DNA from: Comamonas sp. 26
GTDB taxonomy: Bacteria > Pseudomonadota > Gammaproteobacteria > Burkholderiales > Burkholderiaceae_C
Direction: 5' to 3'
Assembly (NCBI RefSeq): GCF_002754475.1
Contig: NZ_PEFL01000001.1
Coordinates: forward strand, 2,356,001 to 2,420,000
DNA length: 64,000 nucleotides
Shown here piece by piece: positions 1 to 64,000 of the stretch. Each line of letters starts with the position of its first letter. Positions within the stretch are counted from its first letter, which is position 1. The translations under genes were made by a program, and so were the position numbers. Below the pieces are notes generated by a model that made no database searches, was not told the DNA's origin, and saw nothing but the letters and a program-made list of their open reading frames with translations.

Positions 1-966
1 TGCTGCTCAGGGCTGGATGCCATCGCCATAGCCGTAGGCCTGCTGCAATCCGGTCAAGCCGAGGTGGTGATTGCGGGCGGTGCCGAAGCCTGGAGCCGCT
101 CACCCATACGCCAGACCCGCCCCATGCGCAGCGATGATGCCCCCCAAAGCTATGAACGCCCGCCTTTTGCCCCGGACCCGGCGCGTGACCCGGACATGCT
201 GCAGTCCGCCGCCGACTATGCACTGCAGCATGGCTACACCCGCAGCGCGCAAGAGCAATACGCACTGCGCAGCCATGCCCAGGCCGTGGCAGCGCAAGGG
301 CGCCTGAGTGCAGAAATTACGGCCGTGGCAGGCATAGCCCACGACAGCTATCCACGCACGATTAAAGCCGAGCGTGCAGCGCGCATGCCGGTGGTGGCCC
401 ATGGAAACGACTCCAGCGCCAGCCAAGCCGATATCAATGCCCACGTCCTCAGTGCTCTAACCATCTCTGCCAAGGCAGATGGCGCGGCGCTGATTTTGCT
501 GGCCACGCCTGAGGCTTGTGTGCACTGGAATCTGCAGCCCCGCGCCCAGTGGCTGGCCAGCGTTTCTATTGGCGCAGCACCCGAAACCCCGCTGCTGGCA
601 GCCATTGCCGCAGCTCGCATGGCACTGCTGCGTGGCGCAAAATCGCTATCAAAACCAGAGCTGCTTGTGCAAGATTTGTCTGCGCTGGAGCTGCATGATG
701 CCTTTGCCGTGCAAGGACTGGCCTTTTGCGATGCGCTGAGCCTTGCACCGGAGTCCATCAACCTGCAAGGCGGCGGACTGGCCCGCGGCCACCCCATAGG
801 CGCCTCTGGCGCCATTGCACTGGTGCGCTGCCTGGCACAGCTTCAAGCAAAGGCTCAGACTGATGCCCAGTCTCAGATGCTAGGCATGGCCGCCATTGCC
901 GGCGCGGGTGGCATTGGTGCAGCTACGCTGGTGCAATGGCTAGGCAAAGATCGCTCCGTTTTTTGA
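1..966 (+). CDS. Thiolase / acetyl-CoA acetyltransferase family protein (5' end outside window)
   Basis: Reading is open from base 1, so the gene starts upstream of the window. The first visible residues, CCSGLDAIA, match the nucleophilic-Cys motif of thiolases (C-x-S-G), followed by VVIAGGAEAWSRSP, typical of the N-terminal domain. The C-terminal domain carries GGGLARGHPIGASGA with the catalytic His. The family catalyses reversible acyl transfer between two acyl-CoAs in the cytoplasm. The C-terminal CxGGG loop, which normally supplies the second catalytic Cys, reads AGAGGIGAAT, so that Cys appears absent; activity as a classical thiolase is therefore uncertain. A nitroreductase follows after 26 bases on the same strand. 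Family assignment is secure; substrate unknown. Confidence 0.88.
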   Translation, partial: CCSGLDAIAIAVGLLQSGQAEVVIAGGAEAWSRSPIRQTRPMRSDDAPQSYERPPFAPDPARDPDMLQSAADYALQHGYTRSAQEQYALRSHAQAVAAQGRLSAEITAVAGIAHDSYPRTIKAERAARMPVVAHGNDSSASQADINAHVLSALTISAKADGAALILLATPEACVHWNLQPRAQWLASVSIGAAPETPLLAAIAAARMALLRGAKSLSKPELLVQDLSALELHDAFAVQGLAFCDALSLAPESINLQGGGLARGHPIGASGAIALVRCLAQLQAKAQTDAQSQMLGMAAIAGAGGIGAATLVQWLGKDRSVF

Positions 967-970
967 ATAT

Positions 971-990
971 TTATTTTGATAGCTGCAACC
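971..990. repeat. Dispersed short repeat (AATAGCTGC family), half copy
   Basis: TTTTGATAGCTGCAAC sits between the thiolase and nitroreductase genes. It is one copy of a short element that recurs in intergenic gaps of this window (for example near 1702, 14657, 17201, 19252, 32970, 40868 and 61438). Confidence 0.5.
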
Positions 991-992
991 GC

Positions 993-1697
993 ATGCCCAG
1001 CCTAGGTAATACCGAAATTTCACCTGCAAATGCACAAGCACTTGCTTTCATGCAGCAGCGCCGCTCTACCCGCGCCTTTCTGCCGGATGCCGTGCCCGAT
1101 GCCCTGCTTGAGCAACTGCTGCTGACCGCACGCCAGGCCCCCAGCGGTGGCAATCTGCAGCCCGGCCAGTTAATTGCCGTACGCGGTGCGCTGCGCGAGC
1201 AATTGAGCAGTGCCCTGCTGCAAGACGTTGCAAACCAGGTGCCTGAATGCGAGGACTACGCCTACTTTCCCCGCCCTATGCCTATGCAGTTGCGCAAGCG
1301 TCAGGTGGCCTCAGCCCAGGCCCTGTATGGCGCTTTAGGCGTGGCCCGCGATGACCGCGCTGGGCGCGAGGCACAGTTTGCGCGCAACTACCAGTTCTTT
1401 GATGCCCCCGTGGCGCTGGTTGTCACCATCGACTCCCACTACGGCCCTGGCGGCTATATGGACCTGGGCATGACGCTCTACGGCCTGCAACTCGCCGCCG
1501 CAGCCATGGGCCTGGGCAGCTGCGCCATTGGAGCCCTCGCCTCCTACCCCGCCACCGTACGCCGCGTGCTGGGCTTGGCCGAGAACAAGCACATCGTCTG
1601 CGGTCTGGCCATCGGCTGGGCCGATGAAGCCGCCCCCGTCAACCAGACACAAACCACCCGCGCGCCGCTTGCCGAGTGGTTTCAAGTGATGGAGTAG
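993..1697 (+). CDS. Nitroreductase family protein
   Basis: A 234-residue protein. RRSTRAFLPDAVPD followed by ARQAPSGGNLQPG is the standard N-terminal FMN-binding signature of nitroreductases, and GLGSCAIGA with the later GLAIGWADEAAPVN matches the C-terminal flavin-binding part. Such enzymes are cytoplasmic, usually dimeric, NAD(P)H-dependent flavoproteins that reduce nitro, quinone or enone substrates; the substrate here cannot be read. The ATG at 993 is chosen because upstream in-frame codons run through a dispersed repeat (971–990) and give no family residues. It lies 26 bases after the thiolase stop and may be co-transcribed with it. Confidence 0.88.
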   Translation: MPSLGNTEISPANAQALAFMQQRRSTRAFLPDAVPDALLEQLLLTARQAPSGGNLQPGQLIAVRGALREQLSSALLQDVANQVPECEDYAYFPRPMPMQLRKRQVASAQALYGALGVARDDRAGREAQFARNYQFFDAPVALVVTIDSHYGPGGYMDLGMTLYGLQLAAAAMGLGSCAIGALASYPATVRRVLGLAENKHIVCGLAIGWADEAAPVNQTQTTRAPLAEWFQVME

Positions 1698-1701
1698 TCG
1701 C

Positions 1702-1792
1702 AAAAACAATAGCTGCCAGCGCCTGCTACTCAAAGGCTCTGTAGAGAAACCATACCAAAAACCAAGAGCAGCAAGCGCAAGCAGCTATCAAT
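1702..1792. repeat. Dispersed short repeat (AATAGCTGC family), paired copy
   Basis: Two inverted halves are visible: ACAATAGCTGCCAGCGCCTG at the left and AGCAAGCGCAAGCAGCTATC at the right, separated by about 45 bases. It is the most complete copy of the family in the window and lies directly before the terminator after metQ. Confidence 0.6.
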
Positions 1793-1819
1793 AAAAAAAG
1801 CGCTGCAAGTGCAGCGCTT
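1793..1819 (-). terminator. Rho-independent terminator downstream of metQ
   Basis: On the minus strand AAGCGCTGC–ACTT–GCAGCGCTT forms a 9-bp stem followed by an uninterrupted T run. It lies about 120 bases past the metQ stop. Confidence 0.7.
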
Positions 1820-1859
1820 AGATAAATACTCGCGAATCAGGCACGCCCCAACAAAGAGG

Positions 1860-1931
1860 CACCAAGCAAGAGCCGCCTCGCGGCGAAGGTGCCATCCCCC
1901 TTGGGGGAAGCCGCAAAGCGGCTCAGGGGGT
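1860..1931. repeat. GC-rich intergenic repeat
   Basis: A palindromic GC-rich stretch (GCCGCCTCGCGGCGAAGG, then CCCCCTTGGGGGAAGCCGC and GCGGCTCAGGGGG) with no coding signal. A diverged relative is at 35985–36060. I associate such elements from memory with intergenic regions of Comamonadaceae; this was not checked by search. Confidence 0.4.
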
Positions 1932-1936
1932 AACTA

Positions 1937-2737
1937 TCAAAACGCCGGAAAGACGGAGCCCTTGAACTCTTTATCAATAAACTGACGCACTTCTTCCGAA
2001 TGGTAGGACTTGATCAACTGGGCCACCCAGGGCTGGTTCTTATCCGCCTCGCGCACCACCATGATGTTCACATAGGGGTTCTTGGCCGACTCCAGCGCAA
2101 TAGCATCCTTCTTGGGGTTCAGGCCCGCAGAGATGGCGAAGTTGGTGTTGACGGTAGAGGCCTCCAGATCATCGAGGGAGCGCGGCAGTTGGGCGGCATC
2201 CAGTTCAATGAATTTGAGCTTCTTGGGGTTGGACACGATATCCAGCGGCGTGGACTTCAGGCCCGCCCCCTCTTTTAGCTTGATAAGGCCATGCGACTGC
2301 AGCAGCAGCAGCGCGCGGCCACCGTTGGTGGGGTCGTTGGGGATGCCGAACTTGGCGCCCGTGGGCAATTCGGCCAGCGTCTTGATCTTCTTGGAATAGA
2401 TGCCGATGGGGAAATTCACGGTATCAGCCACCCAGCTGATCTTGTAGCCACGGTCTTTGAGCTGCGCGTCCAGGTAAGGGCGGTGCTGGTAGCTGTTGGC
2501 ATCGAGGTCGCCGGCAGACAGCGCCGCATTGGGCTGAACATAGTCGCCAAACTCAACGATCTTGAGGTTCAGACCGTTCTTGACGGCCACCTTCTTGACC
2601 ACTTCCATGATCTGAGCGTGGGGGCCGGCTGTAACGCCGATCTTGATGGTCTTGTCCTGTGCCTGTGCAGCAAAGCCCAGCGTGGCGGTCGCAGCGACAG
2701 CCAGTGTTGTGCGCAAAAGCGAGCGCTTGTTCAGCAT
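1937..2737 (-). CDS. metQ: Methionine ABC transporter substrate-binding protein MetQ
   Basis: A 266-residue periplasmic binding protein of the NlpA/MetQ family. The N-terminal signal peptide (RSLLRTTLAVAATATLGFAA, then AQA|QDK) has no lipobox Cys, so it is probably soluble in the periplasm rather than a lipoprotein as in E. coli. IKIGVTAGPHAQIMEVVKK and EFGDYVQPNAALSAGDLDAN are family hallmarks. It delivers methionine to MetNI, whose genes lie upstream on the same strand. The ATG at 2737 is preferred over an upstream TTG because AAGGAAA lies just before it. Between metI and metQ there is an SSB-like gene plus a terminator (2868–2904), so metQ probably has its own promoter. Confidence 0.9.
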   Translation of the reverse strand: MLNKRSLLRTTLAVAATATLGFAAQAQDKTIKIGVTAGPHAQIMEVVKKVAVKNGLNLKIVEFGDYVQPNAALSAGDLDANSYQHRPYLDAQLKDRGYKISWVADTVNFPIGIYSKKIKTLAELPTGAKFGIPNDPTNGGRALLLLQSHGLIKLKEGAGLKSTPLDIVSNPKKLKFIELDAAQLPRSLDDLEASTVNTNFAISAGLNPKKDAIALESAKNPYVNIMVVREADKNQPWVAQLIKSYHSEEVRQFIDKEFKGSVFPAF

Positions 2738-2867
2738 GAAATTTCCTTGTACCAAAAATTCGGATAACCCTGAATGTAGCGCCTGATTCGACCATCAAAA
2801 GCCAGTGCTTTAGACAGATTGCTCACTTGCAAGCAACACATTGGCAGTTTGCAGCTTTGACACCCAC

Positions 2868-2904
2868 AAAAAAGCCCGCTCCAGAGCGGTAGCGGGCATT
2901 TTTT
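2868..2904 (-). terminator. Rho-independent terminator downstream of the SSB-like gene
   Basis: GCCCGCT/AGCGGGC stem with A and T tracts on either side, so it can work in both directions. It separates the SSB-like gene from metQ. Confidence 0.75.
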
Positions 2905-2917
2905 GATGGCTATGCGA

Positions 2918-3226
2918 TCAGAGATCTGACAGCGTAGGCGCTGCCAAGACTTGCTGAGCCACCACGTCGAGCACGGCGTGGGATTCTTCCTGGCGATCGA
3001 TCCAGACCTTGGGCGTCAAGGTACCGCGCAATGCAATCGCATCACCTTCAGCCAAGCTGCGCAGCACGGCGCAGGGGGCATTGTCAAAAGCGACGATGTT
3101 CACAGGAATCGACGAACCATCACCCGCGTTCGCTCGCATGCGAGCCACCATATAGGGGCGGCGGTTGCGGTCTACGCGACTCTCAGGAATGCCGGTCAAT
3201 CGGCCGGTAATCAAACCATCCATCAT
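2918..3226 (-). CDS. Single-strand DNA-binding (OB-fold) protein, SSB-like
   Basis: A 102-residue protein resembling the SSB/PriB OB fold: GLITGRLTGIPESR (first strand), RRPYMVARMRA, NIVAFDNAPCAVLRSLAEGD and AIALRGTLTPKVWIDRQEE follow the five-strand pattern of single-strand DNA-binding proteins. It lacks the acidic C-terminal tail of canonical SSB and is far shorter (about 100 against 170–180 residues), so it is probably an accessory ssDNA-binding protein. It lies between metI and metQ on the same strand and ends in a strong terminator. No good Shine–Dalgarno is visible before the ATG pair at 3226. Confidence 0.65.
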   Translation of the reverse strand: MMDGLITGRLTGIPESRVDRNRRPYMVARMRANAGDGSSIPVNIVAFDNAPCAVLRSLAEGDAIALRGTLTPKVWIDRQEESHAVLDVVAQQVLAAPTLSDL

Positions 3227-3380
3227 TTGCTGTTATCTATCCAAAAAAATCATGGCCACTCTTGTTTGAGAGCGGCCCTATCAAAAAAAGTTTGAAGCTT
3301 CATTCTAGGGGCTGCCCCAGCCTGCTGGATCAGCCCCCTTTCCAATATTTCCTAATATTTTCGTAATGCAGCTGTATGGC

Positions 3381-4046
3381 TCAGCGATGACTGAGACGGC
3401 GCACCGCCCAGTCGCCCAGGCTCTGAATGATCTGCACAAAGAAAATCAGGATGATGACCACGACCAGCATCACATCTGGCAAGAAGCGCTGGTAGCCGTA
3501 GCGAATACCCAGGTCACCGAGGCCGCCGCCGCCAATGGCCCCAGCCATGGCCGAGTAGCCGGTCAGGCTCACAAAGCTGATGGTCAGGCCAGCGACGATG
3601 CCAGGCAATGCCTCGGGCAGCAGCACTTTCCAGACAATCTGACTGGTGCTTGCGCCCATGGACTGAGCCGCTTCGATCAGGCCGCTATCGACTTCACGCA
3701 AAGCGGTTTCAACCAGACGGGCCACAAAGGGTGCTGCGGCAATCGTCAGCGGCACAACGGCCGCCCAGGTCCCGATGGAAGAACCGGTGATAAAGCGCGT
3801 CAGCGGGATGATGGCGACCAGCAAGATGATGAAGGGCGTGGAGCGCAGCGCGTTTACAATCCAGCCAACGATTTTGTTGGCGGGGCTGTTTTGCAGAATG
3901 CCGCCATGATCCGTCAGGCGCAAAAACACGCCTAGTGGAATACCGATCACGCCGCCGATCAGGCCCGAGATGCCGACCATGATCAGCGTCTCCCAAAAGG
4001 AGTCCAGCAGCAGCTGGAGCATCATTTCCGAAAAGTTCTCAAACAT
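3381..4046 (-). CDS. metI: Methionine ABC transporter permease MetI
   Basis: A 221-residue inner-membrane protein with about five hydrophobic segments (LIMVGISGLIGGVIGIPLGV, IVNALRSTPFIILLVAIIP, the stretch around VAGLTISFVSLTG, and VMLVVVIILIFFVQIIQ). EALPGIVAGLTISFVSLTG is the EAA-type loop that contacts the ATPase. It forms the translocation channel of the D/L-methionine importer with MetN, whose stop codon lies 5 bases upstream of this start; the two genes are clearly one transcript. Confidence 0.93.
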   Translation of the reverse strand: MFENFSEMMLQLLLDSFWETLIMVGISGLIGGVIGIPLGVFLRLTDHGGILQNSPANKIVGWIVNALRSTPFIILLVAIIPLTRFITGSSIGTWAAVVPLTIAAAPFVARLVETALREVDSGLIEAAQSMGASTSQIVWKVLLPEALPGIVAGLTISFVSLTGYSAMAGAIGGGGLGDLGIRYGYQRFLPDVMLVVVIILIFFVQIIQSLGDWAVRRLSHR

Positions 4047-4051
4047 TGCTC

Positions 4052-5098
4052 TTAGTCCTTGCTGGGCACAATCTGCACCTGCACACCACTGGCACGCAAA
4101 TGGGTCACGGCGGCATCAATCTTGGTGCCCTCACCGCTGGCATACACCGCCAGCGAGCCAAAGGTCTGCTCCTGAATTTCGTCAATCTGGCCATGCAGGA
4201 TCGACAGATCCAGACCCAGTTCACGAATCAGGTGCGACAAAATGGGCTGATAAGCGCTCTCGCCCGCATAGGACAGACGCAGCAGCTGGCCTTGCTGGCC
4301 GGGCTGCAGCTGGGCAGCAAGATCGGCCACGCGCTTCATCACTGACTCAGGCAGCTGCTGGGGCACGATTTCGTCAATCAGGCTCTTGGTAATGGCTTGC
4401 TGAGGCCTTGTGAACACATCGATGACCGAGCCCAGCTCGGCAATCTCGCCGCCATCAATCACGGCCACGCGGTCGGCAATCTGCTTGATGACCAGCATCT
4501 GGTGCGTAATCAACACCACGGTCACGCCCAGCTCACGGTTGACCTTGCGCAGCAAGTCCAGAATCGAACGCGTGGTTTCAGGGTCCAGCGCCGAAGTGGC
4601 TTCATCGCTGAGCAGCACCTTGGGGTTGCTGGCCAGCGCACGGGCAATACCCACGCGCTGCTTTTGACCACCAGAGATTTGTGCAGGATAGCGATCAGAC
4701 AGGTGATCAAGGCCCACCAGCTCCAGCAGCGGCGTGACGCGCCGGTAAATCTCCTCCTTGGAAACACCGGCCAGCTCCAGCGGCAGCGCCACGTTGTCAT
4801 ACACGGTGCGCGATGACAGCAAGTTGAAGTGCTGGAACACCATGCCAATGTCGCGCCGCGCGGCACGCAGCTCGGCATTGGACAGTTGCATCAAGTCGCG
4901 GCCATGCACCACAACGCTGCCCTCGGTAGGGCGGTTGAGCAAATTCAGGCAGCGCACCAGCGAGCTTTTACCCGCACCGGAGCGGCCAATAATGCCGAAC
5001 ACTTCGCCGGAGGCGATTTCCAGGTTGATGCCACGCAAGGCGTGCACCGGGCCCTTGGGGCCTTGGTATGTCAGGGATAAATCCCGAATTTCTATCAT
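4052..5098 (-). CDS. metN: Methionine ABC transporter ATP-binding protein MetN
   Basis: A 348-residue ABC ATPase. Walker [10 protein letters not shown], signature [14 protein letters not shown], Walker [13 protein letters not shown] and the H-loop LITHQ are all present. The C-terminal roughly 100 residues form the NIL domain ([15 protein letters not shown]...), which binds methionine and feeds back on transport in characterised MetN. The start MIEIRDLSL at 5098 is the usual MetN N-terminus; a longer in-frame extension to 5197 looks non-coding. It heads the metNI transcript. I see no S-box or SAM riboswitch in 5099–5337. Confidence 0.94.
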
Positions 5099-5337
5099 GA
5101 AAAATATCGCGTATCGCGCATGAATAATGCGGTAGCCGCTATAAAAAAGTGATTGATCCCATCCCACCTGCAGCGCCTGTCTATGCAAGCGCCGCAAGCT
5201 TTCATTCTGGTAGATGCAGGCTGATCAAAGCTTGCCTACTTTTAGTAGTAACCCTCAATGATGCCTGAGTCTAGGCAAACCTGAAGCCAACCGGGGCAAG
5301 TGTATTCACGTACTCACCTGGCAATGCGGCCGTATTG

Positions 5338-5814
5338 ATGCGCCAAAGCCTGATGGCAAACCGGGCTTCAGCCCTTAGCATGGGCGAATCACCCCGCCCT
5401 GCTCAAACGCCCGCCATGCAGCCCAGCTTCCCCGTTCGCGTTGAATGCCCACCCGGCGCCTGCACCTGCCAGCGCGAGCTGCTGCTGAGCCAGCCGGGAG
5501 CCGATCAGCGCATTCTGATGCTGACCCGCGAAGAAGAAAAGAAACTGCTTGAGCGTCTGGAGCGCATCAACAGCCTGAGTGATCTGGAGCAGATGCTGCT
5601 GCGCATAGAGCAACAGTTAGGCGTCGCCATTGTGGTCGCACCTGGCAGCAACGAGGTACGCACCATGCGCGGCATTCACATTGAGATGCCCAACATGCCG
5701 GGCCTATGCCGCAAAACCCGCCAGAGCATTCCAGCCGCCATCCGCAAAGGCCTTGAGCGCCAACCCGAAATTGCCTGGGCCTTGCTGGATGCACATGATT
5801 TGTTTGGCATGTGA
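5338..5814 (+). CDS. Conserved-looking hypothetical protein with Cys cluster
   Basis: Not recognised. A 158-residue soluble protein with a Cys group (ECPPGACTCQREL, C-x4-C-x-C) around residues 38–44 and another Cys late (GLCRKTRQS). Between them is a charged helical stretch (TREEEKKLLERLERINSLSD) and a compact GVAIVVAPGSNEVRTM segment. No signal peptide or membrane segment. The start is uncertain: ATGs at 5338, 5353, 5380 and 5416 are in frame and none has a good ribosome site; residues resembling a folded domain begin near 5416. The three close Cys could bind a metal, but nothing in the sequence shows which. It is divergent from metN. Confidence 0.6.
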   Translation: MRQSLMANRASALSMGESPRPAQTPAMQPSFPVRVECPPGACTCQRELLLSQPGADQRILMLTREEEKKLLERLERINSLSDLEQMLLRIEQQLGVAIVVAPGSNEVRTMRGIHIEMPNMPGLCRKTRQSIPAAIRKGLERQPEIAWALLDAHDLFGM

Positions 5815-6207
5815 TGGGGCACTGTTTATGGCGCTTTCATGGCATGGGGAACACCCGATAGTCCATTCAATCTAAGCAACGCCACTGGCGTGTTTCTGCC
5901 TGCGCAAAAATATTCATTTCCGGCCCTGATTCCCGGAATTTTTTCGGGTCTATACAGACTTTCTCACTACACACTTTCCCTTGGTTTCCGCTCTCAAAAA
6001 GCCGGCATTGATTTACCGCCTGTCTCAAAGGCGACTACCTAGGCCATCTGCAGTAGTCCCGTCACGCGATGGTTGCTCGCAAATGTCACCTGAACAATGT
6101 GTCTGTCGATTGGGGTCCCAGAACTAATCGCATTGGACTAGCCACCTGCCCATTGAAAGGCAGGTCGACTTCGCAGGCATTCACAGACATATCGAGAAGG
6201 ACGCGTC
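5815..6207. other. 393-base gap without a convincing gene
   Basis: Between the Cys-containing unknown and the DUF1329 gene. Short open frames here have no family-like residues and no ribosome sites. It presumably carries the promoter of the DUF1329–DUF1254 pair, but I cannot assign a motif. Confidence 0.5.
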
Positions 6208-7593
6208 ATGGAGACAACAGTGAGCTACCGTGCATTGATCGCCTTTGCAGTCGCCGCCGTAATGGCCGGTACTGCCGCAGCCAAAGGAACCCCTGAAGAG
6301 ATTGAAAAGCTGAGCAAGTCTCTGACCTGCGTGGGCGCAGAAAAGGCCGGCACCGCCAGCGGCGTGCCCGAGTACACCGGCAAATGGCTGGGCACGCCCC
6401 CCGGCGTTCAGTACACGCCCCATGTGGGCCAGCACCCCGTAGACCCCTACGCCAATGAAAAGCCGCTGTTCTCCATCACGGCAGAGAACATGGCCAAGTA
6501 CGCAGCTAATCTGACCGATGGTCAGAAGGGCATGCTTACTCGCTACCCCAAGACTTTCAGCATTCCCGTCTACCCGGGACACCGCGACTTCCGCTATGCC
6601 GACTTTGTCTGCGCCTCGGTCAAGTCCAATGCTCAGAATGCCGTCATGAGCGCCGACGGCATGGGCGCAGACAATGCGGTCAAGGGCGGCATCCCCTTCC
6701 CCTTCCCCAAGAGCGGGATCGAGCTGGCTTTCAACAACCTGTTCCCCTTCCGTTCGTTCACTGAACATACGCTGCGCGACAACGCCTATGTGATGCAAGA
6801 CGGATCGGCCGTCTTTGGCCGCGCCGACAACCGCAGCATGAGCTTGCTGAATTCGCCTGACCAGGCCGGCAAGCCACTGGAAGGCACGATGGCACAGGGC
6901 ATGAATGCCGTGAAGCTGCCAGAGCGTGAAAAAGGCGGCGTCAGCGTGAGCATGGAACCTGTCAATTTCGGCAAGGACAAGCGCCTGGGCTGGAGCTACG
7001 ACCCCGGCACCCGCCGCGTGCGTCAGATTCCTGAATATGGCTTTGACCAGCCCATGGGCGGCGGCGTTGGCGCCAAGATGACAATCGACTCCGACCGTCT
7101 GTTCAATGGCTCGCCAGAGCGCTACAGCTGGAAGAATCTGGGCAAGAAGGAAATTTTCATTCCAGCCAATGCCTACAAGATTCACGCCAACACCGTCAAA
7201 TACGCAGACCTGCTCAAGCCCGGCCATGCCACACCCGAATTCATGCGCTATGAACTGCGCCGCGTCTGGGTGCTGGAAGCCACGCTCAAGCAAGGCTACC
7301 GCCACCTGTACGGCAAGCGCGTCATGTTCCTTGATGAAGACACCGGCCAGGCGGTGATGGGCGACTATTACGACGCCCGTGGCACCCTGTGGCAACACGC
7401 CTTGATCAACTATTACTACGCCTTTGATGCCAATGCCTGGCACGCCGGCACCAGCTTCTATCACGACCTGATCGGTGGCGGCTATGTGGCCTACAACATG
7501 TTCCAGGAACGCCCCAAGGGCCCTATTCTGAACAAGGGTGACATGACCCCGGCCATGTTCACACCAGAAGCCACGCGCAACGCGGGTACCTGA
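6208..7593 (+). CDS. DUF1329 family exported protein
   Basis: A 461-residue protein with an N-terminal signal peptide (YRALIAFAVAAVMAGTAAAK). The body matches DUF1329 (LolA/LolB-like fold; members are often annotated as outer-membrane lipoprotein-sorting proteins): FGRADNRSMSLLNSP, GWSYDPGTRRVRQIPEY, YSWKNLGKKEIFIPANAYK, FMRYELRRVWVLEATLK, YGKRVMFLDEDTGQAVMGD. The family lies in the periplasm or outer membrane and is often near sterol, terpene or aromatic catabolism genes and RND transporters; the ligand is unknown. A DUF1254 gene follows on the same strand after 111 bases. Confidence 0.8.
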   Translation: METTVSYRALIAFAVAAVMAGTAAAKGTPEEIEKLSKSLTCVGAEKAGTASGVPEYTGKWLGTPPGVQYTPHVGQHPVDPYANEKPLFSITAENMAKYAANLTDGQKGMLTRYPKTFSIPVYPGHRDFRYADFVCASVKSNAQNAVMSADGMGADNAVKGGIPFPFPKSGIELAFNNLFPFRSFTEHTLRDNAYVMQDGSAVFGRADNRSMSLLNSPDQAGKPLEGTMAQGMNAVKLPEREKGGVSVSMEPVNFGKDKRLGWSYDPGTRRVRQIPEYGFDQPMGGGVGAKMTIDSDRLFNGSPERYSWKNLGKKEIFIPANAYKIHANTVKYADLLKPGHATPEFMRYELRRVWVLEATLKQGYRHLYGKRVMFLDEDTGQAVMGDYYDARGTLWQHALINYYYAFDANAWHAGTSFYHDLIGGGYVAYNMFQERPKGPILNKGDMTPAMFTPEATRNAGT

Positions 7594-7704
7594 GCTCCGA
7601 ACTCGCGCCGAGTTCACAGGGGAGCGCAGCAATTGCGCTCCCCCCAAGCCCACCGGGCACGCCGACATGCTCGGTGGCACCTCTCCTTCCAAAAACACTT
7701 GCTC

Positions 7705-9102
7705 ATGCCAAAGATAAACCTGCCTGGGCTGCGCGCCCTGGCCGCCGCTGCATTGTGTCTTTGCCTTGGCAGCGCGCATGCACAGGACGCTGCGCCTGCC
7801 GAAGGCCTTGCACTGGACGGCCTGATCCGTGAGGCCATGCTCTACGCCTACCCCTATCAGGAATTCATGAAAATGCGTCATGAAGCCCTGGAGGTCAAAG
7901 ACTCAGCAACAGCCACCACGCTCAATCATTTCCGCCACTCGCGCCATCTGGCCACACCCAAGGACCGCTGGGCCAACGGCCCGATACGCGACACGTTCTA
8001 CTCAACTAACTGGCTGGACCTGGAGCACTCGCCTCTTGTTCTGTCTCTGCCCGAGACCCATGGCCGGTACTACGTCATCACCATGATTGGCGCAGACCTC
8101 AACACCTTCTCCTATGTGGGCCGACGCATTGGCGGCACCTCGGCACGCAAGGTCGCCCTGGTGGGCCCGCACTGGAAGGGCGAAATTCCCAAAGTGGATC
8201 AGATCATTCGGGCACCCACACGTGATGTATATCTGAATCTGCGCGTCATCGTCACCGGTGAAGACGACCTCAAGTCTGCCCATGCGGTTCAAGACGGCTT
8301 TCTCATCAAGCCTTTGCTGAAGACTGCTGAAGACAGCCCACGCATCAAGCCACTGGCCCAGAACTGGAGCCGTTTTGTCGATGTTGCCAATGAAGCACTG
8401 GTTCGTAATCCGCCGCCCGGCACAGAGCAAAAGCTGCTGCAACGCTTTGCCAGCGTGGGCATTTGCGGTGCAGGCTGCAGCTGGGACAAGCTGCCAGCCA
8501 CCGTGCAGCAGCGCTGGCTGGTCCTGGCCCCCGAGATCGAGAAAAACGAACTCAAAAACCGCCTGAACGCCGACCGCAAGACCCCAGACCCCAATCGCCG
8601 CAACGGCTGGACGCCTTACCGCCTGCCAGACGGCTTTGGCAGCAACTACACCATGCGCGCGCAGTCAGCCGCCATGTCCGGCGGAATTCTGGGGCTGGAG
8701 GCTGCAGAAGCCACCTACTTTGCCGCCAGCGTGGATGGCAGCAACCAGCCGCTAGGCATGGGCCAGAGCTACCGCCTGCACCTGCCACAAGGTCGCCTGC
8801 CCGCCGATGCTTTCTGGTCCATCTCGCTCTATGAGTTTGTGACAGGCGGCCAGTACATGGTGGACAACCCCATCAACCGCTACTCCATCGGCGACCGTAC
8901 CAAGGACATGAAACGCAATGCCGACGGCAGTCTGGACATCTGGCTGCAGCCCACCGATCCAGGCCCGGCAAAACGCACCAACTGGCTGCCTACGCCAGAA
9001 AAAAATCTGTTTTATCTGATGGCACGTGCCTACCAGCCCTGGCCTGAGGTTCTGGATCCTTCATGGATTCTTGAACCCGTCGAGCTGGTCAAACCGGAAT
9101 AA
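7705..9102 (+). CDS. DUF1254/DUF1214 domain exported protein
   Basis: A 465-residue protein with a signal peptide (ALAAAALCLCLGSAHA|QD). An N-terminal DUF1254 domain (DTFYSTNWLDLEHSPLVLSL, RYYVITMIGADLNTFSYVG) and a C-terminal DUF1214 domain (DAFWSISLYEF, NPINRYSIGDR, NWLPTPEKNLFYLMARAYQP) are clear. The biochemical function of this pair is unknown. The ATG at 7705 places the signal peptide correctly; upstream in-frame residues are Arg/His-rich and implausible. It converges with the persulfide dioxygenase gene, the two stop codons being three bases apart. Confidence 0.82.
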   Translation: MPKINLPGLRALAAAALCLCLGSAHAQDAAPAEGLALDGLIREAMLYAYPYQEFMKMRHEALEVKDSATATTLNHFRHSRHLATPKDRWANGPIRDTFYSTNWLDLEHSPLVLSLPETHGRYYVITMIGADLNTFSYVGRRIGGTSARKVALVGPHWKGEIPKVDQIIRAPTRDVYLNLRVIVTGEDDLKSAHAVQDGFLIKPLLKTAEDSPRIKPLAQNWSRFVDVANEALVRNPPPGTEQKLLQRFASVGICGAGCSWDKLPATVQQRWLVLAPEIEKNELKNRLNADRKTPDPNRRNGWTPYRLPDGFGSNYTMRAQSAAMSGGILGLEAAEATYFAASVDGSNQPLGMGQSYRLHLPQGRLPADAFWSISLYEFVTGGQYMVDNPINRYSIGDRTKDMKRNADGSLDIWLQPTDPGPAKRTNWLPTPEKNLFYLMARAYQPWPEVLDPSWILEPVELVKPE

Positions 9103-9105
9103 ACA

Positions 9106-10011
9106 TTACTGCCAAACACCATCTGGCACAGGCACATTCTTCACAAACGCATTGATGGGCAGTTGCACGCAGGTGCGCCCATCATCCTGCGCTGGTGGCA
9201 GTTTGCCGGCGCGCACGTTGACCTGAACGGCGGGTAGCAGCAGCGTGGGCATATCCAGCGTGGCGTCTCGTGCTGTGCGCATCTGCACAAAATCAGCTTC
9301 ACTCACACCATCGCGTACATGAATATTGCCGTCGCGCTGCGCCTGCACCGTGGTCTGCCATGCGGGCACGCGGCCTGCGGGCGGGTAGTCGTGACAGACA
9401 AAAATGCGCGTCTGCCCGGGCAGCGCCAGAATACGATGCATGGACTGGTAAAGCGTGGGCGCATCGCCCCCGGGAAAGTCGGCGCGCGCCGTGCCGACAT
9501 CTGGCATGAACAGGGTATCGCCCACAAACACGGCATCTTCCACCAGGTAAGCCATATCCGCCGGTGTATGACCGGGCACATGCATGGCTAGCAGCTCAAG
9601 CCGGCCCAGCATCAGGCGCTCTCCATCTTCAACCAGATGATCAAACTGGCTGCCGTCGGGCAGAAAGCTTGGTTCAAAGTGGAAGATCTTGCTAAATACT
9701 TTCTGCACGGCTCGAATATGCTCACCAATCGCGACCTTGCCGCCTAGATGGTGCCGAATATGCTGGGCCGCTGAGAGGTGATCCGCATGGGCATGGGTTT
9801 CCAGAATCCACTGCAGTTGCCAGCCCTGGCCGCTCACATAGGCGATCAGTTGGTCGGCAGAGCGACTGCTCAAAGTGCCGGACTTGGGGTCAAAGTCCAG
9901 CACAGGGTCGATCACTGCCGCTTGGCCGCTGGTCGTATCGGCAAGCACATAGCTGACAGTGCCCGTGGCGGCATCAAAAAATGGTTCGATATGCATCGCA
10001 CTGACTGACAT
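9106..10011 (-). CDS. blh: Persulfide dioxygenase (metallo-beta-lactamase fold, Blh/ETHE1-like)
   Basis: A 301-residue metallo-beta-lactamase fold enzyme. The metal motif is THAHADHLSAA; further ligands lie in VPGHTPADMAY, VFVGDTLFMPDVGTAR and FVCHDYPPAG. These features and the length match the Blh-type persulfide dioxygenases controlled by BigR, which oxidise glutathione persulfide to sulfite with one non-haem iron. No signal peptide, so cytoplasmic. AGGAG lies just before the ATG. The gene is divergent from an ArsR regulator across an 89-base gap holding a perfect palindrome. Confidence 0.86.
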   Translation of the reverse strand: MSVSAMHIEPFFDAATGTVSYVLADTTSGQAAVIDPVLDFDPKSGTLSSRSADQLIAYVSGQGWQLQWILETHAHADHLSAAQHIRHHLGGKVAIGEHIRAVQKVFSKIFHFEPSFLPDGSQFDHLVEDGERLMLGRLELLAMHVPGHTPADMAYLVEDAVFVGDTLFMPDVGTARADFPGGDAPTLYQSMHRILALPGQTRIFVCHDYPPAGRVPAWQTTVQAQRDGNIHVRDGVSEADFVQMRTARDATLDMPTLLLPAVQVNVRAGKLPPAQDDGRTCVQLPINAFVKNVPVPDGVWQ

Positions 10012-10060
10012 GACAACTCCTGAAAGATGGTGTTTGGATCAACACTTAAATTAATTTACT

Positions 10061-10081
10061 TTTTTATATAATATATAAAAA
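10061..10081. promoter_or_regulatory. 21-bp perfect AT-rich palindrome, candidate BigR/SqrR-type operator
   Basis: Arms TTTTTATATA and TATATAAAAA around one central base; all ten pairs match. It sits in the divergent gap, 19 bases upstream of the ArsR gene ATG and 49 upstream of the dioxygenase start. BigR-type repressors are known to bind AT-rich palindromic boxes in the promoters of their own operons. Confidence 0.65.
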
Positions 10082-10100
10082 CAATTTGATAAGCGAGATC

Positions 10101-10445
10101 ATGTCCACACAACCACTAGACGAACCGCAAGCTGCGCTCGACCTGCAAGCCATGCGAGCCCACGCTGGCGAAGCCGTGGCCATGCTCAAGCTTCTGGGCA
10201 ACGAAGACCGGCTGCTGCTGCTGTGCCAGCTCTCACAACAAGAGCGCACAGTGGGAGAGCTGGAGCAACTTACCGGCGTATCGCAACCCACCCTGTCCCA
10301 GCAACTGGGCATTTTTCGCCGTGAAGGTCTGGTCATCACGCGCCGCGAAGGCAAGTTCATCTGGTACCAACTGGCCGACAAGCGCGCCCTGCAGCTCATG
10401 CAGGCCGTGCATCAGCTGTTCTGCCAACAAGGAGAAATCGCATGA
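10101..10445 (+). CDS. bigR: ArsR-family persulfide-sensing repressor, BigR/SqrR type
   Basis: A 114-residue winged-helix regulator: LLGNEDRLLLLCQL, VGELEQLTGVSQPTLSQQLG (recognition helix), LVITRREGKFIWYQL (wing). Cys42 and Cys108 fall exactly where BigR (C42/C108) and SqrR (C41/C107) have the pair that forms a polysulfide bridge with reactive sulfur species. It presumably represses the divergent persulfide dioxygenase and its own transcript, and may also act at the sox region. ATG at 10101 follows a TTG-initiated alternative at 10086 that would add five unlikely residues. Its stop overlaps the next gene's start (ATGA). Confidence 0.85.
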   Translation: MSTQPLDEPQAALDLQAMRAHAGEAVAMLKLLGNEDRLLLLCQLSQQERTVGELEQLTGVSQPTLSQQLGIFRREGLVITRREGKFIWYQLADKRALQLMQAVHQLFCQQGEIA

Positions 10446-10885
10446 GTATTTTGTGGAATGAATTCACACCCTGGACATCTCTCGCTGGCGGCTTGCTGAT
10501 TGGCCTGTCTGCCGCCCTGCTGATTGCACTGCTGGGCCGTGTCGCAGGCATCAGCGGCATTACCGGCGCTTTGCTGCAAATGCCTACCTGGTCAGCCGTC
10601 AAGCAATGGGGCTGGCGCTTAGCCTTCATTGCGGGCATGGTCGCCGCGCCCTTGGTGTGGCAGTTGTTCGCGCCACTGCCTGCGATGGAGATGCCGTCTA
10701 ACCCCGTCGTCGTCATCGTCGCCGGTCTGCTAGTGGGCTTTGGCACGCGCATGGGCTCGGGCTGCACCAGCGGCCACGGCGTCTGCGGCCTCTCGCGCCT
10801 TTCCGTACGCTCACTTGCCGCCACCCTAACCTTTATCGCTACTGGAGCCATCACCGTTTTTGTGATGCGCCACGTCTTCGGCTAA
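10442..10885 (+). CDS. YeeE/YedE-family half-size membrane protein (sulfur transport), N-terminal-type half
   Basis: A 147-residue membrane protein with about four helices. GFGTRMGSGCTSGHGVCGLS is the Cys-containing pore motif of the YeeE/YedE (TsuA-like, DUF395) family. The start overlaps the ArsR stop by four bases, so translation is coupled. With the next gene it makes a two-protein channel (PmpA/PmpB-like in BigR operons) likely to move thiosulfate or another small sulfur species across the inner membrane; the substrate is inferred. Confidence 0.82.
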   Translation: MSILWNEFTPWTSLAGGLLIGLSAALLIALLGRVAGISGITGALLQMPTWSAVKQWGWRLAFIAGMVAAPLVWQLFAPLPAMEMPSNPVVVIVAGLLVGFGTRMGSGCTSGHGVCGLSRLSVRSLAATLTFIATGAITVFVMRHVFG

Positions 10886-10901
10886 GCCCACAGGAGTCAC
10901 C

Positions 10902-11333
10902 ATGATTACCAATATCGCTGCCCTGCTCTCCGGTCTTGTTTTTGGTCTGGGTCTGATTCTTTCAGGCATGGGCAACCCCGCAAAGGTGCAGAATTTTCTG
11001 GACTTCTTCGGTCAATGGGATCCATCGCTGGCCCTCGTCATGGGCGGCGCCATTGCGGTGGGCATGGTCGCTTTTAGCTGGGCCAAGCGCCGCAAGACCG
11101 CTTTGCTGGGCGATGCCATGCAACTGCCCACCAGCACCGTTATTGACCGCCAACTGCTCACCGGCTCGGCTTTGTTTGGGATTGGCTGGGGTCTGGCTGG
11201 TTTCTGCCCCGGCCCTGCGCTCATGAACCTGTCCACCCTCACCCCGCAGGTCTGGATGTTTGTCGCAGCCATGCTGGCAGGCATGTGGACTCAGCATCTA
11301 TGGGCTGCCAGAACGGCAGCGAAACAGGTCTAA
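10902..11333 (+). CDS. YeeE/YedE-family half-size membrane protein, C-terminal-type half
   Basis: A 143-residue membrane protein with about four helices; FGLGLILSGMGNPAKVQNFLD and FGIGWGLAGFCPGPALMNLS are typical of the second half of split YeeE/YedE proteins (DUF6691), the Cys in GFCPGPA being the conserved pore residue. It starts 16 bases after the previous stop with an AGGAG ribosome site. A full-length relative of this family lies beside the sox genes at 33001–34110. Confidence 0.82.
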   Translation: MITNIAALLSGLVFGLGLILSGMGNPAKVQNFLDFFGQWDPSLALVMGGAIAVGMVAFSWAKRRKTALLGDAMQLPTSTVIDRQLLTGSALFGIGWGLAGFCPGPALMNLSTLTPQVWMFVAAMLAGMWTQHLWAARTAAKQV

Positions 11334-11439
11334 AACTTGAAGCCCGGATAGTTTTGAGCTGTCCGAGGCTTGCTGACTTAAAGCCGCCAACACCATTTCT
11401 CACCCACGCCACTCCCAATGAAGTACCCGCCTTGCTCTT

Positions 11440-12498
11440 ATGATTCGAGCCGCCATGCCTAGCTCCTCTGCCCCCGCTTCATCCAGTCAACACGGTTTGC
11501 GCGCCATCTGGCGTCAGCGGGGAGCGGGTGCGTGGCTGCTTTGGCCTGTGTCACAGCTTTACGGCGCTTTGCAGGGCTGGAATGCGCAGCGCATGCGCCG
11601 CCAGCAACAAAGCACGGGCGTGCCCGTCGTCGTGGTCGGCAATGTGATTGCGGGTGGCGCGGGCAAAACGCCGGTAACTCAGGCGGTGGTGGCACACCTC
11701 AAGGCCCAAGGCTGGCAGCCGGGCATCATCTCGCGCGGCTATGGCCGCAAGGTGCAGGAAGGGCTGGACTGCCGCGAGGCGTTGCAGGACAGTCCCGCCA
11801 GCGAGGTGGGGGACGAGCCCGCACTGCTGGCCCGCAGCACGGGCGTGCCGGTCTTTGTGGCCAGCAAACGCATTGAAGCGGCGCGGGCGCTGCGCCAGAA
11901 GTATCCACAGGTCAATGTCATCGTGAGTGATGACGGCTTGCAGCACCTGGAACTGGCACGAGATGTCGAGTTGTGCGTTTTCAACGACGAAGGCGTGGGT
12001 AACGGATTTTTATTGCCTGCAGGCCCGCTGCGCGAGCCCTGGCCGCGCCCGGTCACAGCTACGCTCTATGCGGGCCAGCCACCCCAACCGCAAGGTTCGT
12101 CACCGGTTTTTGCCCTGCAGCGCAGTCTGGCGGATGTGGCCCTCAACGGCCATGGGCAAAGTATTCAGTTAAGCGAGCTGGCCGGCCAACAGGCAGAAGC
12201 CGTGGCCGCCGTAGCCCGCCCTGAATCTTTTTTTTCCATGCTGGAGGACAAGGGCCTTGCGCCCGTCGCAACGCAGGCATTGCCAGATCACTATGATTTT
12301 GAGAGCTTCTCGCGCAATCTAGGCAATGACTCTCCGCTGATTTGTACCGAAAAAGATGCCGTCAAGCTCTGGCGCAACTACCCTGAGGCCTGGGCAGTGC
12401 CGCTGCAATTGCAGCTGCCGCAGGCATTCTGGGACTTGCTGTATGCCGAACTTGCAGCATCCAGCGCCCATATTCGCCATCAGGGCGACGCAGCCTGA
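11440..12498 (+). CDS. lpxK: Tetraacyldisaccharide 4'-kinase LpxK
   Basis: A 352-residue enzyme that phosphorylates the 4' position of the lipid A disaccharide at the inner membrane. VVGNVIAGGAGKTPVTQAV is the atypical P-loop of LpxK; IISRGYGRK, VGDEPALLARSTGVPVFV and VIVSDDGLQHLELARDVEL are family motifs, and ICTEKDAVKL lies near the C-terminus. A second ATG at 11455 is a possible start. Followed by the Trm112-like gene and kdsB on the same strand, a usual Burkholderiales lipid A/Kdo arrangement. Confidence 0.95.
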   Translation: MIRAAMPSSSAPASSSQHGLRAIWRQRGAGAWLLWPVSQLYGALQGWNAQRMRRQQQSTGVPVVVVGNVIAGGAGKTPVTQAVVAHLKAQGWQPGIISRGYGRKVQEGLDCREALQDSPASEVGDEPALLARSTGVPVFVASKRIEAARALRQKYPQVNVIVSDDGLQHLELARDVELCVFNDEGVGNGFLLPAGPLREPWPRPVTATLYAGQPPQPQGSSPVFALQRSLADVALNGHGQSIQLSELAGQQAEAVAAVARPESFFSMLEDKGLAPVATQALPDHYDFESFSRNLGNDSPLICTEKDAVKLWRNYPEAWAVPLQLQLPQAFWDLLYAELAASSAHIRHQGDAA

Positions 12499-12580
12499 CT
12501 ATCATTGACCCCCATTGATTGCCCTCTTTGTCGCGCCAGCTCTGTGCTGGCGCCCTCATCTCGTTTTGCAGGAATTCCCC

Positions 12581-12772
12581 ATGGACGCCAAACTTCTTGA
12601 ACTGCTGGTCTGCCCCGTCACCAAGGGCCCACTGCGCTTTGACCGCGAGCACCAAGAGCTGATCAGCCACAGCGCGCGCCTGGCCTACCCCGTGCGTGAC
12701 GGCATTCCCGTCTTGCTGGAAAACGAAGCCCGCACCCTCAGCGACGACGAGCTGGACGACAGCCAGTACTAA
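12581..12772 (+). CDS. Trm112 family (YcaR-like) small protein
   Basis: A 63-residue protein, [18 protein letters not shown]...[13 protein letters not shown], the standard YcaR/Trm112-like profile. One Cys is seen in LLVCPVTKG; the zinc-ribbon residues of eukaryotic Trm112 are mostly missing, as is normal in bacterial members. AGGA precedes the ATG at the expected distance. It stops three bases before kdsB and is almost always found there; the function is not firmly known. Confidence 0.9.
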
Positions 12773-12775
12773 GCC

Positions 12776-13552
12776 ATGAGCTACACGGTACTGATTCCCG
12801 CCCGCCTGTCCTCCACCCGCCTGCCCGGCAAGCCGCTGGCCGACATTGCGGGCCTGCCCATGGTCGTGCGCGTGGCCCAGCGCGCAGCGCTGGCCGGGGC
12901 CGCGCGCTGCGTGGTGGCGGCTGACGATGAAAGCATTGTTGCCGCCTGCACCCAGCACGGCATTGAAGCCATACTCACCCGCAAAGACCACCCCAGCGGC
13001 AGCGACCGCCTGGCAGAGGCCTGCGCACAGCTAGGCCTGACTGGCGACGATGTGGTGGTCAATGTGCAGGGCGATGAGCCCCTGATTGACCCCGCCTTGA
13101 TCGATGCCGTGGCAATGCTGCTTCTCAGCCGCCCCGAGGCCAGCATGGGCACCGCCGCCCACCCTATCGACAGCCTGATCGACTACCGCAACCCGAATGT
13201 GGTGAAGGTGGTTTGCGACGCCAAGGGTCTGGCCAGCTATTTCAGCCGCGCACCCATTCCCTTCTCGCGCGATCATGCCGATGAGGCCTGGTGGGACACG
13301 GCTGCGCCCAAGGCCGGCCACGCGGGCTTTACGCCGCTGCGCCACATCGGCATCTACAGCTACAAGGCCGGTTTTCTGCGCGAATTTCCGCAGCTCTCGC
13401 CCGCACCGACCGAGGCCATGGAGCAGCTGGAGCAACTGCGCGCCCTGTGGCATGGCCACCGAATTGCCGTGCACATCACACCCGATGCACCCGGCGCTGG
13501 CGTAGACACACCCGAAGACCTGGAGCGTGTGCGCGCTGTGTTTGCGAATTAA
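12776..13552 (+). CDS. kdsB: 3-deoxy-manno-octulosonate cytidylyltransferase KdsB
   Basis: A 258-residue cytoplasmic enzyme that activates Kdo with CTP for lipopolysaccharide core synthesis. [20 protein letters not shown] is the nucleotide-binding signature, [17 protein letters not shown] the metal and CTP contacts, and [11 protein letters not shown] and [14 protein letters not shown] are conserved. Length matches the family. Tightly linked to lpxK and the Trm112-like gene; a terminator follows. Confidence 0.96.
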
Positions 13553-13563
13553 GCGAATTAAGA

Positions 13564-13596
13564 AAAAGCCTGCGCACCATGGTGCCGCAGGCTTTT
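13564..13596 (+). terminator. Rho-independent terminator after kdsB
   Basis: AAAAGCCTGCG and CGCAGGCTTTT form an 11-bp stem ending in a T run, ten bases past the kdsB stop. Confidence 0.8.
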
Positions 13597-13788
13597 CTCA
13601 CTTTCCCCCTCCGGTGACTGGATATGTAACTCATCCGCGCAGTTGCGACTCAAAAAGAGCCCAAGCCCAGTCGTGGCAAGCGCTGCTAGCTATACTTTCC
13701 ATCTAGTCCAAACAGCGCATGTGGTCACAAGCACACCTGCCTTACAACTACAACTATCGCGTTGGCAGCGAATACATGCCTTGGATAG

Positions 13789-14598
<810 letters not shown>

Positions 14599-14617
14599 GC
14601 CGATCCTGATCACCCAC

Positions 14618-14649
14618 AAAAAAAAGCACCTTTTCAGGTGCTTTTTTTT
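14618..14649. terminator. Bidirectional terminator between adk and the asparaginase gene
   Basis: Eight A, GCACCT, TTTC loop, AGGTGC, eight T: a symmetric hairpin that can serve both convergent genes. Confidence 0.85.
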
Positions 14650-14656
14650 GCTTTCC

Positions 14657-14696
14657 AGCGCTTATGCAACAAGCACTACCAGCTATTCATTCAATA
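14657..14696. repeat. Dispersed short repeat (AATAGCTGC family), diverged copy
   Basis: AGCGCTTATGCAACAAGC followed by ACCAGCTATTCATTCAATAG resembles the repeat family described at 1702–1792; it overlaps the last codons of the asparaginase gene. Confidence 0.4.
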
Positions 14697-15719
14697 GCAA
14701 GCCAGTTGCAGCATCATTGCAATACGCGCCTTGCTCGGCGGCAAAAGCACGGCGTCCAGACCGCCCTCAGCCTCTACCTGAATGACATGGGCTGCAATCT
14801 CATGACTACTAGCCTGCACCGCAGGCACGCCCTGCCCCACCGGCAAACCGACCAGTTGACCCTCCAGGCAACGCGTGCTGTACCAGACGCTCACGCCCTG
14901 CGCCCTTGCCTGCAGCAGCGCCTGCTCCATGGCCTGATGAATCGTGCCATTGCCCGTACCGGCGACTACCAGCCCCTGCACGCCGGCCGCCAGCAAGGCC
15001 TGCACAGCACGCGCGCTTTGCAAGGAGCCTGACTGCACAATTTCCACCCAAGGCAGCTCTTCGCAGGCCAGCAACTGCTCAAGCCGCGCCGCAGTCCAGC
15101 CCGGATACTGCACCGCAGCGCGCCCCAGCCAGCGCACACGGCTTTCTTCTACATAGGCGCATGGCCCGCCCTCGTAAGAACGCAGCGCATTCAAACGGTA
15201 GGGGTGCACCTTGAGCACCTCGCGCGCCGCATGCACCTCACCTGCCGCCACCACCCACACGCCGGGCACATCGCCAGCAGCCACCGCCACGGCATCGCGC
15301 AGGTTCTGCGGGCCATCTGCCTGCAGCGATGTGGCAGGCCGCATGGCACAGGTCAGCACCACGGCCTTGGTGGGCTGCAGCACAGCCTGAAGCAGCCAGG
15401 CAGTCTCTTCCAGCGTATCCGTGCCGTGCGTAATCACCAGCGCCCGCGTGGCCGTATCCTCCAGCCCCGCCTTCACGGCCTGCAGCAGGCTGCGCCAGAC
15501 CGGCCAGTCCATGTCCTTGCTGTCGATCTGGGCAATTTGCAAGGCATCCAGTACCGCGCCCGTTCGGCCAGCGGCCAGCTGTGACAAATCCGGCACAGCG
15601 GCCAGCAAGCCCGCCACACTGATCTGCCCCGCCTTGTAGCCCACGCCCTGTGTACTGTTCTGGGCCTGCCCCGCAATCGTGCCGCCGGTGCCCAAAATCA
15701 CAATCTTTTCTTGCGCCAC
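14691..15719 (-). CDS. L-asparaginase / asparaginase family protein
   Basis: A 342-residue protein hydrolysing asparagine to aspartate and ammonia. VILGTGGTIAG holds the first catalytic Thr and VITHGTDTLEETAWLL the second Thr-Asp pair with the Thr-Lys-type triad region after it (VLTCAMRP). There is no signal peptide, suggesting a cytoplasmic form. GTG at 15719 is chosen because GGAGAG precedes it; an ATG just upstream is in another frame. Divergent from lexA. A glutaminase activity or other amidase specificity cannot be excluded. Confidence 0.88.
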   Translation of the reverse strand: MAQEKIVILGTGGTIAGQAQNSTQGVGYKAGQISVAGLLAAVPDLSQLAAGRTGAVLDALQIAQIDSKDMDWPVWRSLLQAVKAGLEDTATRALVITHGTDTLEETAWLLQAVLQPTKAVVLTCAMRPATSLQADGPQNLRDAVAVAAGDVPGVWVVAAGEVHAAREVLKVHPYRLNALRSYEGGPCAYVEESRVRWLGRAAVQYPGWTAARLEQLLACEELPWVEIVQSGSLQSARAVQALLAAGVQGLVVAGTGNGTIHQAMEQALLQARAQGVSVWYSTRCLEGQLVGLPVGQGVPAVQASSHEIAAHVIQVEAEGGLDAVLLPPSKARIAMMLQLACY

Positions 15720-15753
15720 TTGCTCTCCATAAAAAACTGATCAAAAATACAGG

Positions 15754-15773
15754 TACTGTATAAACACACAGAT
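15754..15773 (+). promoter_or_regulatory. LexA-binding SOS box of lexA
   Basis: TACTGTATAAACACACAGAT contains CTG-N10-CAG and closely matches the gammaproteobacterial SOS consensus. It lies 46 bases upstream of the lexA start and overlaps a likely -10 element (TATAAA), fitting autoregulation. Confidence 0.85.
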
Positions 15774-15819
15774 CAAAAATCTCACTAGGCCCAGCCTGAT
15801 GAATGACCGGAAGCCAGAC

Positions 15820-16494
15820 ATGCTAGATCACCCCAAGCTCACTCCCCGCCAGCAGCAGATTCTGGACCTCATCCAGTCCAGCATCGCCCGCACCGGCGCG
15901 CCCCCTACCCGGGCCGAGATTGCCAGCAGCTTCGGCTTCAAATCCGCCAACGCCGCCGAAGAGCATCTGCAGGCGCTGGCTCGCAAGGGCGTGATTGATC
16001 TGGTCAGCGGAACCTCACGCGGCATTCGCCTGCGGGCTGATACCGTGCGCAACATCAATGCAGCGCGCGGCAACAGCTTTGCTCTGCCGCTCTCCAGCAT
16101 GGCGCAGCTGGTACTGCCTCTGGTCGGCAGAGTAGCTGCGGGCTCACCCATTCTGGCGCAGGAACATATCGACCAGAGCTATTCGGTAGAACCCAGCCTG
16201 TTCGCCGCCAAGCCCGACTACCTGCTCAAGGTACGCGGCATGTCCATGCGCGACGCCGGCATCATGGACGGCGACCTGCTGGCCGTGCAAGCAACCCACG
16301 AAGCGCGCAACGGCCAGATTGTGGTCGCCCGCCTCGGCGACGATGTCACCGTCAAGCGCTTCAAGCGCACACCCCAAGGCATTGAGCTGCTGCCCGAAAA
16401 CCCCGACTACAAGGTGATTCATGTGGCTCCTGAAGAACCATTTGCCATCGAAGGCCTGGCAGTCGGCCTGATCCGTAACAGCATGTTTATGTAG
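15820..16494 (+). CDS. lexA: SOS repressor LexA
   Basis: A 224-residue repressor-protease. The N-terminal winged helix ([36 protein letters not shown]) binds DNA. The C-terminal S24 peptidase domain has the Ala107–Gly108 cleavage bond in GRVAAGSPI, Ser142 in GMSMRDAGI and Lys179 in [12 protein letters not shown] damage with RecA filaments triggers self-cleavage. ATG at 15820 is preferred (GGAAG upstream, and the N-terminus then matches other LexA proteins); ATG at 15799 would add seven residues. An SOS box lies in its promoter. Confidence 0.95.
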
Positions 16495-16573
16495 CCAACA
16501 GGCTATCCCTCAGCGCAATCGTCACCGGATGACTGCACGCTGAACCCTTTTCCCTCTCCAGTCCAGGTGGTAG

Positions 16574-16597
16574 GCGCGAAGCAGTCTTGCTTCGCGC
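16574..16597. other. Perfect 10-bp hairpin downstream of lexA
   Basis: GCGCGAAGCA, loop GTCT, TGCTTCGCGC. No T run follows, so it is not a typical terminator. It lies between the lexA stop and the next small gene. Confidence 0.55.
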
Positions 16598-16667
16598 TGG
16601 GCGGAGCTTTGCCTTAAAACGCAATCCTGCCCTTATCTTTGCCGCAAGGCTATTGAGGAGTTGCCAC

Positions 16668-17123
16668 ATGGGATTCGCCGCATCTTTGCAGTCTTTGACT
16701 CGCCTGAGCCTTAAAGTCCTGCCCTTCGCACCACCCGCAAGCCTGAGCTTCAAGGCCTGCACCCAAATTCTCTCAAGCGACTCGCACGACACCCCTGAAG
16801 AACCCGCACCGTTCATCCCCAGCTCTTATGAGCCCGAAGGCTTCAAGCTGACGTACACCAGCATCCCCGTCATGCGCGCCAACCGCTCGCGCCGCCGCAA
16901 CACCAGCACACGTTTTAACAACAAAGCCAAAGCGAACACTGCCAGCCCCCAGTTGTCTCTCGCATTACCGGCTGAAGCAGCCCCCGCCGCCACTCGCCAG
17001 CTGAAAATCCTGCAACGCGAACCCCGTAAGCAGCCCGAATGCATGTTCATCTCCGGCCGTATGGCCGATGTCTGCGCCGCACTGGAGCGTATGGCCCTCA
17101 ATGAGCAAGCACAACAAGCCTGA
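16668..17123 (+). CDS. Hypothetical protein, Arg-rich, 151 residues
   Basis: Not recognised. A GAGGAG ribosome site precedes the ATG at 16668. The protein has a long, probably disordered middle (Ser/Pro/Ala with a basic patch NRSRRRNTSTRFNNKAKA) and a more ordered C-terminal part (CMFISGRMADVCAALERMAL) that looks like the conserved piece. No signal peptide or membrane segment. It lies alone downstream of lexA without an SOS box of its own. Confidence 0.55.
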   Translation: MGFAASLQSLTRLSLKVLPFAPPASLSFKACTQILSSDSHDTPEEPAPFIPSSYEPEGFKLTYTSIPVMRANRSRRRNTSTRFNNKAKANTASPQLSLALPAEAAPAATRQLKILQREPRKQPECMFISGRMADVCAALERMALNEQAQQA

Positions 17124-17200
17124 AGCACAAGCTAAACCCACAGCGCCAGCAACAAATGCACTGGCAACGCAATGTAAATTGCCCGTCGATGAGCAATTAG

Positions 17201-17247
17201 ATTTTGATAGCTGCAAGCGCTAATGAATAAAGCGATATAGCGCTTTT
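17201..17247. repeat. Dispersed short repeat (AATAGCTGC family)
   Basis: TTTTGATAGCTGCAAGCGCT then AATGAATAAAGCGATATAGC; a clear family member between two unknown genes. Confidence 0.55.
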
Positions 17248-17358
17248 CATGCGCAGTTCAACGTGCAATTTGGCCTGTCAAAATACTCAATTCAGGGTAT
17301 TGCAGCCCCCTCATACCAATGGAAACATTCGTATACACGTGCCAACGAAGGGGTCGCA

Positions 17359-17604
17359 ATGAGTGCCTATCGCAAGCTCACGGAGCACATACAGGCGAAA
17401 GATGCCAGCGGCAATCTGCGTTTGATTCTGGTTTATCAGGATTTTGACGAGGTCGATCTGCCGCATGGCGTCTCCCTTCGCCCCTCCGCCAAGCACTTCG
17501 AGACGACTGATCACCTGAAGATAAACTGGCTCAATGAAAAGCAGTTCGAGATCGAAACTACTGGCGAAATTCTCAACCGCGTGCAACCCCCTCAGAGCGA
17601 ATAA
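17359..17604 (+). CDS. Hypothetical protein, 81 residues
   Basis: Not recognised. A small soluble protein with alternating hydrophobic and charged residues (NLRLILVYQDFDEVDLPHGV, LKINWLNEKQFEIETTGEIL), suggesting a compact beta-rich domain. The ATG at 17359 (after a weak GGGG) fits better than an upstream in-frame start that would run through sequence next to a dispersed repeat. No informative neighbours. Confidence 0.5.
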   Translation: MSAYRKLTEHIQAKDASGNLRLILVYQDFDEVDLPHGVSLRPSAKHFETTDHLKINWLNEKQFEIETTGEILNRVQPPQSE

Positions 17605-17949
17605 GAGGCGTGAAAGCCACCCAGAACGTTGTAGCTTTTCGGTTGAAACAAGGTTAAGCAACGACGTATCAAGGGCAGTGTTAGCGTCTCTAAAAGTGGT
17701 CCAACCCAAACCATTCCTATCAGCAGCTCGTAAAGAATGAAACTAAATGCGACAGCACAGCGCGCACATAAAGCAGGCATTTTGTGGGCTAAATGCTGCC
17801 CTATGTTTACTGAATCAAGGCCTTAACGTTACAGAATTTCGCCCCTGACTTATCGCCACATACCGCATTCCCTGCACACGTATTGCAGCGCCAAACACAT
17901 CGGAATAAATTAGCCACAACAAACACCCAGCGGCTTCAGGAGATTGAAC
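17605..17949. other. 345-base gap without a recognised gene
   Basis: Between the 81-residue unknown and the universal stress protein. A short minus-strand open frame (17592–17780) lacks a ribosome site and family residues. The 3' part should contain the uspA-type promoter; I cannot place it. Confidence 0.5.
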
Positions 17950-18414
17950 ATGTTCAAGCACCTGCTCATTCCTACAGATGGCAGCAAACTGTCTGAAGCT
18001 GCCATTCGCGCTGGCATCAGCCTAGCCCGCGAGAATGATGCCAGGGTCACCGCCCTGTATGTGATGCCCGACTACCGCGCCATCATCTATGGCGCAGATG
18101 CCTTGCTCACCTATAACAGCGCAGAATTTGAGCGCAGCACGAACAGCAACGCCGACACCGCGCTTCAGTTCGTCGACCAGATTGCCAGGCCGGAGGGCGT
18201 TCCCTGCGAGTTTGTCCGCATCGCCAGCAGCTCTGTCTATCAAACCATTGTTCAGCAAGCGCAAGAGCGCCATTGCGATCTAATTTGTATGGCCTCTCAC
18301 GGGCGAAAAGGCATCAGCGGTATTTTGCTGGGCAGCGAAACTCAGCGTGTACTGACACATACCCACATCCCGGTGCTTGTTCACCGTCCCGACGTGGCTA
18401 GCGAAACAAGTTAA
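17950..18414 (+). CDS. Universal stress protein, UspA family
   Basis: A 154-residue cytoplasmic protein of the ATP-binding Usp type: MFKHLLIPTDGSKLSEAAI at the start, DLICMASHGRKGISGILLGS near the end (G-x2-G-x9-G/S/T motif), and the final VPVLV-like strand HIPVLVHRP. Function is stress survival by an unknown mechanism. CAGGAG lies eight bases before the ATG at 17950. It appears monocistronic. Confidence 0.92.
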   Translation: MFKHLLIPTDGSKLSEAAIRAGISLARENDARVTALYVMPDYRAIIYGADALLTYNSAEFERSTNSNADTALQFVDQIARPEGVPCEFVRIASSSVYQTIVQQAQERHCDLICMASHGRKGISGILLGSETQRVLTHTHIPVLVHRPDVASETS

Positions 18415-18660
18415 GGAGGAAGCAACAACAGCAGCAGCAATGAAAGAAACGGTTTGCAGAGCGCCGCTTACTACCGAATGCAGAGCCAGTAAGGAGAGTT
18501 ACAGCCTGCACCCCACGGGGCAACCTGTCCGCAGTTCAATTCGATCAGCGCCAGTGCAAATGCGATTAAAGGCGAGCTTGGGACGCATGAATGTCCTTTG
18601 CCAAGTATTCAAACGCATTGACTTCGCGCCGCAGGACTCGATGGAGAGGTCCCCAAAACT

Positions 18661-18687
18661 TGCCCGCCTTGTGCGGGCATTTTTTTG
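18661..18687 (+). terminator. Rho-independent terminator
   Basis: TGCCCGC–CTTGT–GCGGGCA followed by seven T. It lies 247 bases after the universal stress protein gene and just beyond the stop of the minus-strand gene at 18693; the T run favours plus-strand termination. The stretch 18415–18660 holds no convincing gene, so a short untranslated RNA ending here is possible. Confidence 0.7.
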
Positions 18688-18692
18688 AATGG

Positions 18693-19088
18693 CTAAACGC
18701 TCTGCGAGGAAATTTCCTGCGGGTGCCCATGCAGGCTGGGCAAGGTAAAAAGAATCTGCAGATTCTGCGCATCCATCTGCTGCGCCACGATGGAACCATC
18801 GAAGTGCAGATAAATCCGCACGGACTGCTCCTCATCCAGATCCCAGTACGCCACATCCGTCTTCAGTCCGTGCCAGCCATGCTCCTCACAAAGGCGACGG
18901 CAGCTCAACGCTTTCAAAAACTCTGGCGAAGCGCCAAGATCCGCATTGGCCTTTACCCAGCTGCTGATCACGAGTTCATAAGCCACCTGCCGCGAGCCGC
19001 AAGGCCTTCCCGCCTTCATATGCCGTATCCAAGCATCAAGGCGAGCGGAAAAGCTATAGGGAAAGGGATGAAGCATCTGTATCAACAT
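18693..19088 (-). CDS. Hypothetical protein, 131 residues
   Basis: Not recognised. Aromatic- and Cys-containing soluble protein: FSARLDAWIRHMKAGRPCGS, EFLKALSCRRLCEEHGWHGL, TDVAYWDLDEEQSVRIYLHF and a C-terminal LQILFTLPSLHGHPQEI. No signal peptide. The start may be ATG 19088 or 19076. It lies at the edge of the decayed mobile region and has no partner gene. Confidence 0.5.
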   Translation of the reverse strand: MLIQMLHPFPYSFSARLDAWIRHMKAGRPCGSRQVAYELVISSWVKANADLGASPEFLKALSCRRLCEEHGWHGLKTDVAYWDLDEEQSVRIYLHFDGSIVAQQMDAQNLQILFTLPSLHGHPQEISSQSV

Positions 19089-19421
19089 TCAAGGCATATA
19101 AGAAGATAGAACCTCTTTTACCAAATATCGAATTTCTCCTACAGACAATTTACCTAAAAGAACAGTCGTCACGATTTCTAATCACATAACGCCGTAAGGG
19201 TAAAAGCCAGCAATCACCCTGCTCAGCGAATGCAAGGTGCATTGGCGCTCTGAAAACAGTAGCTGCTTACGCACTTGTCTAATGACTTTCAAAAGCTATG
19301 AGCAATAATTTCATTGCAATTAAAGAGCAAGCAGCTATCAAATAAATTGCATGGCTTGACTCACTTTTCACCATGCCGATGGCTAGAAGTGCAGCAATGA
19401 AAAACAAGCTCAGCAGAGAGG
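19089..19421. other. 333-base gap holding a dispersed repeat
   Basis: No gene seen. The stretch 19252–19346 is a member of the AATAGCTGC repeat family (ACAGTAGCTGCTTACGC at the left, AGAGCAAGCAGCTATCAAAT at the right); the IS remnant starts directly after the gap. Confidence 0.55.
19252..19346. repeat. Dispersed short repeat (AATAGCTGC family), paired copy
   Basis: Two inverted halves about 50 bases apart, as in the copy at 1702–1792. Confidence 0.55.
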
Positions 19422-19656
19422 TAGCTCCATTTTTTGAACAATTAACTAGGCAAGATATTTCCGTAAAAATGACATGGGTGCAGACCGAACCTGGAGAGGT
19501 CGATGACCATCAAATCACGACGCGAGCACAGCCCAGCATTCAAAGCCAGGGTGATCCGGCGGAGTTCCGCGGTGAGTGCACCGTTGCTGAGCTGACTCAG
19601 CCATATGAAGTGCACCTCAGCCAAATTGCTGATTGGAAACGACTACTTCAAAAGAG
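19422..19656 (+). mobile_element. Degenerate IS3-family remnant (left end and orfA fragment)
   Basis: The stretch matches the left end and start of orfA of the IS copy at 21642 with many substitutions: TAGCTCCATTTTTTGAACAA against TGGCTCCGGTTTTTTGAACA, then ATGACCATCAAATCACGACG against ATGAGCATCAAATCAAGACG, and the GGTGAGTGCACCGTTGCTGA motif of orfA. Small indels break the frame and similarity stops near 19656, well before orfB. The right junction cuts a DUF333 gene, so this insertion or its later deletion damaged that gene. Confidence 0.75.
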
Positions 19657-19659
19657 CTC

Positions 19660-19881
19660 CTACTCGCCGATTGCTATGACGTCATGTAGCACACAAATAC
19701 CGCGCTCTCCGGCCGTAGTTTTCTCAATGCGGGTCTTTCCGCCCAGCTTGGCGCAGTACACCAAGGCGGGGTTTGCCATGCTAAGCATTGGTGCCTCAGG
19801 TGCTGCGGGCTCATGCTGTGCGCAGCCGCCGATCGCTAACGTCGAAAGGCCTGCACCTATGGTTCCGAGTGCTTTTTTCAT
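19660..19881 (-). pseudogene. Truncated DUF333-type lipoprotein
   Basis: MKKALGTIGAGLSTLAIGGC is a lipoprotein signal with a lipobox Cys, followed by ANPALVYCAKLGGKTRIEKT and AGERGICVL, the DUF333 core (Asn-Pro-Ala-x-x-Tyr-Cys ... Gly-Ile-Cys). In complete members the Cys-x-Leu-Pro-Asp-Gly tail continues for 15–20 residues; here the frame leaves the family after GICVL and stops within 10 residues at the IS remnant border. The remaining 73 residues are open and could still be made, but the domain is incomplete. Confidence 0.65.
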
Positions 19882-20188
19882 GGACTCAATGTAGCAAATG
19901 CCTGGCCTCTGAAGCGAACGCATAAAGTCATGATTCAGATCAGTTTCTTTGCCGCCGGGGTAAGGATTTGTCTCGCAATGCTGGCAAACGCTGTCAACAA
20001 GTGTCACTTTTAGTGATTTCATCGCCAAAACCTCAGAGCAAACTGTCAGGAGTCGCAAGAATTTGTTACTTTCTGATCAGCAAGGTCAGTAAGTGACACA
20101 TTACCAAACGCCTTGGCATTTAGATTCGACTTGAGATATGGCCAGTCTGGTCTGTCTGTTGGTTATCACTAGCAGAAGGGCTGCATGT

Positions 20189-21406
20189 ATGCATACGAGC
20201 AACGAGCACATCTATGTGCTGATGCCATCACTCTCCCTGCTTTTCCTGGCTGGTCTGCTGGGCGTCTGCTGGGTAACACAGCGTCGGCAGAGATTCTTAC
20301 TTTGGCTTTGCTCCGCTTATCTGCTGACTGCAGTGTCTATCAGCATTCGCAGCGTGCTGAAGCTTGAGGTTCTCAGTCACTATGTAGTGTTCGTCAATGC
20401 ATTGTTTCTGGCCGGTGCGTGGTGCATGTCCAAGAGTTTCTCGGAGCGTCGGCGGGTAGTAGCGCATCCCTTGGTGGCGCTTGTCTTGTGTGCAGCAACG
20501 CTGGCGTCGCTTTATTACTTCGCGCTGTTTGAGCAAAACATAATCAGACGCCTTCATGCATTCAGCATCGGCGTGGCTATGATTCTCCTGCTGCCAGTCC
20601 CAGCAGCCCTGAAAAAAGGTCTCTCCAGGGACTGGCTGGATCGGGCTTTGCTGTGGTCCTACGTGTCTTATGCAGTCTTCACCATGCTGCGCCCCACCCT
20701 GGTTGCATTTTTTGGGCGGCACGGGCTCAGCGATTCCATGCAGGCCAATTCGACTTACTGGCTGACGACGCTGATGAGCATTCTGTTATTCGGATTGCTC
20801 TTCACGGTTCTGATCTGTGCAGTCACCATCAGGGAGACTGTCACTCAGCTGCGCACGGAACGCGACATGGACGCGCTGACCCAGATTCTGAATAGGCGGG
20901 CATTTCATGAAGCTGCACAGCAGCGGCTGGGTGACCAGCGCCTGTACCCCATGGCAATTCTGGCGGGCGATATTGATCACTTCAAACGCATCAACGATAC
21001 GTGGGGCCATGATCGGGGAGATGAAGTACTGCAGCTTGTGTCGAGCATCCTCAAGCGCAATGTGCGCAGCAAGGACCTAGTTGCCCGCTTCGGCGGCGAA
21101 GAGTTCGTGCTTCTCTTGACGCATCTGGATTTGCAAGGCGCCGAGCAAGTTGCGCAACGCATTCGCCAGGAGCTTAGCAGTGAAAAACAAGTTCTCAGTC
21201 AAGGGGCTGGCTTGACGCTGAGCTTTGGAATTACGTCCATCGCCAATGCAAACCAGCTAGACGGTGCGTTGAAGCAGGCCGACGAACTCCTGTACAGCGC
21301 CAAGAATGCTGGTCGTGATCGCGTACATGTAGAAGGCCGCTTCTACCCAGACATTTGTTTTGAGTACACCCTGCCTACAGATGAGGTGCTAGCCTCGGCG
21401 ACATGA
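20189..21406 (+). CDS. Membrane diguanylate cyclase (GGDEF)
   Basis: A 405-residue protein with about six hydrophobic segments in the first 220 residues (e.g. SLSLLFLAGLLGVCWV, LLWSYVSYAVFTMLRP, LMSILLFGLLFTVLICAV) and a C-terminal GGDEF domain. RDMDALTQILNRRAF opens the domain, LAGDIDHFKRINDTWGHDRG binds GTP and metal, and RFGGEEFVLLL is the active site; RSKD five residues before it is an intact inhibitory (I) site. It should make cyclic di-GMP and be product-inhibited. The start at 20189 follows AGAAGGG; an in-frame ATG lies at 20138. It is the only intact gene inside the decayed region, and its product could feed the LapD system at 43–64 kb. Confidence 0.88.
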   Translation: MHTSNEHIYVLMPSLSLLFLAGLLGVCWVTQRRQRFLLWLCSAYLLTAVSISIRSVLKLEVLSHYVVFVNALFLAGAWCMSKSFSERRRVVAHPLVALVLCAATLASLYYFALFEQNIIRRLHAFSIGVAMILLLPVPAALKKGLSRDWLDRALLWSYVSYAVFTMLRPTLVAFFGRHGLSDSMQANSTYWLTTLMSILLFGLLFTVLICAVTIRETVTQLRTERDMDALTQILNRRAFHEAAQQRLGDQRLYPMAILAGDIDHFKRINDTWGHDRGDEVLQLVSSILKRNVRSKDLVARFGGEEFVLLLTHLDLQGAEQVAQRIRQELSSEKQVLSQGAGLTLSFGITSIANANQLDGALKQADELLYSAKNAGRDRVHVEGRFYPDICFEYTLPTDEVLASAT

Positions 21407-21410
21407 TCAC

Positions 21411-21641
21411 TCATACATCATTGACCAGCGGGCTAACAACAACCTGATCGCGACCAGACTCTTTGGCCCTGAAGTGCTTTCTGTCGGCCTGCATTACCGC
21501 TTCACGCAGATCGCTGCCGAAAGGGTAAGCAGCGACTCCCAGACTCAGCGTGACACGGCAACCATCTGGCAAAGGAGGAAGACTTTCACTAATGCCGACG
21601 CGAATACGTTGCGCAACGCGTTGTGCAGCCTCAATGAGAAG
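21411..21641 (-). pseudogene. 3' fragment of a second GGDEF-domain gene
   Basis: The minus strand encodes only the last part of a GGDEF domain: EAAQRVAQRIRVGIS, then CRVTLSLGVAAYPFGSD and AVMQADRKHFRAKESGRDQV. The GGEEF active site and everything before it are missing because the frame is cut by the IS end at 21642. It is convergent with the intact cyclase, the two stops being four bases apart. Confidence 0.8.
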
Positions 21642-21724
21642 TGGCTCCGGTTTTTTGAACAAGTAGCTAAGCGAGATCTTTCCGTAAAAATGGCCCTGGA
21701 ACAGGGCCGAATTTGGAGAGATCT

Positions 21725-22030
21725 ATGAGCATCAAATCAAGACGTAAACACAGCGCCACCTTCAAAGCCAAGGTCGCACTCGAGGCGGTGCGCGGTGAGT
21801 GCACCGTGGCTGAGCTGGCTCAGCTGTATAAAGTCCACCCCAGCCAGATTGCCGATTGGAAGCGGCTACTGCAGGAGCTGGCTGCCGATGTCTTCGGTGC
21901 AGCGCTGGCTCCCGCAGCACCTGCGGTGGATCTCAAAAAGCTGCATGCCAAAATTGGACAGCTGACCTTGGAGAAGGATTTTTTGCACGGTGCGCTGAGC
22001 AAGGCGGGATTGCTCAGCGACAAGCGATGA
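21725..22030 (+). CDS. IS3-family transposase OrfA (helix-turn-helix)
   Basis: A 101-residue protein: RRKHSATFKAKVALEAVRGE, CTVAELAQLYKVHPSQIADW (helix-turn-helix) and a Leu-rich C-terminal helix (LHAKIGQLTLEKDFLHGAL), the standard OrfA layout that supplies DNA binding and the leucine zipper. GGAGAG lies before the ATG. It ends in ATGA overlapping the orfB start. Because orfB is destroyed this protein cannot drive transposition alone. Confidence 0.85.
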   Translation: MSIKSRRKHSATFKAKVALEAVRGECTVAELAQLYKVHPSQIADWKRLLQELAADVFGAALAPAAPAVDLKKLHAKIGQLTLEKDFLHGALSKAGLLSDKR

Positions 22031-22580
22031 TTGACCGTCGCCATGGCCTGCCAATCAGTCGCCAGGCACAGCTCATGCGCATCAGCCGAGGCTCTGTCTA
22101 TTACCGCCGCAAGCCACCATGTGATGGCCAAGTGCAGTTGATGCACAGCTTGGATGCTTTGCATGTGGCCCATCCCTTTGCAGGCTCCCGCATGCTCAAA
22201 GGGCTGCTGCAGCGTCAGGGGCATTGAGTGGGCCGCAGGCATATACGGACGCTGATGAAACGCATGTGCATGACACCGCTGTATTGCAAGCCCCGCACCA
22301 GTGCGCGTCATCCGCAGCACAAGGTCTATCCCTATCTGCTGCGCAACAAGACGGTCACGCATGCCAATCAAGTCTGGGCCATGGACATCGCAAGGGGGCT
22401 TGGCGTGACAACGTCTTTGTGGAGCGCCTGTGGCGTTCCATCAAGTACGAAGAGGTCTACCTTCAAGCCTATGACAGCGTGCGTGCCGCACGCTGTGGAA
22501 TTGCGAAATACGTGCACCAAGCCACCCCTGATGAGGTGTACTTTGCAGCATTGCCGTTTGCACCAATGCAAGCTGCATAG
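22027..22580 (+). pseudogene. IS3-family transposase OrfB, inactivated
   Basis: The start (MIDRRHGLPISRQAQLM, SRGSVYYRRKP) is typical OrfB. A TGA at 22225–22227 interrupts HGH*VGRRHIRTLMKRM, probably from a Trp codon. The frame then runs to QVWAMDIA with the first Asp of the DDE triad; just after it (about 22390–22400) a deletion removes most of the rve core and changes frame, resuming with RDNVFVERLWRSIKYEEVY. A second deletion joins GIAKY directly to HQATPDEVYF, losing the usual Tyr-Asn...Arg-Pro-His segment. The enzyme cannot be functional. Confidence 0.85.
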
Positions 22581-22633
22581 TCCCGAGGACCTCGCTTAGG
22601 CACTGGGTTGAGTTGCTCAAACCACTGGGACCA

Positions 22634-23914
22634 CTTCTTGTCCCAGCAGGCTGAACAATGGAACAGCCTCTTTGCCAGAGTCTGGAGCCATTGCAGCTTC
22701 TCCGAATCATATTTGTGCCGGTTGTAGATGCCCGCCACGCCCGGAATCATATGTCCAAGGACAGCCTCTCCCACGTCTTCCGGGCAGCTCAGGCGGGCCA
22801 AAAGTGTTCGCGCAGTGCGGCGCAGGTCATGCGGCAACCAATGAGTCACTGTCAAGCGCTCACGCTCCCAGTCTGGGCGGGTCCTGCTGTATGGCTGTTT
22901 GGAATGGACCTGTGTCTGCACATTGGTCTGCTGGATATGCCCAGAAGCATGCTTTCCTAGGAATAAATATCCTTCCGGACTCTCCTGAAGTCGCCGCCGC
23001 ACAACTTCTGCCGCACGGACGACAAGAGGGATACGAAAATCCGTCGCCCTGTCCCGCTTCTTGTTCTTCGTCTGACTCTTTAGCAGAGTCGCCCACAAGA
23101 AGCCTTCATCATTTTCAATATGGCTTGCGTGCAATGCGCAGATCTCGCCCCCCTCGGACTCCTGTCCACATACACAGGACATCCTGAATGGCGGGCGAGA
23201 ATAGCCGGAAGTCGACTGTGAAAAGTCGCCCAATCTCCACGTCCGTTAGAACGCGCTTGTCGGTTCCCTTGCGCTCCCCATCCCTCAGCGCGCCCTTGCT
23301 CTTTAGTTTCCCCTTGAGAACCTGGTTCCACCAATTAGGAACATCGTCAGCCAAGTTTCCTGAGTCATAGGCGTATTCCCAAGCTCCGCCTAACTCTCGC
23401 CTCACGCTGGTGGCCACCGTAGGAGTGTCCGACAACGCCTGAATGGTTTCAAAAGCTACGCTGCGAGTTACGCTGGATGGCGCAAGATGGGCAATCGGCC
23501 CAACTCCCCTTGCCATGCGAGAACGCAGCGCTCTGGCATTGGACGGATCACGCTGCTTTTCTATATAGCTGTTTAAATAATCCTCGACCAGCTTACCGAC
23601 AGTGTAGATGCCTTACTTCGCAGCTTGAGTCGCAGAATTTTAAGTGAGTCGCGCTTGCTTCCGCTCCAAGGATGGATCTCTTCCCTCCTCGCGGATCTGT
23701 CTCAGTTCCCTCCAGAACCTAGTCGCGTCCACAAAGTCTGAGCAGGCCAACTAGCAAATTTCACTTGCCGCATCCTCTCATCAAGGGGCGACTTGAATCT
23801 GTAAACCCAACTTTTCCCTGACGCCGTTGCCTCAAGACGCAAACCGGGGCATCCTTGAATAACAATAGAGGAACCTGCGGGCAATGCTTTCGCAGCACGG
23901 GCATCAAAATACAT
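22634..23914 (-). pseudogene. Tyrosine recombinase / P4-type integrase, frameshifted and truncated
   Basis: Read on the minus strand in pieces: a DUF4102 N-terminal domain (FDARAAKALPAGSS, GLRLEATASGKSWVYRFKSP) from 23914; after a frameshift near 23740, FWRELRQIREEGRDPSLERK; another shift near 23630, then GKLVEDYLNSYIEKQ and a core-binding region; a shift near 23150 inside MWTGVRGG/EICALHASHI (the catalytic Arg box); and finally LPHDLRRTARTLLARL and VLGHMIPGVAGIYNRHKY with His-x-x-Arg and Tyr. The C-terminal end is cut by the IS at 22633. At least three frame changes make it non-functional. No tRNA or obvious att site is adjacent. Confidence 0.85.
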
Positions 23915-24045
23915 GCACACTTCTTTAACGGCGTAGCTTTCAAAACCTACGCTAGATATTGGAGTGTATAGGGTATGCAACGGTTATGAGCTGGCGTAGC
24001 GTCCAGCCTAGGCTATCGAAAAATTATGAGTAAAGCGTTGATAAC

Positions 24046-24062
24046 ATTGAAAATGTTTCAAT
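24046..24062. promoter_or_regulatory. Short palindrome upstream of the 2-hydroxyacid dehydrogenase
   Basis: ATTGAAA, spacer ATG, TTTCAAT; a perfect 7-bp inverted repeat 29 bases before the start codon. Possible regulator site; no known motif assigned. Confidence 0.35.
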
Positions 24063-24090
24063 CAATTCAGCCACTTACTAAAGGATTTCA

Positions 24091-25113
24091 GTGGTGAATA
24101 TAGTTATTCTGGACGATTACCAAGATGCAGTCCGCAAGCTCGATTGCGCCAAGTTGCTGGACACCTTCAACGCCAAGGTCTACACCAACACGATCAAGGG
24201 CGTGGGCCAACTTTCCGTGCGTCTGCGCGATGCCGATGTAATTGTCCTGATTCGTGAGCGTACCCAAATCTCCCGCCAATTGCTCGAAAAGCTTCCACGC
24301 CTGAAGCTGATTGCCCAGACAGGCAAGGCCGGCGCGCACATCGATGTGCAGGCCTGCACCGAGCGCGGCGTGGCGATTGCCGAAGGGGTGGGCTCCCCGG
24401 TTGCCCCGGCAGAGCTGACTTGGGCTTTGATCATGGCGTCCATGCGCCGCCTTCCGCAGTACGTCGCCAACCTTAAGCACGGTGCATGGCAGCAGTCCGG
24501 CCTCAAGGCCGCATCCATGCCGCCAAATTTTGGACTGGGCTCCGTGCTGCGCGGGCGCATGCTGGGTCTTTGGGGCTATGGACGTATTGGCCAGCTGGTG
24601 GCAGGCTATGGCAAGGCTTTTGGCATGCAGGTTTGCGTCTGGGGTAGCGAGGCTTCGCGCAAAAAAGCCGAAGCCGATGGTTTTCTGTCCGCCCCAAGCA
24701 AGGAAGCATTTTTTGAGCAATGCGATGTGATCTCGCTTCACCTTCGCCTTCATGAGGCCACGCGCAGTGCGGTGACTTCGCAAGACCTGGCACGCATGAA
24801 GCCCACGGCCTTGTTCGTCAACACCTCGCGCGCTGAACTGGTCGAGCCAGAGGCCCTGCTTTGTGCGCTGAACCGTGGCCGCCCAGGCCTGGCTGCGATT
24901 GACGTGTTCGAGAGCGAACCCATTTTGCAGGGACATGCTTTGCTGCGACTGGAGAATTGCATTTGCACGCCCCACATTGGTTATGTAGAGCAGGACAGCT
25001 ATGAGCTGTATTTCCGCGCAGCTTTTGAGAACGTGGTGAACTTTGTTAATGGACAGCCCACCAACATTCTGAACCCGGAAATTTTCAGCGGCCCGATTCG
25101 ACTGAACCGCTAA
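24091..25113 (+). CDS. D-2-hydroxyacid dehydrogenase family protein
   Basis: A 340-residue NAD-dependent dehydrogenase. LGLWGYGRIGQLVAGYGKAF is the Rossmann GxGxxG fingerprint; LIAQTGKAGAHIDVQAC, VNTSRAELVEPEALLCAL (catalytic Arg region), AAIDVFESEP (Glu) and CTPHIGYVEQDSYE (catalytic His) follow in order. The family reduces 2-oxoacids or oxidises D-2-hydroxyacids (phosphoglycerate, hydroxypyruvate, lactate types); substrate not readable. GTG at 24091 or 24094 follows AAGGA. It lies at the right edge of the decayed mobile region and converges with the next gene. Confidence 0.88.
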   Translation: MVNIVILDDYQDAVRKLDCAKLLDTFNAKVYTNTIKGVGQLSVRLRDADVIVLIRERTQISRQLLEKLPRLKLIAQTGKAGAHIDVQACTERGVAIAEGVGSPVAPAELTWALIMASMRRLPQYVANLKHGAWQQSGLKAASMPPNFGLGSVLRGRMLGLWGYGRIGQLVAGYGKAFGMQVCVWGSEASRKKAEADGFLSAPSKEAFFEQCDVISLHLRLHEATRSAVTSQDLARMKPTALFVNTSRAELVEPEALLCALNRGRPGLAAIDVFESEPILQGHALLRLENCICTPHIGYVEQDSYELYFRAAFENVVNFVNGQPTNILNPEIFSGPIRLNR

Positions 25114-25121
25114 ATCTAGAT

Positions 25122-26009
25122 TTATTTCTCGTTTTTCTGCTGAGCTTGCAACGCAAGCTCAGCCTCAGCGGCTTCATACACCGATTGCCGCAGCACGGGC
25201 TCAAGCTCTTCGCGCAAGCGCAGCACGAGAGAACGAGTCTGAGCCTCCACCACCTGCTCAATCGCCTTTTTCAGGCGCTTTTCCAGCACCAGATCGACAC
25301 GCTGCATCAGGCGATGAACCAGATACTCCTCGGTAAGCTGCGTAGTCTGTGCAATCTGCGTCTGCGGCTCGTCCCAATTTTGATTCAGACTTGAAACTTC
25401 AGAAATTGCGACCCCATCCGCATTCAAGGTCTGAGCCGCTGGAACTGCAACGGGAGTCTCCTCAGAAGCGACAGGCTCTGTGCTCTCCACATACTCATCC
25501 GACAGCAACGGCAAGGCTTCAGCGTCAAATGCGACAGGCAAATCGGGCTCTGCCACGCCACTCGCATCTGTCTCTGCCTGTTCGTGCGCTTCGGTCAATG
25601 TAGCGACTTGCTCACTCACCACATCCATTTCAGCGCTTTCGGCAAAAGGCTGCTGCGGCGGCAACGACTCTGGCAGTGGCGGCAACTGGTGAGGAATGGT
25701 TGCCGGTTTGCTGCGAACATAAAGCCCATCAGCCAGCCACGGGGAGTGAAAAGACGGACGTGAAATGGGTGCAGCGGAAGCACTGGGAACGGCAGGCTCT
25801 GCATTCTCCAGCACCTCTGACTGGCTTGGCACATGCGCTACGCGCCCCAGGGACTCCTCCAGCGCCCAGTCTCGGCTACTGACTCCACCCTCTTCACTTT
25901 CCGTACTTCGCTCGCTTAAGTCACTCACTGTCTTTGCATCAACCGCTGGCGACACCACGTCGGTCAGCGTGGGTACAAAACGCGGAGGGACTTTGGATGA
26001 AGAGTTCAT
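25122..26009 (-). CDS. Hypothetical acidic low-complexity protein with helical C-terminus
   Basis: Not recognised. A 295-residue cytoplasmic protein. Residues up to about 220 are rich in Ser, Pro, Glu and Val and look disordered (e.g. PVASEETPVAVPAAQTL). The last 75 residues are helical and charged: EEYLVHRLMQRVDLVLEKRL, KKAIEQVVEAQTRSLVLRLR, EELEPVLRQSVYEAAEAEL, suggesting a coiled coil or a binding helix pair. It starts three bases after the holC stop, so it is translated with holC; a link to DNA replication is only inference from position. Confidence 0.6.
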   Translation of the reverse strand: MNSSSKVPPRFVPTLTDVVSPAVDAKTVSDLSERSTESEEGGVSSRDWALEESLGRVAHVPSQSEVLENAEPAVPSASAAPISRPSFHSPWLADGLYVRSKPATIPHQLPPLPESLPPQQPFAESAEMDVVSEQVATLTEAHEQAETDASGVAEPDLPVAFDAEALPLLSDEYVESTEPVASEETPVAVPAAQTLNADGVAISEVSSLNQNWDEPQTQIAQTTQLTEEYLVHRLMQRVDLVLEKRLKKAIEQVVEAQTRSLVLRLREELEPVLRQSVYEAAEAELALQAQQKNEK

Positions 26010-26012
26010 GGC

Positions 26013-26444
26013 CTAGCCCTTGAGATTCAGATCATGCCGAACGATGGAAAAACCACGCGCTTCGTAATCACGCCAGCGCGTGCGGGCCTCATGGCGGTCC
26101 ATTTCATCGCTGGACGAGACGATTTCCACCACACGCTCAAAGCGCTCAAAACCCTCCAGCACCTGCGCCGTGAGGTTGATCAGCACCTCGTGGTGCGGCA
26201 GATCCTGCAACTGCGCGGCCAGTACGATGGGCGATACCGCCAGAAGCGCTCCACCATCAGCAGCGGCGGCATGAGCCAGAAAGTCCGTGGCCGATACGCT
26301 CCAGAGCCGCGTTGACAGCCGACTCAGCATAGAGGCATCTCCCACGACGACCAGACGAGCACCATGGCGCAAGGCCTTGCGCGCAAATCGGCACACGTAG
26401 CCCAGCTTATCTGGAGCATTGAAATGAAAGGCAATTTCTGTCAC
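26013..26444 (-). CDS. holC: DNA polymerase III chi subunit HolC
   Basis: A 143-residue protein: EIAFHFNAPDKLGYVCRFARKA is the start of chi, followed by LWSVSATDFLAHA, VLINLTAQVLEGFERFERVV and a final RWRDYEARGFSIVRHDL. Chi links the clamp loader (via psi) to SSB at the replication fork. It is preceded on the same strand by pepA after 51 bases, the common pepA–holC order, and followed after three bases by an unknown gene. Confidence 0.9.
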   Translation of the reverse strand: MTEIAFHFNAPDKLGYVCRFARKALRHGARLVVVGDASMLSRLSTRLWSVSATDFLAHAAAADGGALLAVSPIVLAAQLQDLPHHEVLINLTAQVLEGFERFERVVEIVSSSDEMDRHEARTRWRDYEARGFSIVRHDLNLKG

Positions 26445-26495
26445 ATCACTTGCAGCTGGCTACGGACTCTTTCAAGGCCGCGCCAGCCACCTTCC

Positions 26496-28031
26496 TTAAG
26501 CCGATGCCTTGGCTGTAGTGCGACGCGAGGTCGCTGGTTTTGCGGCACTCTTGCGTGCAGCAGTCTTGGCTGGTTGTACCGTACGATGGGCTTGGGCCTG
26601 ATTCAGCAGATATTGAACCAGCAAGCCCACGGGACGGCCAGTTGCCCCCTTGGCTGCGCCACTTTTCCAGGCGGTGCCAGCAATGTCCAGATGCGCCCAG
26701 GGAATGTTGCCCACAAACTTCTGCAAGAACTTGGCAGCAGTTACCGCCCCCCCAGCGCGGCCGGCCACGTTGCCCATGTCAGCAAAATTGCTCTTGAGGC
26801 CGTCTGCGTACTCATCGTCCAGCGGCATGCGCCAGCAGGGATCCAGCGCCGCATCACCAGCGCTTTGCAGCGCAGCAGCCAGCTCATCATTGGTAGAGAA
26901 CAGGCCGCTGCGCAGACTGCCCAGCGCAATCACGCAAGCACCTGTCAACGTGGCCATATCCACCAGCGCCGTAGGTTTGAAGCGGGCGGCATAGTGCAGC
27001 ACATCGCACAAAACCAGACGGCCTTCGGCGTCGGTGTTAAGAATTTCAATGGTCTGACCGCTCATGCTTGTGACCACATCGCCGGGTTTAACGGCTGCGC
27101 CGTCTGGCATGTTTTCGCAGGCAGGAATCAGGCCGACGACATTAATGGCGGGCTGCAGCTTGGCCAGAGACTGGAACACGCCGAGCACGCTGGCAGCGCC
27201 GCCCATGTCGTACTTCATCTCGTCCATCTCGGCAGCAGGCTTGAGCGAGATACCACCAGTATCAAACGTAATGCCCTTGCCCACCAGCACAATAGGCGCT
27301 TCGGTCTTGGCCGCGCCGTTGTAGTGCAGCTCGATAAAGCGCAGCGGCTCACGCGAGCCCTGAGCTACGGCCATGAAAGCACCCATGCCCAGCTTGGCAA
27401 CTTCCACCGGGCCATGAATCTTGCAGCTCATGCGCGCTGCCCTGGCAATGCTCTTGGCTGCATTGGCCAGCATCGTGGGGGTTGAATGGTTGGCAGGGCG
27501 ATTGGCCCATTCACGCGCCACAGCCACGCCTTCTTGCTGAGCAATGGCAGTCTCAAAAGCAGAAGCCACGGCTGCATTTTTAGAGGTGACACCCAACACC
27601 ACCTTGGCCAGACCGATGGGCTTGGCCTGCGATTTGGTATGGGTATAAATATAGGTTGCATCTGCCACGGCCTGCACGGCAGCAGCAACGATCTGCGCAT
27701 TGACCTCGAACGTCAGACTCACAACGGCCTTGGTGACGCCCTCAGACTTGAGTGCGGAAGCGCAGCTAGCCAGTGCATTGCGCACATCCTTGACCGTACC
27801 GGCACCCACACCCAGCAGCACCACGCGGCGCGCTGCAATCGCGGGCACTTGGTACAAAGCCAGTTGCTTGCCGCAAGACAGGGCAAAATCACCCTGTTTG
27901 ACGGCGTGGGCTGCCATGGCTCCCAGCGCATCGCTGCCCAGCGCAGCGTGCTCGGAAACCAGCACCAGCAGCAGGTCACATTTTTCCCGTGCTGCTGCAG
28001 CAGCGGTCAGAGCCTTCAGTTCAAAGTTCAT
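26496..28031 (-). CDS. pepA: Leucyl aminopeptidase PepA
   Basis: A 511-residue M17 metallopeptidase that removes N-terminal residues from peptides; in E. coli PepA also binds DNA in Xer recombination. Metal and active-site motifs: LVGKGITFDTGGISLKP, MKYDMGGAASVLGV and NTDAEGRLVLCDVL. ATG at 28031 follows AAGGAAAA. A C-terminal basic tail (KTAARKSAAKPATSRRTTAK) is longer than usual and could add DNA affinity. Divergent from lptF with only 23 bases between the start codons. Confidence 0.94.
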   Translation of the reverse strand: MNFELKALTAAAAAREKCDLLLVLVSEHAALGSDALGAMAAHAVKQGDFALSCGKQLALYQVPAIAARRVVLLGVGAGTVKDVRNALASCASALKSEGVTKAVVSLTFEVNAQIVAAAVQAVADATYIYTHTKSQAKPIGLAKVVLGVTSKNAAVASAFETAIAQQEGVAVAREWANRPANHSTPTMLANAAKSIARAARMSCKIHGPVEVAKLGMGAFMAVAQGSREPLRFIELHYNGAAKTEAPIVLVGKGITFDTGGISLKPAAEMDEMKYDMGGAASVLGVFQSLAKLQPAINVVGLIPACENMPDGAAVKPGDVVTSMSGQTIEILNTDAEGRLVLCDVLHYAARFKPTALVDMATLTGACVIALGSLRSGLFSTNDELAAALQSAGDAALDPCWRMPLDDEYADGLKSNFADMGNVAGRAGGAVTAAKFLQKFVGNIPWAHLDIAGTAWKSGAAKGATGRPVGLLVQYLLNQAQAHRTVQPAKTAARKSAAKPATSRRTTAKASA

Positions 28032-28054
28032 AATCGGTGTTTTCCTTTTAGCCA

Positions 28055-29164
28055 ATGTTATTCGATTCATCCATACGCAAAGAGCTGGCTCGCAGCTTTG
28101 GTGCGACGGCTGTGGTCCTGATCACTGTGGTGATGACCATGATGCTGATTCGCACGCTCGGTCAGGCTTACAAGGGCAGTGTCAGCCCTTCCGACGTGAT
28201 GCTGGTCATGGGTTTCACCGTGCTCGGGCAACTCCCTACCATTCTGGGTCTGAGCCTGTTTGTGGCCATTGTGGGCTCACTATCGCGCATGTATCGCGAC
28301 AGCGAGATGGTCATCTGGTTTGCCGCAGGCCAAGGTCTGGCCAGCCTGCTGCGCCCCTTGCTGCGCTTTGCCTGGCCCGTGATTCTGATCACAGCCGTAC
28401 TTGCTCTTGGCGTTCTGCCCTGGTCTTATCAGCAAATTGAGCAGATTAAGACCCAATTTCAGCAGCGCAGCGACTTGGATCGCATCGCACCCGGTGAGTT
28501 TCAGGAGTCCGCTGGCGGCACGCGCGTGTTCTTTGTGGACAAGGAATCCCCATCGGACATGGCAGCCAGCAACGTCTTTGTGGTCTCGCGTGACCCCGGC
28601 AAGGAATCCGTGACATCCGCCAAAGGCGCGCACATTGCTACCGTCAAAGGCCAGCGCATGGTCATTCTGGAAGACGGCCAGCGCATGGAAACCCGTACCG
28701 ACGATGGCTCGGTTCGCGTGACTGACTTCAAGGAATACGGCGTCAAGGTGGACAACGACAACCCCGTGACCATGCAAGAAATAGCAGCACGCAGCATGCC
28801 CACCAAGGAACTGCTGGGCCGCGATGAGCCGATTGCACGCTCGGTGCTGGCATGGCGACTGGGCCTGCCTTTTGCCGCGCTGAACTTTGTCATTCTGGGC
28901 CTCGCCATCTCCAGCGTAAACCCACGCGCTGGCAACAGCACCAGCCTGATGATTGCCCTGTTTGCCTTCATCGTTTACTACAACCTCATGACGCTGGGCG
29001 AAAGCTGGGTCAGCGCCGACAAAATTGGCATGTGGGGCATTCTTGGCCTGCTGCACGGAAGCATTCTGGTCTGTAGCACCCTCGTGCTGCTGGCACGCCA
29101 TTTCCGCTGGTCGCCACGCGATCTACTGCACCGCGCCCATGCTCGCCAGGAGGCTGCACGATGA
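28055..29164 (+). CDS. lptF: LPS export ABC transporter permease LptF
   Basis: A 369-residue inner-membrane protein of the YjgP/YjgQ family. Hydrophobic segments flank a large periplasmic domain (about residues 130–270). LFDSSIRKELARSFGATAVV and VLAWRLGLPFAALNFVILGL are conserved. With LptG and the LptB ATPase it extracts LPS from the inner membrane and passes it to LptC/A. The last four bases overlap lptG (ATGA). Its promoter must lie in or near pepA because the divergent gap is only 23 bases. Confidence 0.94.
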   Translation: MLFDSSIRKELARSFGATAVVLITVVMTMMLIRTLGQAYKGSVSPSDVMLVMGFTVLGQLPTILGLSLFVAIVGSLSRMYRDSEMVIWFAAGQGLASLLRPLLRFAWPVILITAVLALGVLPWSYQQIEQIKTQFQQRSDLDRIAPGEFQESAGGTRVFFVDKESPSDMAASNVFVVSRDPGKESVTSAKGAHIATVKGQRMVILEDGQRMETRTDDGSVRVTDFKEYGVKVDNDNPVTMQEIAARSMPTKELLGRDEPIARSVLAWRLGLPFAALNFVILGLAISSVNPRAGNSTSLMIALFAFIVYYNLMTLGESWVSADKIGMWGILGLLHGSILVCSTLVLLARHFRWSPRDLLHRAHARQEAAR

Positions 29165-30264
29165 AAGTTCTTCGCAATCTGATCTACCGCGAAGTCATTC
29201 AGGCAGTGCTCTATGTCACGCTGGCCTTTCTTGCGCTGTTCTTTTTCTTTGACCTGGTCGATGAAATGCGCTGGGTGGGCAGTGGCAACGCTGGCTACAC
29301 CACCACACATGCCCTGCTGTTGGTGGCACTTGCCATTCCCGGCCACCTTTACGAGCTGATGCCCATTGCCGTGCTGATTGGTGCCATTTTTGTGATGGCC
29401 AAGTTTGCGCAAAGCTCGGAGTTCACCATCATGCGAACCAGTGGCATGGGTCCCTGGCTTGCTCTGCGCACGCTGCTGGTGCTGGGCATGAGCTTTGTGG
29501 TTCTCACTGTGGCGGTGGGCGACTATATCGCCCCGGCTGCTGACAACATCAGTCAGAAATTGCGCGTTCTTGGTAAAGGCCAGATTTCTAGCGGAGCAAC
29601 CGGTGCCTGGCTCAAAGAAAAGCAAGGCAAGCACTCTGTCGCCATCAATGTCGGTGCCATTAAAAAGCCTGGCGAATTTGTGAACGTGCGCATCTTCGAG
29701 TTTGATGCCAACGGCCGCATCGCCGCGCAAATCAATGCCCAGTCCGCACAGGTGGACGAGGAAAACGATCAGTGGACGCTGCAAGGCGTGCAGGCCACCC
29801 AGGTCACACAAGACGGAGATAACACCAAGATGACTCGCAGCAATGAAGAGAGCATGAACTGGCCTACCAAGGTCACGGCGTCCATGGTCTCTGGTGCCCT
29901 GCTCAAGCCTGATCGCATGACCACGGTTGCGCTGTTTCAGTTTATTCAACACTTGCAGGACAACGGTCAGGCTGCACAAAAGTACGAAATTGAGTTCTGG
30001 CGCAAGGTCTTCTACCCACTCAGTTGCCTTGTGATGGTGGTACTGGCGCTGCCCTTTGCCTATCTGCACTTCCGCTCGGGCGGCATCACGGCTTATGTGT
30101 TTGGCGGCGTGATGGCGGGCATCAGCTTCTTCCTACTCAACAACGTGTTTGGCTATATCGGCACGTTGCAATCGTGGTGGCCATGGCTGGCGGCGGCAGC
30201 GCCGGGCATGCTTTATACGGCGCTATCTCTCTCAGCCTTTGGCTGGCTGGTACTCAGGCGCTAA
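29161..30264 (+). CDS. lptG: LPS export ABC transporter permease LptG
   Basis: A 367-residue partner of LptF with the same layout: N-terminal helices (REVIQAVLYVTLAFLALFFF), a conserved LYELMPIAVLIGAIFVMAKF segment, a periplasmic domain, and C-terminal helices (FYPLSCLVMVVLALPFAYLH, GLxxF-like AGISFFLLNNVFGYIG). Start overlaps the lptF stop by four bases. A CbiX-like gene begins three bases after its stop. Confidence 0.94.
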   Translation: MKVLRNLIYREVIQAVLYVTLAFLALFFFFDLVDEMRWVGSGNAGYTTTHALLLVALAIPGHLYELMPIAVLIGAIFVMAKFAQSSEFTIMRTSGMGPWLALRTLLVLGMSFVVLTVAVGDYIAPAADNISQKLRVLGKGQISSGATGAWLKEKQGKHSVAINVGAIKKPGEFVNVRIFEFDANGRIAAQINAQSAQVDEENDQWTLQGVQATQVTQDGDNTKMTRSNEESMNWPTKVTASMVSGALLKPDRMTTVALFQFIQHLQDNGQAAQKYEIEFWRKVFYPLSCLVMVVLALPFAYLHFRSGGITAYVFGGVMAGISFFLLNNVFGYIGTLQSWWPWLAAAAPGMLYTALSLSAFGWLVLRR

Positions 30265-30267
30265 ATC

Positions 30268-30711
30268 ATGTCAGGCGATAAGCTCTCTCCATCAAACCGG
30301 GCTGGCATGATCTTGCTGGCCCATGGCTCCAGAGACCCACTCTGGCGCCAGCCGATTGAGGCCGTGCTGCTCGCAGTTCAGGCCAGCCAACCCGATCTGC
30401 CCTGCGCCTGCGCCTATCTCGATGCCTGTGCACCCGACCTGCCTACTGCCGCCAACACGCTGATCGCGCAAGGCATCAACCGGATTACGGTGCTCCCCCT
30501 GTTTCTCGGCACAGGCAAACATGCCCGTGAAGACATTCCGCGCCTGCTGAACGAATTGCGACTGCAGCACCCCGCTTGCCAATTCGATCTGCAAACCGCT
30601 GCAGGCGAGAACCCCAGAGTCACGGCGCTGCTGGCCCAGCTAGCCATTGAAGCGATTGCGCCTCAAAGTGACAATTCAGGTTCAAACATACAGAATTTAG
30701 ATAAAAAATAG
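30268..30711 (+). CDS. CbiX/SirB-type sirohydrochlorin chelatase family protein
   Basis: A 147-residue single-domain chelatase: GMILLAHGSRDPLWRQPIEA holds the metal-binding His, and RITVLPLFLGTGKHAREDIP the second His region. Members insert Co or Fe/Ni into sirohydrochlorin. In this setting, directly upstream of cysB, sirohaem synthesis for sulfite reductase is a reasonable role. The C-terminal roughly 15 residues are polar and probably disordered. Confidence 0.82.
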   Translation: MSGDKLSPSNRAGMILLAHGSRDPLWRQPIEAVLLAVQASQPDLPCACAYLDACAPDLPTAANTLIAQGINRITVLPLFLGTGKHAREDIPRLLNELRLQHPACQFDLQTAAGENPRVTALLAQLAIEAIAPQSDNSGSNIQNLDKK

Positions 30712-30762
30712 ATTCTTTAGATATTTGAAGCATAATGATGCAAGTTCTTAGTCCATGCCGTC

Positions 30763-31704
30763 ATGAACCTGCATCAATTCCGCTTCGTTCAAGAAGCCGC
30801 CCGCCGCAATCTCAACCTGACAGAGGCGGCCAAGGCCCTTCACACCTCTCAGCCAGGTGTCTCCAAAGCCATCATCGAGCTTGAAGAAGAGCTGGGCATT
30901 GACATCTTTGCCCGCCATGGCAAGCGCCTCAAGCGCATCACCGAGCCGGGTCAGGAAGTCCTCAAAAGCATTGAACTCATCATGCGCGAAGTGGGCAACC
31001 TCAAGCGCATCGGCGAGCAGTACAGCGCGCAAGACAGCGGCACACTCAGCATTGCCACTACCCACACTCAGGCGCGTTATGTGCTGCCCCCGGCAGTGGC
31101 CCGCCTGCGTGAGCAATATCCAAAAGTCACCATCAGCCTGCACCAGGCCACGCCTGCAGAAGTAGCACGCATGGTGATCGACGAGGTCGCCGAAATTGGC
31201 ATGGCAACCGAATCGCTGGCCGATTACCCCGAGCTGGTCACTCTGCCCTGCTATGAATGGCAGCATGTTCTGGTGTTTCCCACAGGCCACCCACTGGCCC
31301 AAAAAGAGCGCATCACGCTGGAAGACATTGCGCAGGAAGCGCTGATCACCTACCACCCGTCCTTCACCGGTCGCGGCAAGATTGACCGCGCCTTTGAAAT
31401 GCGTCGCCTGCACCCGCGCATCGTGCTGGAAGCCATTGACTCTGACGTCATCAAGACCTATGTGCGCCTGGGTCTGGGCATCGGTATCGTGGCTGAAATG
31501 GCCATGCGCGATGATCCCGTCAACGACCTCGTCGTGCGCCCCGTCGGCCATCTGTTCGGCACCAGCGTAGCCCGCGTGGCCATCAAGCGCGGCGCATACT
31601 TGCGCAACTTCGTCTACAAGTTTGCCGAACTGCTCAGCGATCGCCTCTCGCGCGACCTCATCATCCGCGCCATGAATGGCAGCGTGGACGACTTCGGACT
31701 GTAA
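30763..31704 (+). CDS. cysB: LysR-type sulfur regulator CysB
   Basis: A 313-residue LysR regulator. The helix-turn-helix (NLNLTEAAKALHTSQPGVSK) and its continuation IIELEEELGIDIFARHGKRL are those of CysB/Cbl; TTHTQARYVLPPAV and YHPSFTGRGKIDRAF line the N-acetylserine/sulfate pocket. CysB activates assimilatory sulfate reduction and related genes under sulfur limitation. It follows the chelatase by 51 bases. Confidence 0.93.
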   Translation: MNLHQFRFVQEAARRNLNLTEAAKALHTSQPGVSKAIIELEEELGIDIFARHGKRLKRITEPGQEVLKSIELIMREVGNLKRIGEQYSAQDSGTLSIATTHTQARYVLPPAVARLREQYPKVTISLHQATPAEVARMVIDEVAEIGMATESLADYPELVTLPCYEWQHVLVFPTGHPLAQKERITLEDIAQEALITYHPSFTGRGKIDRAFEMRRLHPRIVLEAIDSDVIKTYVRLGLGIGIVAEMAMRDDPVNDLVVRPVGHLFGTSVARVAIKRGAYLRNFVYKFAELLSDRLSRDLIIRAMNGSVDDFGL

Positions 31705-31744
31705 TTTCACCGGCACGGCCCCGTGCCTGCACTGCAAGACTACC

Positions 31745-32893
31745 GTGACCCCGACCTTTCCCAGCAAGCTGCCCAATGTGGGCACCACCATCTTCACTGT
31801 CATGTCGGCGCTGGCCGCCGAGCACAAGGCCGTCAACCTCGGTCAGGGCTTTCCGGACTTTGGCTGCGACCCAAAGTTGCTTGACGCCGTGAACGACGCC
31901 ATGCGCGCAGGCCACAACCAGTACCCGCCCATGACAGGCTGGCCTGCGCTGCGCGAAGCCGTTGCTTCAAAAATTGAAGCACTGCACGCTCGCCGCTACG
32001 ACGCTGGCAGCGAAATCACCATTACCGCCGGTGCCACGCAGGCCATCCTCACCATCATTCTGGCCACCGTCCATGCAGGTGATGAAGTCATCGTGCTCGA
32101 CCCCTGCTACGACAGCTACGTGCCCAATATCGAAATGGCTGGCGGTGTGCCTGTACGCGTGCCTCTCACGCCAGGCAGTTTCCGCCCGGACTTCGACAAG
32201 ATCGCTGCCGCCATCACGCCGCGCACGCGCCTCTTGATCATCAACAGCCCGCACAACCCCAGCGCCACCATCTGGACTGATGCGGAGATGCGCCAGCTGG
32301 AAGCACTGCTCGCCCCGACCAATGTGCTTCTCATCAGCGACGAGGTGTATGAGCACATGGTTTACGACGGTGCCCAGCACCTGAGCAGCGCCCGCTACCC
32401 GGGCCTGGCAGAGCGCGCTTTTATCGTCTCCAGCTTTGGCAAGACCTTCCACGTCACCGGCTGGAAAGTTGGCACCGTGGCGGCCCCCGCTGCGCTGACA
32501 TCCGAGTTTCGCAAAGTCCACCAGTTCAACGTATTCACGGTGAACACGCCCATGCAGGCTGGTCTGGCGCAATACATGCAAGACCCCGCGCCTTACATGA
32601 ACCTCTCGGCCTTTTACCAAGCCAAGCGCGACCTGTTCCTGAATGGCCTGCAAGGCTCACGCCTGAAGCTATTGCCCACCGCTGGCACATACTTCCTCTG
32701 TGCCGATATTTCCTCGGTCTCTGACCTCAACGAAGCCGAGTTCTGCCAGTGGCTGGTCAAAGAAGTCGGCGTCGCCGCCATTCCGCTGTCGGCCTTCTAC
32801 GGCGACGGTTTCGATCAGCGTGTGGTGCGTTTCTGCTTCGCCAAAAAGGATGAAACCTTGATCGAAGCAGCAGCCAGACTGCGCAAGCTGTAA
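31745..32893 (+). CDS. Class I PLP aminotransferase (methionine/kynurenine aminotransferase-like, YbdL type)
   Basis: A 382-residue enzyme: LGQGFPDFGCDPKLLDAVND, TAGATQAILTIILATVHAGD, NSPHNPSATIW, LISDEVYEHMVYDG and SSFGKTFHVTGWKVG with the PLP Lys. The FGKTFHVTGWKVG form is typical of YbdL-like methionine aminotransferases and kynurenine aminotransferases. The GTG at 31745 is the likely start; an in-frame ATG at 31676 lies inside cysB and would add residues unlike the family. A strong terminator follows. Confidence 0.88.
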   Translation: MTPTFPSKLPNVGTTIFTVMSALAAEHKAVNLGQGFPDFGCDPKLLDAVNDAMRAGHNQYPPMTGWPALREAVASKIEALHARRYDAGSEITITAGATQAILTIILATVHAGDEVIVLDPCYDSYVPNIEMAGGVPVRVPLTPGSFRPDFDKIAAAITPRTRLLIINSPHNPSATIWTDAEMRQLEALLAPTNVLLISDEVYEHMVYDGAQHLSSARYPGLAERAFIVSSFGKTFHVTGWKVGTVAAPAALTSEFRKVHQFNVFTVNTPMQAGLAQYMQDPAPYMNLSAFYQAKRDLFLNGLQGSRLKLLPTAGTYFLCADISSVSDLNEAEFCQWLVKEVGVAAIPLSAFYGDGFDQRVVRFCFAKKDETLIEAAARLRKL

Positions 32894-32909
32894 AGCCTTT
32901 CGTCTCATA

Positions 32910-32940
32910 AAAAGGAGCGCCTATCGCGCTCCTTTTTTTG
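32910..32940 (+). terminator. Rho-independent terminator after the aminotransferase
   Basis: AAAAGGAGCGC–CTATC–GCGCTCCTTTT with seven T; 17 bases beyond the stop. Confidence 0.85.
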
Positions 32941-32969
32941 TTTTCAGACCTCTTTAATGCTGAAACCTA

Positions 32970-33000
32970 TGCTTCGCAAGCGCAAGCAGCTATCAAATAT
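32970..33000. repeat. Dispersed short repeat (AATAGCTGC family), half copy
   Basis: TTCGCAAGCGCAAGCAGCTATCAAAT between the terminator and the end of the YeeE/TsuA gene; the right half of the family element. Confidence 0.55.
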
Positions 33001-34110
33001 TCAAACCCTGGATGCCAGATAGCGCAGCATCAGCACCGCCCCCAGCACAATGCCCGCAATAGCGATAAAGCTGCCCAGACTGAGCATGGAAATCGCGCTG
33101 ATTCCCTGGCCTATAGTGCAGCCCATGGCTGTTACGCCGCCCACGCCCATCAGCACGGCCCCGGTCAAGTGACGAGACAAGTCCAATCTGTCCGCAAAGC
33201 CTTGCCACTGAAAATCTCTGCGCCACAGCGCATGAATGAAGCTGCCCAGCACCATGCCCGCCACCGATGCGATGCCCCAGGTCACGACCTTGCTGCGGTC
33301 GCTGAAGAACATCAGCCAGTCCAGCGTATGCGCAATGGGCGAGACAAAGCTGAATGCCTCGATGCGCCCGCTATAGGTCGTGGCATAAACTTGCTCCAGA
33401 GTTTCGGGGTGCTCGGCCACTAGCCCCAGATGACCGCTGAGCCACCAGGCCACCGTCACGCACAAGCCAACCAGAACGCCGCCCAGCAATACGCCCCAGC
33501 GGCGATCCGCTCCACGCATGGGGTTGATGGCCATCACCAGCAGCACCAGGGCCGCGCCAAAACCCAGAGCTGCGCGAGTGGCAAACAGCGACCACTGCGC
33601 TGCGTCAGACAACATCTCCGGCAGCAAGGCCAGCGTGGTGAGCTCCAGTTGTACGCTATCGAGCCAGCGCACACGCGCCACGGCCGTAATGCCTTTGAGC
33701 GTGGCAAAGGCCGCCACAGCCATGACCAGCAGCACGACCAGCGCTTTGAGGCTACCGCCGCCCAGCCGGGTCAGATTTCTGGCACTGCAACCCGATGCCA
33801 GCACCATGCCCGCACCAAACAAGACGCCACCCACCAAGGCAGACAACCACAGCAGCCGGCGGCTGGCATAGAGCGCATCGCCCACCTGCAACTGCCCCCA
33901 CAACGCCAGCGCTGCAAAGCCCAGCATGGCTACGGCAATCGCCGCACACCATTGCCGCACACGCGTCCAATCTTGCAGATAGACCACATCACTGATGGCA
34001 CCCATGGTGCAAAAGCGCGTCTCGCGCATTACAAAGCCCAGGGCGGCGGCCAGCAAAAAAATGGCCACCAGAACGGTGGCTTTCAGGGATTCAAACTCGG
34101 CAAGGCTCAT
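33001..34110 (-). CDS. YeeE/YedE-family thiosulfate transporter, TsuA-like
   Basis: A 369-residue inner-membrane protein with about nine helices. Conserved pore Cys motifs: MRETRFCTMGAISD, VLASGCSARNLTRLGGGS and TAMGCTIGQGISAISMLS. Full-length YeeE/TsuA channels take up thiosulfate. The location 73 bases downstream of soxB on the same strand supports thiosulfate or sulfite transport linked to Sox. The ATG at 34110 (MSLAEFESL) gives the usual N-terminus, though no clear ribosome site is seen. Confidence 0.85.
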   Translation of the reverse strand: MSLAEFESLKATVLVAIFLLAAALGFVMRETRFCTMGAISDVVYLQDWTRVRQWCAAIAVAMLGFAALALWGQLQVGDALYASRRLLWLSALVGGVLFGAGMVLASGCSARNLTRLGGGSLKALVVLLVMAVAAFATLKGITAVARVRWLDSVQLELTTLALLPEMLSDAAQWSLFATRAALGFGAALVLLVMAINPMRGADRRWGVLLGGVLVGLCVTVAWWLSGHLGLVAEHPETLEQVYATTYSGRIEAFSFVSPIAHTLDWLMFFSDRSKVVTWGIASVAGMVLGSFIHALWRRDFQWQGFADRLDLSRHLTGAVLMGVGGVTAMGCTIGQGISAISMLSLGSFIAIAGIVLGAVLMLRYLASRV

Positions 34111-34183
34111 GCGCGCATTGGAAGGCGCGCACTGCAATCGAGCAATGGAACATACCCCTGCCCGTGCAATAACGCTGTCTTAA

Positions 34184-35917
34184 TCACGCTTTTGCCAAAC
34201 CGTAATTGCTGCCGATATTGATCAGTTTCGGCACATTGAGCTGACGTGGCTTGATGGTTTTTTGTGCCTTAAGCCAGGGCTCAACCACTTCCCAGATTTG
34301 CTTGTGGCCAGCGCTCTTGGCATCTTCTGCCACAGGTGCCCAGCCCGCTACCTTGTACTTTTTATCGGCCTCCAGCAGTTGCCCATTCAGCCGCATCTCG
34401 CTGATGCGCTTGCCAGCACCAGCCGTCGGCTCACACTGATACTGCAAACCACCCACGCGTACCATATCGCCGCCCTGCTGGTAATAGGGGTCAGGGTTAA
34501 AAAGATTGTCGGCAACATCTTCCAGCACGGTCTTGATGGTGGTGCCAGTCATCTCCGTCACCGTGGCGTAGGAATACGTCGTCGCCGTCATGTCCATCAG
34601 CCACTCGCGGGTGATGTCCTGCCCAGCCAGCAGTGAAGTTCCCCAGCGGAAACCTGGCGAGAAGGCAATCGGAGCACCCTGCACCGCCATCATGGCATCC
34701 AGCAGCAGTTGATCGCCCGTGCCGTTGAAGTTGCCACGGCGGTACAGCGTGCCATCCGTCGTCGCCAGCACCTCGGCCAGCTTGCTCTCATACGGTGCGC
34801 GCACCTTGGTAATCAGCGCCTGCATCTCGGCATCAGCCGGAAGAATGTTGGAGAACACTGGCAGCAGACGGTATTTGAAGTCACGCACCTTGCCGTCTTT
34901 GACGTCAAAGTCCAGCACGCCCAGAAACTTGCCGTTGGAGCCCGCATTGGTCACGATGGTCTTGCCACCTGCGTTCTGCACAATCGTGGGCACGGGCATA
35001 CCGTCATGGGTATGACCGCCCAGAATGGCGTCGATTCCGCGCACGCGGCTGGCCATTTTCAGGTCCACATCCATGCCGTTGTGCGAAAGCACGACCACGA
35101 CCTTGGCGCCCTTGCCACGGGCCTCGTCCACCATCTTCTGCAGGTTCTCATCCTGAATGCCAAAGCTCCAGTCCGCCACCATATAGCGTGGGTTGGCAAT
35201 CGGCGTGTACGGGAAGGCCTGGCCGATGATGGCCACGGGCACGCCGTTAATCTCGCGGATCACATAGGGTTTGAACACCGGGTCACCAAAGTCCGCCGTC
35301 TTGACGTTCTGTGCCACAAAGTCGAGCTTGTTGCCGAAATCTTTGTCAATGATCTCCTGCACGCGCTGCATGCCGTAGGTGAATTCCCAGTGGCCGGTCA
35401 TCACATCCACGCCCAGCAGCTTGCAGGCATCCACCATGTCCTGAGCATTCGTCCACAGCGATGTGGCCGATCCCTGCCAGGTATCACCACCATCGAGCAA
35501 CAGCGCACCGGGGCGTGAAGCTCGCATGCGCTTGACCAGCGTGGAAAGATGCGCAAAGCCACCCACCTTGCCGTAGCGTTTGGCTGCTGCTTCAAAGTCC
35601 AGATAGCTGAAGGCATAGGCCGATGCTGTGCCCGGCTTGAGACCCACAGACTTGAGCAAATGCTCGCCCACCAAATGCGGGCGCTGATCTTTCATCGCCC
35701 CCACGCCCAAGTTGACACTGGGCTCGCGGAAGTAAATGGGGTTGAGCTGGGCATGGCAATCCGTCATGTGCAGCAAAGACACATTACCGAAGGGTGCAAC
35801 CTCATACAAAGCCTTGTCAGCCAGCTTTTGGTCCGCATAAGCGTAACGCTGCAACCCCATGCCTGTGACGCTGGCCGCAGCCAGCACCTGCAAAAATTCG
35901 CGTTTGGAAAGGCTCAT
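34184..35917 (-). CDS. soxB: Thiosulfohydrolase SoxB
   Basis: A 577-residue periplasmic 5'-nucleotidase-fold enzyme with two manganese ions that hydrolyses sulfate from the thiosulfonate on SoxY. VSLLHMTDCHAQLNPIYFRE (metal site), LLLDGGDTWQGSATSLW, TGHWEFTYGMQRV, VVLSHNGMDVDLKM and ILGGHTHDGMPVP are all intact. The N-terminus MSLSKREFLQVLAAASVTG resembles a twin-arginine signal with Lys-Arg in place of Arg-Arg. The ATG at 35917 is preferred; upstream sequence is a GC-rich repeat. Last catalytic gene of the sox transcript. Confidence 0.95.
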   Translation of the reverse strand: MSLSKREFLQVLAAASVTGMGLQRYAYADQKLADKALYEVAPFGNVSLLHMTDCHAQLNPIYFREPSVNLGVGAMKDQRPHLVGEHLLKSVGLKPGTASAYAFSYLDFEAAAKRYGKVGGFAHLSTLVKRMRASRPGALLLDGGDTWQGSATSLWTNAQDMVDACKLLGVDVMTGHWEFTYGMQRVQEIIDKDFGNKLDFVAQNVKTADFGDPVFKPYVIREINGVPVAIIGQAFPYTPIANPRYMVADWSFGIQDENLQKMVDEARGKGAKVVVVLSHNGMDVDLKMASRVRGIDAILGGHTHDGMPVPTIVQNAGGKTIVTNAGSNGKFLGVLDFDVKDGKVRDFKYRLLPVFSNILPADAEMQALITKVRAPYESKLAEVLATTDGTLYRRGNFNGTGDQLLLDAMMAVQGAPIAFSPGFRWGTSLLAGQDITREWLMDMTATTYSYATVTEMTGTTIKTVLEDVADNLFNPDPYYQQGGDMVRVGGLQYQCEPTAGAGKRISEMRLNGQLLEADKKYKVAGWAPVAEDAKSAGHKQIWEVVEPWLKAQKTIKPRQLNVPKLINIGSNYGLAKA

Positions 35918-35984
35918 ATCAATATCAGTTATCCATGGTGCTGTGCGCCGCATGTAGCTCTGGTGGCTACGGACAAAGGCAGCC

Positions 35985-36060
35985 CCCGCAGCGCAGGCGT
36001 CGCCCCCTCCCCCAACTGCGAAGCAAAGTAAGAGGGGAGGCGGCACAGCCGTTCAGGTGA
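35985..36060. repeat. GC-rich intergenic repeat in the soxX–soxB gap
   Basis: Diverged relative of the repeat at 1860–1931 (CGCCCCCTCCCCCAACTGCG, AGAGGGGAGGCGGCACAGCC). It fills most of the 145-base gap between soxX and soxB. Confidence 0.4.
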
Positions 36061-36062
36061 AG

Positions 36063-36716
36063 CTATTTGTTTACGGGCGATTGGGGATCAACCAGCAATG
36101 CAACCAGATCGCGCGTCTGCGCTTCGGTCAGGATGCCCGAGTGACCAAAGCGGGGCATGCCCGAGCAGGCGTTGTAGGCCTTGGCATTCCAGATCTTGCC
36201 CCAGGTGTATTCGACGATGGCTTTGGATTCAGGACTGTCTGGGTTCTGAATGCCGCGAATCTTGCCGTAGTTGTAGAGGCTGGGGCCCAGCGTGCCGTAA
36301 GAGATTTCTTCCTTGCTGATCTGGTGGCAGTTGTAGCAATTGCCACCATTGGCGCTGCCTGCCTTGTCACTCCAGGTCATGCCGCGGCCATTCTGGGCAA
36401 TTTTTTCACCCTCTTTCCAGTCACCAACCCACTTGCCGTCCTTGGGCCACTGCACGGTTTTAAGATTGGCAGCTTCAATGGCCTGCGCACGTGCAGGCGC
36501 AAGCGGCACACCAGTTGCATCGGACGCGCTGCAGGCCGCGTTCGATTCGTCCTGCGTCAGCCTGTCCACCTTGGCAATGCCCTGATCACGAAAAGAGGTC
36601 TGCACCATCTTGGCCGTCAAAGCGTCCATATCCGCACCGCTATCGACCGAGGCGCAGCCCAGCACCGCAAACGATGCAGCGACTGCCAGATAAGGCACAT
36701 ATTTTTGTGTTTTCAT
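36063..36716 (-). CDS. soxX: Sulfur oxidation cytochrome c SoxX
   Basis: A 217-residue monohaem cytochrome c. The haem site is GNCYNCHQISKEEISYGTLG, the distal Met ligand lies in ACSGMPRFGHSGIL, and VEYTWGKIWNAKAYNACSG is characteristic of SoxX. With SoxA it oxidises thiosulfate onto the SoxY Cys. The signal sequence SFAVLGCASVDSG ends in a possible lipobox, suggesting a membrane-anchored form. AAGGAGG precedes the ATG. soxA stops ten bases upstream. Confidence 0.94.
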   Translation of the reverse strand: MKTQKYVPYLAVAASFAVLGCASVDSGADMDALTAKMVQTSFRDQGIAKVDRLTQDESNAACSASDATGVPLAPARAQAIEAANLKTVQWPKDGKWVGDWKEGEKIAQNGRGMTWSDKAGSANGGNCYNCHQISKEEISYGTLGPSLYNYGKIRGIQNPDSPESKAIVEYTWGKIWNAKAYNACSGMPRFGHSGILTEAQTRDLVALLVDPQSPVNK

Positions 36717-36726
36717 GCTGTCCTCC

Positions 36727-37536
36727 TTATCGCTTGATGGCCGGTGCCGTAGAAGCGCCGCCCTTGCCATTGACACCCATGAACACGCTCAGCGCCACGG
36801 TCACATCACTGGCATAACCGGGATACGGAAAGCGCTGCTGGCGGAAGCAGTCATTCAAGCGGCGCTGCATGCTCCACAGCTCGCCCGAAGACACGCGGTA
36901 GGCAGGCCATGCTCCAAAGCCTTCGGCCGCACCGGGGTTTCTGGTCAGGTTGGGTAGGTCCTGCATGCGAATGCGCTTGCCATCTGCACCGTGGCAGGAG
37001 GCACAGGCAAAGTCGTGCGGGCCGCCGCGCATGTAAAACAGGCGCTTGCCCGCTTCGTACATCTGCTTTTCCTGGGCATGGCTCTGGGGCAGGTCAAACT
37101 TCATGCCCTTGGACTGGGAAGAGATCCAGGCCACCAGGCCTTCCATGTTCTTTTGCTCATCCTTGCCAAAAGGCGTGGCAGCAATCTTTTGCGCATCCAG
37201 CCCCTGCTGCTTTTCCATGCAGGTCAGCAGGCGCGACTCCAGATCCTGCACCTTGCCCGTGTCTGCAAAGTAGCGCGGCAACTCGACAAACACGCCCTTG
37301 ACCACGCCAGCGCCCTTACCCAGATCACACTGCTCCATGGACATTTTCTTAGGGCCACGCTTTTGCTTCCACAGCTCCTCGCCCTTCATCTCGAACAGCT
37401 CGGCGGGGTTGCCGTCCTGCAGCATCTCCCGGTACTCGGCAATGCCGTCCGCCGTACTTTTTTGCGCCAGCACCGGCGCGCTGACGCACAGCGCGAGCAC
37501 CGCAGCCAGCGACCCTCTCAAGGGGCTATGTCTCAT
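36727..37536 (-). CDS. soxA: Sulfur oxidation cytochrome c SoxA
   Basis: A 269-residue periplasmic cytochrome. Signal peptide LAAVLALCVSAPVLA|Q. One haem site, DFACASCHGADGKRIRMQDL, and the active-site Cys ligand in RLNDCFRQQRFPYPGY. The N-terminal domain retains only isolated Cys (EQCDLGKG, LLTCMEKQ) without CxxCH, so this is the monohaem class of SoxA. It works as SoxAX with the next gene. Confidence 0.95.
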   Translation of the reverse strand: MRHSPLRGSLAAVLALCVSAPVLAQKSTADGIAEYREMLQDGNPAELFEMKGEELWKQKRGPKKMSMEQCDLGKGAGVVKGVFVELPRYFADTGKVQDLESRLLTCMEKQQGLDAQKIAATPFGKDEQKNMEGLVAWISSQSKGMKFDLPQSHAQEKQMYEAGKRLFYMRGGPHDFACASCHGADGKRIRMQDLPNLTRNPGAAEGFGAWPAYRVSSGELWSMQRRLNDCFRQQRFPYPGYASDVTVALSVFMGVNGKGGASTAPAIKR

Positions 37537-37609
37537 GGGGCACCTCTCTTTATGGATTTGGATTCTGGCGAGGCAGGTGGCTCACAGCGGCCTCGCCCAA
37601 TCAACGGTT

Positions 37610-37921
37610 TCAGCTGACCGTGGCCTCGTCAGTACGGGTCTCGCCCTTGTTGTCCTTCCAGCTGACCGAGATCTTGTCGCCCGCCTTGGCCCCCTTGACG
37701 ACAAACTGCAAAAACGGATTCTTTGACACCGCTGGCCCCCACTCTGCCTGCAGCACCTGCTTGCCGTTGTGGGCAGCCGTCACTTCCTGAATAAACCAGG
37801 CGGGCACGGTCTTGCCTTCCGCATCCTTGCGCTGACCGGTCTCCATCTCGTGGGACATCAGCACACGCACAGTTGTCTTGTCGCCTGCGGCCTGAGCGCG
37901 AATTCGCATCGGATCTGCCAT
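37610..37921 (-). CDS. soxZ: Thiosulfate oxidation carrier complex protein SoxZ
   Basis: A 103-residue protein without its own signal peptide, exported together with SoxY. RIRAQAAGDKTTVRVLMSHE, AWFIQEVTAAHNGKQVLQAE, and KNPFLQFVVKGAKAGDKISV are typical. It forms the SoxYZ carrier that holds the sulfur intermediate. Between soxY (24 bases) and soxA. Confidence 0.95.
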   Translation of the reverse strand: MADPMRIRAQAAGDKTTVRVLMSHEMETGQRKDAEGKTVPAWFIQEVTAAHNGKQVLQAEWGPAVSKNPFLQFVVKGAKAGDKISVSWKDNKGETRTDEATVS

Positions 37922-37945
37922 GTTCTTCTCCTTGTCTTTGATGAA

Positions 37946-38401
37946 TTAACCGCCGCAGCCACCCAGAGTGACCTTGACTTCCTTCTTGGCGTAGAAGGCC
38001 TTGCCATCGTTGGTGATGGCCACGGCATATACATCCGAAGACTGGCCCAGCTTGGCACGGGTCAGAAAGTTGGCCTCCACCGCGTCATTGACGGCAAAAG
38101 ACGCCACCAGCGTGTTGGGGTTCTTTTCCACCAGCACCAGCATCTGCTTCACATTGGGCAAAGTAGTTGCTGCGCCCAAGGGCACGACAGCGCCGTTCTC
38201 CGCAATATCGGGAGCTGTCAGCGTCACATCCTTGCTCTCAGCCGGGGCTGATGCACCCAAGGCCTTGAGAACTTCGGCCACCGTCTTGGCATCAAATGCA
38301 GACTTGTTATAGGCAGCATGCGCGGCCTGCGGCAACAGACCAGCAGCCATCAGCATGCCGAGTACGGCAGCGCTGTTTTTCAGGGCATCTCTACGTTTCA
38401 T
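37946..38401 (-). CDS. soxY: Thiosulfate oxidation carrier protein SoxY
   Basis: A 151-residue periplasmic protein. The signal MKRRDALKNSAAVLG is a twin-arginine-type leader (Arg-Arg). The flexible C-terminus ends in TLGGCGG, the invariant motif whose Cys carries the sulfane sulfur. SoxA/X, B and C/D act on it in turn. The ATG at 38401 is the standard start; upstream in-frame residues overlap the soxD end and look non-coding. Confidence 0.96.
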   Translation of the reverse strand: MKRRDALKNSAAVLGMLMAAGLLPQAAHAAYNKSAFDAKTVAEVLKALGASAPAESKDVTLTAPDIAENGAVVPLGAATTLPNVKQMLVLVEKNPNTLVASFAVNDAVEANFLTRAKLGQSSDVYAVAITNDGKAFYAKKEVKVTLGGCGG

Positions 38402-38462
38402 CGTTGTCTCCTTCTCATTAACGGTCACACATGCGCTGCGCGCCTGCTTCTTGCACTTCTGT

Positions 38463-39527
38463 TTAAGGCTTGCTGCCAGCCAGCCACTGGGCGATGACCT
38501 TGGCATCAGCATCACTCAACTGGGGCTGAGCCGGCATAGGGATAGAACCCCAGACACCCGTGCCACCGGCCTTGACCTTTCCCAGCACATAGTCCAGTTG
38601 GCCGCCGTATTTTTTGGCGATATCGCTGAAGGCCGGGCCTACGATTTTTTGCTCCATGCCGTGGCAGGCAATACAGGCGTTTTTCTCCAGCAGCGCTGTG
38701 GGCACGGCAGCTTTAGGGTTTGCGGCGGCAGGTTTTGCCGCCTTGCTGGCCCCGCCATCCGTTTCAATGCCGTGCTGCGCACCTACAGATCGGTTTTGCT
38801 GGGCCAGATTGCCGTGGTTGTTACTGGCATGCTCGGGCAAGGCTGATCGCACCTTGGGCACTGGGCCGCAGTTGCTCATGCAGGCAGCGGCCTGCACATC
38901 GGGCTTGGCATTTTTGCTGAATTCATTGCTAGGCCACAGCGCGTGCTGCGTCGTCATGCCATTGCGGTTGGGCAGTTTTTGCTGCACCTCGGCAATGTTC
39001 TTGTCACTGAGCGTGAAGTTTTCAGGCACTACCCCACCCAGATTGAGCAAGTAGGCGGTGACGGCATACACCTCTTCAGTGGAGAGCGACTTGGGCGCAT
39101 TCCACGGCATGGCGCGGTTGATGTAATCCCACAAGGTGGAGACCGTGGCCACCTTCATCATGGTCGTGCGGCCGGGAAAGGCCGGGTCCTTGAGCCGCGC
39201 GGCATGGCCGGTCTTGATGTCATCGGCCGTCGTGCCGCCCACCAGCGGACTGAAGACCTCATTGGACTCACCAAACACGCCGTGACAGGAGGCGCATTTA
39301 GCCTCCCACACATCCATGCCCTTTTGCACCGAACCCGAGCCTGCAGGCAGGCCCTTGAAATCCGGGCGCACATCAATATCCCAGGCCTGCACTTCCTGCG
39401 TGGTCGCATTGCGCCCCACACCCGGAAAGCGCTGATCCGGGGTCTTGGTCTGCGCGGCAGAGGTCATGGCAGCCGTGCTCATCGCGGCCAGTGCCAGCAC
39501 GGCCAGAGGTTTACGCAAGCTGAACAT
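38463..39527 (-). CDS. soxD: Dihaem cytochrome c subunit SoxD of sulfane dehydrogenase
   Basis: A 354-residue periplasmic cytochrome. Signal peptide ALAAMSTAAMTSAA; haem sites AKCASCHGVFGES and NACIACHGMEQK. The first domain (about 45–200) is the SoxD-specific one; the second (about 265–354) closely resembles the separate small cytochrome at 40913 (both contain PMPAQPxLSDADA). With SoxC it oxidises the SoxY-bound sulfane sulfur, so thiosulfate goes to sulfate without sulfur globules. The start at 39527 has GGGAGG upstream and overlaps the soxC end by 17 bases. Confidence 0.92.
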   Translation of the reverse strand: MFSLRKPLAVLALAAMSTAAMTSAAQTKTPDQRFPGVGRNATTQEVQAWDIDVRPDFKGLPAGSGSVQKGMDVWEAKCASCHGVFGESNEVFSPLVGGTTADDIKTGHAARLKDPAFPGRTTMMKVATVSTLWDYINRAMPWNAPKSLSTEEVYAVTAYLLNLGGVVPENFTLSDKNIAEVQQKLPNRNGMTTQHALWPSNEFSKNAKPDVQAAACMSNCGPVPKVRSALPEHASNNHGNLAQQNRSVGAQHGIETDGGASKAAKPAAANPKAAVPTALLEKNACIACHGMEQKIVGPAFSDIAKKYGGQLDYVLGKVKAGGTGVWGSIPMPAQPQLSDADAKVIAQWLAGSKP

Positions 39528-40857
39528 TGGCGACCTCCCCGTTAGCGTGTACCGCCCAGGACTGGATGGAGTTGTTGTGATAAATGGAGCGCGTGCCACG
39601 CACGGCGCGCAGTTGCTGCGATGTGGGCTGCACGTAGCCGGTGTCATCCATGGCGCGGCTTTGAATAATGCATTCCTCGCCATTCCAGACCCAGTCCAGA
39701 TTGAAGCGGGTCAGGCATTTGCTCATCACCGGCCCTTCCAGGCGGGCTGTACGCCAGTTGCGGCCACCATCCACGCTCACATCCACACGCTTGACCTTGC
39801 CGCGCCCCGACCACGCCAGGCCCGTGATGTTGTAGAAACCCTTGTCCATCAGCATCTGCCCGCCGGACGGTGTGGTCACCACACTCTTGCACTCCTGAAT
39901 GCTGGAGTACTGGCGGTGCTGGCCGTCAGGCATCAGATCCACATAGTGAATCGCCTCATCCTTGGCCGCATAAGGCATGTCGCCCACCTCAATGCGGCGC
40001 AGATATTTCACCCAGCTCACGCCCTGCACTCCTGGCACGACAAGCCGCAGCGGGTAGCCCTGCTCGGGCCGCAGCATCTCGCCATTCTGGCCATAGGCTA
40101 CCAGCACTTCACCCGAGGTGATCAGCTCGATGGGGATGGTGCGCGTCATCGATGAGCCGTCCGCCCCTTCGGCCAGAATGAACTTGCCTTTTTTCAGATC
40201 CGCCCCGGCCATCTCCAGCAAGGTGATCAGCGGCACGCCCGTAAACTCGCTGCAAGACAGCATGCCGTGCGTGTACTGCACTGTGGGCACGGCCACATTG
40301 CCCCATTCCATGCCCGTGTTAGCGCCGCATTCGATGAAATGAAAGCGAGACACCGACGGCAGTCGCATGATCTCGTCCATGGTGAAGACCTTGGAGCTCT
40401 TCACCAGACCGTTGATCATCAAACGATGCTTGGAAGGATCAATGTCCCACCAGCCTTGATGGTGGCGCTCAAAGTGCAGGCCACTGGGCGTGATGATGCC
40501 GAACAGCGACTGCAGCGGCGCAAACGACACCGATGCCTGCTTGGTCTGCGTCAGACCCGGGCTCTGGCGGCGCTGCACATTGGCCTCGTATTGGGAAGGC
40601 TTGCCATAGCCATCCGTCACCACCGCCTGGCCCAGCCCCTTGGTGTGGGCGGGCAGCTCCAGAATATTGGGGTCTCCCTTTGCTTGCGCCTGCGCATGCA
40701 TGGCAACCGTCCCAGCGGCCGCCGTCGCTGCAGCAAAAGCCCCGCGAATAAAGCTGCGGCGGCCCGCCTTGGCTTCGGCAAACACAGTACCGACATCTGC
40801 AGGGCGTACAAAATTCTCAGGTGCCTTGCGCACCGTCCCTGTTATCTGCTCTTGCAT
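39511..40857 (-). CDS. soxC: Sulfane dehydrogenase molybdenum subunit SoxC
   Basis: A 448-residue molybdopterin oxidoreductase of the sulfite oxidase family. The Tat signal is GRRSFIRGAFAAATAA. FHFIECGANTGMEWGN and GMLSCSEFTGVPL hold the Mo-binding region, and the C-terminal dimerisation domain contains VDVSVDGGRNWRTARL and MDDTGYVQPT. AAGGGAG precedes the ATG at 40857. The signal and neighbours place it in the periplasmic Sox complex with SoxD. Confidence 0.95.
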   Translation of the reverse strand: MQEQITGTVRKAPENFVRPADVGTVFAEAKAGRRSFIRGAFAAATAAAGTVAMHAQAQAKGDPNILELPAHTKGLGQAVVTDGYGKPSQYEANVQRRQSPGLTQTKQASVSFAPLQSLFGIITPSGLHFERHHQGWWDIDPSKHRLMINGLVKSSKVFTMDEIMRLPSVSRFHFIECGANTGMEWGNVAVPTVQYTHGMLSCSEFTGVPLITLLEMAGADLKKGKFILAEGADGSSMTRTIPIELITSGEVLVAYGQNGEMLRPEQGYPLRLVVPGVQGVSWVKYLRRIEVGDMPYAAKDEAIHYVDLMPDGQHRQYSSIQECKSVVTTPSGGQMLMDKGFYNITGLAWSGRGKVKRVDVSVDGGRNWRTARLEGPVMSKCLTRFNLDWVWNGEECIIQSRAMDDTGYVQPTSQQLRAVRGTRSIYHNNSIQSWAVHANGEVANVQLA

Positions 40858-40867
40858 AAGCTCCCTT

Positions 40868-40912
40868 TTTAATAGCTTAAAGCGCACATCAGATATACGC
40901 TACAAGCTGTTT
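40868..40912. repeat. Dispersed short repeat (AATAGCTGC family), diverged copy
   Basis: TTTAATAGCTTAAAGCGC and TACGCTACAAGCTGTTTTCA in the gap between the small cytochrome gene and soxC, inside the sox transcript. Confidence 0.4.
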
Positions 40913-41233
40913 TCATTTGGAGCCTTTAAGAATCCAGGCAGCCAGCAGTCCGGCATCCGCATCACTGAGTGCAGGCTGCGCTGGCATGGGTACAGGGCCC
41001 CACTTGCCTGCGCCGCCGGCCTTGATGCTCTTGGCCAGTTGTGCCTGCGCATCGGATTGCGCGGCATATTTTTTGGCCACATCCTGGAAGGCAGGGCCAA
41101 CCAGCTTCTTGTCCACCGCATGGCAAGCCAAGCAGGCGTTCTTCTGCGCCAGTGCCTGATCGGCTGCAGCCACCGCCGGAGCGACCAGTCCCAGCACCAC
41201 CGTCAAACCACTCATCCAGGATGCAAGCCTCAT
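40913..41233 (-). CDS. Small class I cytochrome c (sox-associated)
   Basis: A 106-residue periplasmic monohaem cytochrome: signal peptide (SGLTVVLGLVAPAVAAAD), haem site NACLACHAVDKKLVGPAF, and Met ligand region PVPMPAQPALSDAD. It is of the c551/c552 (SoxE-like) size and is closely similar to the second domain of SoxD, implying a domain duplication. It probably accepts electrons from SoxAX or SoxCD and passes them to a terminal oxidase. A near-perfect AT-rich palindrome (41245–41262) overlaps its ribosome site region. Confidence 0.85.
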   Translation of the reverse strand: MRLASWMSGLTVVLGLVAPAVAAADQALAQKNACLACHAVDKKLVGPAFQDVAKKYAAQSDAQAQLAKSIKAGGAGKWGPVPMPAQPALSDADAGLLAAWILKGSK

Positions 41234-41244
41234 CTCTTTGTCTC

Positions 41245-41262
41245 CTTATATTTATATATAAG
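41245..41262. promoter_or_regulatory. AT-rich near-perfect palindrome before the sox cytochrome gene
   Basis: CTTATATTTATATATAAG; 8 of 9 pairs match. It lies 12 bases upstream of the start codon of the first gene of the soxC–soxB transcript and resembles the palindrome at 10061–10081 (TTATAT ... ATATAA half-sites, spacing three bases there and four here). Confidence 0.55.
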
Positions 41263-41361
41263 CATGTTGTTATTTAAAGTATCTGACACAGGTCACGATT
41301 TGAAATCTGGCGCTAACCCTCGTTATTCAAATTTAGAACAACGACATCCACTTATCACAAC

Positions 41362-41853
41362 TCAGCGCTTCAGAATCGCTGCACGCGCTGTCTTCATACG
41401 CTCATCCAGATAAGCACCGTAGAAGTCTGGGATGGAGCTACCAGCCAAGCGCTCGGCCACTTCTTTATTTCCCGCGCCATAAAAAAGCACAGTGGGTGCC
41501 ACGTCAATCCCCAGCTGCTTGACCTGGCCACCATGCGTGCTGACCTTGCCTTGCCAGTCCAGCAAAGGCTCACCGGACAAGAAATGAATCTGCGTGACAA
41601 ACGCTCCCGCCTGTTGCAACGGTAGCAAGTGATGCTCTCGCACCACCTTGCAGAATGGGCAGCCGTGCAAAGTCGCCATCACCACCAGCGGCTGTTTTTT
41701 GGCCAGTGCGACAGCCAGATCACGCTGCAGGCTCTGACTGCTGGGCAGCCATTGCTCAGAGGCATCAGGTGCCGCCAAGGCAGGGCCAGCGATGACCGCC
41801 AGACCTTGCAGCCAGAGCCTGCGCGTGCCGTGAAAAGCCTCAAGGTACGGCAT
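41362..41853 (-). CDS. soxW: Thioredoxin-fold protein, SoxW-like
   Basis: A 163-residue exported thioredoxin-like protein. The active site is HGCPFCKVVREHHLLPLQ; the cis-Pro region is GIDVAPTVLFYG. An N-terminal hydrophobic stretch (LWLQGLAVIAGPALAA) is a likely signal peptide. Periplasmic thioredoxins of sox clusters keep the SoxY Cys reduced or reactivated. The start ATG shares one base with the stop of the upstream hydrolase gene (TGATG), so translation is coupled. Confidence 0.8.
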   Translation of the reverse strand: MPYLEAFHGTRRLWLQGLAVIAGPALAAPDASEQWLPSSQSLQRDLAVALAKKQPLVVMATLHGCPFCKVVREHHLLPLQQAGAFVTQIHFLSGEPLLDWQGKVSTHGGQVKQLGIDVAPTVLFYGAGNKEVAERLAGSSIPDFYGAYLDERMKTARAAILKR

Positions 41854-42872
41854 CACGGCTTTTCCTGCTCCATCAGCAAGAAGGTGTTGTAGGCATTCAT
41901 GCGATTGGCTTCCTTGAACAGCGGGTAGCCTGCAAACTTTGACCAGTCGGTGTTCTGGTAGGCCTCGTCAAACGGGTCCAGATTGGCTGCGGCCTTGTCC
42001 ATGGCATCGCGCAGAAATCGCAAATAGTCACGCGTCAACTGCATGTCTTGGCGCGGATTGTCTGAAGCCGGGCCATGACCGGGCACCATGATTTTGACGG
42101 GCAGCTTGAGCAGCCCATCCAGCGCTGCAATCCAGTGGCGACTGTCAGCCTGACCTACATACGGAATGCGGTTGCGAAACACCACATCGCCGATGAAAAG
42201 CACTCCGCTTTGCGGCAAAAAGACTGCCGTGTCTTCAGGCGTATGCGCAGGCCCCATGTGCTGCAGCACAAAGTCCACGCCGCCCACCGTCAACTGTGAG
42301 CTATCGGCAGAAAGCCACTGGCTGGCGGCCACCATGCGTGTGCTGTCGTTGACCCAAGGAGCCAAGTCTTTTCGCGAAGCATCCAGCCGCAGGTGCGCTG
42401 TTTCAGAGTTGATGTATTCCCGCGCCTGAGCGTTGGCCACAATCTTTGCGCCCAGCGCCTCAAACACCTGCAGCCCGTAGATATGGTCGGCGTGATAGTG
42501 GGTCAGCAGCACATGGCTGATGGGCTTGCTGGTGACCGTTTTGATCTGCTTGACCAGCTCCTCCGCCAGGGCCGGTGAACCCAGTGCATCGATCACCACC
42601 ACACTGTCCTTGGTGATCACAAAACCCGCGTTAGAGATGAAGTTGCGATTGGCTGCGCTGCCCAGCGCCGATTCACCTTGCACAAAGTACACATGGGCAG
42701 CGACCTTCTGCAGCCGCATAGCGGAGACATCGGAAAATGGCTGCGCCTTGCTGGCCTGTGCTCTGGCAGGCACGCTGGCGTCATGCGCCGCAGCAGCCCC
42801 CACCCACATCAGTGCTGTACACACCGCAACGCTCACTGCATCTCTTACCCATCCTGAATCGGTCCTTGCCAT
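41853..42872 (-). CDS. soxH: Periplasmic metallo-beta-lactamase fold hydrolase, SoxH-like
   Basis: A 339-residue protein with a signal peptide (VAVCTALMWVGAAAAHD). Metal motif LLTHYHADHIYGLQ, then GPAHTPEDTAVF, VLFIGDVVFRNRIPY and MVPGHGP, as in SoxH and quinoprotein-relay-type beta-lactamase proteins. SoxH is found in many sox loci, but it is not essential for thiosulfate oxidation and its substrate is unknown. AAGGG precedes the ATG. First gene of the soxHW pair; an inverted repeat lies 57 bases upstream. Confidence 0.8.
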   Translation of the reverse strand: MARTDSGWVRDAVSVAVCTALMWVGAAAAHDASVPARAQASKAQPFSDVSAMRLQKVAAHVYFVQGESALGSAANRNFISNAGFVITKDSVVVIDALGSPALAEELVKQIKTVTSKPISHVLLTHYHADHIYGLQVFEALGAKIVANAQAREYINSETAHLRLDASRKDLAPWVNDSTRMVAASQWLSADSSQLTVGGVDFVLQHMGPAHTPEDTAVFLPQSGVLFIGDVVFRNRIPYVGQADSRHWIAALDGLLKLPVKIMVPGHGPASDNPRQDMQLTRDYLRFLRDAMDKAAANLDPFDEAYQNTDWSKFAGYPLFKEANRMNAYNTFLLMEQEKP

Positions 42873-42928
42873 ATACCCTTGCCTCGCTTGACGGCCAATG
42901 CAGCGGCCCTGTGAGACCCGCACTAGCG

Positions 42929-42973
42929 CTTGCCTTATTTGTGAATGCTTTTGTCATCACAAATATAAGCAAG
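42929..42973. promoter_or_regulatory. Long inverted repeat upstream of soxH
   Basis: Left arm CTTGCCTTATTTGTGA (42929–42944) and right arm TCACAAATATAAGCAAG (42957–42973) pair apart from a small indel, with a 12-base spacer. The right arm read on the minus strand contains CTTATATTT, the same half-site as in the palindrome at 41245. Likely a regulator site for soxHW. Confidence 0.5.
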
Positions 42974-43172
42974 TGGCAATATTTAACAGACGGCATCTTC
43001 CCTGATGACATCGAACCCACAGGAGACACCTTGTGTTCTGTGGGAATGAACTCGTAGAAATCGCAATAAAGTCGTACATCACCGGACTGCCCCTAGGCAG
43101 TCCAATTGGCTCTTTGCGCTTTAGCTGGTCGGTTTTGGGTTGGCAGTAACATGCCGCTCACACAATTCAGAC

Positions 43173-43202
43173 AAAAGGGTGCCATCGGCGCCCCTTTTTT
43201 GT
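43173..43202 (-). terminator. Rho-independent terminator after lapD
   Basis: On the minus strand GGGGCGCC–GAT–GGCACCC followed by TTTTG; 15 bases beyond the lapD stop. A and T tracts on both sides. Confidence 0.7.
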
Positions 43203-43216
43203 GAGAACGTCTTGCC

Positions 43217-45205
43217 TCAAGAAAAAAGTGTCAACGCATGATGCTTGCGCAACAACTCTTGCGCTTGCGCATTCACCGTGTCGGTCACCACCACCTGAAT
43301 GCCTAGCTGTGCAGCCGTTACGGCCATGGCTTCCAGCAAATGCAAGGCACCGGGGCTTTGCACAGACTGCTCAGCAAAACTGCCGCCCAGCTTCACATAG
43401 CGCACCGGCAAAGTGTGCAGTTTAGCCAGCACCATAGGCTGCTGATCCAGGCGGCGCAAACCCACGCCTACACCCAGCTCGGCCATGGATTGGCAAAAGT
43501 CAGTCATCTCACCAGGATAGGCCATCAACCCGTGCGTATCCAGCTCCAGGCACAGCAACGGCAGTCGCCGCTCCCACTTTGGGGCTTTCAGAATCTCATT
43601 CAAACGCCCCAGAAAATCTGGCTGCGCCAGTGATGGCAACGAGACACGAACAACCAGTTCAGCATCCCCTTCCTCCAACCAATCAAGCCCCAGTGCCACC
43701 GCACGCAAGTCGCAATCTGCCGACATGCCCAAGCGCACGGCTACGGGAAGAAACAGCGAGCCCATCAAGGCTTCACCCGTCGCAGTGCGCAGTGATAGAG
43801 ATGCCTCACAACGCCTTTTCATACCAGTATCTGTCGTGAAAAGCATGGGCTGCACGGTCAGTGACAGCGCATCCGGTGTTTCAAGCGATGCAATCAACGT
43901 CTGGCGCCACAAGGTCTCACCAGCCATGTTGGAGGCCACTTCCTCATCCCCATAAGCCACATATTCCACATCGGACTGACCCGAACTTTCGGCTCGCATC
44001 ACGCCATAGTCCAGCCGCGAGAGCACACCCGTCACCGAGCTTGAGGCCGTGTAATCGGTAAGTGCAAAGCTCCAGCGGCACCAGTGGCCGCCACTCAAGG
44101 TCAGGCGCATGGACTGCAGCACTTGACGAACTTCCAGCACCAGCGACATGGCCTCCGGCCCGGCCAATGAGGGCAGCAGCACAACAAAATCAGCGCCATT
44201 GAGACGTGCCAGTTGCGGACCGGAATCCGGGTGGGCACTGAGTACTTGGCTCACACGTTCACCGACCGACTTCAGCCATGTATCAGCACTAGCACGCGTC
44301 ATCTGGGCATTGAGTGCCAGCAAGTCGCGCTGACGGAACAGCATCACATAGCCATGTGCTGCCTCAGCATCCGCTCCGCTGAGGGCGCGATGCAGTTCAT
44401 TGACAAAGTACTTGCGGTTGGGCAGCAAAGTTACTGGGTCGCGGTTGACTTCCAGCTCCAGCGAATCGATACGCGCCATTTGCTCAAGCGCCGTCGCCTG
44501 CACGCGCTCACGCGTGTCTGCAATCGCACTGAGCACTGGGGCCAGTTCCGCCACCGCTGATTTCTGTGGAAGCAATGCCGGTACCGAAACAGACCCTGCC
44601 GACGTACGCCCAATACCTTGGACCTGCGCCTCAATCTCCTGTCTCAGCACCCGGCGAAACCATTGAAGCAGCAGCACCACAAACACCGTCCACCCGACAC
44701 CGGCCAGCACCACCAGGCTTGCCATGCGCACCGAACTGTTCCACAGCGCACTGCGCGCATATGCATCGTCCACCTCCAGCGTCAGCTGCCCCACCTGCTT
44801 CCAGCCATCACTAACCACCCGCTGCGCCTTGGGCGCGTGCAGCGGCAAGAGCTGGGAAAACCATTTCGGAGCACTATCACTACGCACACGCCTGCCCGTG
44901 TCTGCGCCGTCTGCATCCGAGCGCTGGCGCTCAAACAAGATCTGCCCTTCGGGGGAAGCCAGCGCAATCCGTTGAAACTGGCCGCTGTCATACAGCGCCG
45001 TCATCAATAACTCCCGCGTGATCGGATCCTGATTGGCCGGCTGAGACAGCGACAAGGCCAACGAGGATGCTGCATTCTCAGCTTCCGACTGCAACTGGCC
45101 GTCCAGATACTGGCGCGCAGAATCAATACTGAAGACCAGCGTGCCAGCCAGAATCGCCAGAATCGCCACCGTCACACTGATCAAAAGTTGTTTTAACAAA
45201 GACAT
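43217..45205 (-). CDS. lapD: Cyclic di-GMP receptor LapD-like (HAMP, degenerate GGDEF and EAL)
   Basis: A 662-residue inner-membrane protein: helix 1 (LLISVTVAILAILAGTLVFS), a periplasmic LapD/MoxY-type domain to about residue 155, helix 2 (VLAGVGWTVFVVLLLQW), a HAMP linker, a GGDEF domain (DPVTLLPNRKYFVNELHRAL) whose active site reads RLNGADFVVLLP instead of GGEEF, and an EAL domain without the catalytic EAL (RRCEASLSLR). Both enzyme domains are thus receptors only. In the known system LapD binds c-di-GMP with its EAL domain and holds LapG in the periplasm, so the adhesin is kept on the surface. It follows lapG by 45 bases. Confidence 0.9.
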   Translation of the reverse strand: MSLLKQLLISVTVAILAILAGTLVFSIDSARQYLDGQLQSEAENAASSLALSLSQPANQDPITRELLMTALYDSGQFQRIALASPEGQILFERQRSDADGADTGRRVRSDSAPKWFSQLLPLHAPKAQRVVSDGWKQVGQLTLEVDDAYARSALWNSSVRMASLVVLAGVGWTVFVVLLLQWFRRVLRQEIEAQVQGIGRTSAGSVSVPALLPQKSAVAELAPVLSAIADTRERVQATALEQMARIDSLELEVNRDPVTLLPNRKYFVNELHRALSGADAEAAHGYVMLFRQRDLLALNAQMTRASADTWLKSVGERVSQVLSAHPDSGPQLARLNGADFVVLLPSLAGPEAMSLVLEVRQVLQSMRLTLSGGHWCRWSFALTDYTASSSVTGVLSRLDYGVMRAESSGQSDVEYVAYGDEEVASNMAGETLWRQTLIASLETPDALSLTVQPMLFTTDTGMKRRCEASLSLRTATGEALMGSLFLPVAVRLGMSADCDLRAVALGLDWLEEGDAELVVRVSLPSLAQPDFLGRLNEILKAPKWERRLPLLCLELDTHGLMAYPGEMTDFCQSMAELGVGVGLRRLDQQPMVLAKLHTLPVRYVKLGGSFAEQSVQSPGALHLLEAMAVTAAQLGIQVVVTDTVNAQAQELLRKHHALTLFS

Positions 45206-45250
45206 CCTGCTTCCTCTACATGCCTTGTAAACAGAAATCGCATCCGAAAA

Positions 45251-46003
45251 TCACGGCAAAAATCCTTCCTGCTTCATTCGCTTCAGCAAATCCCGCCAAC
45301 GCGTAATGCGGTCTACCGACGAAGGCTGCGCCCCCCCCACATAAACCCCTTGCGCGTTAAAACTAAAAACAGGCGTCAGATCCTTACGCTGGCTGGATGG
45401 CAGCAAAAAATCCACCATGCTGTCCAGCACCAGCGGCTCGCCCGTGGGCGCCTCGTAGTAACCCAGCACCATATGTGCAATGCTTTGCGTGCTGCCCACC
45501 CCGCCCATGCGCGCCCGGACATAGATCAGCCGCAATTTGTCCCCTGGCACCCCAAGCCGCAGCAGCGAAAAATATTTGCCAATCACATAGTCCTCGCAAT
45601 CGCCCGCGCCCTTGCCCAACGTCTCCAGCGGCGTCGCCCAGTAATCCGGCTGTGCCCAGAGCATGCTGTCATCTGTCTGCACCACAGCGCGATTCCAGAA
45701 TTCATTGACGGCAGGCAACTGCTGCGACAACGGTCTGCTTTTCTGGGCCTTCAGCATCGCCAGCCACTGGCCCAGTCGCTGCACACCTGCCGCGCCATAA
45801 CGGGACTGCATACTGCTCTGCAAACGCCCTTCGTCAAAATCCAGGGCAACGGCATCCGACCTTGCCTGCAATGCCAAAGCGCCCAGCATTCCCGAGCCGA
45901 ACACAAGCATGCCTCTGCGTGACAGGCGCGGAAGTGTGCTCGCGAAATGCGGCAGCAGGAGGCTAGGCGAAGTGCTCAATTGAGTGACAGAAAAGCAAAC
46001 CAC
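45251..46003 (-). CDS. lapG: Periplasmic cysteine protease LapG (transglutaminase-like)
   Basis: A 250-residue protein of the LapG/DUF920 family. Triad residues: Cys136 in KGAGDCEDYVIGKYFSLLRL, His177 in QSIAHMVLGYYEAP and Asp194 in LVLDSMVDFLLP. The hydrophobic N-terminus (MLVFGSGMLGALALQA) is an export signal. Known LapG is calcium-dependent and cuts the N-terminus of LapA-type adhesins at a TAAG-like site, releasing them. The start is uncertain: GTG 46003 has no ribosome site, and ATG at residue 32 would still keep the signal. It lies between the adhesin and lapD. Confidence 0.88.
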   Translation of the reverse strand: MVCFSVTQLSTSPSLLLPHFASTLPRLSRRGMLVFGSGMLGALALQARSDAVALDFDEGRLQSSMQSRYGAAGVQRLGQWLAMLKAQKSRPLSQQLPAVNEFWNRAVVQTDDSMLWAQPDYWATPLETLGKGAGDCEDYVIGKYFSLLRLGVPGDKLRLIYVRARMGGVGSTQSIAHMVLGYYEAPTGEPLVLDSMVDFLLPSSQRKDLTPVFSFNAQGVYVGGAQPSSVDRITRWRDLLKRMKQEGFLP

Positions 46004-46211
46004 TCAAAGCAGAATTTAGCTTGAGCGCTTTTATATATTGTGTTTACTGCTATGAACTTTGAAGATTCGATGAGAACGCAATCAAGATTCAATGCTCACA
46101 AATGTAACCAATCATGCAAACGCTGGAAATGAGCCGCCATACCCGACTCGGCGAGGAGGCAGAAGACTTGATACTTCAAGAATTCTGCCTGACCTCAATC
46201 GTGCTCGCTTA

Positions 46212-49200
46212 TCAGCTGTGATCGATCTTGAGCTTGCCTTGATCAATCAGCTGCTTGATCATCGCGTTCTGGTCATGGCTCGTGCCCACCAGATCCACGC
46301 CCTCGACCAAGATCTTCTGGTTGAAGCCATTACCGTCCGCATCAAGTGCCCCGGCCGTCGAGACCTTGACCACCGTATCGATGGTCTTACCATCGGCTTC
46401 GGTGCGTGTCTCGAGGTGCAGGAACTTGCTCAGATCACTCGAAGCCTCTTCGCCTTGCAGCAGATCGGCCAGATCTAGCGCGTCGTTACCCGAGGCGCCG
46501 AAGTTCTTCACCACATCGGTAACCGGACGCGCCACCGTACCCGCATCGCCCTGATGCCAGACGAACAAATCGTCTTCGGCCGTGCCTAGCAGCGAGTCGC
46601 CGGACGACGTGCCGTGCACTTCATGGCTGCCAGTATCGGTACTCGACAAGGCCATGCGAGAAGCAGCCAGCGTCGTTGCGCCCGGTCCGGTCGCGTCGAT
46701 GCTGATGTCCAGGCTTGCCGTATCGGTATCGCCATCGGCCTGGGTCAGCTTGTACTCGAAGTGTTCTACCTTTCCTGCTCCGGCCGCGTTCGCGGTCGGC
46801 GTGTAGGTGTAGGAACCGTCGGCCTTGATCAGCAGAGAGCCGTAGCTGCCAGTGATCGTCGTACCACCCGATGCCGCATTGACCCAGGTCGAACCGTTGA
46901 ACACCGACAGCGTCGATGTCTCCCCCAACGTGACCAACGTGTCGTTAGACGTGACCGAGCCGGTGACGGCCGTGCTCGACCATTCGATAGTCGTCGCGCC
47001 GGGCACGATGGCCGCGAAGTCATCGAAGGCCACGGTCGCAGTATTGCTGGAGCCAGAGCCTGAATAGCCTTCATTCACTGTCAGCACGATACGGTACATC
47101 GCATTCGCGTCGAGCGCCGATGTGGTGATGGTGGTGGCGGCCGTGATGGAGCCACTTTGCCCATCGACCGTCGACCATGTAGTGCCGCCGTTGGTGCTCT
47201 TGACGAGCTGCCAGCTCGCATAATCCTGCCAGCCACTGGTCAGACCGCTGACGCTTGTCACCTTGAATTGCAGCGTGGTTCCCGCAGTAGAAACGGTATA
47301 GGTCGGCGTGGCCAGTTGCGCACTGCCCGAGCCCGAGCCATTGTTGTCCCTGAGCACCAAGGCACTCCCGCTGACCGAAGCATCCAGCGCCGAGCCATTG
47401 AGGGACGTGGACAGCCATTTCCCCAGGTCGGAGCGAAGCACGCTATTGCTCGTCAGGTCCGCTGTGTTCTTGTCCACCGTCGTCGTGCCGCTCACGAACT
47501 TCCACGCATAGCTATCACCGCTATTGAAATTCGCCAGCGTAGGATCAGTCGCCACGCTCTTAGACGTCAGCGTTGCGCTGTTCGTATCGTCGACCGCATG
47601 CGGCTTGCTGGTGAAGCTCGCGCTGCCGTCTGCCGTGCTGCTGCCGTCGGTAGCTACTGCAACGACCTTGATCTCATTGACTTTCACATTTTCAGGGACG
47701 GTCATGTTCAGACCGGTGATGGTGACAGCCTTGGTGACGGGATCAATGTTCACCGAATAACTGCCGTTGCTGGCCAATGGCAAGGACCAGTGAGTCGCAT
47801 CAATCTGGACTCCAGCGGACAGCGTGACGCCCTTTGGCACTTCCACAGTCACTTTGGTAATCGTCTCTGAATAATCCATATCCTGAGGCGTGGCCGTGAT
47901 CGTGACGGGATAAGTCGTTGCCGTCGTGTAAGTCACCTTGTTAATCAGATAGTCGTCATCCACACGAGGTGCGTCAAAGACGATCTGGCTGATCGTGCTT
48001 CCCGCTGGAACACTCAGTTTGAACTGAGTGTCCACCTTGTCGCTGCCGCCCTTGACGAATCCATAAAGACCGCTTGCGGCATTCGCAGAGCCGTCTGCGT
48101 TGTATCCCAGAACAACGGGCTTTTTCGCCTCGTCATACATCTGATAACGAGCCCATTCCCCTGAAGCCAGCCAAGCAAACTGCACCGTGATTGCCGTCAC
48201 AGGTATGTTGAATTGAATGGCCAAAGACTCAGAACCTGTAGAGTTGCGTCCAATTTCGGTCGAATCTCCTGACGCAGCACCACTGACACCGAAACCATCG
48301 TGATCCGTACCGGTCACCGTGCTCACAGTCCCTTTGGTTCCATTCACGTTGTACGCCGTCACGGTGTGGCCCGCATTGGACGTATTCACGCTGGTCGCAG
48401 TGATCGATGTGGTAACGGGCGTAGACCCTGTACCCACATTCACACTGACCACAGGGGTATCAGCCACTGGCGTCACATTAATATCGAGCGTGCTGGAGAG
48501 TCCTGTGTTGGTGGTGTAAGTCACGGTCGGCACAGTTCCGCTCCAGTCTTTACTGGGGGAAAAGCTGTAATTGCCATTGGCGGACATCGACAAAGAGCCA
48601 ATCACTTTTCCGGCCGAGTCAGTCACCGACACGACGCTTGTCCCAGCTATATAAGACACGCCATTAACGCTGAAGCTTGCTACGGCCAAAGAGCCATTCG
48701 TGCCATAGCCTGGGTCATTGACAAGCACATTGTCAGACACAGGTGTGTCCTCAAGAGTTGTCTTGGTATCTGGCATCGCATCGTTATCAATGATCGTGCT
48801 AGTAGCGGTGTCTTGAGCCCCCTTACTCAGAGGCCCAAAGCTACCATTTGTGTCGACAACACCACTAATTTTGACCACCAGTTGCTCTGCGTTTTCGGCA
48901 ACTGCATCATCGACCGTTTTGACCGTAAAAGTAGCTTGATGACTACCTCCGCTGATCGTTACTGAGGCCGGACGACCTGTAGTGTCGTTGTTGTTAGCAG
49001 CGTCACCACTCCACATCAGCACTACATTCACGCTCTTGCCCAAAGGCACGCTCACGTCGTTGCCATCCTTGTCCACTAGCTTGACTGTGTAAATAAGCTC
49101 GCCGCCTTCGGTGACCTGGCTCTTATCTACACTAATTACCGCAAATACTGGAGGTGGAGTGACGGTCACCGTGACCTTGGCGGTCTCGGGCGTGCCGTCG

Positions 49201-52200
49201 TCGGTTTTGACGGTGTAGTTGAACTCGGCCGCTCCGGTGTAGCCGGCATCCGCCTTGAAGCTCAGCTGTCCATCCGTGCCCAGCGTCACCGTGCCGTGAT
49301 CCACGGCCACGGCTGCTCCGCCGGCCGTGATAGCCGTGCCGTTGACGTGCGTGACCACCTTGTGGTTGCCTTCAAAGGCGTCGTTGGCCAGCACATCAAT
49401 TTTGACGCTCTGTCCGCTGGTGGTGCTGCCGCTGTCGTCGCTGGCGTCTTTTTCTGGCGCCACGTTGAGGTGGATGACTTGCGTCGTCGTGTTGCCCAGG
49501 GCGTCCTTGACCGTCACCGTGAAGCTGTCCGCTCCGTTGTAGTCGGCCTTGGGCGTGTAGCTCCAGTTGCCGTTGGCGTCGATGCTCGCCGTGCCGTGCT
49601 GCGCTGCTGCGCTGACGCTGTAAGGCGTGGTGCTGTCCAGCCCGTCCAGGTCGCTCGCTGTCAGCTTGCCGCTGATGGCTGCACCGTCTTCCGCTCCGTT
49701 GCCTGTGATCTGGCCGGTGACGCTGGTGCCGTTGGCACCCACGGTCACCGTGACCTTGGCGCTCTCGGGCGTGCCGTCGTCGGTTTTAGCGGTGTACGTG
49801 AACTCGGCCGCTCCGGTGTAGCCGGCATCCGCCTTGAAGCTCAGCTGTCCATCCGTGCCCAGCGTCACCGTGCCGTGATCCACGGCCACGGCTGCTCCGC
49901 CGGCCGTGATAGCCGTGCCGTTGACGTGCGTGACCACCTTGTGGTTGCCTTCAAAGGCGTCGTTGGCCAGCACATCAATTTTGACGCTCTGTCCGCTGGT
50001 GGTGCTGCCGCTGTCGTCGCTGGCGTCTTTTTCTGGCGCCACGTTGAGGTGGATGACTTGCGTCGTCGTGTTGCCCAGGGCGTCCTTGACCGTCACCGTG
50101 AAGCTGTCCGCTCCGTTGTAGTCGGCCTTGGGCGTGTAGCTCCAGTTGCCGTTGGCGTCGATGCTCGCCGTGCCGTGCTGCGCTGCTGCGCTGACGCTGT
50201 AAGGCGTGGTGCTGTCCAGCCCGTCCAGGTCGCTCGCTGTCAGCTTGCCGCTGATGGCTGCACCGTCTTCCGCTCCGTTGCCTGTGATCTGGCCGGTGAC
50301 GCTGGTGCCGTTGGCACCCACGGTCACCGTGACCTTGGCGCTCTCGGGCGTGCCGTCGTCGGTTTTAGCGGTGTACGTGAACTCGGCCGCTCCGGTGTAG
50401 CCGGCATCCGCCTTGAAGCTCAGCTGTCCATCCGTGCCCAGCGTCACCGTGCCGTGATCCACGGCCACGGCTGCTCCGCCGGCCGTGATAGCCGTGCCGT
50501 TGACGTGCGTGACCACTTTGTGGTTGCCTTCAAAGGCGTCGTTGGCCAGCACATCAATTTTGACGCTCTGTCCGCTGGTGGTGCTGCCGCTGTCGTCGCT
50601 GGCGTCTTTTTCTGGCGCCACGTTGAGGTGGATGACTTGCGTCGTCGTGTTGCCCAGGGCGTCCTTGACCGTCACCGTGAAGCTGTCCGCTCCGTTGTAG
50701 TCGGCCTTGGGCGTGTAGCTCCAGTTGCCGTTGGCGTCGATGCTCGCCGTGCCGTGCTGCGCTGCTGCGCTGACGCTGTAAGGCGTGGTGCTGTCCAGCC
50801 CGTCCAGGTCGCTCGCTGTCAGCTTGCCGCTGATGGCTGCACCGTCTTCCGCTCCGTTGCCTGTGATCTGGCCGGTGACGCTGGTGCCGTTGGCACCCAC
50901 GGTCACCGTGACCTTGGCGCTCTCGGGCGTGCCGTCGTCGGTTTTAGCGGTGTACGTGAACTCGGCCGCTCCGGTGTAGCCGGCATCCGCCTTGAAGCTC
51001 AGCTGTCCATCCGTGCCCAGCGTCACCGTGCCGTGATCCACGGCCACGGCTGCTCCGCCGGCCGTGATAGCCGTGCCGTTGACGTGCGTGACCACCTTGT
51101 GGTTGCCTTCAAAGGCGTCGTTGGCCAGCACATCAATTTTGACGCTCTGTCCGCTGGTGGTGCTGCCGCTGTCGTCGCTGGCGTCTTTTTCTGGCGCCAC
51201 GTTGAGGTGGATGACTTGCGTCGTCGTGTTGCCCAGGGCGTCCTTGACCGTCACCGTGAAGCTGTCCGCTCCGTTGTAGTCGGCCTTGGGCGTGTAGCTC
51301 CAGTTGCCGTTGGCGTCGATGCTCGCCGTGCCGTGCTGCGCTGCTGCGCTGACGCTGTAAGGCGTGGTGCTGTCCAGCCCGTCCAGGTCGCTCGCTGTCA
51401 GCTTGCCGCTGATGGCTGCACCGTCTTCCGCTCCGTTGCCTGTGATCTGGCCGGTGACGCTGGTGCCGTTGGCACCCACGGTCACCGTGACCTTGGCGCT
51501 CTCGGGCGTGCCGTCGTCGGTTTTAGCGGTGTACGTGAACTCGGCCGCTCCGGTGTAGCCGGCATCCGCCTTGAAGCTCAGCTGTCCATCCGTGCCCAGC
51601 GTCACCGTGCCGTGATCCACGGCCACGGCTGCTCCGCCGGCCGTGATAGCCGTGCCGTTGACGTGCGTGACCACCTTGTGGTTGCCTTCAAAGGCGTCGT
51701 TGGCCAGCACATCAATTTTGACGCTCTGTCCGCTGGTGGTGCTGCCGCTGTCGTCGCTGGCGTCTTTTTCTGGCGCCACGTTGAGGTGGATGACTTGCGT
51801 CGTCGTGTTGCCCAGGGCGTCCTTGACCGTCACCGTGAAGCTGTCCGCTCCGTTGTAGTCGGCCTTGGGCGTGTAGCTCCAGTTGCCGTTGGCGTCGATG
51901 CTCGCCGTGCCGTGCTGCGCTGCTGCGCTGACGCTGTAAGGCGTGGTGCTGTCCAGCCCGTCCAGGTCGCTCGCTGTCAGCTTGCCGCTGATGGCTGCAC
52001 CGTCTTCCGCTCCGTTGCCTGTGATCTGGCCGGTGACGCTGGTGCCGTTGGCACCCACGGTCACCGTGACCTTGGCGCTCTCGGGCGTGCCGTCGTCGGT
52101 TTTAGCGGTGTACGTGAACTCGGCCGCTCCGGTGTAGCCGGCATCCGCCTTGAAGCTCAGCTGTCCATCCGTGCCCAGCGTCACCGTGCCGTGATCCACG

Positions 52201-55200
52201 GCCACGGCTGCTCCGCCGGCCGTGATAGCCGTGCCGTTGACGTGCGTGACCACCTTGTGGTTGCCTTCAAAGGCGTCGTTGGCCAGCACATCAATTTTGA
52301 CGCTCTGTCCGCTGGTGGTGCTGCCGCTGTCGTCGCTGGCGTCTTTTTCTGGCGCCACGTTGAGGTGGATGACTTGCGTCGTCGTGTTGCCCAGGGCGTC
52401 CTTGACCGTCACCGTGAAGCTGTCCGCTCCGTTGTAGTCGGCCTTGGGCGTGTAGCTCCAGTTGCCGTTGGCGTCGATGCTCGCCGTGCCGTGCTGCGCT
52501 GCTGCGCTGACGCTGTAAGGCGTGGTGCTGTCCAGCCCGTCCAGGTCGCTCGCTGTCAGCTTGCCGCTGATGGCTGCACCGTCTTCCGCTCCGTTGCCTG
52601 TGATCTGGCCGGTGACGCTGGTGCCGTTGGCACCCACGGTCACCGTGACCTTGGCGCTCTCGGGCGTGCCGTCGTCGGTTTTAGCGGTGTACGTGAACTC
52701 GGCCGCTCCGGTGTAGCCGGCATCCGCCTTGAAGCTCAGCTGTCCATCCGTGCCCAGCGTCACCGTGCCGTGATCCACGGCCACGGCTGCTCCGCCGGCC
52801 GTGATAGCCGTGCCGTTGACGTGCGTGACCACCTTGTGGTTGCCTTCAAAGGCGTCGTTGGCCAGCACATCAATTTTGACGCTCTGTCCGCTGGTGGTGC
52901 TGCCGCTGTCGTCGCTGGCGTCTTTTTCTGGCGCCACGTTGAGGTGGATGACTTGCGTCGTCGTGTTGCCCAGGGCGTCCTTGACCGTCACCGTGAAGCT
53001 GTCCGCTCCGTTGTAGTCGGCCTTGGGCGTGTAGCTCCAGTTGCCGTTGGCGTCGATGCTCGCCGTGCCGTGCTGCGCTGCTGCGCTGACGCTGTAAGGC
53101 GTGGTGCTGTCCAGCCCGTCCAGGTCGCTCGCTGTCAGCTTGCCGCTGATGGCTGCACCGTCTTCCGCTCCGTTGCCTGTGATCTGGCCGGTGACGCTGG
53201 TGCCGTTGGCACCCACGGTCACCGTGACCTTGGCGCTCTCGGGCGTGCCGTCGTCGGTTTTAGCGGTGTACGTGAACTCGGCCGCTCCGGTGTAGCCGGC
53301 ATCCGCCTTGAAGCTCAGCTGTCCATCCGTGCCCAGCGTCACCGTGCCGTGATCCACGGCCACGGCTGCTCCGCCGGCCGTGATAGCCGTGCCGTTGACG
53401 TGCGTGACCACTTTGTGGTTGCCTTCAAAGGCGTCGTTGGCCAGCACATCAATTTTGACGCTCTGTCCGCTGGTGGTGCTGCCGCTGTCGTCGCTGGCGT
53501 CTTTTTCTGGCGCCACGTTGAGGTGGATGACTTGCGTCGTCGTGTTGCCCAGGGCGTCCTTGACCGTCACCGTGAAGCTGTCCGCTCCGTTGTAGTCGGC
53601 CTTGGGCGTGTAGCTCCAGTTGCCGTTGGCGTCGATGCTCGCCGTGCCGTGCTGCGCTGCTGCGCTGACGCTGTAAGGCGTGGTGCTGTCCAGCCCGTCC
53701 AGGTCGCTCGCTGTCAGCTTGCCGCTGATGGCTGCACCGTCTTCCGCTCCGTTGCCTGTGATCTGGCCGGTGACGCTGGTGCCGTTGGCACCCACGGTCA
53801 CCGTGACCTTGGCGCTCTCGGGCGTGCCGTCGTCGGTTTTAGCGGTGTACGTGAACTCGGCCGCTCCGGTGTAGCCGGCATCCGCCTTGAAGCTCAGCTG
53901 TCCATCCGTGCCCAGCGTCACCGTGCCGTGATCCACGGCCACGGCTGCTCCGCCGGCCGTGATAGCCGTGCCGTTGACGTGCGTGACCACCTTGTGGTTG
54001 CCTTCAAAGGCGTCGTTGGCCAGCACATCAATTTTGACGCTCTGTCCGCTGGTGGTGCTGCCGCTGTCGTCGCTGGCGTCTTTTTCTGGCGCCACGTTGA
54101 GGTGGATGACTTGCGTCGTCGTGTTGCCCAGGGCGTCCTTGACCGTCACCGTGAAGCTGTCCGCTCCGTTGTAGTCGGCCTTGGGCGTGTAGCTCCAGTT
54201 GCCGTTGGCGTCGATGCTCGCCGTGCCGTGCTGCGCTGCTGCGCTGACGCTGTAAGGCGTGGTGCTGTCCAGCCCGTCCAGGTCGCTCGCTGTCAGCTTG
54301 CCGCTGATGGCTGCACCGTCTTCCGCTCCGTTGCCTGTGATCTGGCCGGTGACGCTGGTGCCGTTGGCACCCACGGTCACCGTGACCTTGGCGCTCTCGG
54401 GCGTGCCGTCGTCGGTTTTAGCGGTGTACGTGAACTCGGCCGCTCCGGTGTAGCCGGCATCCGCCTTGAAGCTCAGCTGTCCATCCGTGCCCAGCGTCAC
54501 CGTGCCGTGATCCACGGCCACGGCTGCTCCGCCGGCCGTGATAGCCGTGCCGTTGACGTGCGTGACCACCTTGTGGTTGCCTTCAAAGGCGTCGTTGGCC
54601 AGCACATCAATTTTGACGCTCTGTCCGCTGGTGGTGCTGCCGCTGTCGTCGCTGGCGTCTTTTTCTGGCGCCACGTTGAGGTGGATGACTTGCGTCGTCG
54701 TGTTGCCCAGGGCGTCCTTGACCGTCACCGTGAAGCTGTCCGCTCCGTTGTAGTCGGCCTTGGGCGTGTAGCTCCAGTTGCCGTTGGCGTCGATGCTCGC
54801 CGTGCCGTGCTGCGCTGCTGCGCTGACGCTGTAAGGCGTGGTGCTGTCCAGCCCGTCCAGGTCGCTCGCTGTCAGCTTGCCGCTGATGGCTGCACCGTCT
54901 TCCGCTCCGTTGCCTGTGATCTGGCCGGTGACGCTGGTGCCGTTGGCACCCACGGTCACCGTGACCTTGGCGCTCTCGGGCGTGCCGTCGTCGGTTTTAG
55001 CGGTGTACGTGAACTCGGCCGCTCCGGTGTAGCCGGCATCCGCCTTGAAGCTCAGCTGTCCATCCGTGCCCAGCGTCACCGTGCCGTGATCCACGGCCAC
55101 GGCTGCTCCGCCGGCCGTGATAGCCGTGCCGTTGACGTGCGTGACCACCTTGTGGTTGCCTTCAAAGGCGTCGTTGGCCAGCACATCAATTTTGACGCTC

Positions 55201-58200
55201 TGTCCGCTGGTGGTGCTGCCGCTGTCGTCGCTGGCGTCTTTTTCTGGCGCCACGTTGAGGTGGATGACTTGCGTCGTCGTGTTGCCCAGGGCGTCCTTGA
55301 CCGTCACCGTGAAGCTGTCCGCTCCGTTGTAGTCGGCCTTGGGCGTGTAGCTCCAGTTGCCGTTGGCGTCGATGCTCGCCGTGCCGTGCTGCGCTGCTGC
55401 GCTGACGCTGTAAGGCGTGGTGCTGTCCAGCCCGTCCAGGTCGCTCGCTGTCAGCTTGCCGCTGATGGCTGCACCGTCTTCCGCTCCGTTGCCTGTGATC
55501 TGGCCGGTGACGCTGGTGCCGTTGGCACCCACGGTCACCGTGACCTTGGCGCTCTCGGGCGTGCCGTCGTCGGTTTTAGCGGTGTACGTGAACTCGGCCG
55601 CTCCGGTGTAGCCGGCATCCGCCTTGAAGCTCAGCTGTCCATCCGTGCCCAGCGTCACCGTGCCGTGATCCACGGCCACGGCTGCTCCGCCGGCCGTGAT
55701 AGCCGTGCCGTTGACGTGCGTGACCACCTTGTGGTTGCCTTCAAAGGCGTCGTTGGCCAGCACATCAATTTTGACGCTCTGTCCGCTGGTGGTGCTGCCG
55801 CTGTCGTCGCTGGCGTCTTTTTCTGGCGCCACGTTGAGGTGGATGACTTGCGTCGTCGTGTTGCCCAGGGCGTCCTTGACCGTCACCGTGAAGCTGTCCG
55901 CTCCGTTGTAGTCGGCCTTGGGCGTGTAGCTCCAGTTGCCGTTGGCGTCGATGCTCGCCGTGCCGTGCTGCGCTGCTGCGCTGACGCTGTAAGGCGTGGT
56001 GCTGTCCAGCCCGTCCAGGTCGCTCGCTGTCAGCTTGCCGCTGATGGCTGCACCGTCTTCCGCTCCGTTGCCTGTGATCTGGCCGGTGACGCTGGTGCCG
56101 TTGGCACCCACGGTCACCGTGACCTTGGCGCTCTCGGGCGTGCCGTCGTCGGTTTTAGCGGTGTACGTGAACTCGGCCGCTCCGGTGTAGCCGGCATCCG
56201 CCTTGAAGCTCAGCTGTCCATCCGTGCCCAGCGTCACCGTGCCGTGATCCACGGCCACGGCTGCTCCGCCGGCCGTGATAGCCGTGCCGTTGACGTGCGT
56301 GACCACTTTGTGGTTGCCTTCAAAGGCGTCGTTGGCCAGCACATCAATTTTGACGCTCTGTCCGCTGGTGGTGCTGCCGCTGTCGTCGCTGGCGTCTTTT
56401 TCTGGCGCCACGTTGAGGTGGATGACTTGCGTCGTCGTGTTGCCCAGGGCGTCCTTGACCGTCACCGTGAAGCTGTCCGCTCCGTTGTAGTCGGCCTTGG
56501 GCGTGTAGCTCCAGTTGCCGTTGGCGTCGATGCTCGCCGTGCCGTGCTGCGCTGCTGCGCTGACGCTGTAAGGCGTGGTGCTGTCCAGCCCGTCCAGGTC
56601 GCTCGCTGTCAGCTTGCCGCTGATGGCTGCACCGTCTTCCGCTCCGTTGCCTGTGATCTGGCCGGTGACGCTGGTGCCGTTGGCACCCACGGTCACCGTG
56701 ACCTTGGCGCTCTCGGGCGTGCCGTCGTCGGTTTTAGCGGTGTACGTGAACTCGGCCGCTCCGGTGTAGCCGGCATCCGCCTTGAAGCTCAGCTGTCCAT
56801 CCGTGCCCAGCGTCACCGTGCCGTGATCCACGGCCACGGCTGCTCCGCCGGCCGTGATAGCCGTGCCGTTGACGTGCGTGACCACCTTGTGGTTGCCTTC
56901 AAAGGCGTCGTTGGCCAGCACATCAATTTTGACGCTCTGTCCGCTGGTGGTGCTGCCGCTGTCGTCGCTGGCGTCTTTTTCTGGCGCCACGTTGAGGTGG
57001 ATGACTTGCGTCGTCGTGTTGCCCAGGGCGTCCTTGACCGTCACCGTGAAGCTGTCCGCTCCGTTGTAGTCGGCCTTGGGCGTGTAGCTCCAGTTGCCGT
57101 TGGCGTCGATGCTCGCCGTGCCGTGCTGCGCTGCTGCGCTGACGCTGTAAGGCGTGGTGCTGTCCAGCCCGTCCAGGTCGCTCGCTGTCAGCTTGCCGCT
57201 GATGGCTGCACCGTCTTCCGCTCCGTTGCCTGTGATCTGGCCGGTGACGCTGGTGCCGTTGGCACCCACGGTCACCGTGACCTTGGCGCTCTCGGGCGTG
57301 CCGTCGTCGGTTTTAGCGGTGTACGTGAACTCGGCCGCTCCGGTGTAGCCGGCATCCGCCTTGAAGCTCAGCTGTCCATCCGTGCCCAGCGTCACCGTGC
57401 CGTGATCCACGGCCACGGCTGCTCCGCCGGCCGTGATAGCCGTGCCGTTGACGTGCGTGACCACCTTGTGGTTGCCTTCAAAGGCGTCGTTGGCCAGCAC
57501 ATCAATTTTGACGCTCTGTCCGCTGGTGGTGCTGCCGCTGTCGTCGCTGGCGTCTTTTTCTGGCGCCACGTTGAGGTGGATGACTTGCGTCGTCGTGTTG
57601 CCCAGGGCGTCCTTGACCGTCACCGTGAAGCTGTCCGCTCCGTTGTAGTCGGCCTTGGGCGTGTAGCTCCAGTTGCCGTTGGCGTCGATGCTCGCCGTGC
57701 CGTGCTGCGCTGCTGCGCTGACGCTGTAAGGCGTGGTGCTGTCCAGCCCGTCCAGGTCGCTCGCTGTCAGCTTGCCGCTGATGGCTGCACCGTCTTCCGC
57801 TCCGTTGCCTGTGATCTGGCCGGTGACGCTGGTGCCGTTGGCACCCACGGTCACCGTGACCTTGGCGCTCTCGGGCGTGCCGTCGTCGGTTTTAGCGGTG
57901 TACGTGAACTCGGCCGCTCCGGTGTAGCCGGCATCCGCCTTGAAGCTCAGCTGTCCATCCGTGCCCAGCGTCACCGTGCCGTGATCCACGGCCACGGCTG
58001 CTCCGCCGGCCGTGATAGCCGTGCCGTTGACGTGCGTGACCACCTTGTGGTTGCCTTCAAAGGCGTCGTTGGCCAGCACATCAATTTTGACGCTCTGTCC
58101 GCTGGTGGTGCTGCCGCTGTCGTCGCTGGCGTCTTTTTCTGGCGCCACGTTGAGGTGGATGACTTGCGTCGTCGTGTTGCCCAGGGCGTCCTTGACCGTC

Positions 58201-61200
58201 ACCGTGAAGCTGTCCGCTCCGTTGTAGTCGGCCTTGGGCGTGTAGCTCCAGTTGCCGTTGGCGTCGATGCTCGCCGTGCCGTGCTGCGCTGCTGCGCTGA
58301 CGCTGTAAGGCGTGGTGCTGTCCAGCCCGTCCAGGTCGCTCGCTGTCAGCTTGCCGCTGATGGCTGCACCGTCTTCCGCTCCGTTGCCTGTGATCTGGCC
58401 GGTGACGCTGGTGCCGTTGGCACCCACGGTCACCGTGACCTTGGCGCTCTCGGGCGTGCCGTCGTCGGTTTTAGCGGTGTACGTGAACTCGGCCGCTCCG
58501 GTGTAGCCGGCATCCGCCTTGAAGCTCAGCTGTCCATCCGTGCCCAGCGTCACCGTGCCGTGATCCACGGCCACGGCTGCTCCGCCGGCCGTGATAGCCG
58601 TGCCGTTGACGTGCGTGACCACCTTGTGGTTGCCTTCAAAGGCGTCGTTGGCCAGCACATCAATTTTGACGCTCTGTCCGCTGGTGGTGCTGCCGCTGTC
58701 GTCGCTGGCGTCTTTTTCTGGCGCCACGTTGAGGTGGATGACTTGCGTCGTCGTGTTGCCCAGGGCGTCCTTGACCGTCACCGTGAAGCTGTCCGCTCCG
58801 TTGTAGTCGGCCTTGGGCGTGTAGCTCCAGTTGCCGTTGGCGTCGATGCTCGCCGTGCCGTGCTGCGCTGCTGCGCTGACGCTGTAAGGCGTGGTGCTGT
58901 CCAGCCCGTCCAGGTCGCTCGCTGTCAGCTTGCCGCTGATGGCTGCACCGTCTTCCGCTCCGTTGCCTGTGATCTGGCCGGTGACGCTGGTGCCGTTGGC
59001 ACCCACGGTCACCGTGACCTTGGCGCTCTCGGGCGTGCCGTCGTCGGTTTTAGCGGTGTACGTGAACTCGGCCGCTCCGGTGTAGCCGGCATCCGCCTTG
59101 AAGCTCAGCTGTCCATCCGTGCCCAGCGTCACCGTGCCGTGATCCACGGCCACGGCTGCTCCGCCGGCCGTGATAGCCGTGCCGTTGACGTGCGTGACCA
59201 CCTTGTGGTTGCCTTCAAAGGCGTCGTTGGCCAGCACATCAATTTTGACGCTCTGTCCGCTGGTGGTGCTGCCGCTGTCGTCGCTGGCGTCTTTTTCTGG
59301 CGCCACGTTGAGGTGGATGACTTGCGTCGTCGTGTTGCCCAGGGCGTCCTTGACCGTCACCGTGAAGCTGTCCGCTCCGTTGTAGTCGGCCTTGGGCGTG
59401 TAGCTCCAGTTGCCGTTGGCGTCGATGCTCGCCGTGCCGTGCTGCGCTGCTGCGCTGACGCTGTAAGGCGTGGTGCTGTCCAGCCCGTCCAGGTCGCTCG
59501 CTGTCAGCTTGCCGCTGATGGCTGCACCGTCTTCCGCTCCGTTGCCTGTGATCTGGCCGGTGACGCTGGTGCCGTTGGCACCCACGGTCACCGTGACCTT
59601 GGCGCTCTCGGGCGTGCCGTCGTCGGTTTTAGCGGTGTACGTGAACTCGGCCGCTCCGGTGTAGCCGGCATCCGCCTTGAAGCTCAGCTGTCCATCCGTG
59701 CCCAGCGTCACCGTGCCGTGATCCACGGCCACGGCTGCTCCGCCGGCCGTGATAGCCGTGCCGTTGACGTGCGTGACCACCTTGTGGTTGCCTTCAAAGG
59801 CGTCGTTGGCCAGCACATCAATTTTGACGCTCTGTCCGCTGGTGGTGCTGCCGCTGTCGTCGCTGGCGTCTTTTTCTGGCGCCACGTTGAGGTGGATGAC
59901 TTGCGTCGTCGTGTTGCCCAGGGCGTCCTTGACCGTCACCGTGAAGCTGTCCGCTCCGTTGTAGTCGGCCTTGGGCGTGTAGCTCCAGTTGCCGTTGGCG
60001 TCGATGCTCGCCGTGCCGTGCTGCGCTGCTGCGCTGACGCTGTAAGGCGTGGTGCTGTCCAGCCCGTCCAGGTCGCTCGCTGTCAGCTTGCCGCTGATGG
60101 CTGCACCGTCTTCCGCTCCGTTGCCTGTGATCTGGCCGGTGACGCTGGTGCCGTTGGCACCCACGGTCACCGTGACCTTGGCGCTCTCGGGCGTGCCGTC
60201 GTCGGTTTTAGCGGTGTACGTGAACTCGGCCGCTCCGGTGTAGCCGGCATCCGCCTTGAAGCTCAGCTGTCCATCCGTGCCCAGCGTCACCGTGCCGTGA
60301 TCCACGGCCACGGCTGCTCCGCCGGCCGTGATAGCCGTGCCGTTGACGTGCGTGACCACTTTGTGGTTGCCTTCAAAGGCGTCGTTGGCCAGCACATCAA
60401 TTTTGACGCTCTGTCCGCTGGTGGTGCTGCCGCTGTCGTCGCTGGCGTCTTTTTCTGGCGCCACGTTGAGGTGGATGACTTGCGTCGTCGTGTTGCCCAG
60501 GGCGTCCTTGACCGTCACCGTGAAGCTGTCCGCTCCGTTGTAGTCGGCCTTGGGCGTGTAGCTCCAGTTGCCGTTGGCGTCGATGCTCGCCGTGCCGTGC
60601 TGCGCTGCTGCGCTGACGCTGTAAGGCGTGGTGCTGTCCAGCCCGTCCAGGTCGCTCGCTGTCAGCTTGCCGCTGATGGCTGCACCGTCTTCCGCTCCGT
60701 TGCCTGTGATCTGGCCGGTGACGCTGGTGCCGTTGGCACCCACGGTCACATCGCTGGCTACACCACTAATCCGATTCTCAGACACCGACACTAAAGAAGG
60801 ATTTGGGTACGCCAGCGCCAGCGGCGAAGTGAGTTCGAGAATGCTGTTCAAGCGCACAAAGGTGCTGCCGCCTTCACTACCTCCGCTCAGAGTGGCCGCA
60901 GTAGGATCCAAGTCGGCAAACGGATCCTGACCCGCATTGATGGCGGCAAGGACTTGATTGATATCAATGGCTGCCGGTTGTGCGATGGCCGCTTCCTGAG
61001 GCTGGGGTGGATTGAGCAAATCCCCTGTTAATGCGACATCCTGATTTTCACCAATGATGAGGGGTGGCTGGCCGTCTGCCTGCAGCTCTACCGAGGATCC
61101 ACTAGCTGTGATGATTTGCGCATCTGCTGGGATGCGCATACCTTCGTGAATCACGGTCAGATTGCCATCTGTACCCCGCATCCATGCTTGGCCAGTGAGC

Positions 61201-61229
61201 TTGGTAACGAGAACGGTTTGAGCTGCCAT
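46212..61229 (-). CDS. Giant LapA-like type I-secreted biofilm adhesin (5005 residues)
   Basis: Residues 1–130 form the LapA-type retention module: MAAQTVLVTKLTGQAWMRGT, EGMRIPADAQIITASGSSVE, and NQVLAAINAGQDPFADLDPT, then AATLSGGSEGGSTFVRL, where the LapG cleavage motif sits at 108–113 (DPTAAT). Residues 161 to about 4020 are 20 tandem units of 193 residues. Each unit combines a VCBS-like segment (KLTASDLDGLDSTTPYSVSA, GTASIDANGNWSYTPKADYN) and a cadherin-like tandem-95 segment (IDVLANDAFEGNHKVVTHVN, LSFKADAGYTGAAEFTYTAK). Then come a Calx-beta domain (SVDKSQVTEGGELIYTVKLV), several unique domains, and a type I secretion C-terminus (GTAEDDLFVWHQGD, DALDLADLLQGEEAS). ATG at 61229 follows GAGG. 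Confidence 0.93.
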   Translation of the reverse strand: MAAQTVLVTKLTGQAWMRGTDGNLTVIHEGMRIPADAQIITASGSSVELQADGQPPLIIGENQDVALTGDLLNPPQPQEAAIAQPAAIDINQVLAAINAGQDPFADLDPTAATLSGGSEGGSTFVRLNSILELTSPLALAYPNPSLVSVSENRISGVASDVTVGANGTSVTGQITGNGAEDGAAISGKLTASDLDGLDSTTPYSVSAAAQHGTASIDANGNWSYTPKADYNGADSFTVTVKDALGNTTTQVIHLNVAPEKDASDDSGSTTSGQSVKIDVLANDAFEGNHKVVTHVNGTAITAGGAAVAVDHGTVTLGTDGQLSFKADAGYTGAAEFTYTAKTDDGTPESAKVTVTVGANGTSVTGQITGNGAEDGAAISGKLTASDLDGLDSTTPYSVSAAAQHGTASIDANGNWSYTPKADYNGADSFTVTVKDALGNTTTQVIHLNVAPEKDASDDSGSTTSGQSVKIDVLANDAFEGNHKVVTHVNGTAITAGGAAVAVDHGTVTLGTDGQLSFKADAGYTGAAEFTYTAKTDDGTPESAKVTVTVGANGTSVTGQITGNGAEDGAAISGKLTASDLDGLDSTTPYSVSAAAQHGTASIDANGNWSYTPKADYNGADSFTVTVKDALGNTTTQVIHLNVAPEKDASDDSGSTTSGQSVKIDVLANDAFEGNHKVVTHVNGTAITAGGAAVAVDHGTVTLGTDGQLSFKADAGYTGAAEFTYTAKTDDGTPESAKVTVTVGANGTSVTGQITGNGAEDGAAISGKLTASDLDGLDSTTPYSVSAAAQHGTASIDANGNWSYTPKADYNGADSFTVTVKDALGNTTTQVIHLNVAPEKDASDDSGSTTSGQSVKIDVLANDAFEGNHKVVTHVNGTAITAGGAAVAVDHGTVTLGTDGQLSFKADAGYTGAAEFTYTAKTDDGTPESAKVTVTVGANGTSVTGQITGNGAEDGAAISGKLTASDLDGLDSTTPYSVSAAAQHGTASIDANGNWSYTPKADYNGADSFTVTVKDALGNTTTQVIHLNVAPEKDASDDSGSTTSGQSVKIDVLANDAFEGNHKVVTHVNGTAITAGGAAVAVDHGTVTLGTDGQLSFKADAGYTGAAEFTYTAKTDDGTPESAKVTVTVGANGTSVTGQITGNGAEDGAAISGKLTASDLDGLDSTTPYSVSAAAQHGTASIDANGNWSYTPKADYNGADSFTVTVKDALGNTTTQVIHLNVAPEKDASDDSGSTTSGQSVKIDVLANDAFEGNHKVVTHVNGTAITAGGAAVAVDHGTVTLGTDGQLSFKADAGYTGAAEFTYTAKTDDGTPESAKVTVTVGANGTSVTGQITGNGAEDGAAISGKLTASDLDGLDSTTPYSVSAAAQHGTASIDANGNWSYTPKADYNGADSFTVTVKDALGNTTTQVIHLNVAPEKDASDDSGSTTSGQSVKIDVLANDAFEGNHKVVTHVNGTAITAGGAAVAVDHGTVTLGTDGQLSFKADAGYTGAAEFTYTAKTDDGTPESAKVTVTVGANGTSVTGQITGNGAEDGAAISGKLTASDLDGLDSTTPYSVSAAAQHGTASIDANGNWSYTPKADYNGADSFTVTVKDALGNTTTQVIHLNVAPEKDASDDSGSTTSGQSVKIDVLANDAFEGNHKVVTHVNGTAITAGGAAVAVDHGTVTLGTDGQLSFKADAGYTGAAEFTYTAKTDDGTPESAKVTVTVGANGTSVTGQITGNGAEDGAAISGKLTASDLDGLDSTTPYSVSAAAQHGTASIDANGNWSYTPKADYNGADSFTVTVKDALGNTTTQVIHLNVAPEKDASDDSGSTTSGQSVKIDVLANDAFEGNHKVVTHVNGTAITAGGAAVAVDHGTVTLGTDGQLSFKADAGYTGAAEFTYTAKTDDGTPESAKVTVTVGANGTSVTGQITGNGAEDGAAISGKLTASDLDGLDSTTPYSVSAAAQHGTASIDANGNWSYTPKADYNGADSFTVTVKDALGNTTTQVIHLNVAPEKDASDDSGSTTSGQSVKIDVLANDAFEGNHKVVTHVNGTAITAGGAAVAVDHGTVTLGTDGQLSFKADAGYTGAAEFTYTAKTDDGTPESAKVTVTVGANGTSVTGQITGNGAEDGAAISGKLTASDLDGLDSTTPYSVSAAAQHGTASIDANGNWSYTPKADYNGADSFTVTVKDALGNTTTQVIHLNVAPEKDASDDSGSTTSGQSVKIDVLANDAFEGNHKVVTHVNGTAITAGGAAVAVDHGTVTLGTDGQLSFKADAGYTGAAEFTYTAKTDDGTPESAKVTVTVGANGTSVTGQITGNGAEDGAAISGKLTASDLDGLDSTTPYSVSAAAQHGTASIDANGNWSYTPKADYNGADSFTVTVKDALGNTTTQVIHLNVAPEKDASDDSGSTTSGQSVKIDVLANDAFEGNHKVVTHVNGTAITAGGAAVAVDHGTVTLGTDGQLSFKADAGYTGAAEFTYTAKTDDGTPESAKVTVTVGANGTSVTGQITGNGAEDGAAISGKLTASDLDGLDSTTPYSVSAAAQHGTASIDANGNWSYTPKADYNGADSFTVTVKDALGNTTTQVIHLNVAPEKDASDDSGSTTSGQSVKIDVLANDAFEGNHKVVTHVNGTAITAGGAAVAVDHGTVTLGTDGQLSFKADAGYTGAAEFTYTAKTDDGTPESAKVTVTVGANGTSVTGQITGNGAEDGAAISGKLTASDLDGLDSTTPYSVSAAAQHGTASIDANGNWSYTPKADYNGADSFTVTVKDALGNTTTQVIHLNVAPEKDASDDSGSTTSGQSVKIDVLANDAFEGNHKVVTHVNGTAITAGGAAVAVDHGTVTLGTDGQLSFKADAGYTGAAEFTYTAKTDDGTPESAKVTVTVGANGTSVTGQITGNGAEDGAAISGKLTASDLDGLDSTTPYSVSAAAQHGTASIDANGNWSYTPKADYNGADSFTVTVKDALGNTTTQVIHLNVAPEKDASDDSGSTTSGQSVKIDVLANDAFEGNHKVVTHVNGTAITAGGAAVAVDHGTVTLGTDGQLSFKADAGYTGAAEFTYTAKTDDGTPESAKVTVTVGANGTSVTGQITGNGAEDGAAISGKLTASDLDGLDSTTPYSVSAAAQHGTASIDANGNWSYTPKADYNGADSFTVTVKDALGNTTTQVIHLNVAPEKDASDDSGSTTSGQSVKIDVLANDAFEGNHKVVTHVNGTAITAGGAAVAVDHGTVTLGTDGQLSFKADAGYTGAAEFTYTAKTDDGTPESAKVTVTVGANGTSVTGQITGNGAEDGAAISGKLTASDLDGLDSTTPYSVSAAAQHGTASIDANGNWSYTPKADYNGADSFTVTVKDALGNTTTQVIHLNVAPEKDASDDSGSTTSGQSVKIDVLANDAFEGNHKVVTHVNGTAITAGGAAVAVDHGTVTLGTDGQLSFKADAGYTGAAEFTYTAKTDDGTPESAKVTVTVGANGTSVTGQITGNGAEDGAAISGKLTASDLDGLDSTTPYSVSAAAQHGTASIDANGNWSYTPKADYNGADSFTVTVKDALGNTTTQVIHLNVAPEKDASDDSGSTTSGQSVKIDVLANDAFEGNHKVVTHVNGTAITAGGAAVAVDHGTVTLGTDGQLSFKADAGYTGAAEFTYTAKTDDGTPESAKVTVTVGANGTSVTGQITGNGAEDGAAISGKLTASDLDGLDSTTPYSVSAAAQHGTASIDANGNWSYTPKADYNGADSFTVTVKDALGNTTTQVIHLNVAPEKDASDDSGSTTSGQSVKIDVLANDAFEGNHKVVTHVNGTAITAGGAAVAVDHGTVTLGTDGQLSFKADAGYTGAAEFTYTAKTDDGTPESAKVTVTVGANGTSVTGQITGNGAEDGAAISGKLTASDLDGLDSTTPYSVSAAAQHGTASIDANGNWSYTPKADYNGADSFTVTVKDALGNTTTQVIHLNVAPEKDASDDSGSTTSGQSVKIDVLANDAFEGNHKVVTHVNGTAITAGGAAVAVDHGTVTLGTDGQLSFKADAGYTGAAEFNYTVKTDDGTPETAKVTVTVTPPPVFAVISVDKSQVTEGGELIYTVKLVDKDGNDVSVPLGKSVNVVLMWSGDAANNNDTTGRPASVTISGGSHQATFTVKTVDDAVAENAEQLVVKISGVVDTNGSFGPLSKGAQDTATSTIIDNDAMPDTKTTLEDTPVSDNVLVNDPGYGTNGSLAVASFSVNGVSYIAGTSVVSVTDSAGKVIGSLSMSANGNYSFSPSKDWSGTVPTVTYTTNTGLSSTLDINVTPVADTPVVSVNVGTGSTPVTTSITATSVNTSNAGHTVTAYNVNGTKGTVSTVTGTDHDGFGVSGAASGDSTEIGRNSTGSESLAIQFNIPVTAITVQFAWLASGEWARYQMYDEAKKPVVLGYNADGSANAASGLYGFVKGGSDKVDTQFKLSVPAGSTISQIVFDAPRVDDDYLINKVTYTTATTYPVTITATPQDMDYSETITKVTVEVPKGVTLSAGVQIDATHWSLPLASNGSYSVNIDPVTKAVTITGLNMTVPENVKVNEIKVVAVATDGSSTADGSASFTSKPHAVDDTNSATLTSKSVATDPTLANFNSGDSYAWKFVSGTTTVDKNTADLTSNSVLRSDLGKWLSTSLNGSALDASVSGSALVLRDNNGSGSGSAQLATPTYTVSTAGTTLQFKVTSVSGLTSGWQDYASWQLVKSTNGGTTWSTVDGQSGSITAATTITTSALDANAMYRIVLTVNEGYSGSGSSNTATVAFDDFAAIVPGATTIEWSSTAVTGSVTSNDTLVTLGETSTLSVFNGSTWVNAASGGTTITGSYGSLLIKADGSYTYTPTANAAGAGKVEHFEYKLTQADGDTDTASLDISIDATGPGATTLAASRMALSSTDTGSHEVHGTSSGDSLLGTAEDDLFVWHQGDAGTVARPVTDVVKNFGASGNDALDLADLLQGEEASSDLSKFLHLETRTEADGKTIDTVVKVSTAGALDADGNGFNQKILVEGVDLVGTSHDQNAMIKQLIDQGKLKIDHS
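49170..60749 (-). repeat. Tandem array of 20 near-identical 579-bp units
   Basis: The unit is 579 bp (193 codons), repeated at exactly constant spacing; for example the same anchor occurs at 49327, 49906, 50485 and on to 60328. Units appear identical apart from rare changes, mainly a synonymous Lys codon (AAG or AAA) in NHKVV and a few differences at the two outer edges. Copy number may vary between cells or be mis-assembled from short reads. Confidence 0.95.
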
Positions 61230-61386
61230 GATGATCTGCCTCTTCAATGAATTAGGTCGTGGAGGTGTGCTTCGACACCTCTCCAATATTTCTGATGGAA
61301 TAGTAAGAGTACGCTCACAAAGCCGCTATTGGCGTCAAAGCCAATACAGCCCGGTTTCTCACTTTTCTGCTTCAATCACGTCCGTC

Positions 61387-61423
61387 AAAAGCCAAGGGCC
61401 CGCACATGCGGGCCCTTGGCTTT
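61387..61423 (-). terminator. Strong terminator between the LuxR-type gene and the adhesin
   Basis: AAAGCCAAGGGCCCGCA and TGCGGGCCCTTGGCTTT form a 17-bp stem with TTTT following on the minus strand. It separates the regulator transcript from the adhesin, so the adhesin very likely has its own promoter in 61230–61386. Confidence 0.8.
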
Positions 61424-61437
61424 ACAGAAGCAAAAAC

Positions 61438-61476
61438 TACTGTATTAATAGCTGCGAGCGCTTATAAATAAAGCGT
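61438..61476. repeat. Dispersed short repeat (AATAGCTGC family)
   Basis: ATTAATAGCTGCGAGCGCTT then ATAAATAAAGCG; a well-preserved copy just downstream of the LuxR-type gene. Confidence 0.55.
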
Positions 61477-61505
61477 CTCAGGCACTTTTGATATGAAGTT
61501 CAATA

Positions 61506-62144
61506 TCAAGCCAGCTGTTTACGACCAATGCCGTGAACCTTGAGCGTCAGCATCAATCGATCCTGCACCTGCAGCTTTTCAAACACAGCTGACAGATGTG
61601 CGCGCACCGTGCGCTCACTGATGGACATCCGCTCGGCAATTTCGGAATTGCTGTCACCCAGCGATGCATATCGCGCCACTTCCTGCTCGCGGGCTGAGAG
61701 AGGCTCGGTCCAGTCCACTTCAGCCTCAGGCAAGCGGGCATCGACATCGCGCAGCAAGCGCTGCAGCAGTGAACGGCCCAGCCAGATATTGCCGCCAGCC
61801 ATGCTTTGCAGCATGCGAGACAGAACTTCTGCACTTGACTGCGCATGAGCATAACCACAAGCACCACGAGAGAGCAGTTGTCGCCCTTCCTCATCGCCGG
61901 GCCGGTTGCTGAGCACCAGAACCTGCAAGCCTTGCAGCAATTCTGCCCAGCGCTCATCGCTGTGTGCAGGGAGCTGAGGTAAGGCTGAATCTAACACCAC
62001 CAGACTACGGCCTTGCAGCTTCCAACGTTGCAGGTCCGCCAGACTTTGGCCGCGCGCAGGCATCCACTGGGGGCCTGCGATTTGCTGCCAGTTCTGCCAC
62101 AACGTGGCATCCTGAGTCAGCAACAAAACAGGCAATGTATTCAT
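61506..62144 (-). CDS. LuxR-type response regulator
   Basis: A 212-residue regulator. The N-terminal part (about 1–120) has a receiver-like fold: LPVLLLTQDATLW, LVVLDSALPQLPAH with a possible phospho-Asp, LQVLVLSNRPGDEEG, and SRGACGYAHAQSSAEVLSRM. Key receiver residues at the N-terminal acidic pair are not obvious, so phosphorylation is uncertain. The C-terminal LuxR helix-turn-helix is clear: PLSAREQEVARYASLGDSNS, EIAERMSISERTVRAHLSAV. ATG at 62144 follows GGGAGAGG. It lies 35 bases after lapC on the same strand and upstream of the adhesin, so it may set adhesin transcription. Confidence 0.85.
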   Translation of the reverse strand: MNTLPVLLLTQDATLWQNWQQIAGPQWMPARGQSLADLQRWKLQGRSLVVLDSALPQLPAHSDERWAELLQGLQVLVLSNRPGDEEGRQLLSRGACGYAHAQSSAEVLSRMLQSMAGGNIWLGRSLLQRLLRDVDARLPEAEVDWTEPLSAREQEVARYASLGDSNSEIAERMSISERTVRAHLSAVFEKLQVQDRLMLTLKVHGIGRKQLA

Positions 62145-62179
62145 GCCTCTCCCTATGATTTGTTGACGATCCATGAGAT

Positions 62180-63610
62180 CTAGCGCTCTATCAATGCATT
62201 GGACTTAGCGCGCAAAATAGGCTTGAGCAAGTACTGCATCAGCGTGCGCTTGCCTGTGAGGATGTGCACCTCGGCCTGCATGCCCGGAATGATGGGGCGA
62301 GAGTTATCGCCCACGTGCGCCTTCTCAGTGCGCACCTTGACGACATAGAAGGAATTACCCTTCTCATCCGTCACGGTGTTGGCACCAATCTGCTCCAGCT
62401 TGCCTTGCAAACCGCCGTAAATTGCAAAGTCGTATGCGGTGAACTTCACTTGAGCTTCTTGACCAAAGTGCAGAAAGCCGATGTCGCGTGGGTTGACCTG
62501 CACTTCCATCAGCAAGGTGTCATCCAACGGAACGATGTCAAGGATGTCTTTGCCAGGTTGCACTACGCCGCCTACGGTATTAGCCATCAAGGTATTGACG
62601 GTGCCGCGCACGGGAGAACGCACTTCGGCCAGCTTGACGCGGTCCTCCAGCGCGACCTTGCCCTGTTCCAGCGTCCCCAGCTTGGCCTGAGCTTCAGACA
62701 GCTCGGCGCGGGACTGGTTGCGCATATTCAGCTCGGACTCCTGAATTTTGCGTTCCGCTTCTTGAATTGCTGCCTGAATGCGCCCCACCTGTGCGCCAGC
62801 GGCGCGGGCTTCTCCGCAAAAACGTGCCACATCGCGTTGCAGCCTGAGCAGATCGACCTCAGACACCGCACCACTCTTGAGCAAGGGGCGGGTGACAGAC
62901 AGCTCTTCAGAAGTCAGGCTGCAGCTTGACGATGCCTGATCACGGTTGGCCTGCGTTTCACGCAGCTCTTGCTGGCGTTGGCGCAGCTGGTCACGTGCAA
63001 TATTGACGTTGGTATTGAGCTCCTGCGAGCGGCTCTCCCACATGCGCCGCTCCATCTCAACAAGTTGAGGGGCAGCCGCCTGAACATCCTCTGGCGCCTT
63101 GAAAGCCTCACCCGATGCCAGTGCCTGCAGGCGCGCTGCCTTGGCTTTCAGCGCCAGCAGCTCGGCCTTGTTTTCACCTAGGGACGAGCCGTAGCGCGTC
63201 GGGTCGATACGCAGAATGACCTGCCCTTTTTCGACATGTTCGCCGGGATGGACCAGAATTTCTTTGACGATGCCGCCATCCAGACTCTGAACCACCTGCA
63301 CCTGGCGCGAAGGCACGACTTTGCCCTGCCCTCGCACCACTTCATCGATATAACCAAGGCTGGCCCAAATCAACAGCACCAGCACCGTTGCCAGCGACAC
63401 CCAGATCAGCAGACGCGAGCCGCGCGCCTGCTGCTGGCCTGCCGCCCACTGGGCGTCGGCCTTCATGTCATCTGGCTGGTGCGCGCCCACCGCATCATTG
63501 CCATCAAGCAACCAGCTCTGCCCTCTATCCATCAGCGCCTTCAGGCGTGAAGACTTTTGATCTGACGAGCTGGCCGATGGATCCTGCTTCATTGCTTCGG
63601 ACTCGCTCAT
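62180..63610 (-). CDS. lapC: Type I secretion membrane fusion protein LapC (HlyD family)
   Basis: A 476-residue inner-membrane adaptor. A cytoplasmic N-terminus of about 65 residues, one helix (LLIWVSLATVLVLLIWASLG), the lipoyl-like start GQGKVVPSRQVQVVQSLDGG and HPGEHVEKGQVILRIDPTRY, a long coiled coil (about 165–330), then VKLAEVRSPVRGTVNTLM and the C-terminal HlyD signature PGMQAEVHILTGKRTLMQYL. It bridges the ABC exporter LapB and an outer-membrane TolC-like protein not seen in the window. Start overlaps the lapB stop (ATGA). Confidence 0.93.
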   Translation of the reverse strand: MSESEAMKQDPSASSSDQKSSRLKALMDRGQSWLLDGNDAVGAHQPDDMKADAQWAAGQQQARGSRLLIWVSLATVLVLLIWASLGYIDEVVRGQGKVVPSRQVQVVQSLDGGIVKEILVHPGEHVEKGQVILRIDPTRYGSSLGENKAELLALKAKAARLQALASGEAFKAPEDVQAAAPQLVEMERRMWESRSQELNTNVNIARDQLRQRQQELRETQANRDQASSSCSLTSEELSVTRPLLKSGAVSEVDLLRLQRDVARFCGEARAAGAQVGRIQAAIQEAERKIQESELNMRNQSRAELSEAQAKLGTLEQGKVALEDRVKLAEVRSPVRGTVNTLMANTVGGVVQPGKDILDIVPLDDTLLMEVQVNPRDIGFLHFGQEAQVKFTAYDFAIYGGLQGKLEQIGANTVTDEKGNSFYVVKVRTEKAHVGDNSRPIIPGMQAEVHILTGKRTLMQYLLKPILRAKSNALIER

Positions 63611-64000
63611 GCTCGCGCTCCTGCGCCGCCAATGCGGCCTTGCTTAAGCGCCTCGATCACATGATCCTTGGCGCCGTCGGCGACGATTTTTCCGTTATCA
63701 ATCACGATGAGTCGGTCCACCAGCGTCAGCAACGCCGTTCTATGCGTGACCAGTACCACCGTCTTACCGGCCGATGCCTCTTGCAAACGGCGCTTTAGCT
63801 GTGCTTCGCTCTGGTTGTCCAAGTTGCTGCTGGGCTCATCAAGCAGCAGCATGGCCGGGTCATTGATCAAGGCACGAGCCATGGCGATGGACTGACGTTG
63901 ACCACCAGACAGCGACTCGCCGCGTTCGCCCACCAGCATGTCGTAGCCCTTGGGATTACTGGCCACAAATTCATCCACCCCGGCAACGCGGGCGGCACGC
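63607..64000 (-). CDS. lapB: Type I secretion ABC exporter LapB (3' part, 5' end outside window)
   Basis: Only the C-terminal roughly 130 residues of the ATPase domain are in the window: VGERGESLSGGQRQSIAMAR (signature), NDPAMLLLDEPSSNLDNQSE (Walker B and D-loop) and VVLVTHRTALLTLVDRLIVI (H-loop). The reading frame stays open to base 64000. It is the exporter of the giant adhesin by position and family. Its stop overlaps the lapC start by four bases. Confidence 0.92.
   Translation of the reverse strand, partial: RAARVAGVDEFVASNPKGYDMLVGERGESLSGGQRQSIAMARALINDPAMLLLDEPSSNLDNQSEAQLKRRLQEASAGKTVVLVTHRTALLTLVDRLIVIDNGKIVADGAKDHVIEALKQGRIGGAGARA

Follow-up and report, generated by a model that had tools for sequence, protein, structure and literature searches.

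A 20-unit tandem array in a LapA-type adhesin gene of Comamonas sp. 26, and likely shaft turnover at the same locus across the genus

Several described surface proteins resemble the product of the locus analysed here, which lies in a 64,000-nt stretch of the Comamonas sp. 26 genome (the window; the genome is denoted G000). The LapA adhesins of Pseudomonas, which are under LapG-LapD control, share with it a retention module, a di-alanine site, a type I secretion system (T1SS) and neighbouring lapG- and lapD-like genes, but the Comamonas locus differs in having no RTX nonapeptides, LapG and LapD homologues that score below the equivalog cut-offs, and a C-terminal part of Comamonas type. The Marinomonas primoryensis protein MpAFP is described, in the available text of PMC4083281, as carrying about 120 Ig-like extender repeats that are identical at the DNA level. 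MpAFP/MpIBP and the Comamonas adhesin both combine near-identical Ig-like extenders with a ligand-binding end (predicted in the latter), although the MpAFP units are 104 aa long, whereas each of the 20 units of G000 has 193 aa and two predicted domains, and the G000 protein has no RTX motif. Periscope Proteins, as far as the accessible parts of PMC8201768 and PMC9704523 describe them, are surface proteins built from long repeats of folded domains that are highly identical to one another; in G000 the fold and surface location are predicted, and a difference in repeat number, the Periscope trait between strains, is seen at this locus in the close pair of species G444 and G445. A further parallel is provided by the DDxP proteins, whose homologues range from many repeat modules to none and differ in module type (PMC7730722, available in part), but the G000 adhesin contains no DDxP motif (0 occurrences). 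Finally, the tips of Aeromonas RTX adhesins resemble the predicted split domain of the Comamonas protein with its inserted ligand-binding domain.

The adhesin gene, its array and its neighbours

The adhesin gene occupies 46212–61229 on the minus strand (5005 aa from the ATG at 61229; the open reading frame as listed spans 46212–61286), and its length and domain profile agree with the giant adhesin of the original prediction. The N-terminal cap (60744–61229, minus strand) carries a retention module (NF033682 retention_LapA, residues 4–143, 104.6 bits, cut-off 50) and, at 60891–60905 (minus strand), the di-alanine motif PTAAT, which occupies the position of a LapG-type cleavage site, a site type taken from the available part of PMC6890996; cleavage is predicted from the motif. 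The non-repeated C-terminal part (46212–49163, minus strand; 983 aa plus the stop codon), conserved over long stretches in some species of the genus, includes a predicted split domain (47610–48467, minus strand) with an inserted carbohydrate-binding-module-like domain at about 47922–48416, and a type I secretion C-terminal target domain (46227–46517, minus strand; TIGR03661, 48 bits, cut-off 17.6).

Between these parts lies a tandem array of 20 head-to-tail units of 579 bp (49164–60743, minus strand), each encoding 193 aa with two predicted Ig-like domains, so that 3860 of the 5005 aa (77%) are repeats. The original prediction had placed the array at 49170–60749, which is the same array in a different register; its count of twenty 579-bp units making up about 77% of the protein was confirmed, and the VCBS/cadherin-like unit that it proposed is supported as Ig-like. 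In the single assembly available, the units are spaced by exactly 579 bp in one minus-strand frame, and 15 of the 20 are identical. A chance origin of this periodicity is excluded. Tandem Repeats Finder, with a longest period of 500, did not report the array. A synonymous G-to-A change at unit position 384 is common to unit 1 (60165–60743, minus strand) and units 8, 13 and 18; this is the sole variable site among the first 19 units, in which diversity is 0.0006 per site. Unit 20, at the 3′ edge (49164–49742, minus strand), departs from the consensus by five nucleotides and three amino acids, and all five changes fall within its last 60 bp. On the 5′ side of the array (in the sense of the gene), identity to the next copy drops to background within about 6 bp. 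When the 579-bp unit was searched against its own genome (40 of 68 first-look candidates scored), all 21 matches were inside the array.

Two candidate features were set aside. A plus-strand open frame of 3832 aa arises because a single unit is open in that reading frame, and no gene is claimed. The equal spacing of the A variants, which might suggest a five-unit higher-order repeat, has a chance of 0.088 and is not relied on; the block shuffle test for this array gave P values of 0.63 without and 0.04 with overlaps. Taken alone, the G000 array has a pattern that one recent expansion would give identically.

All annotated neighbours are also on the minus strand. A LapG-like protease gene (45251–46003) has a Peptidase_C93 domain above cut-off, while NF045674 scored 214.5 bits, below its cut-off of 320. 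The LapD-like receptor gene (43217–45205) has LapD_MoxY_N, GGDEF and EAL domains above the Pfam cut-offs, with NF045673 below cut-off and, by eye, altered GGDEF and EAL motifs. Just upstream of the adhesin gene is a LuxR-type regulator gene (61506–62174), followed by genes for a HlyD-type T1SS adaptor (62180–63610; TIGR01843 above cut-off) and a T1SS ABC transporter (TIGR03375 above cut-off), of which only the 3′ end (63607–64000) lies in the window. Past the window, the transporter gene continues and is followed by one for a TolC-type pore (TIGR01844 above cut-off).

With its retention module, di-alanine site, T1SS signal and T1SS genes, the protein is, by these sequence features, a type-I-secreted adhesin of LapA type. 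It has no RTX nonapeptide repeats (GGxGxD) and so is not an RTX protein in the strict sense. The BapA/Bap/LapF C-terminal model NF045619 scored 158.4 bits, below the cut-off of 180, and membership of that family is not assigned. A structure model of the shaft is all-beta, with two sandwiches per unit (mean pLDDT 83.3). Its top Foldseek match was 6xi1, an RTX-adhesin extender tetra-tandemer (E 2e-13), with a TM-score of only 0.23, presumably low because the domain orientations differ. The predicted tip fold matches the Aeromonas structures 9q5u (CBM plus split domain) and 9cse, at only 14% and 27% identity over the aligned residues; Foldseek alone gave no clear match for the tip.

These features suggest an adhesin that would be exported by the T1SS and held in the outer-membrane pore by its retention module. 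With the figure of about 5 nm per domain published for MpAFP, its approximately 40 Ig-like domains would span roughly 0.2 micrometre, presenting the predicted carbohydrate-binding tip at the end of the shaft, and at low c-di-GMP LapG would release the adhesin.

The corresponding locus in other Comamonas species

Ten other low-contig Comamonas genomes, one per species, were compared at this locus. The N cap is kept in all ten (59–77% aa identity) and the long C-terminal part in five. In G444, G445, G446, G432 and G440 the C-terminal region aligns only in its last part, so the change in these genomes is, as judged from the alignments, larger than the shaft. None of the ten relatives carries the G000 array; nine have other arrays in the slot and one has none. 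The periods of the nine arrays are 321, 363, 408, 408, 630, 633, 639, 768 and 786 bp, and the G000 unit is 26–38% identical to their units at the amino acid level, against 59–75% for the N caps. Among the seven units scanned for module type, five matched Big_9, one the Pfam LapA domain, and one gave no match. G446, which lacks an array, is 95% identical in nucleotide sequence to G444 across 1190 bp on the N side. The amplified unit of G425 has a counterpart in G409 (66% over 264 aa), a single module in one species that is amplified in another. In two relatives, G405 and G409, the N cap is out of frame with the array as assembled.

No same-species copy of the G000 locus was recognised among the best 4 of 996 candidates or the best 120 of 181 matches, and among those 120 the highest unit identity was 50% (P0006). 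The C. suwonensis sequence diverges from that of G000 by 4% in the N cap (21 of 489 bp) and by 14% in the C part. Both of its contigs stop at the array edges; a search with the unit found three weak matches in C. suwonensis (best E 3.4e-8), and the C-side edge word occurs once in the assembly.

The shaft has thus likely been exchanged and re-copied over evolution while the anchoring end stayed, and on these alignments the standout feature at the locus is array turnover, not uniformity. The view that uniformity in so long an array is unusual did not hold: two of the nine other arrays, of 41 and 22 units, have no variable site, and MpAFP has its roughly 120 repeats. Five other arrays at the locus are more than 99.8% identical internally, and unit divergence is 2–8% in the arrays G401, G408 and G446b. 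Genus-wide, a single adhesin locus would combine a constant anchor with a shaft that has been replaced, re-amplified and levelled time after time. The anchor, release site and secretion signal are apparently under strong constraint, and selection on the shaft seems to concern mainly its length and stiffness; its exchange would alter the attachment reach of the cell, which may, as originally proposed, also scale with unit number should that number vary within the species. Draft-genome comparisons lack the length and type of the shaft, since most drafts break at the array.

Origin of the unit uniformity

It is very probable that the gene encodes a LapA-type adhesin in which recombination levels the 20-unit shaft and alters its length. 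The units would be homogenised by unequal crossing-over and gene conversion, and occasionally another module would be amplified and replace those of the array. The closest pair, G444 and G445, has a common 408-bp unit in 41.9 and 32.9 copies. Their unit consensus sequences differ at 8 of 408 sites, while the flanks are 97% (N part) and 91% (C part) identical in nucleotide sequence. Seven of the eight differences are fixed in every full unit of both arrays (41 and 32), and the pattern in this pair is, at the level of the aligned units, one of concerted evolution. A block of eight units occurs again in the G445 array (shuffle P 0.0008), pointing to multi-unit copying; the same test was not significant in G409 (0.15, 0.10) or G446b. 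Together with the low unit diversity in G000, the G444/G445 pattern supports the recent or continuing homogenisation that had been proposed, and unit-unit recombination has likely kept the G000 array uniform and changed its length.

A real possibility, though not the favoured one, is a single, very recent amplification burst from one unit, the array being too young to have diverged and undergoing no present homogenisation. The diversity within the array (0.0006 per site), set against the 4% and 14% divergence from C. suwonensis in the caps, would fit such an event, as would the abrupt 5′ edge and the low identity (19–26% in the segments examined) of the array-adjacent Ig-like stretches. The differences fixed through all full units of G444 and G445, however, need continuing turnover in that pair, and the five other arrays above 99.8% identity are unlikely to be independent bursts that all happen to be young.

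Collapse, over-expansion or levelling of the units during assembly or short-read polishing is improbable. The locus is hard to assemble: the cap and lapG are on separate contigs in 11 of the 13 genus drafts with an N cap, the C. suwonensis contigs end at the array edges, and, according to the accessible text of PMC13339910, a closed genome of another species missed such a gene for nearly two decades through an assembly artefact. However, cap and lapG are on one contig in all 11 genomes with three or fewer contigs, and levelling is not general, because variant patterns persist in G000, G409 and G445, as does the 2–8% unit divergence of G401, G408 and G446b.

Seeding of the arrays by endonuclease insertion, in which a target-site duplication is followed by amplification, was proposed for DDxP proteins (PMC7730722, available in part) and is very unlikely here. 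Empty and filled homologues do exist (G446 and G444), and DDxP motifs occur in the G409 (18) and G425 (7) proteins, but the G000 protein lacks this defining mark of the model. Selection on the unit protein and its codons in place of recombination is barely credible: it would fit the one variable site in the first 19 units being synonymous, but synonymous sites are uniform too, relatives fill the slot with quite different units, and the four synonymous codons that differ between the G444 and G445 consensus, none varying within G445, represent a species-specific uniformity that selection acting site by site leaves unexplained.

Base composition of the repeat units

A doubtful further lead is that homogenised adhesin arrays may record GC-biased gene conversion, copying driving synonymous sites to G or C whatever the module; if the pattern holds, the arrays would provide an in-gene test of such conversion in bacteria. 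Among the papers listed, neither a title nor an abstract opening dealt with GC enrichment of adhesin arrays in bacteria or with the Comamonas locus, which is no proof of absence. In 16 of 17 homogeneous arrays, fourfold-site GC is higher in the unit than in the rest of the gene (mean difference +0.137; Wilcoxon 3e-5), and two-fold codons are favourable in 14 of 17 (P 0.001), P values that are inflated by kinship between arrays (G444/G445, G444b/G446b). In 15 of 16 arrays, unit GC at codons for the same amino acid also exceeds that of homologous stretches in the same gene that are not homogenised. Compared with sampled genes of their own genomes (7 to 52 ORFs per genome), 10 of 12 units exceed the median (P 0.034) and 9 of 12 non-repeated parts fall short of it, so the gap between unit and rest comes partly from low-GC caps.

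The GC excess does not correlate with array homogeneity (rho 0.36, P 0.25), and the G:C ratio among GC-ending codons shows no significant change (P 0.11). In 21 of 28 rows, the single modules have a higher GC than the remainder of the gene that carries them, which speaks for modules that are GC-rich irrespective of copying; codon selection and the import of GC-rich modules remain as explanations. The comparison with homologous, non-homogenised modules in other genomes, which is confounded by genome GC, was equivocal, with higher values in 17 of 28 rows (338 versus 351 codons). Close genomes, such as G444/G445, gave favourable rows, while high-GC genomes and G425 versus G405 and G409 gave unfavourable ones. 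A separate comparison of G425 with G409 gave 0.82 versus 0.81.

Array, domains and neighbourhood of the adhesin

The whole adhesin is held in a single minus-strand frame (46212–61286), its likely start being the ATG at 61229, which gives 5005 aa. The array of 20 near-identical 579 bp units (49164–60743 in gene register) is real, as first described: the spacing is constant throughout, 15 units are identical, units 1, 8, 13 and 18 (gene order) carry one common synonymous change, and unit 20 shows five changes compared to the others. A search of the same genome with the unit gave 21 matches, all inside the array (40 of 68 first-look candidates were scored). On the plus strand, an antisense frame of 3832 aa (49296–60794) is open across the entire array because one unit, open in that frame by chance, is repeated 20 times.

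A LapA retention module occupies residues 4–143 (minus strand; 104.6 bits, cut-off 50), and the di-alanine motif PTAAT is also present. The unit scores above cut-off for the Big_9, Cadherin_5, Cadherin_4, VCBS and tandem-95 models, in agreement with the VCBS/cadherin-like type originally assigned to it. The C-terminal part, which follows the array, contains a T1SS target domain (above cut-off). In a sequence search against solved structures, its residues 710–823 matched a 'Cadherin domain protein' (E 1.4e-8), and 6xi1 was a weak match.

Predicted LapG-like C93 protease and LapD-like proteins are encoded next to the adhesin on its downstream side, while a LuxR regulator, an HlyD adaptor, a T1SS ATPase and a TolC-type pore lie upstream (the last two both read in the fetched stretch L156). 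By eye, the LapD-like protein shows NGADF where GGDEF is expected and EAS where EAL would probably lie. Genes downstream of lapD (34184–40887, minus strand) specify SoxA-type cytochrome, molybdopterin oxidoreductase, cytochrome c and 5′-nucleotidase-type domains, suggesting a sulfur-oxidation (sox) cluster.

The lap locus across Comamonas

Among 53 genomes of the genus (own genome included), the C-terminal part was matched in 26, the LapG-like protein in 25 and the N cap (the part before the array) in 24. Of these 24, all 11 genomes with three or fewer contigs carry the N cap and lapG on one contig, and 11 of the 13 drafts have them on separate contigs. Genes of the MpAFP kind are described in PMC4083281 as often forming two contigs in assemblies.

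The locus was fetched from each of ten other low-contig genomes. Arrays were present in G405 (768 bp × 21.3), G401 (639 bp × 8.0), G408 (633 bp × 12.3), G409 (630 bp × 16.0), G425 (786 bp × 6.8), G444 (408 bp × 41.9), G445 (408 bp × 32.9), G432 (321 bp × 22.0) and G440 (363 bp × 10.2), and repeat analysis found none at the G446 lap locus. Interior units are 98.9–100% identical in seven of the nine arrays and 92–93% in G401 and G408; no site varies among the 41 full units of G444 or the 22 of G432. The window array is thus typical of its locus rather than exceptional, and the original remark that such uniformity is unusual does not hold. As assembled, the N cap is out of frame with the array in G405 (L107/L108) and lies behind a stop codon in G409 (L112), reflecting either real inactivation or sequencing error.

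In the literature, the Ig-like repeats of MpAFP, about 120 in number, are described as 'identical at the DNA level' (PMC4083281), proteins with identical repeats of variable length form the Periscope class (PMC8201768, PMC9704523), extender identity between adhesins is low (PMC7493085), and homologues with different repeats or none have been published (PMC7730722). The window adhesin therefore belongs to a known kind, and the Comamonas lap locus documents the replacement of shafts across the genus with unusual clarity.

Turnover of shaft modules between species

The window unit is only 26–38% identical to the nine other lap-locus units (best local alignment of doubled units). N caps are 59–75% identical by global alignment, from which G405 and G409 were left out (76% and 70% in a separate N-cap search). 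In five of the ten relatives, long stretches of the C-terminal part are similar (G405, 81% over the aligned stretch; G425, 65%; G408, 65%; G401, 64%; G409, 55%), and in G444, G445, G446, G432 and G440 only the last 140 to 330 residues align (35–56%). The window's C-terminal part is 85% identical to a contig of Comamonas suwonensis EJ-4.

A unit type common to two genomes was seen only in G444/G445 (97%) and G401/G408 (56%). In a domain scan covering seven of the nine units, five matched Big_9, that of G440 matched the Pfam LapA domain, and that of G444 had no domain match. Low unit identity together with differing domain matches indicates that the slot holds different modules in different species. 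The clearest example is the unit amplified in G425: G409 has it as a single module (66% over 264 aa) ahead of a different array of its own. On sequence comparison, this favours amplification within individual lineages of modules that were resident or imported. G446 (L118) has a 1964-aa adhesin without an array, with 95% nucleotide identity to G444 over 1190 bp of the N side, so that these close relatives differ by a shaft that G446 has lost, exchanged or never acquired.

A second repeat adhesin family, with 636–642 bp units, was seen near 1.86 or 2.05 Mb in G446 (L121), G444 (L122) and G405 (L125); its unit is nearly 50% identical to the window unit, a better match than the low-contig genomes offer at the lap locus. 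Among lap-locus units, the one most similar to that of the window (59–60% aa) is at a contig end (L124) in G406, a rather distant Comamonas (LapG-like protein, 58%), and nearer relatives carry other units.

Homogenisation and base composition of units

G444 and G445 share a unit in a common position, with N parts 97.2% and C parts 91.4% identical. Their consensus units differ at 8 of 408 sites, seven of these fixed through 41 and 32 full units, and their copy numbers differ by nine. These units evolve in concert. An 8-unit block occurs twice in G445 (shuffle P 0.0008), pointing to copying of several units at once; this test gave no significant result for G409 or G446b (a further array), and for the window's array it did so only with overlaps (0.04). 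In G405 (0.919) and G440 (0.948) the first unit resembles the others less closely, as would follow if array ends are spared homogenisation; apart from the window's unit 20, the other lap arrays gave no clear edge effect within the counted units. In the window array, diversity across 19 units is 0.0006 per site, against nucleotide divergence from C. suwonensis of 4% in the N cap and 14% in the C part. Among the compared genomes no relative carries its unit, so that a recent burst and continuing levelling, both proposed originally, would look alike here.

Base composition was compared in 49 adhesin loci selected from sequence matches, 48 with a usable ORF. Homogeneous arrays (at least 2.5 copies, at least 97% identity) were found in 17 loci: 9 of the 11 lap loci and 8 of the 37 others. 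GC at fourfold sites was higher in the unit than in the rest of the gene in 16 of 17 (exception, G128), and still in 16 of 17 with caps omitted. When codons for the same amino acids were compared between units and homologous parts of their own gene that are not homogenised, the unit was higher in 15 of 16 arrays (exception, G409_d; G432 yielded no data). A control in other genomes was equivocal, and the flanks were also low compared to sampled genome genes. Lassalle et al. (2015; PMC4450053) make a case that bacteria undergo biased gene conversion; that it accounts for the GC excess of the units is a lead, and a rather doubtful one.
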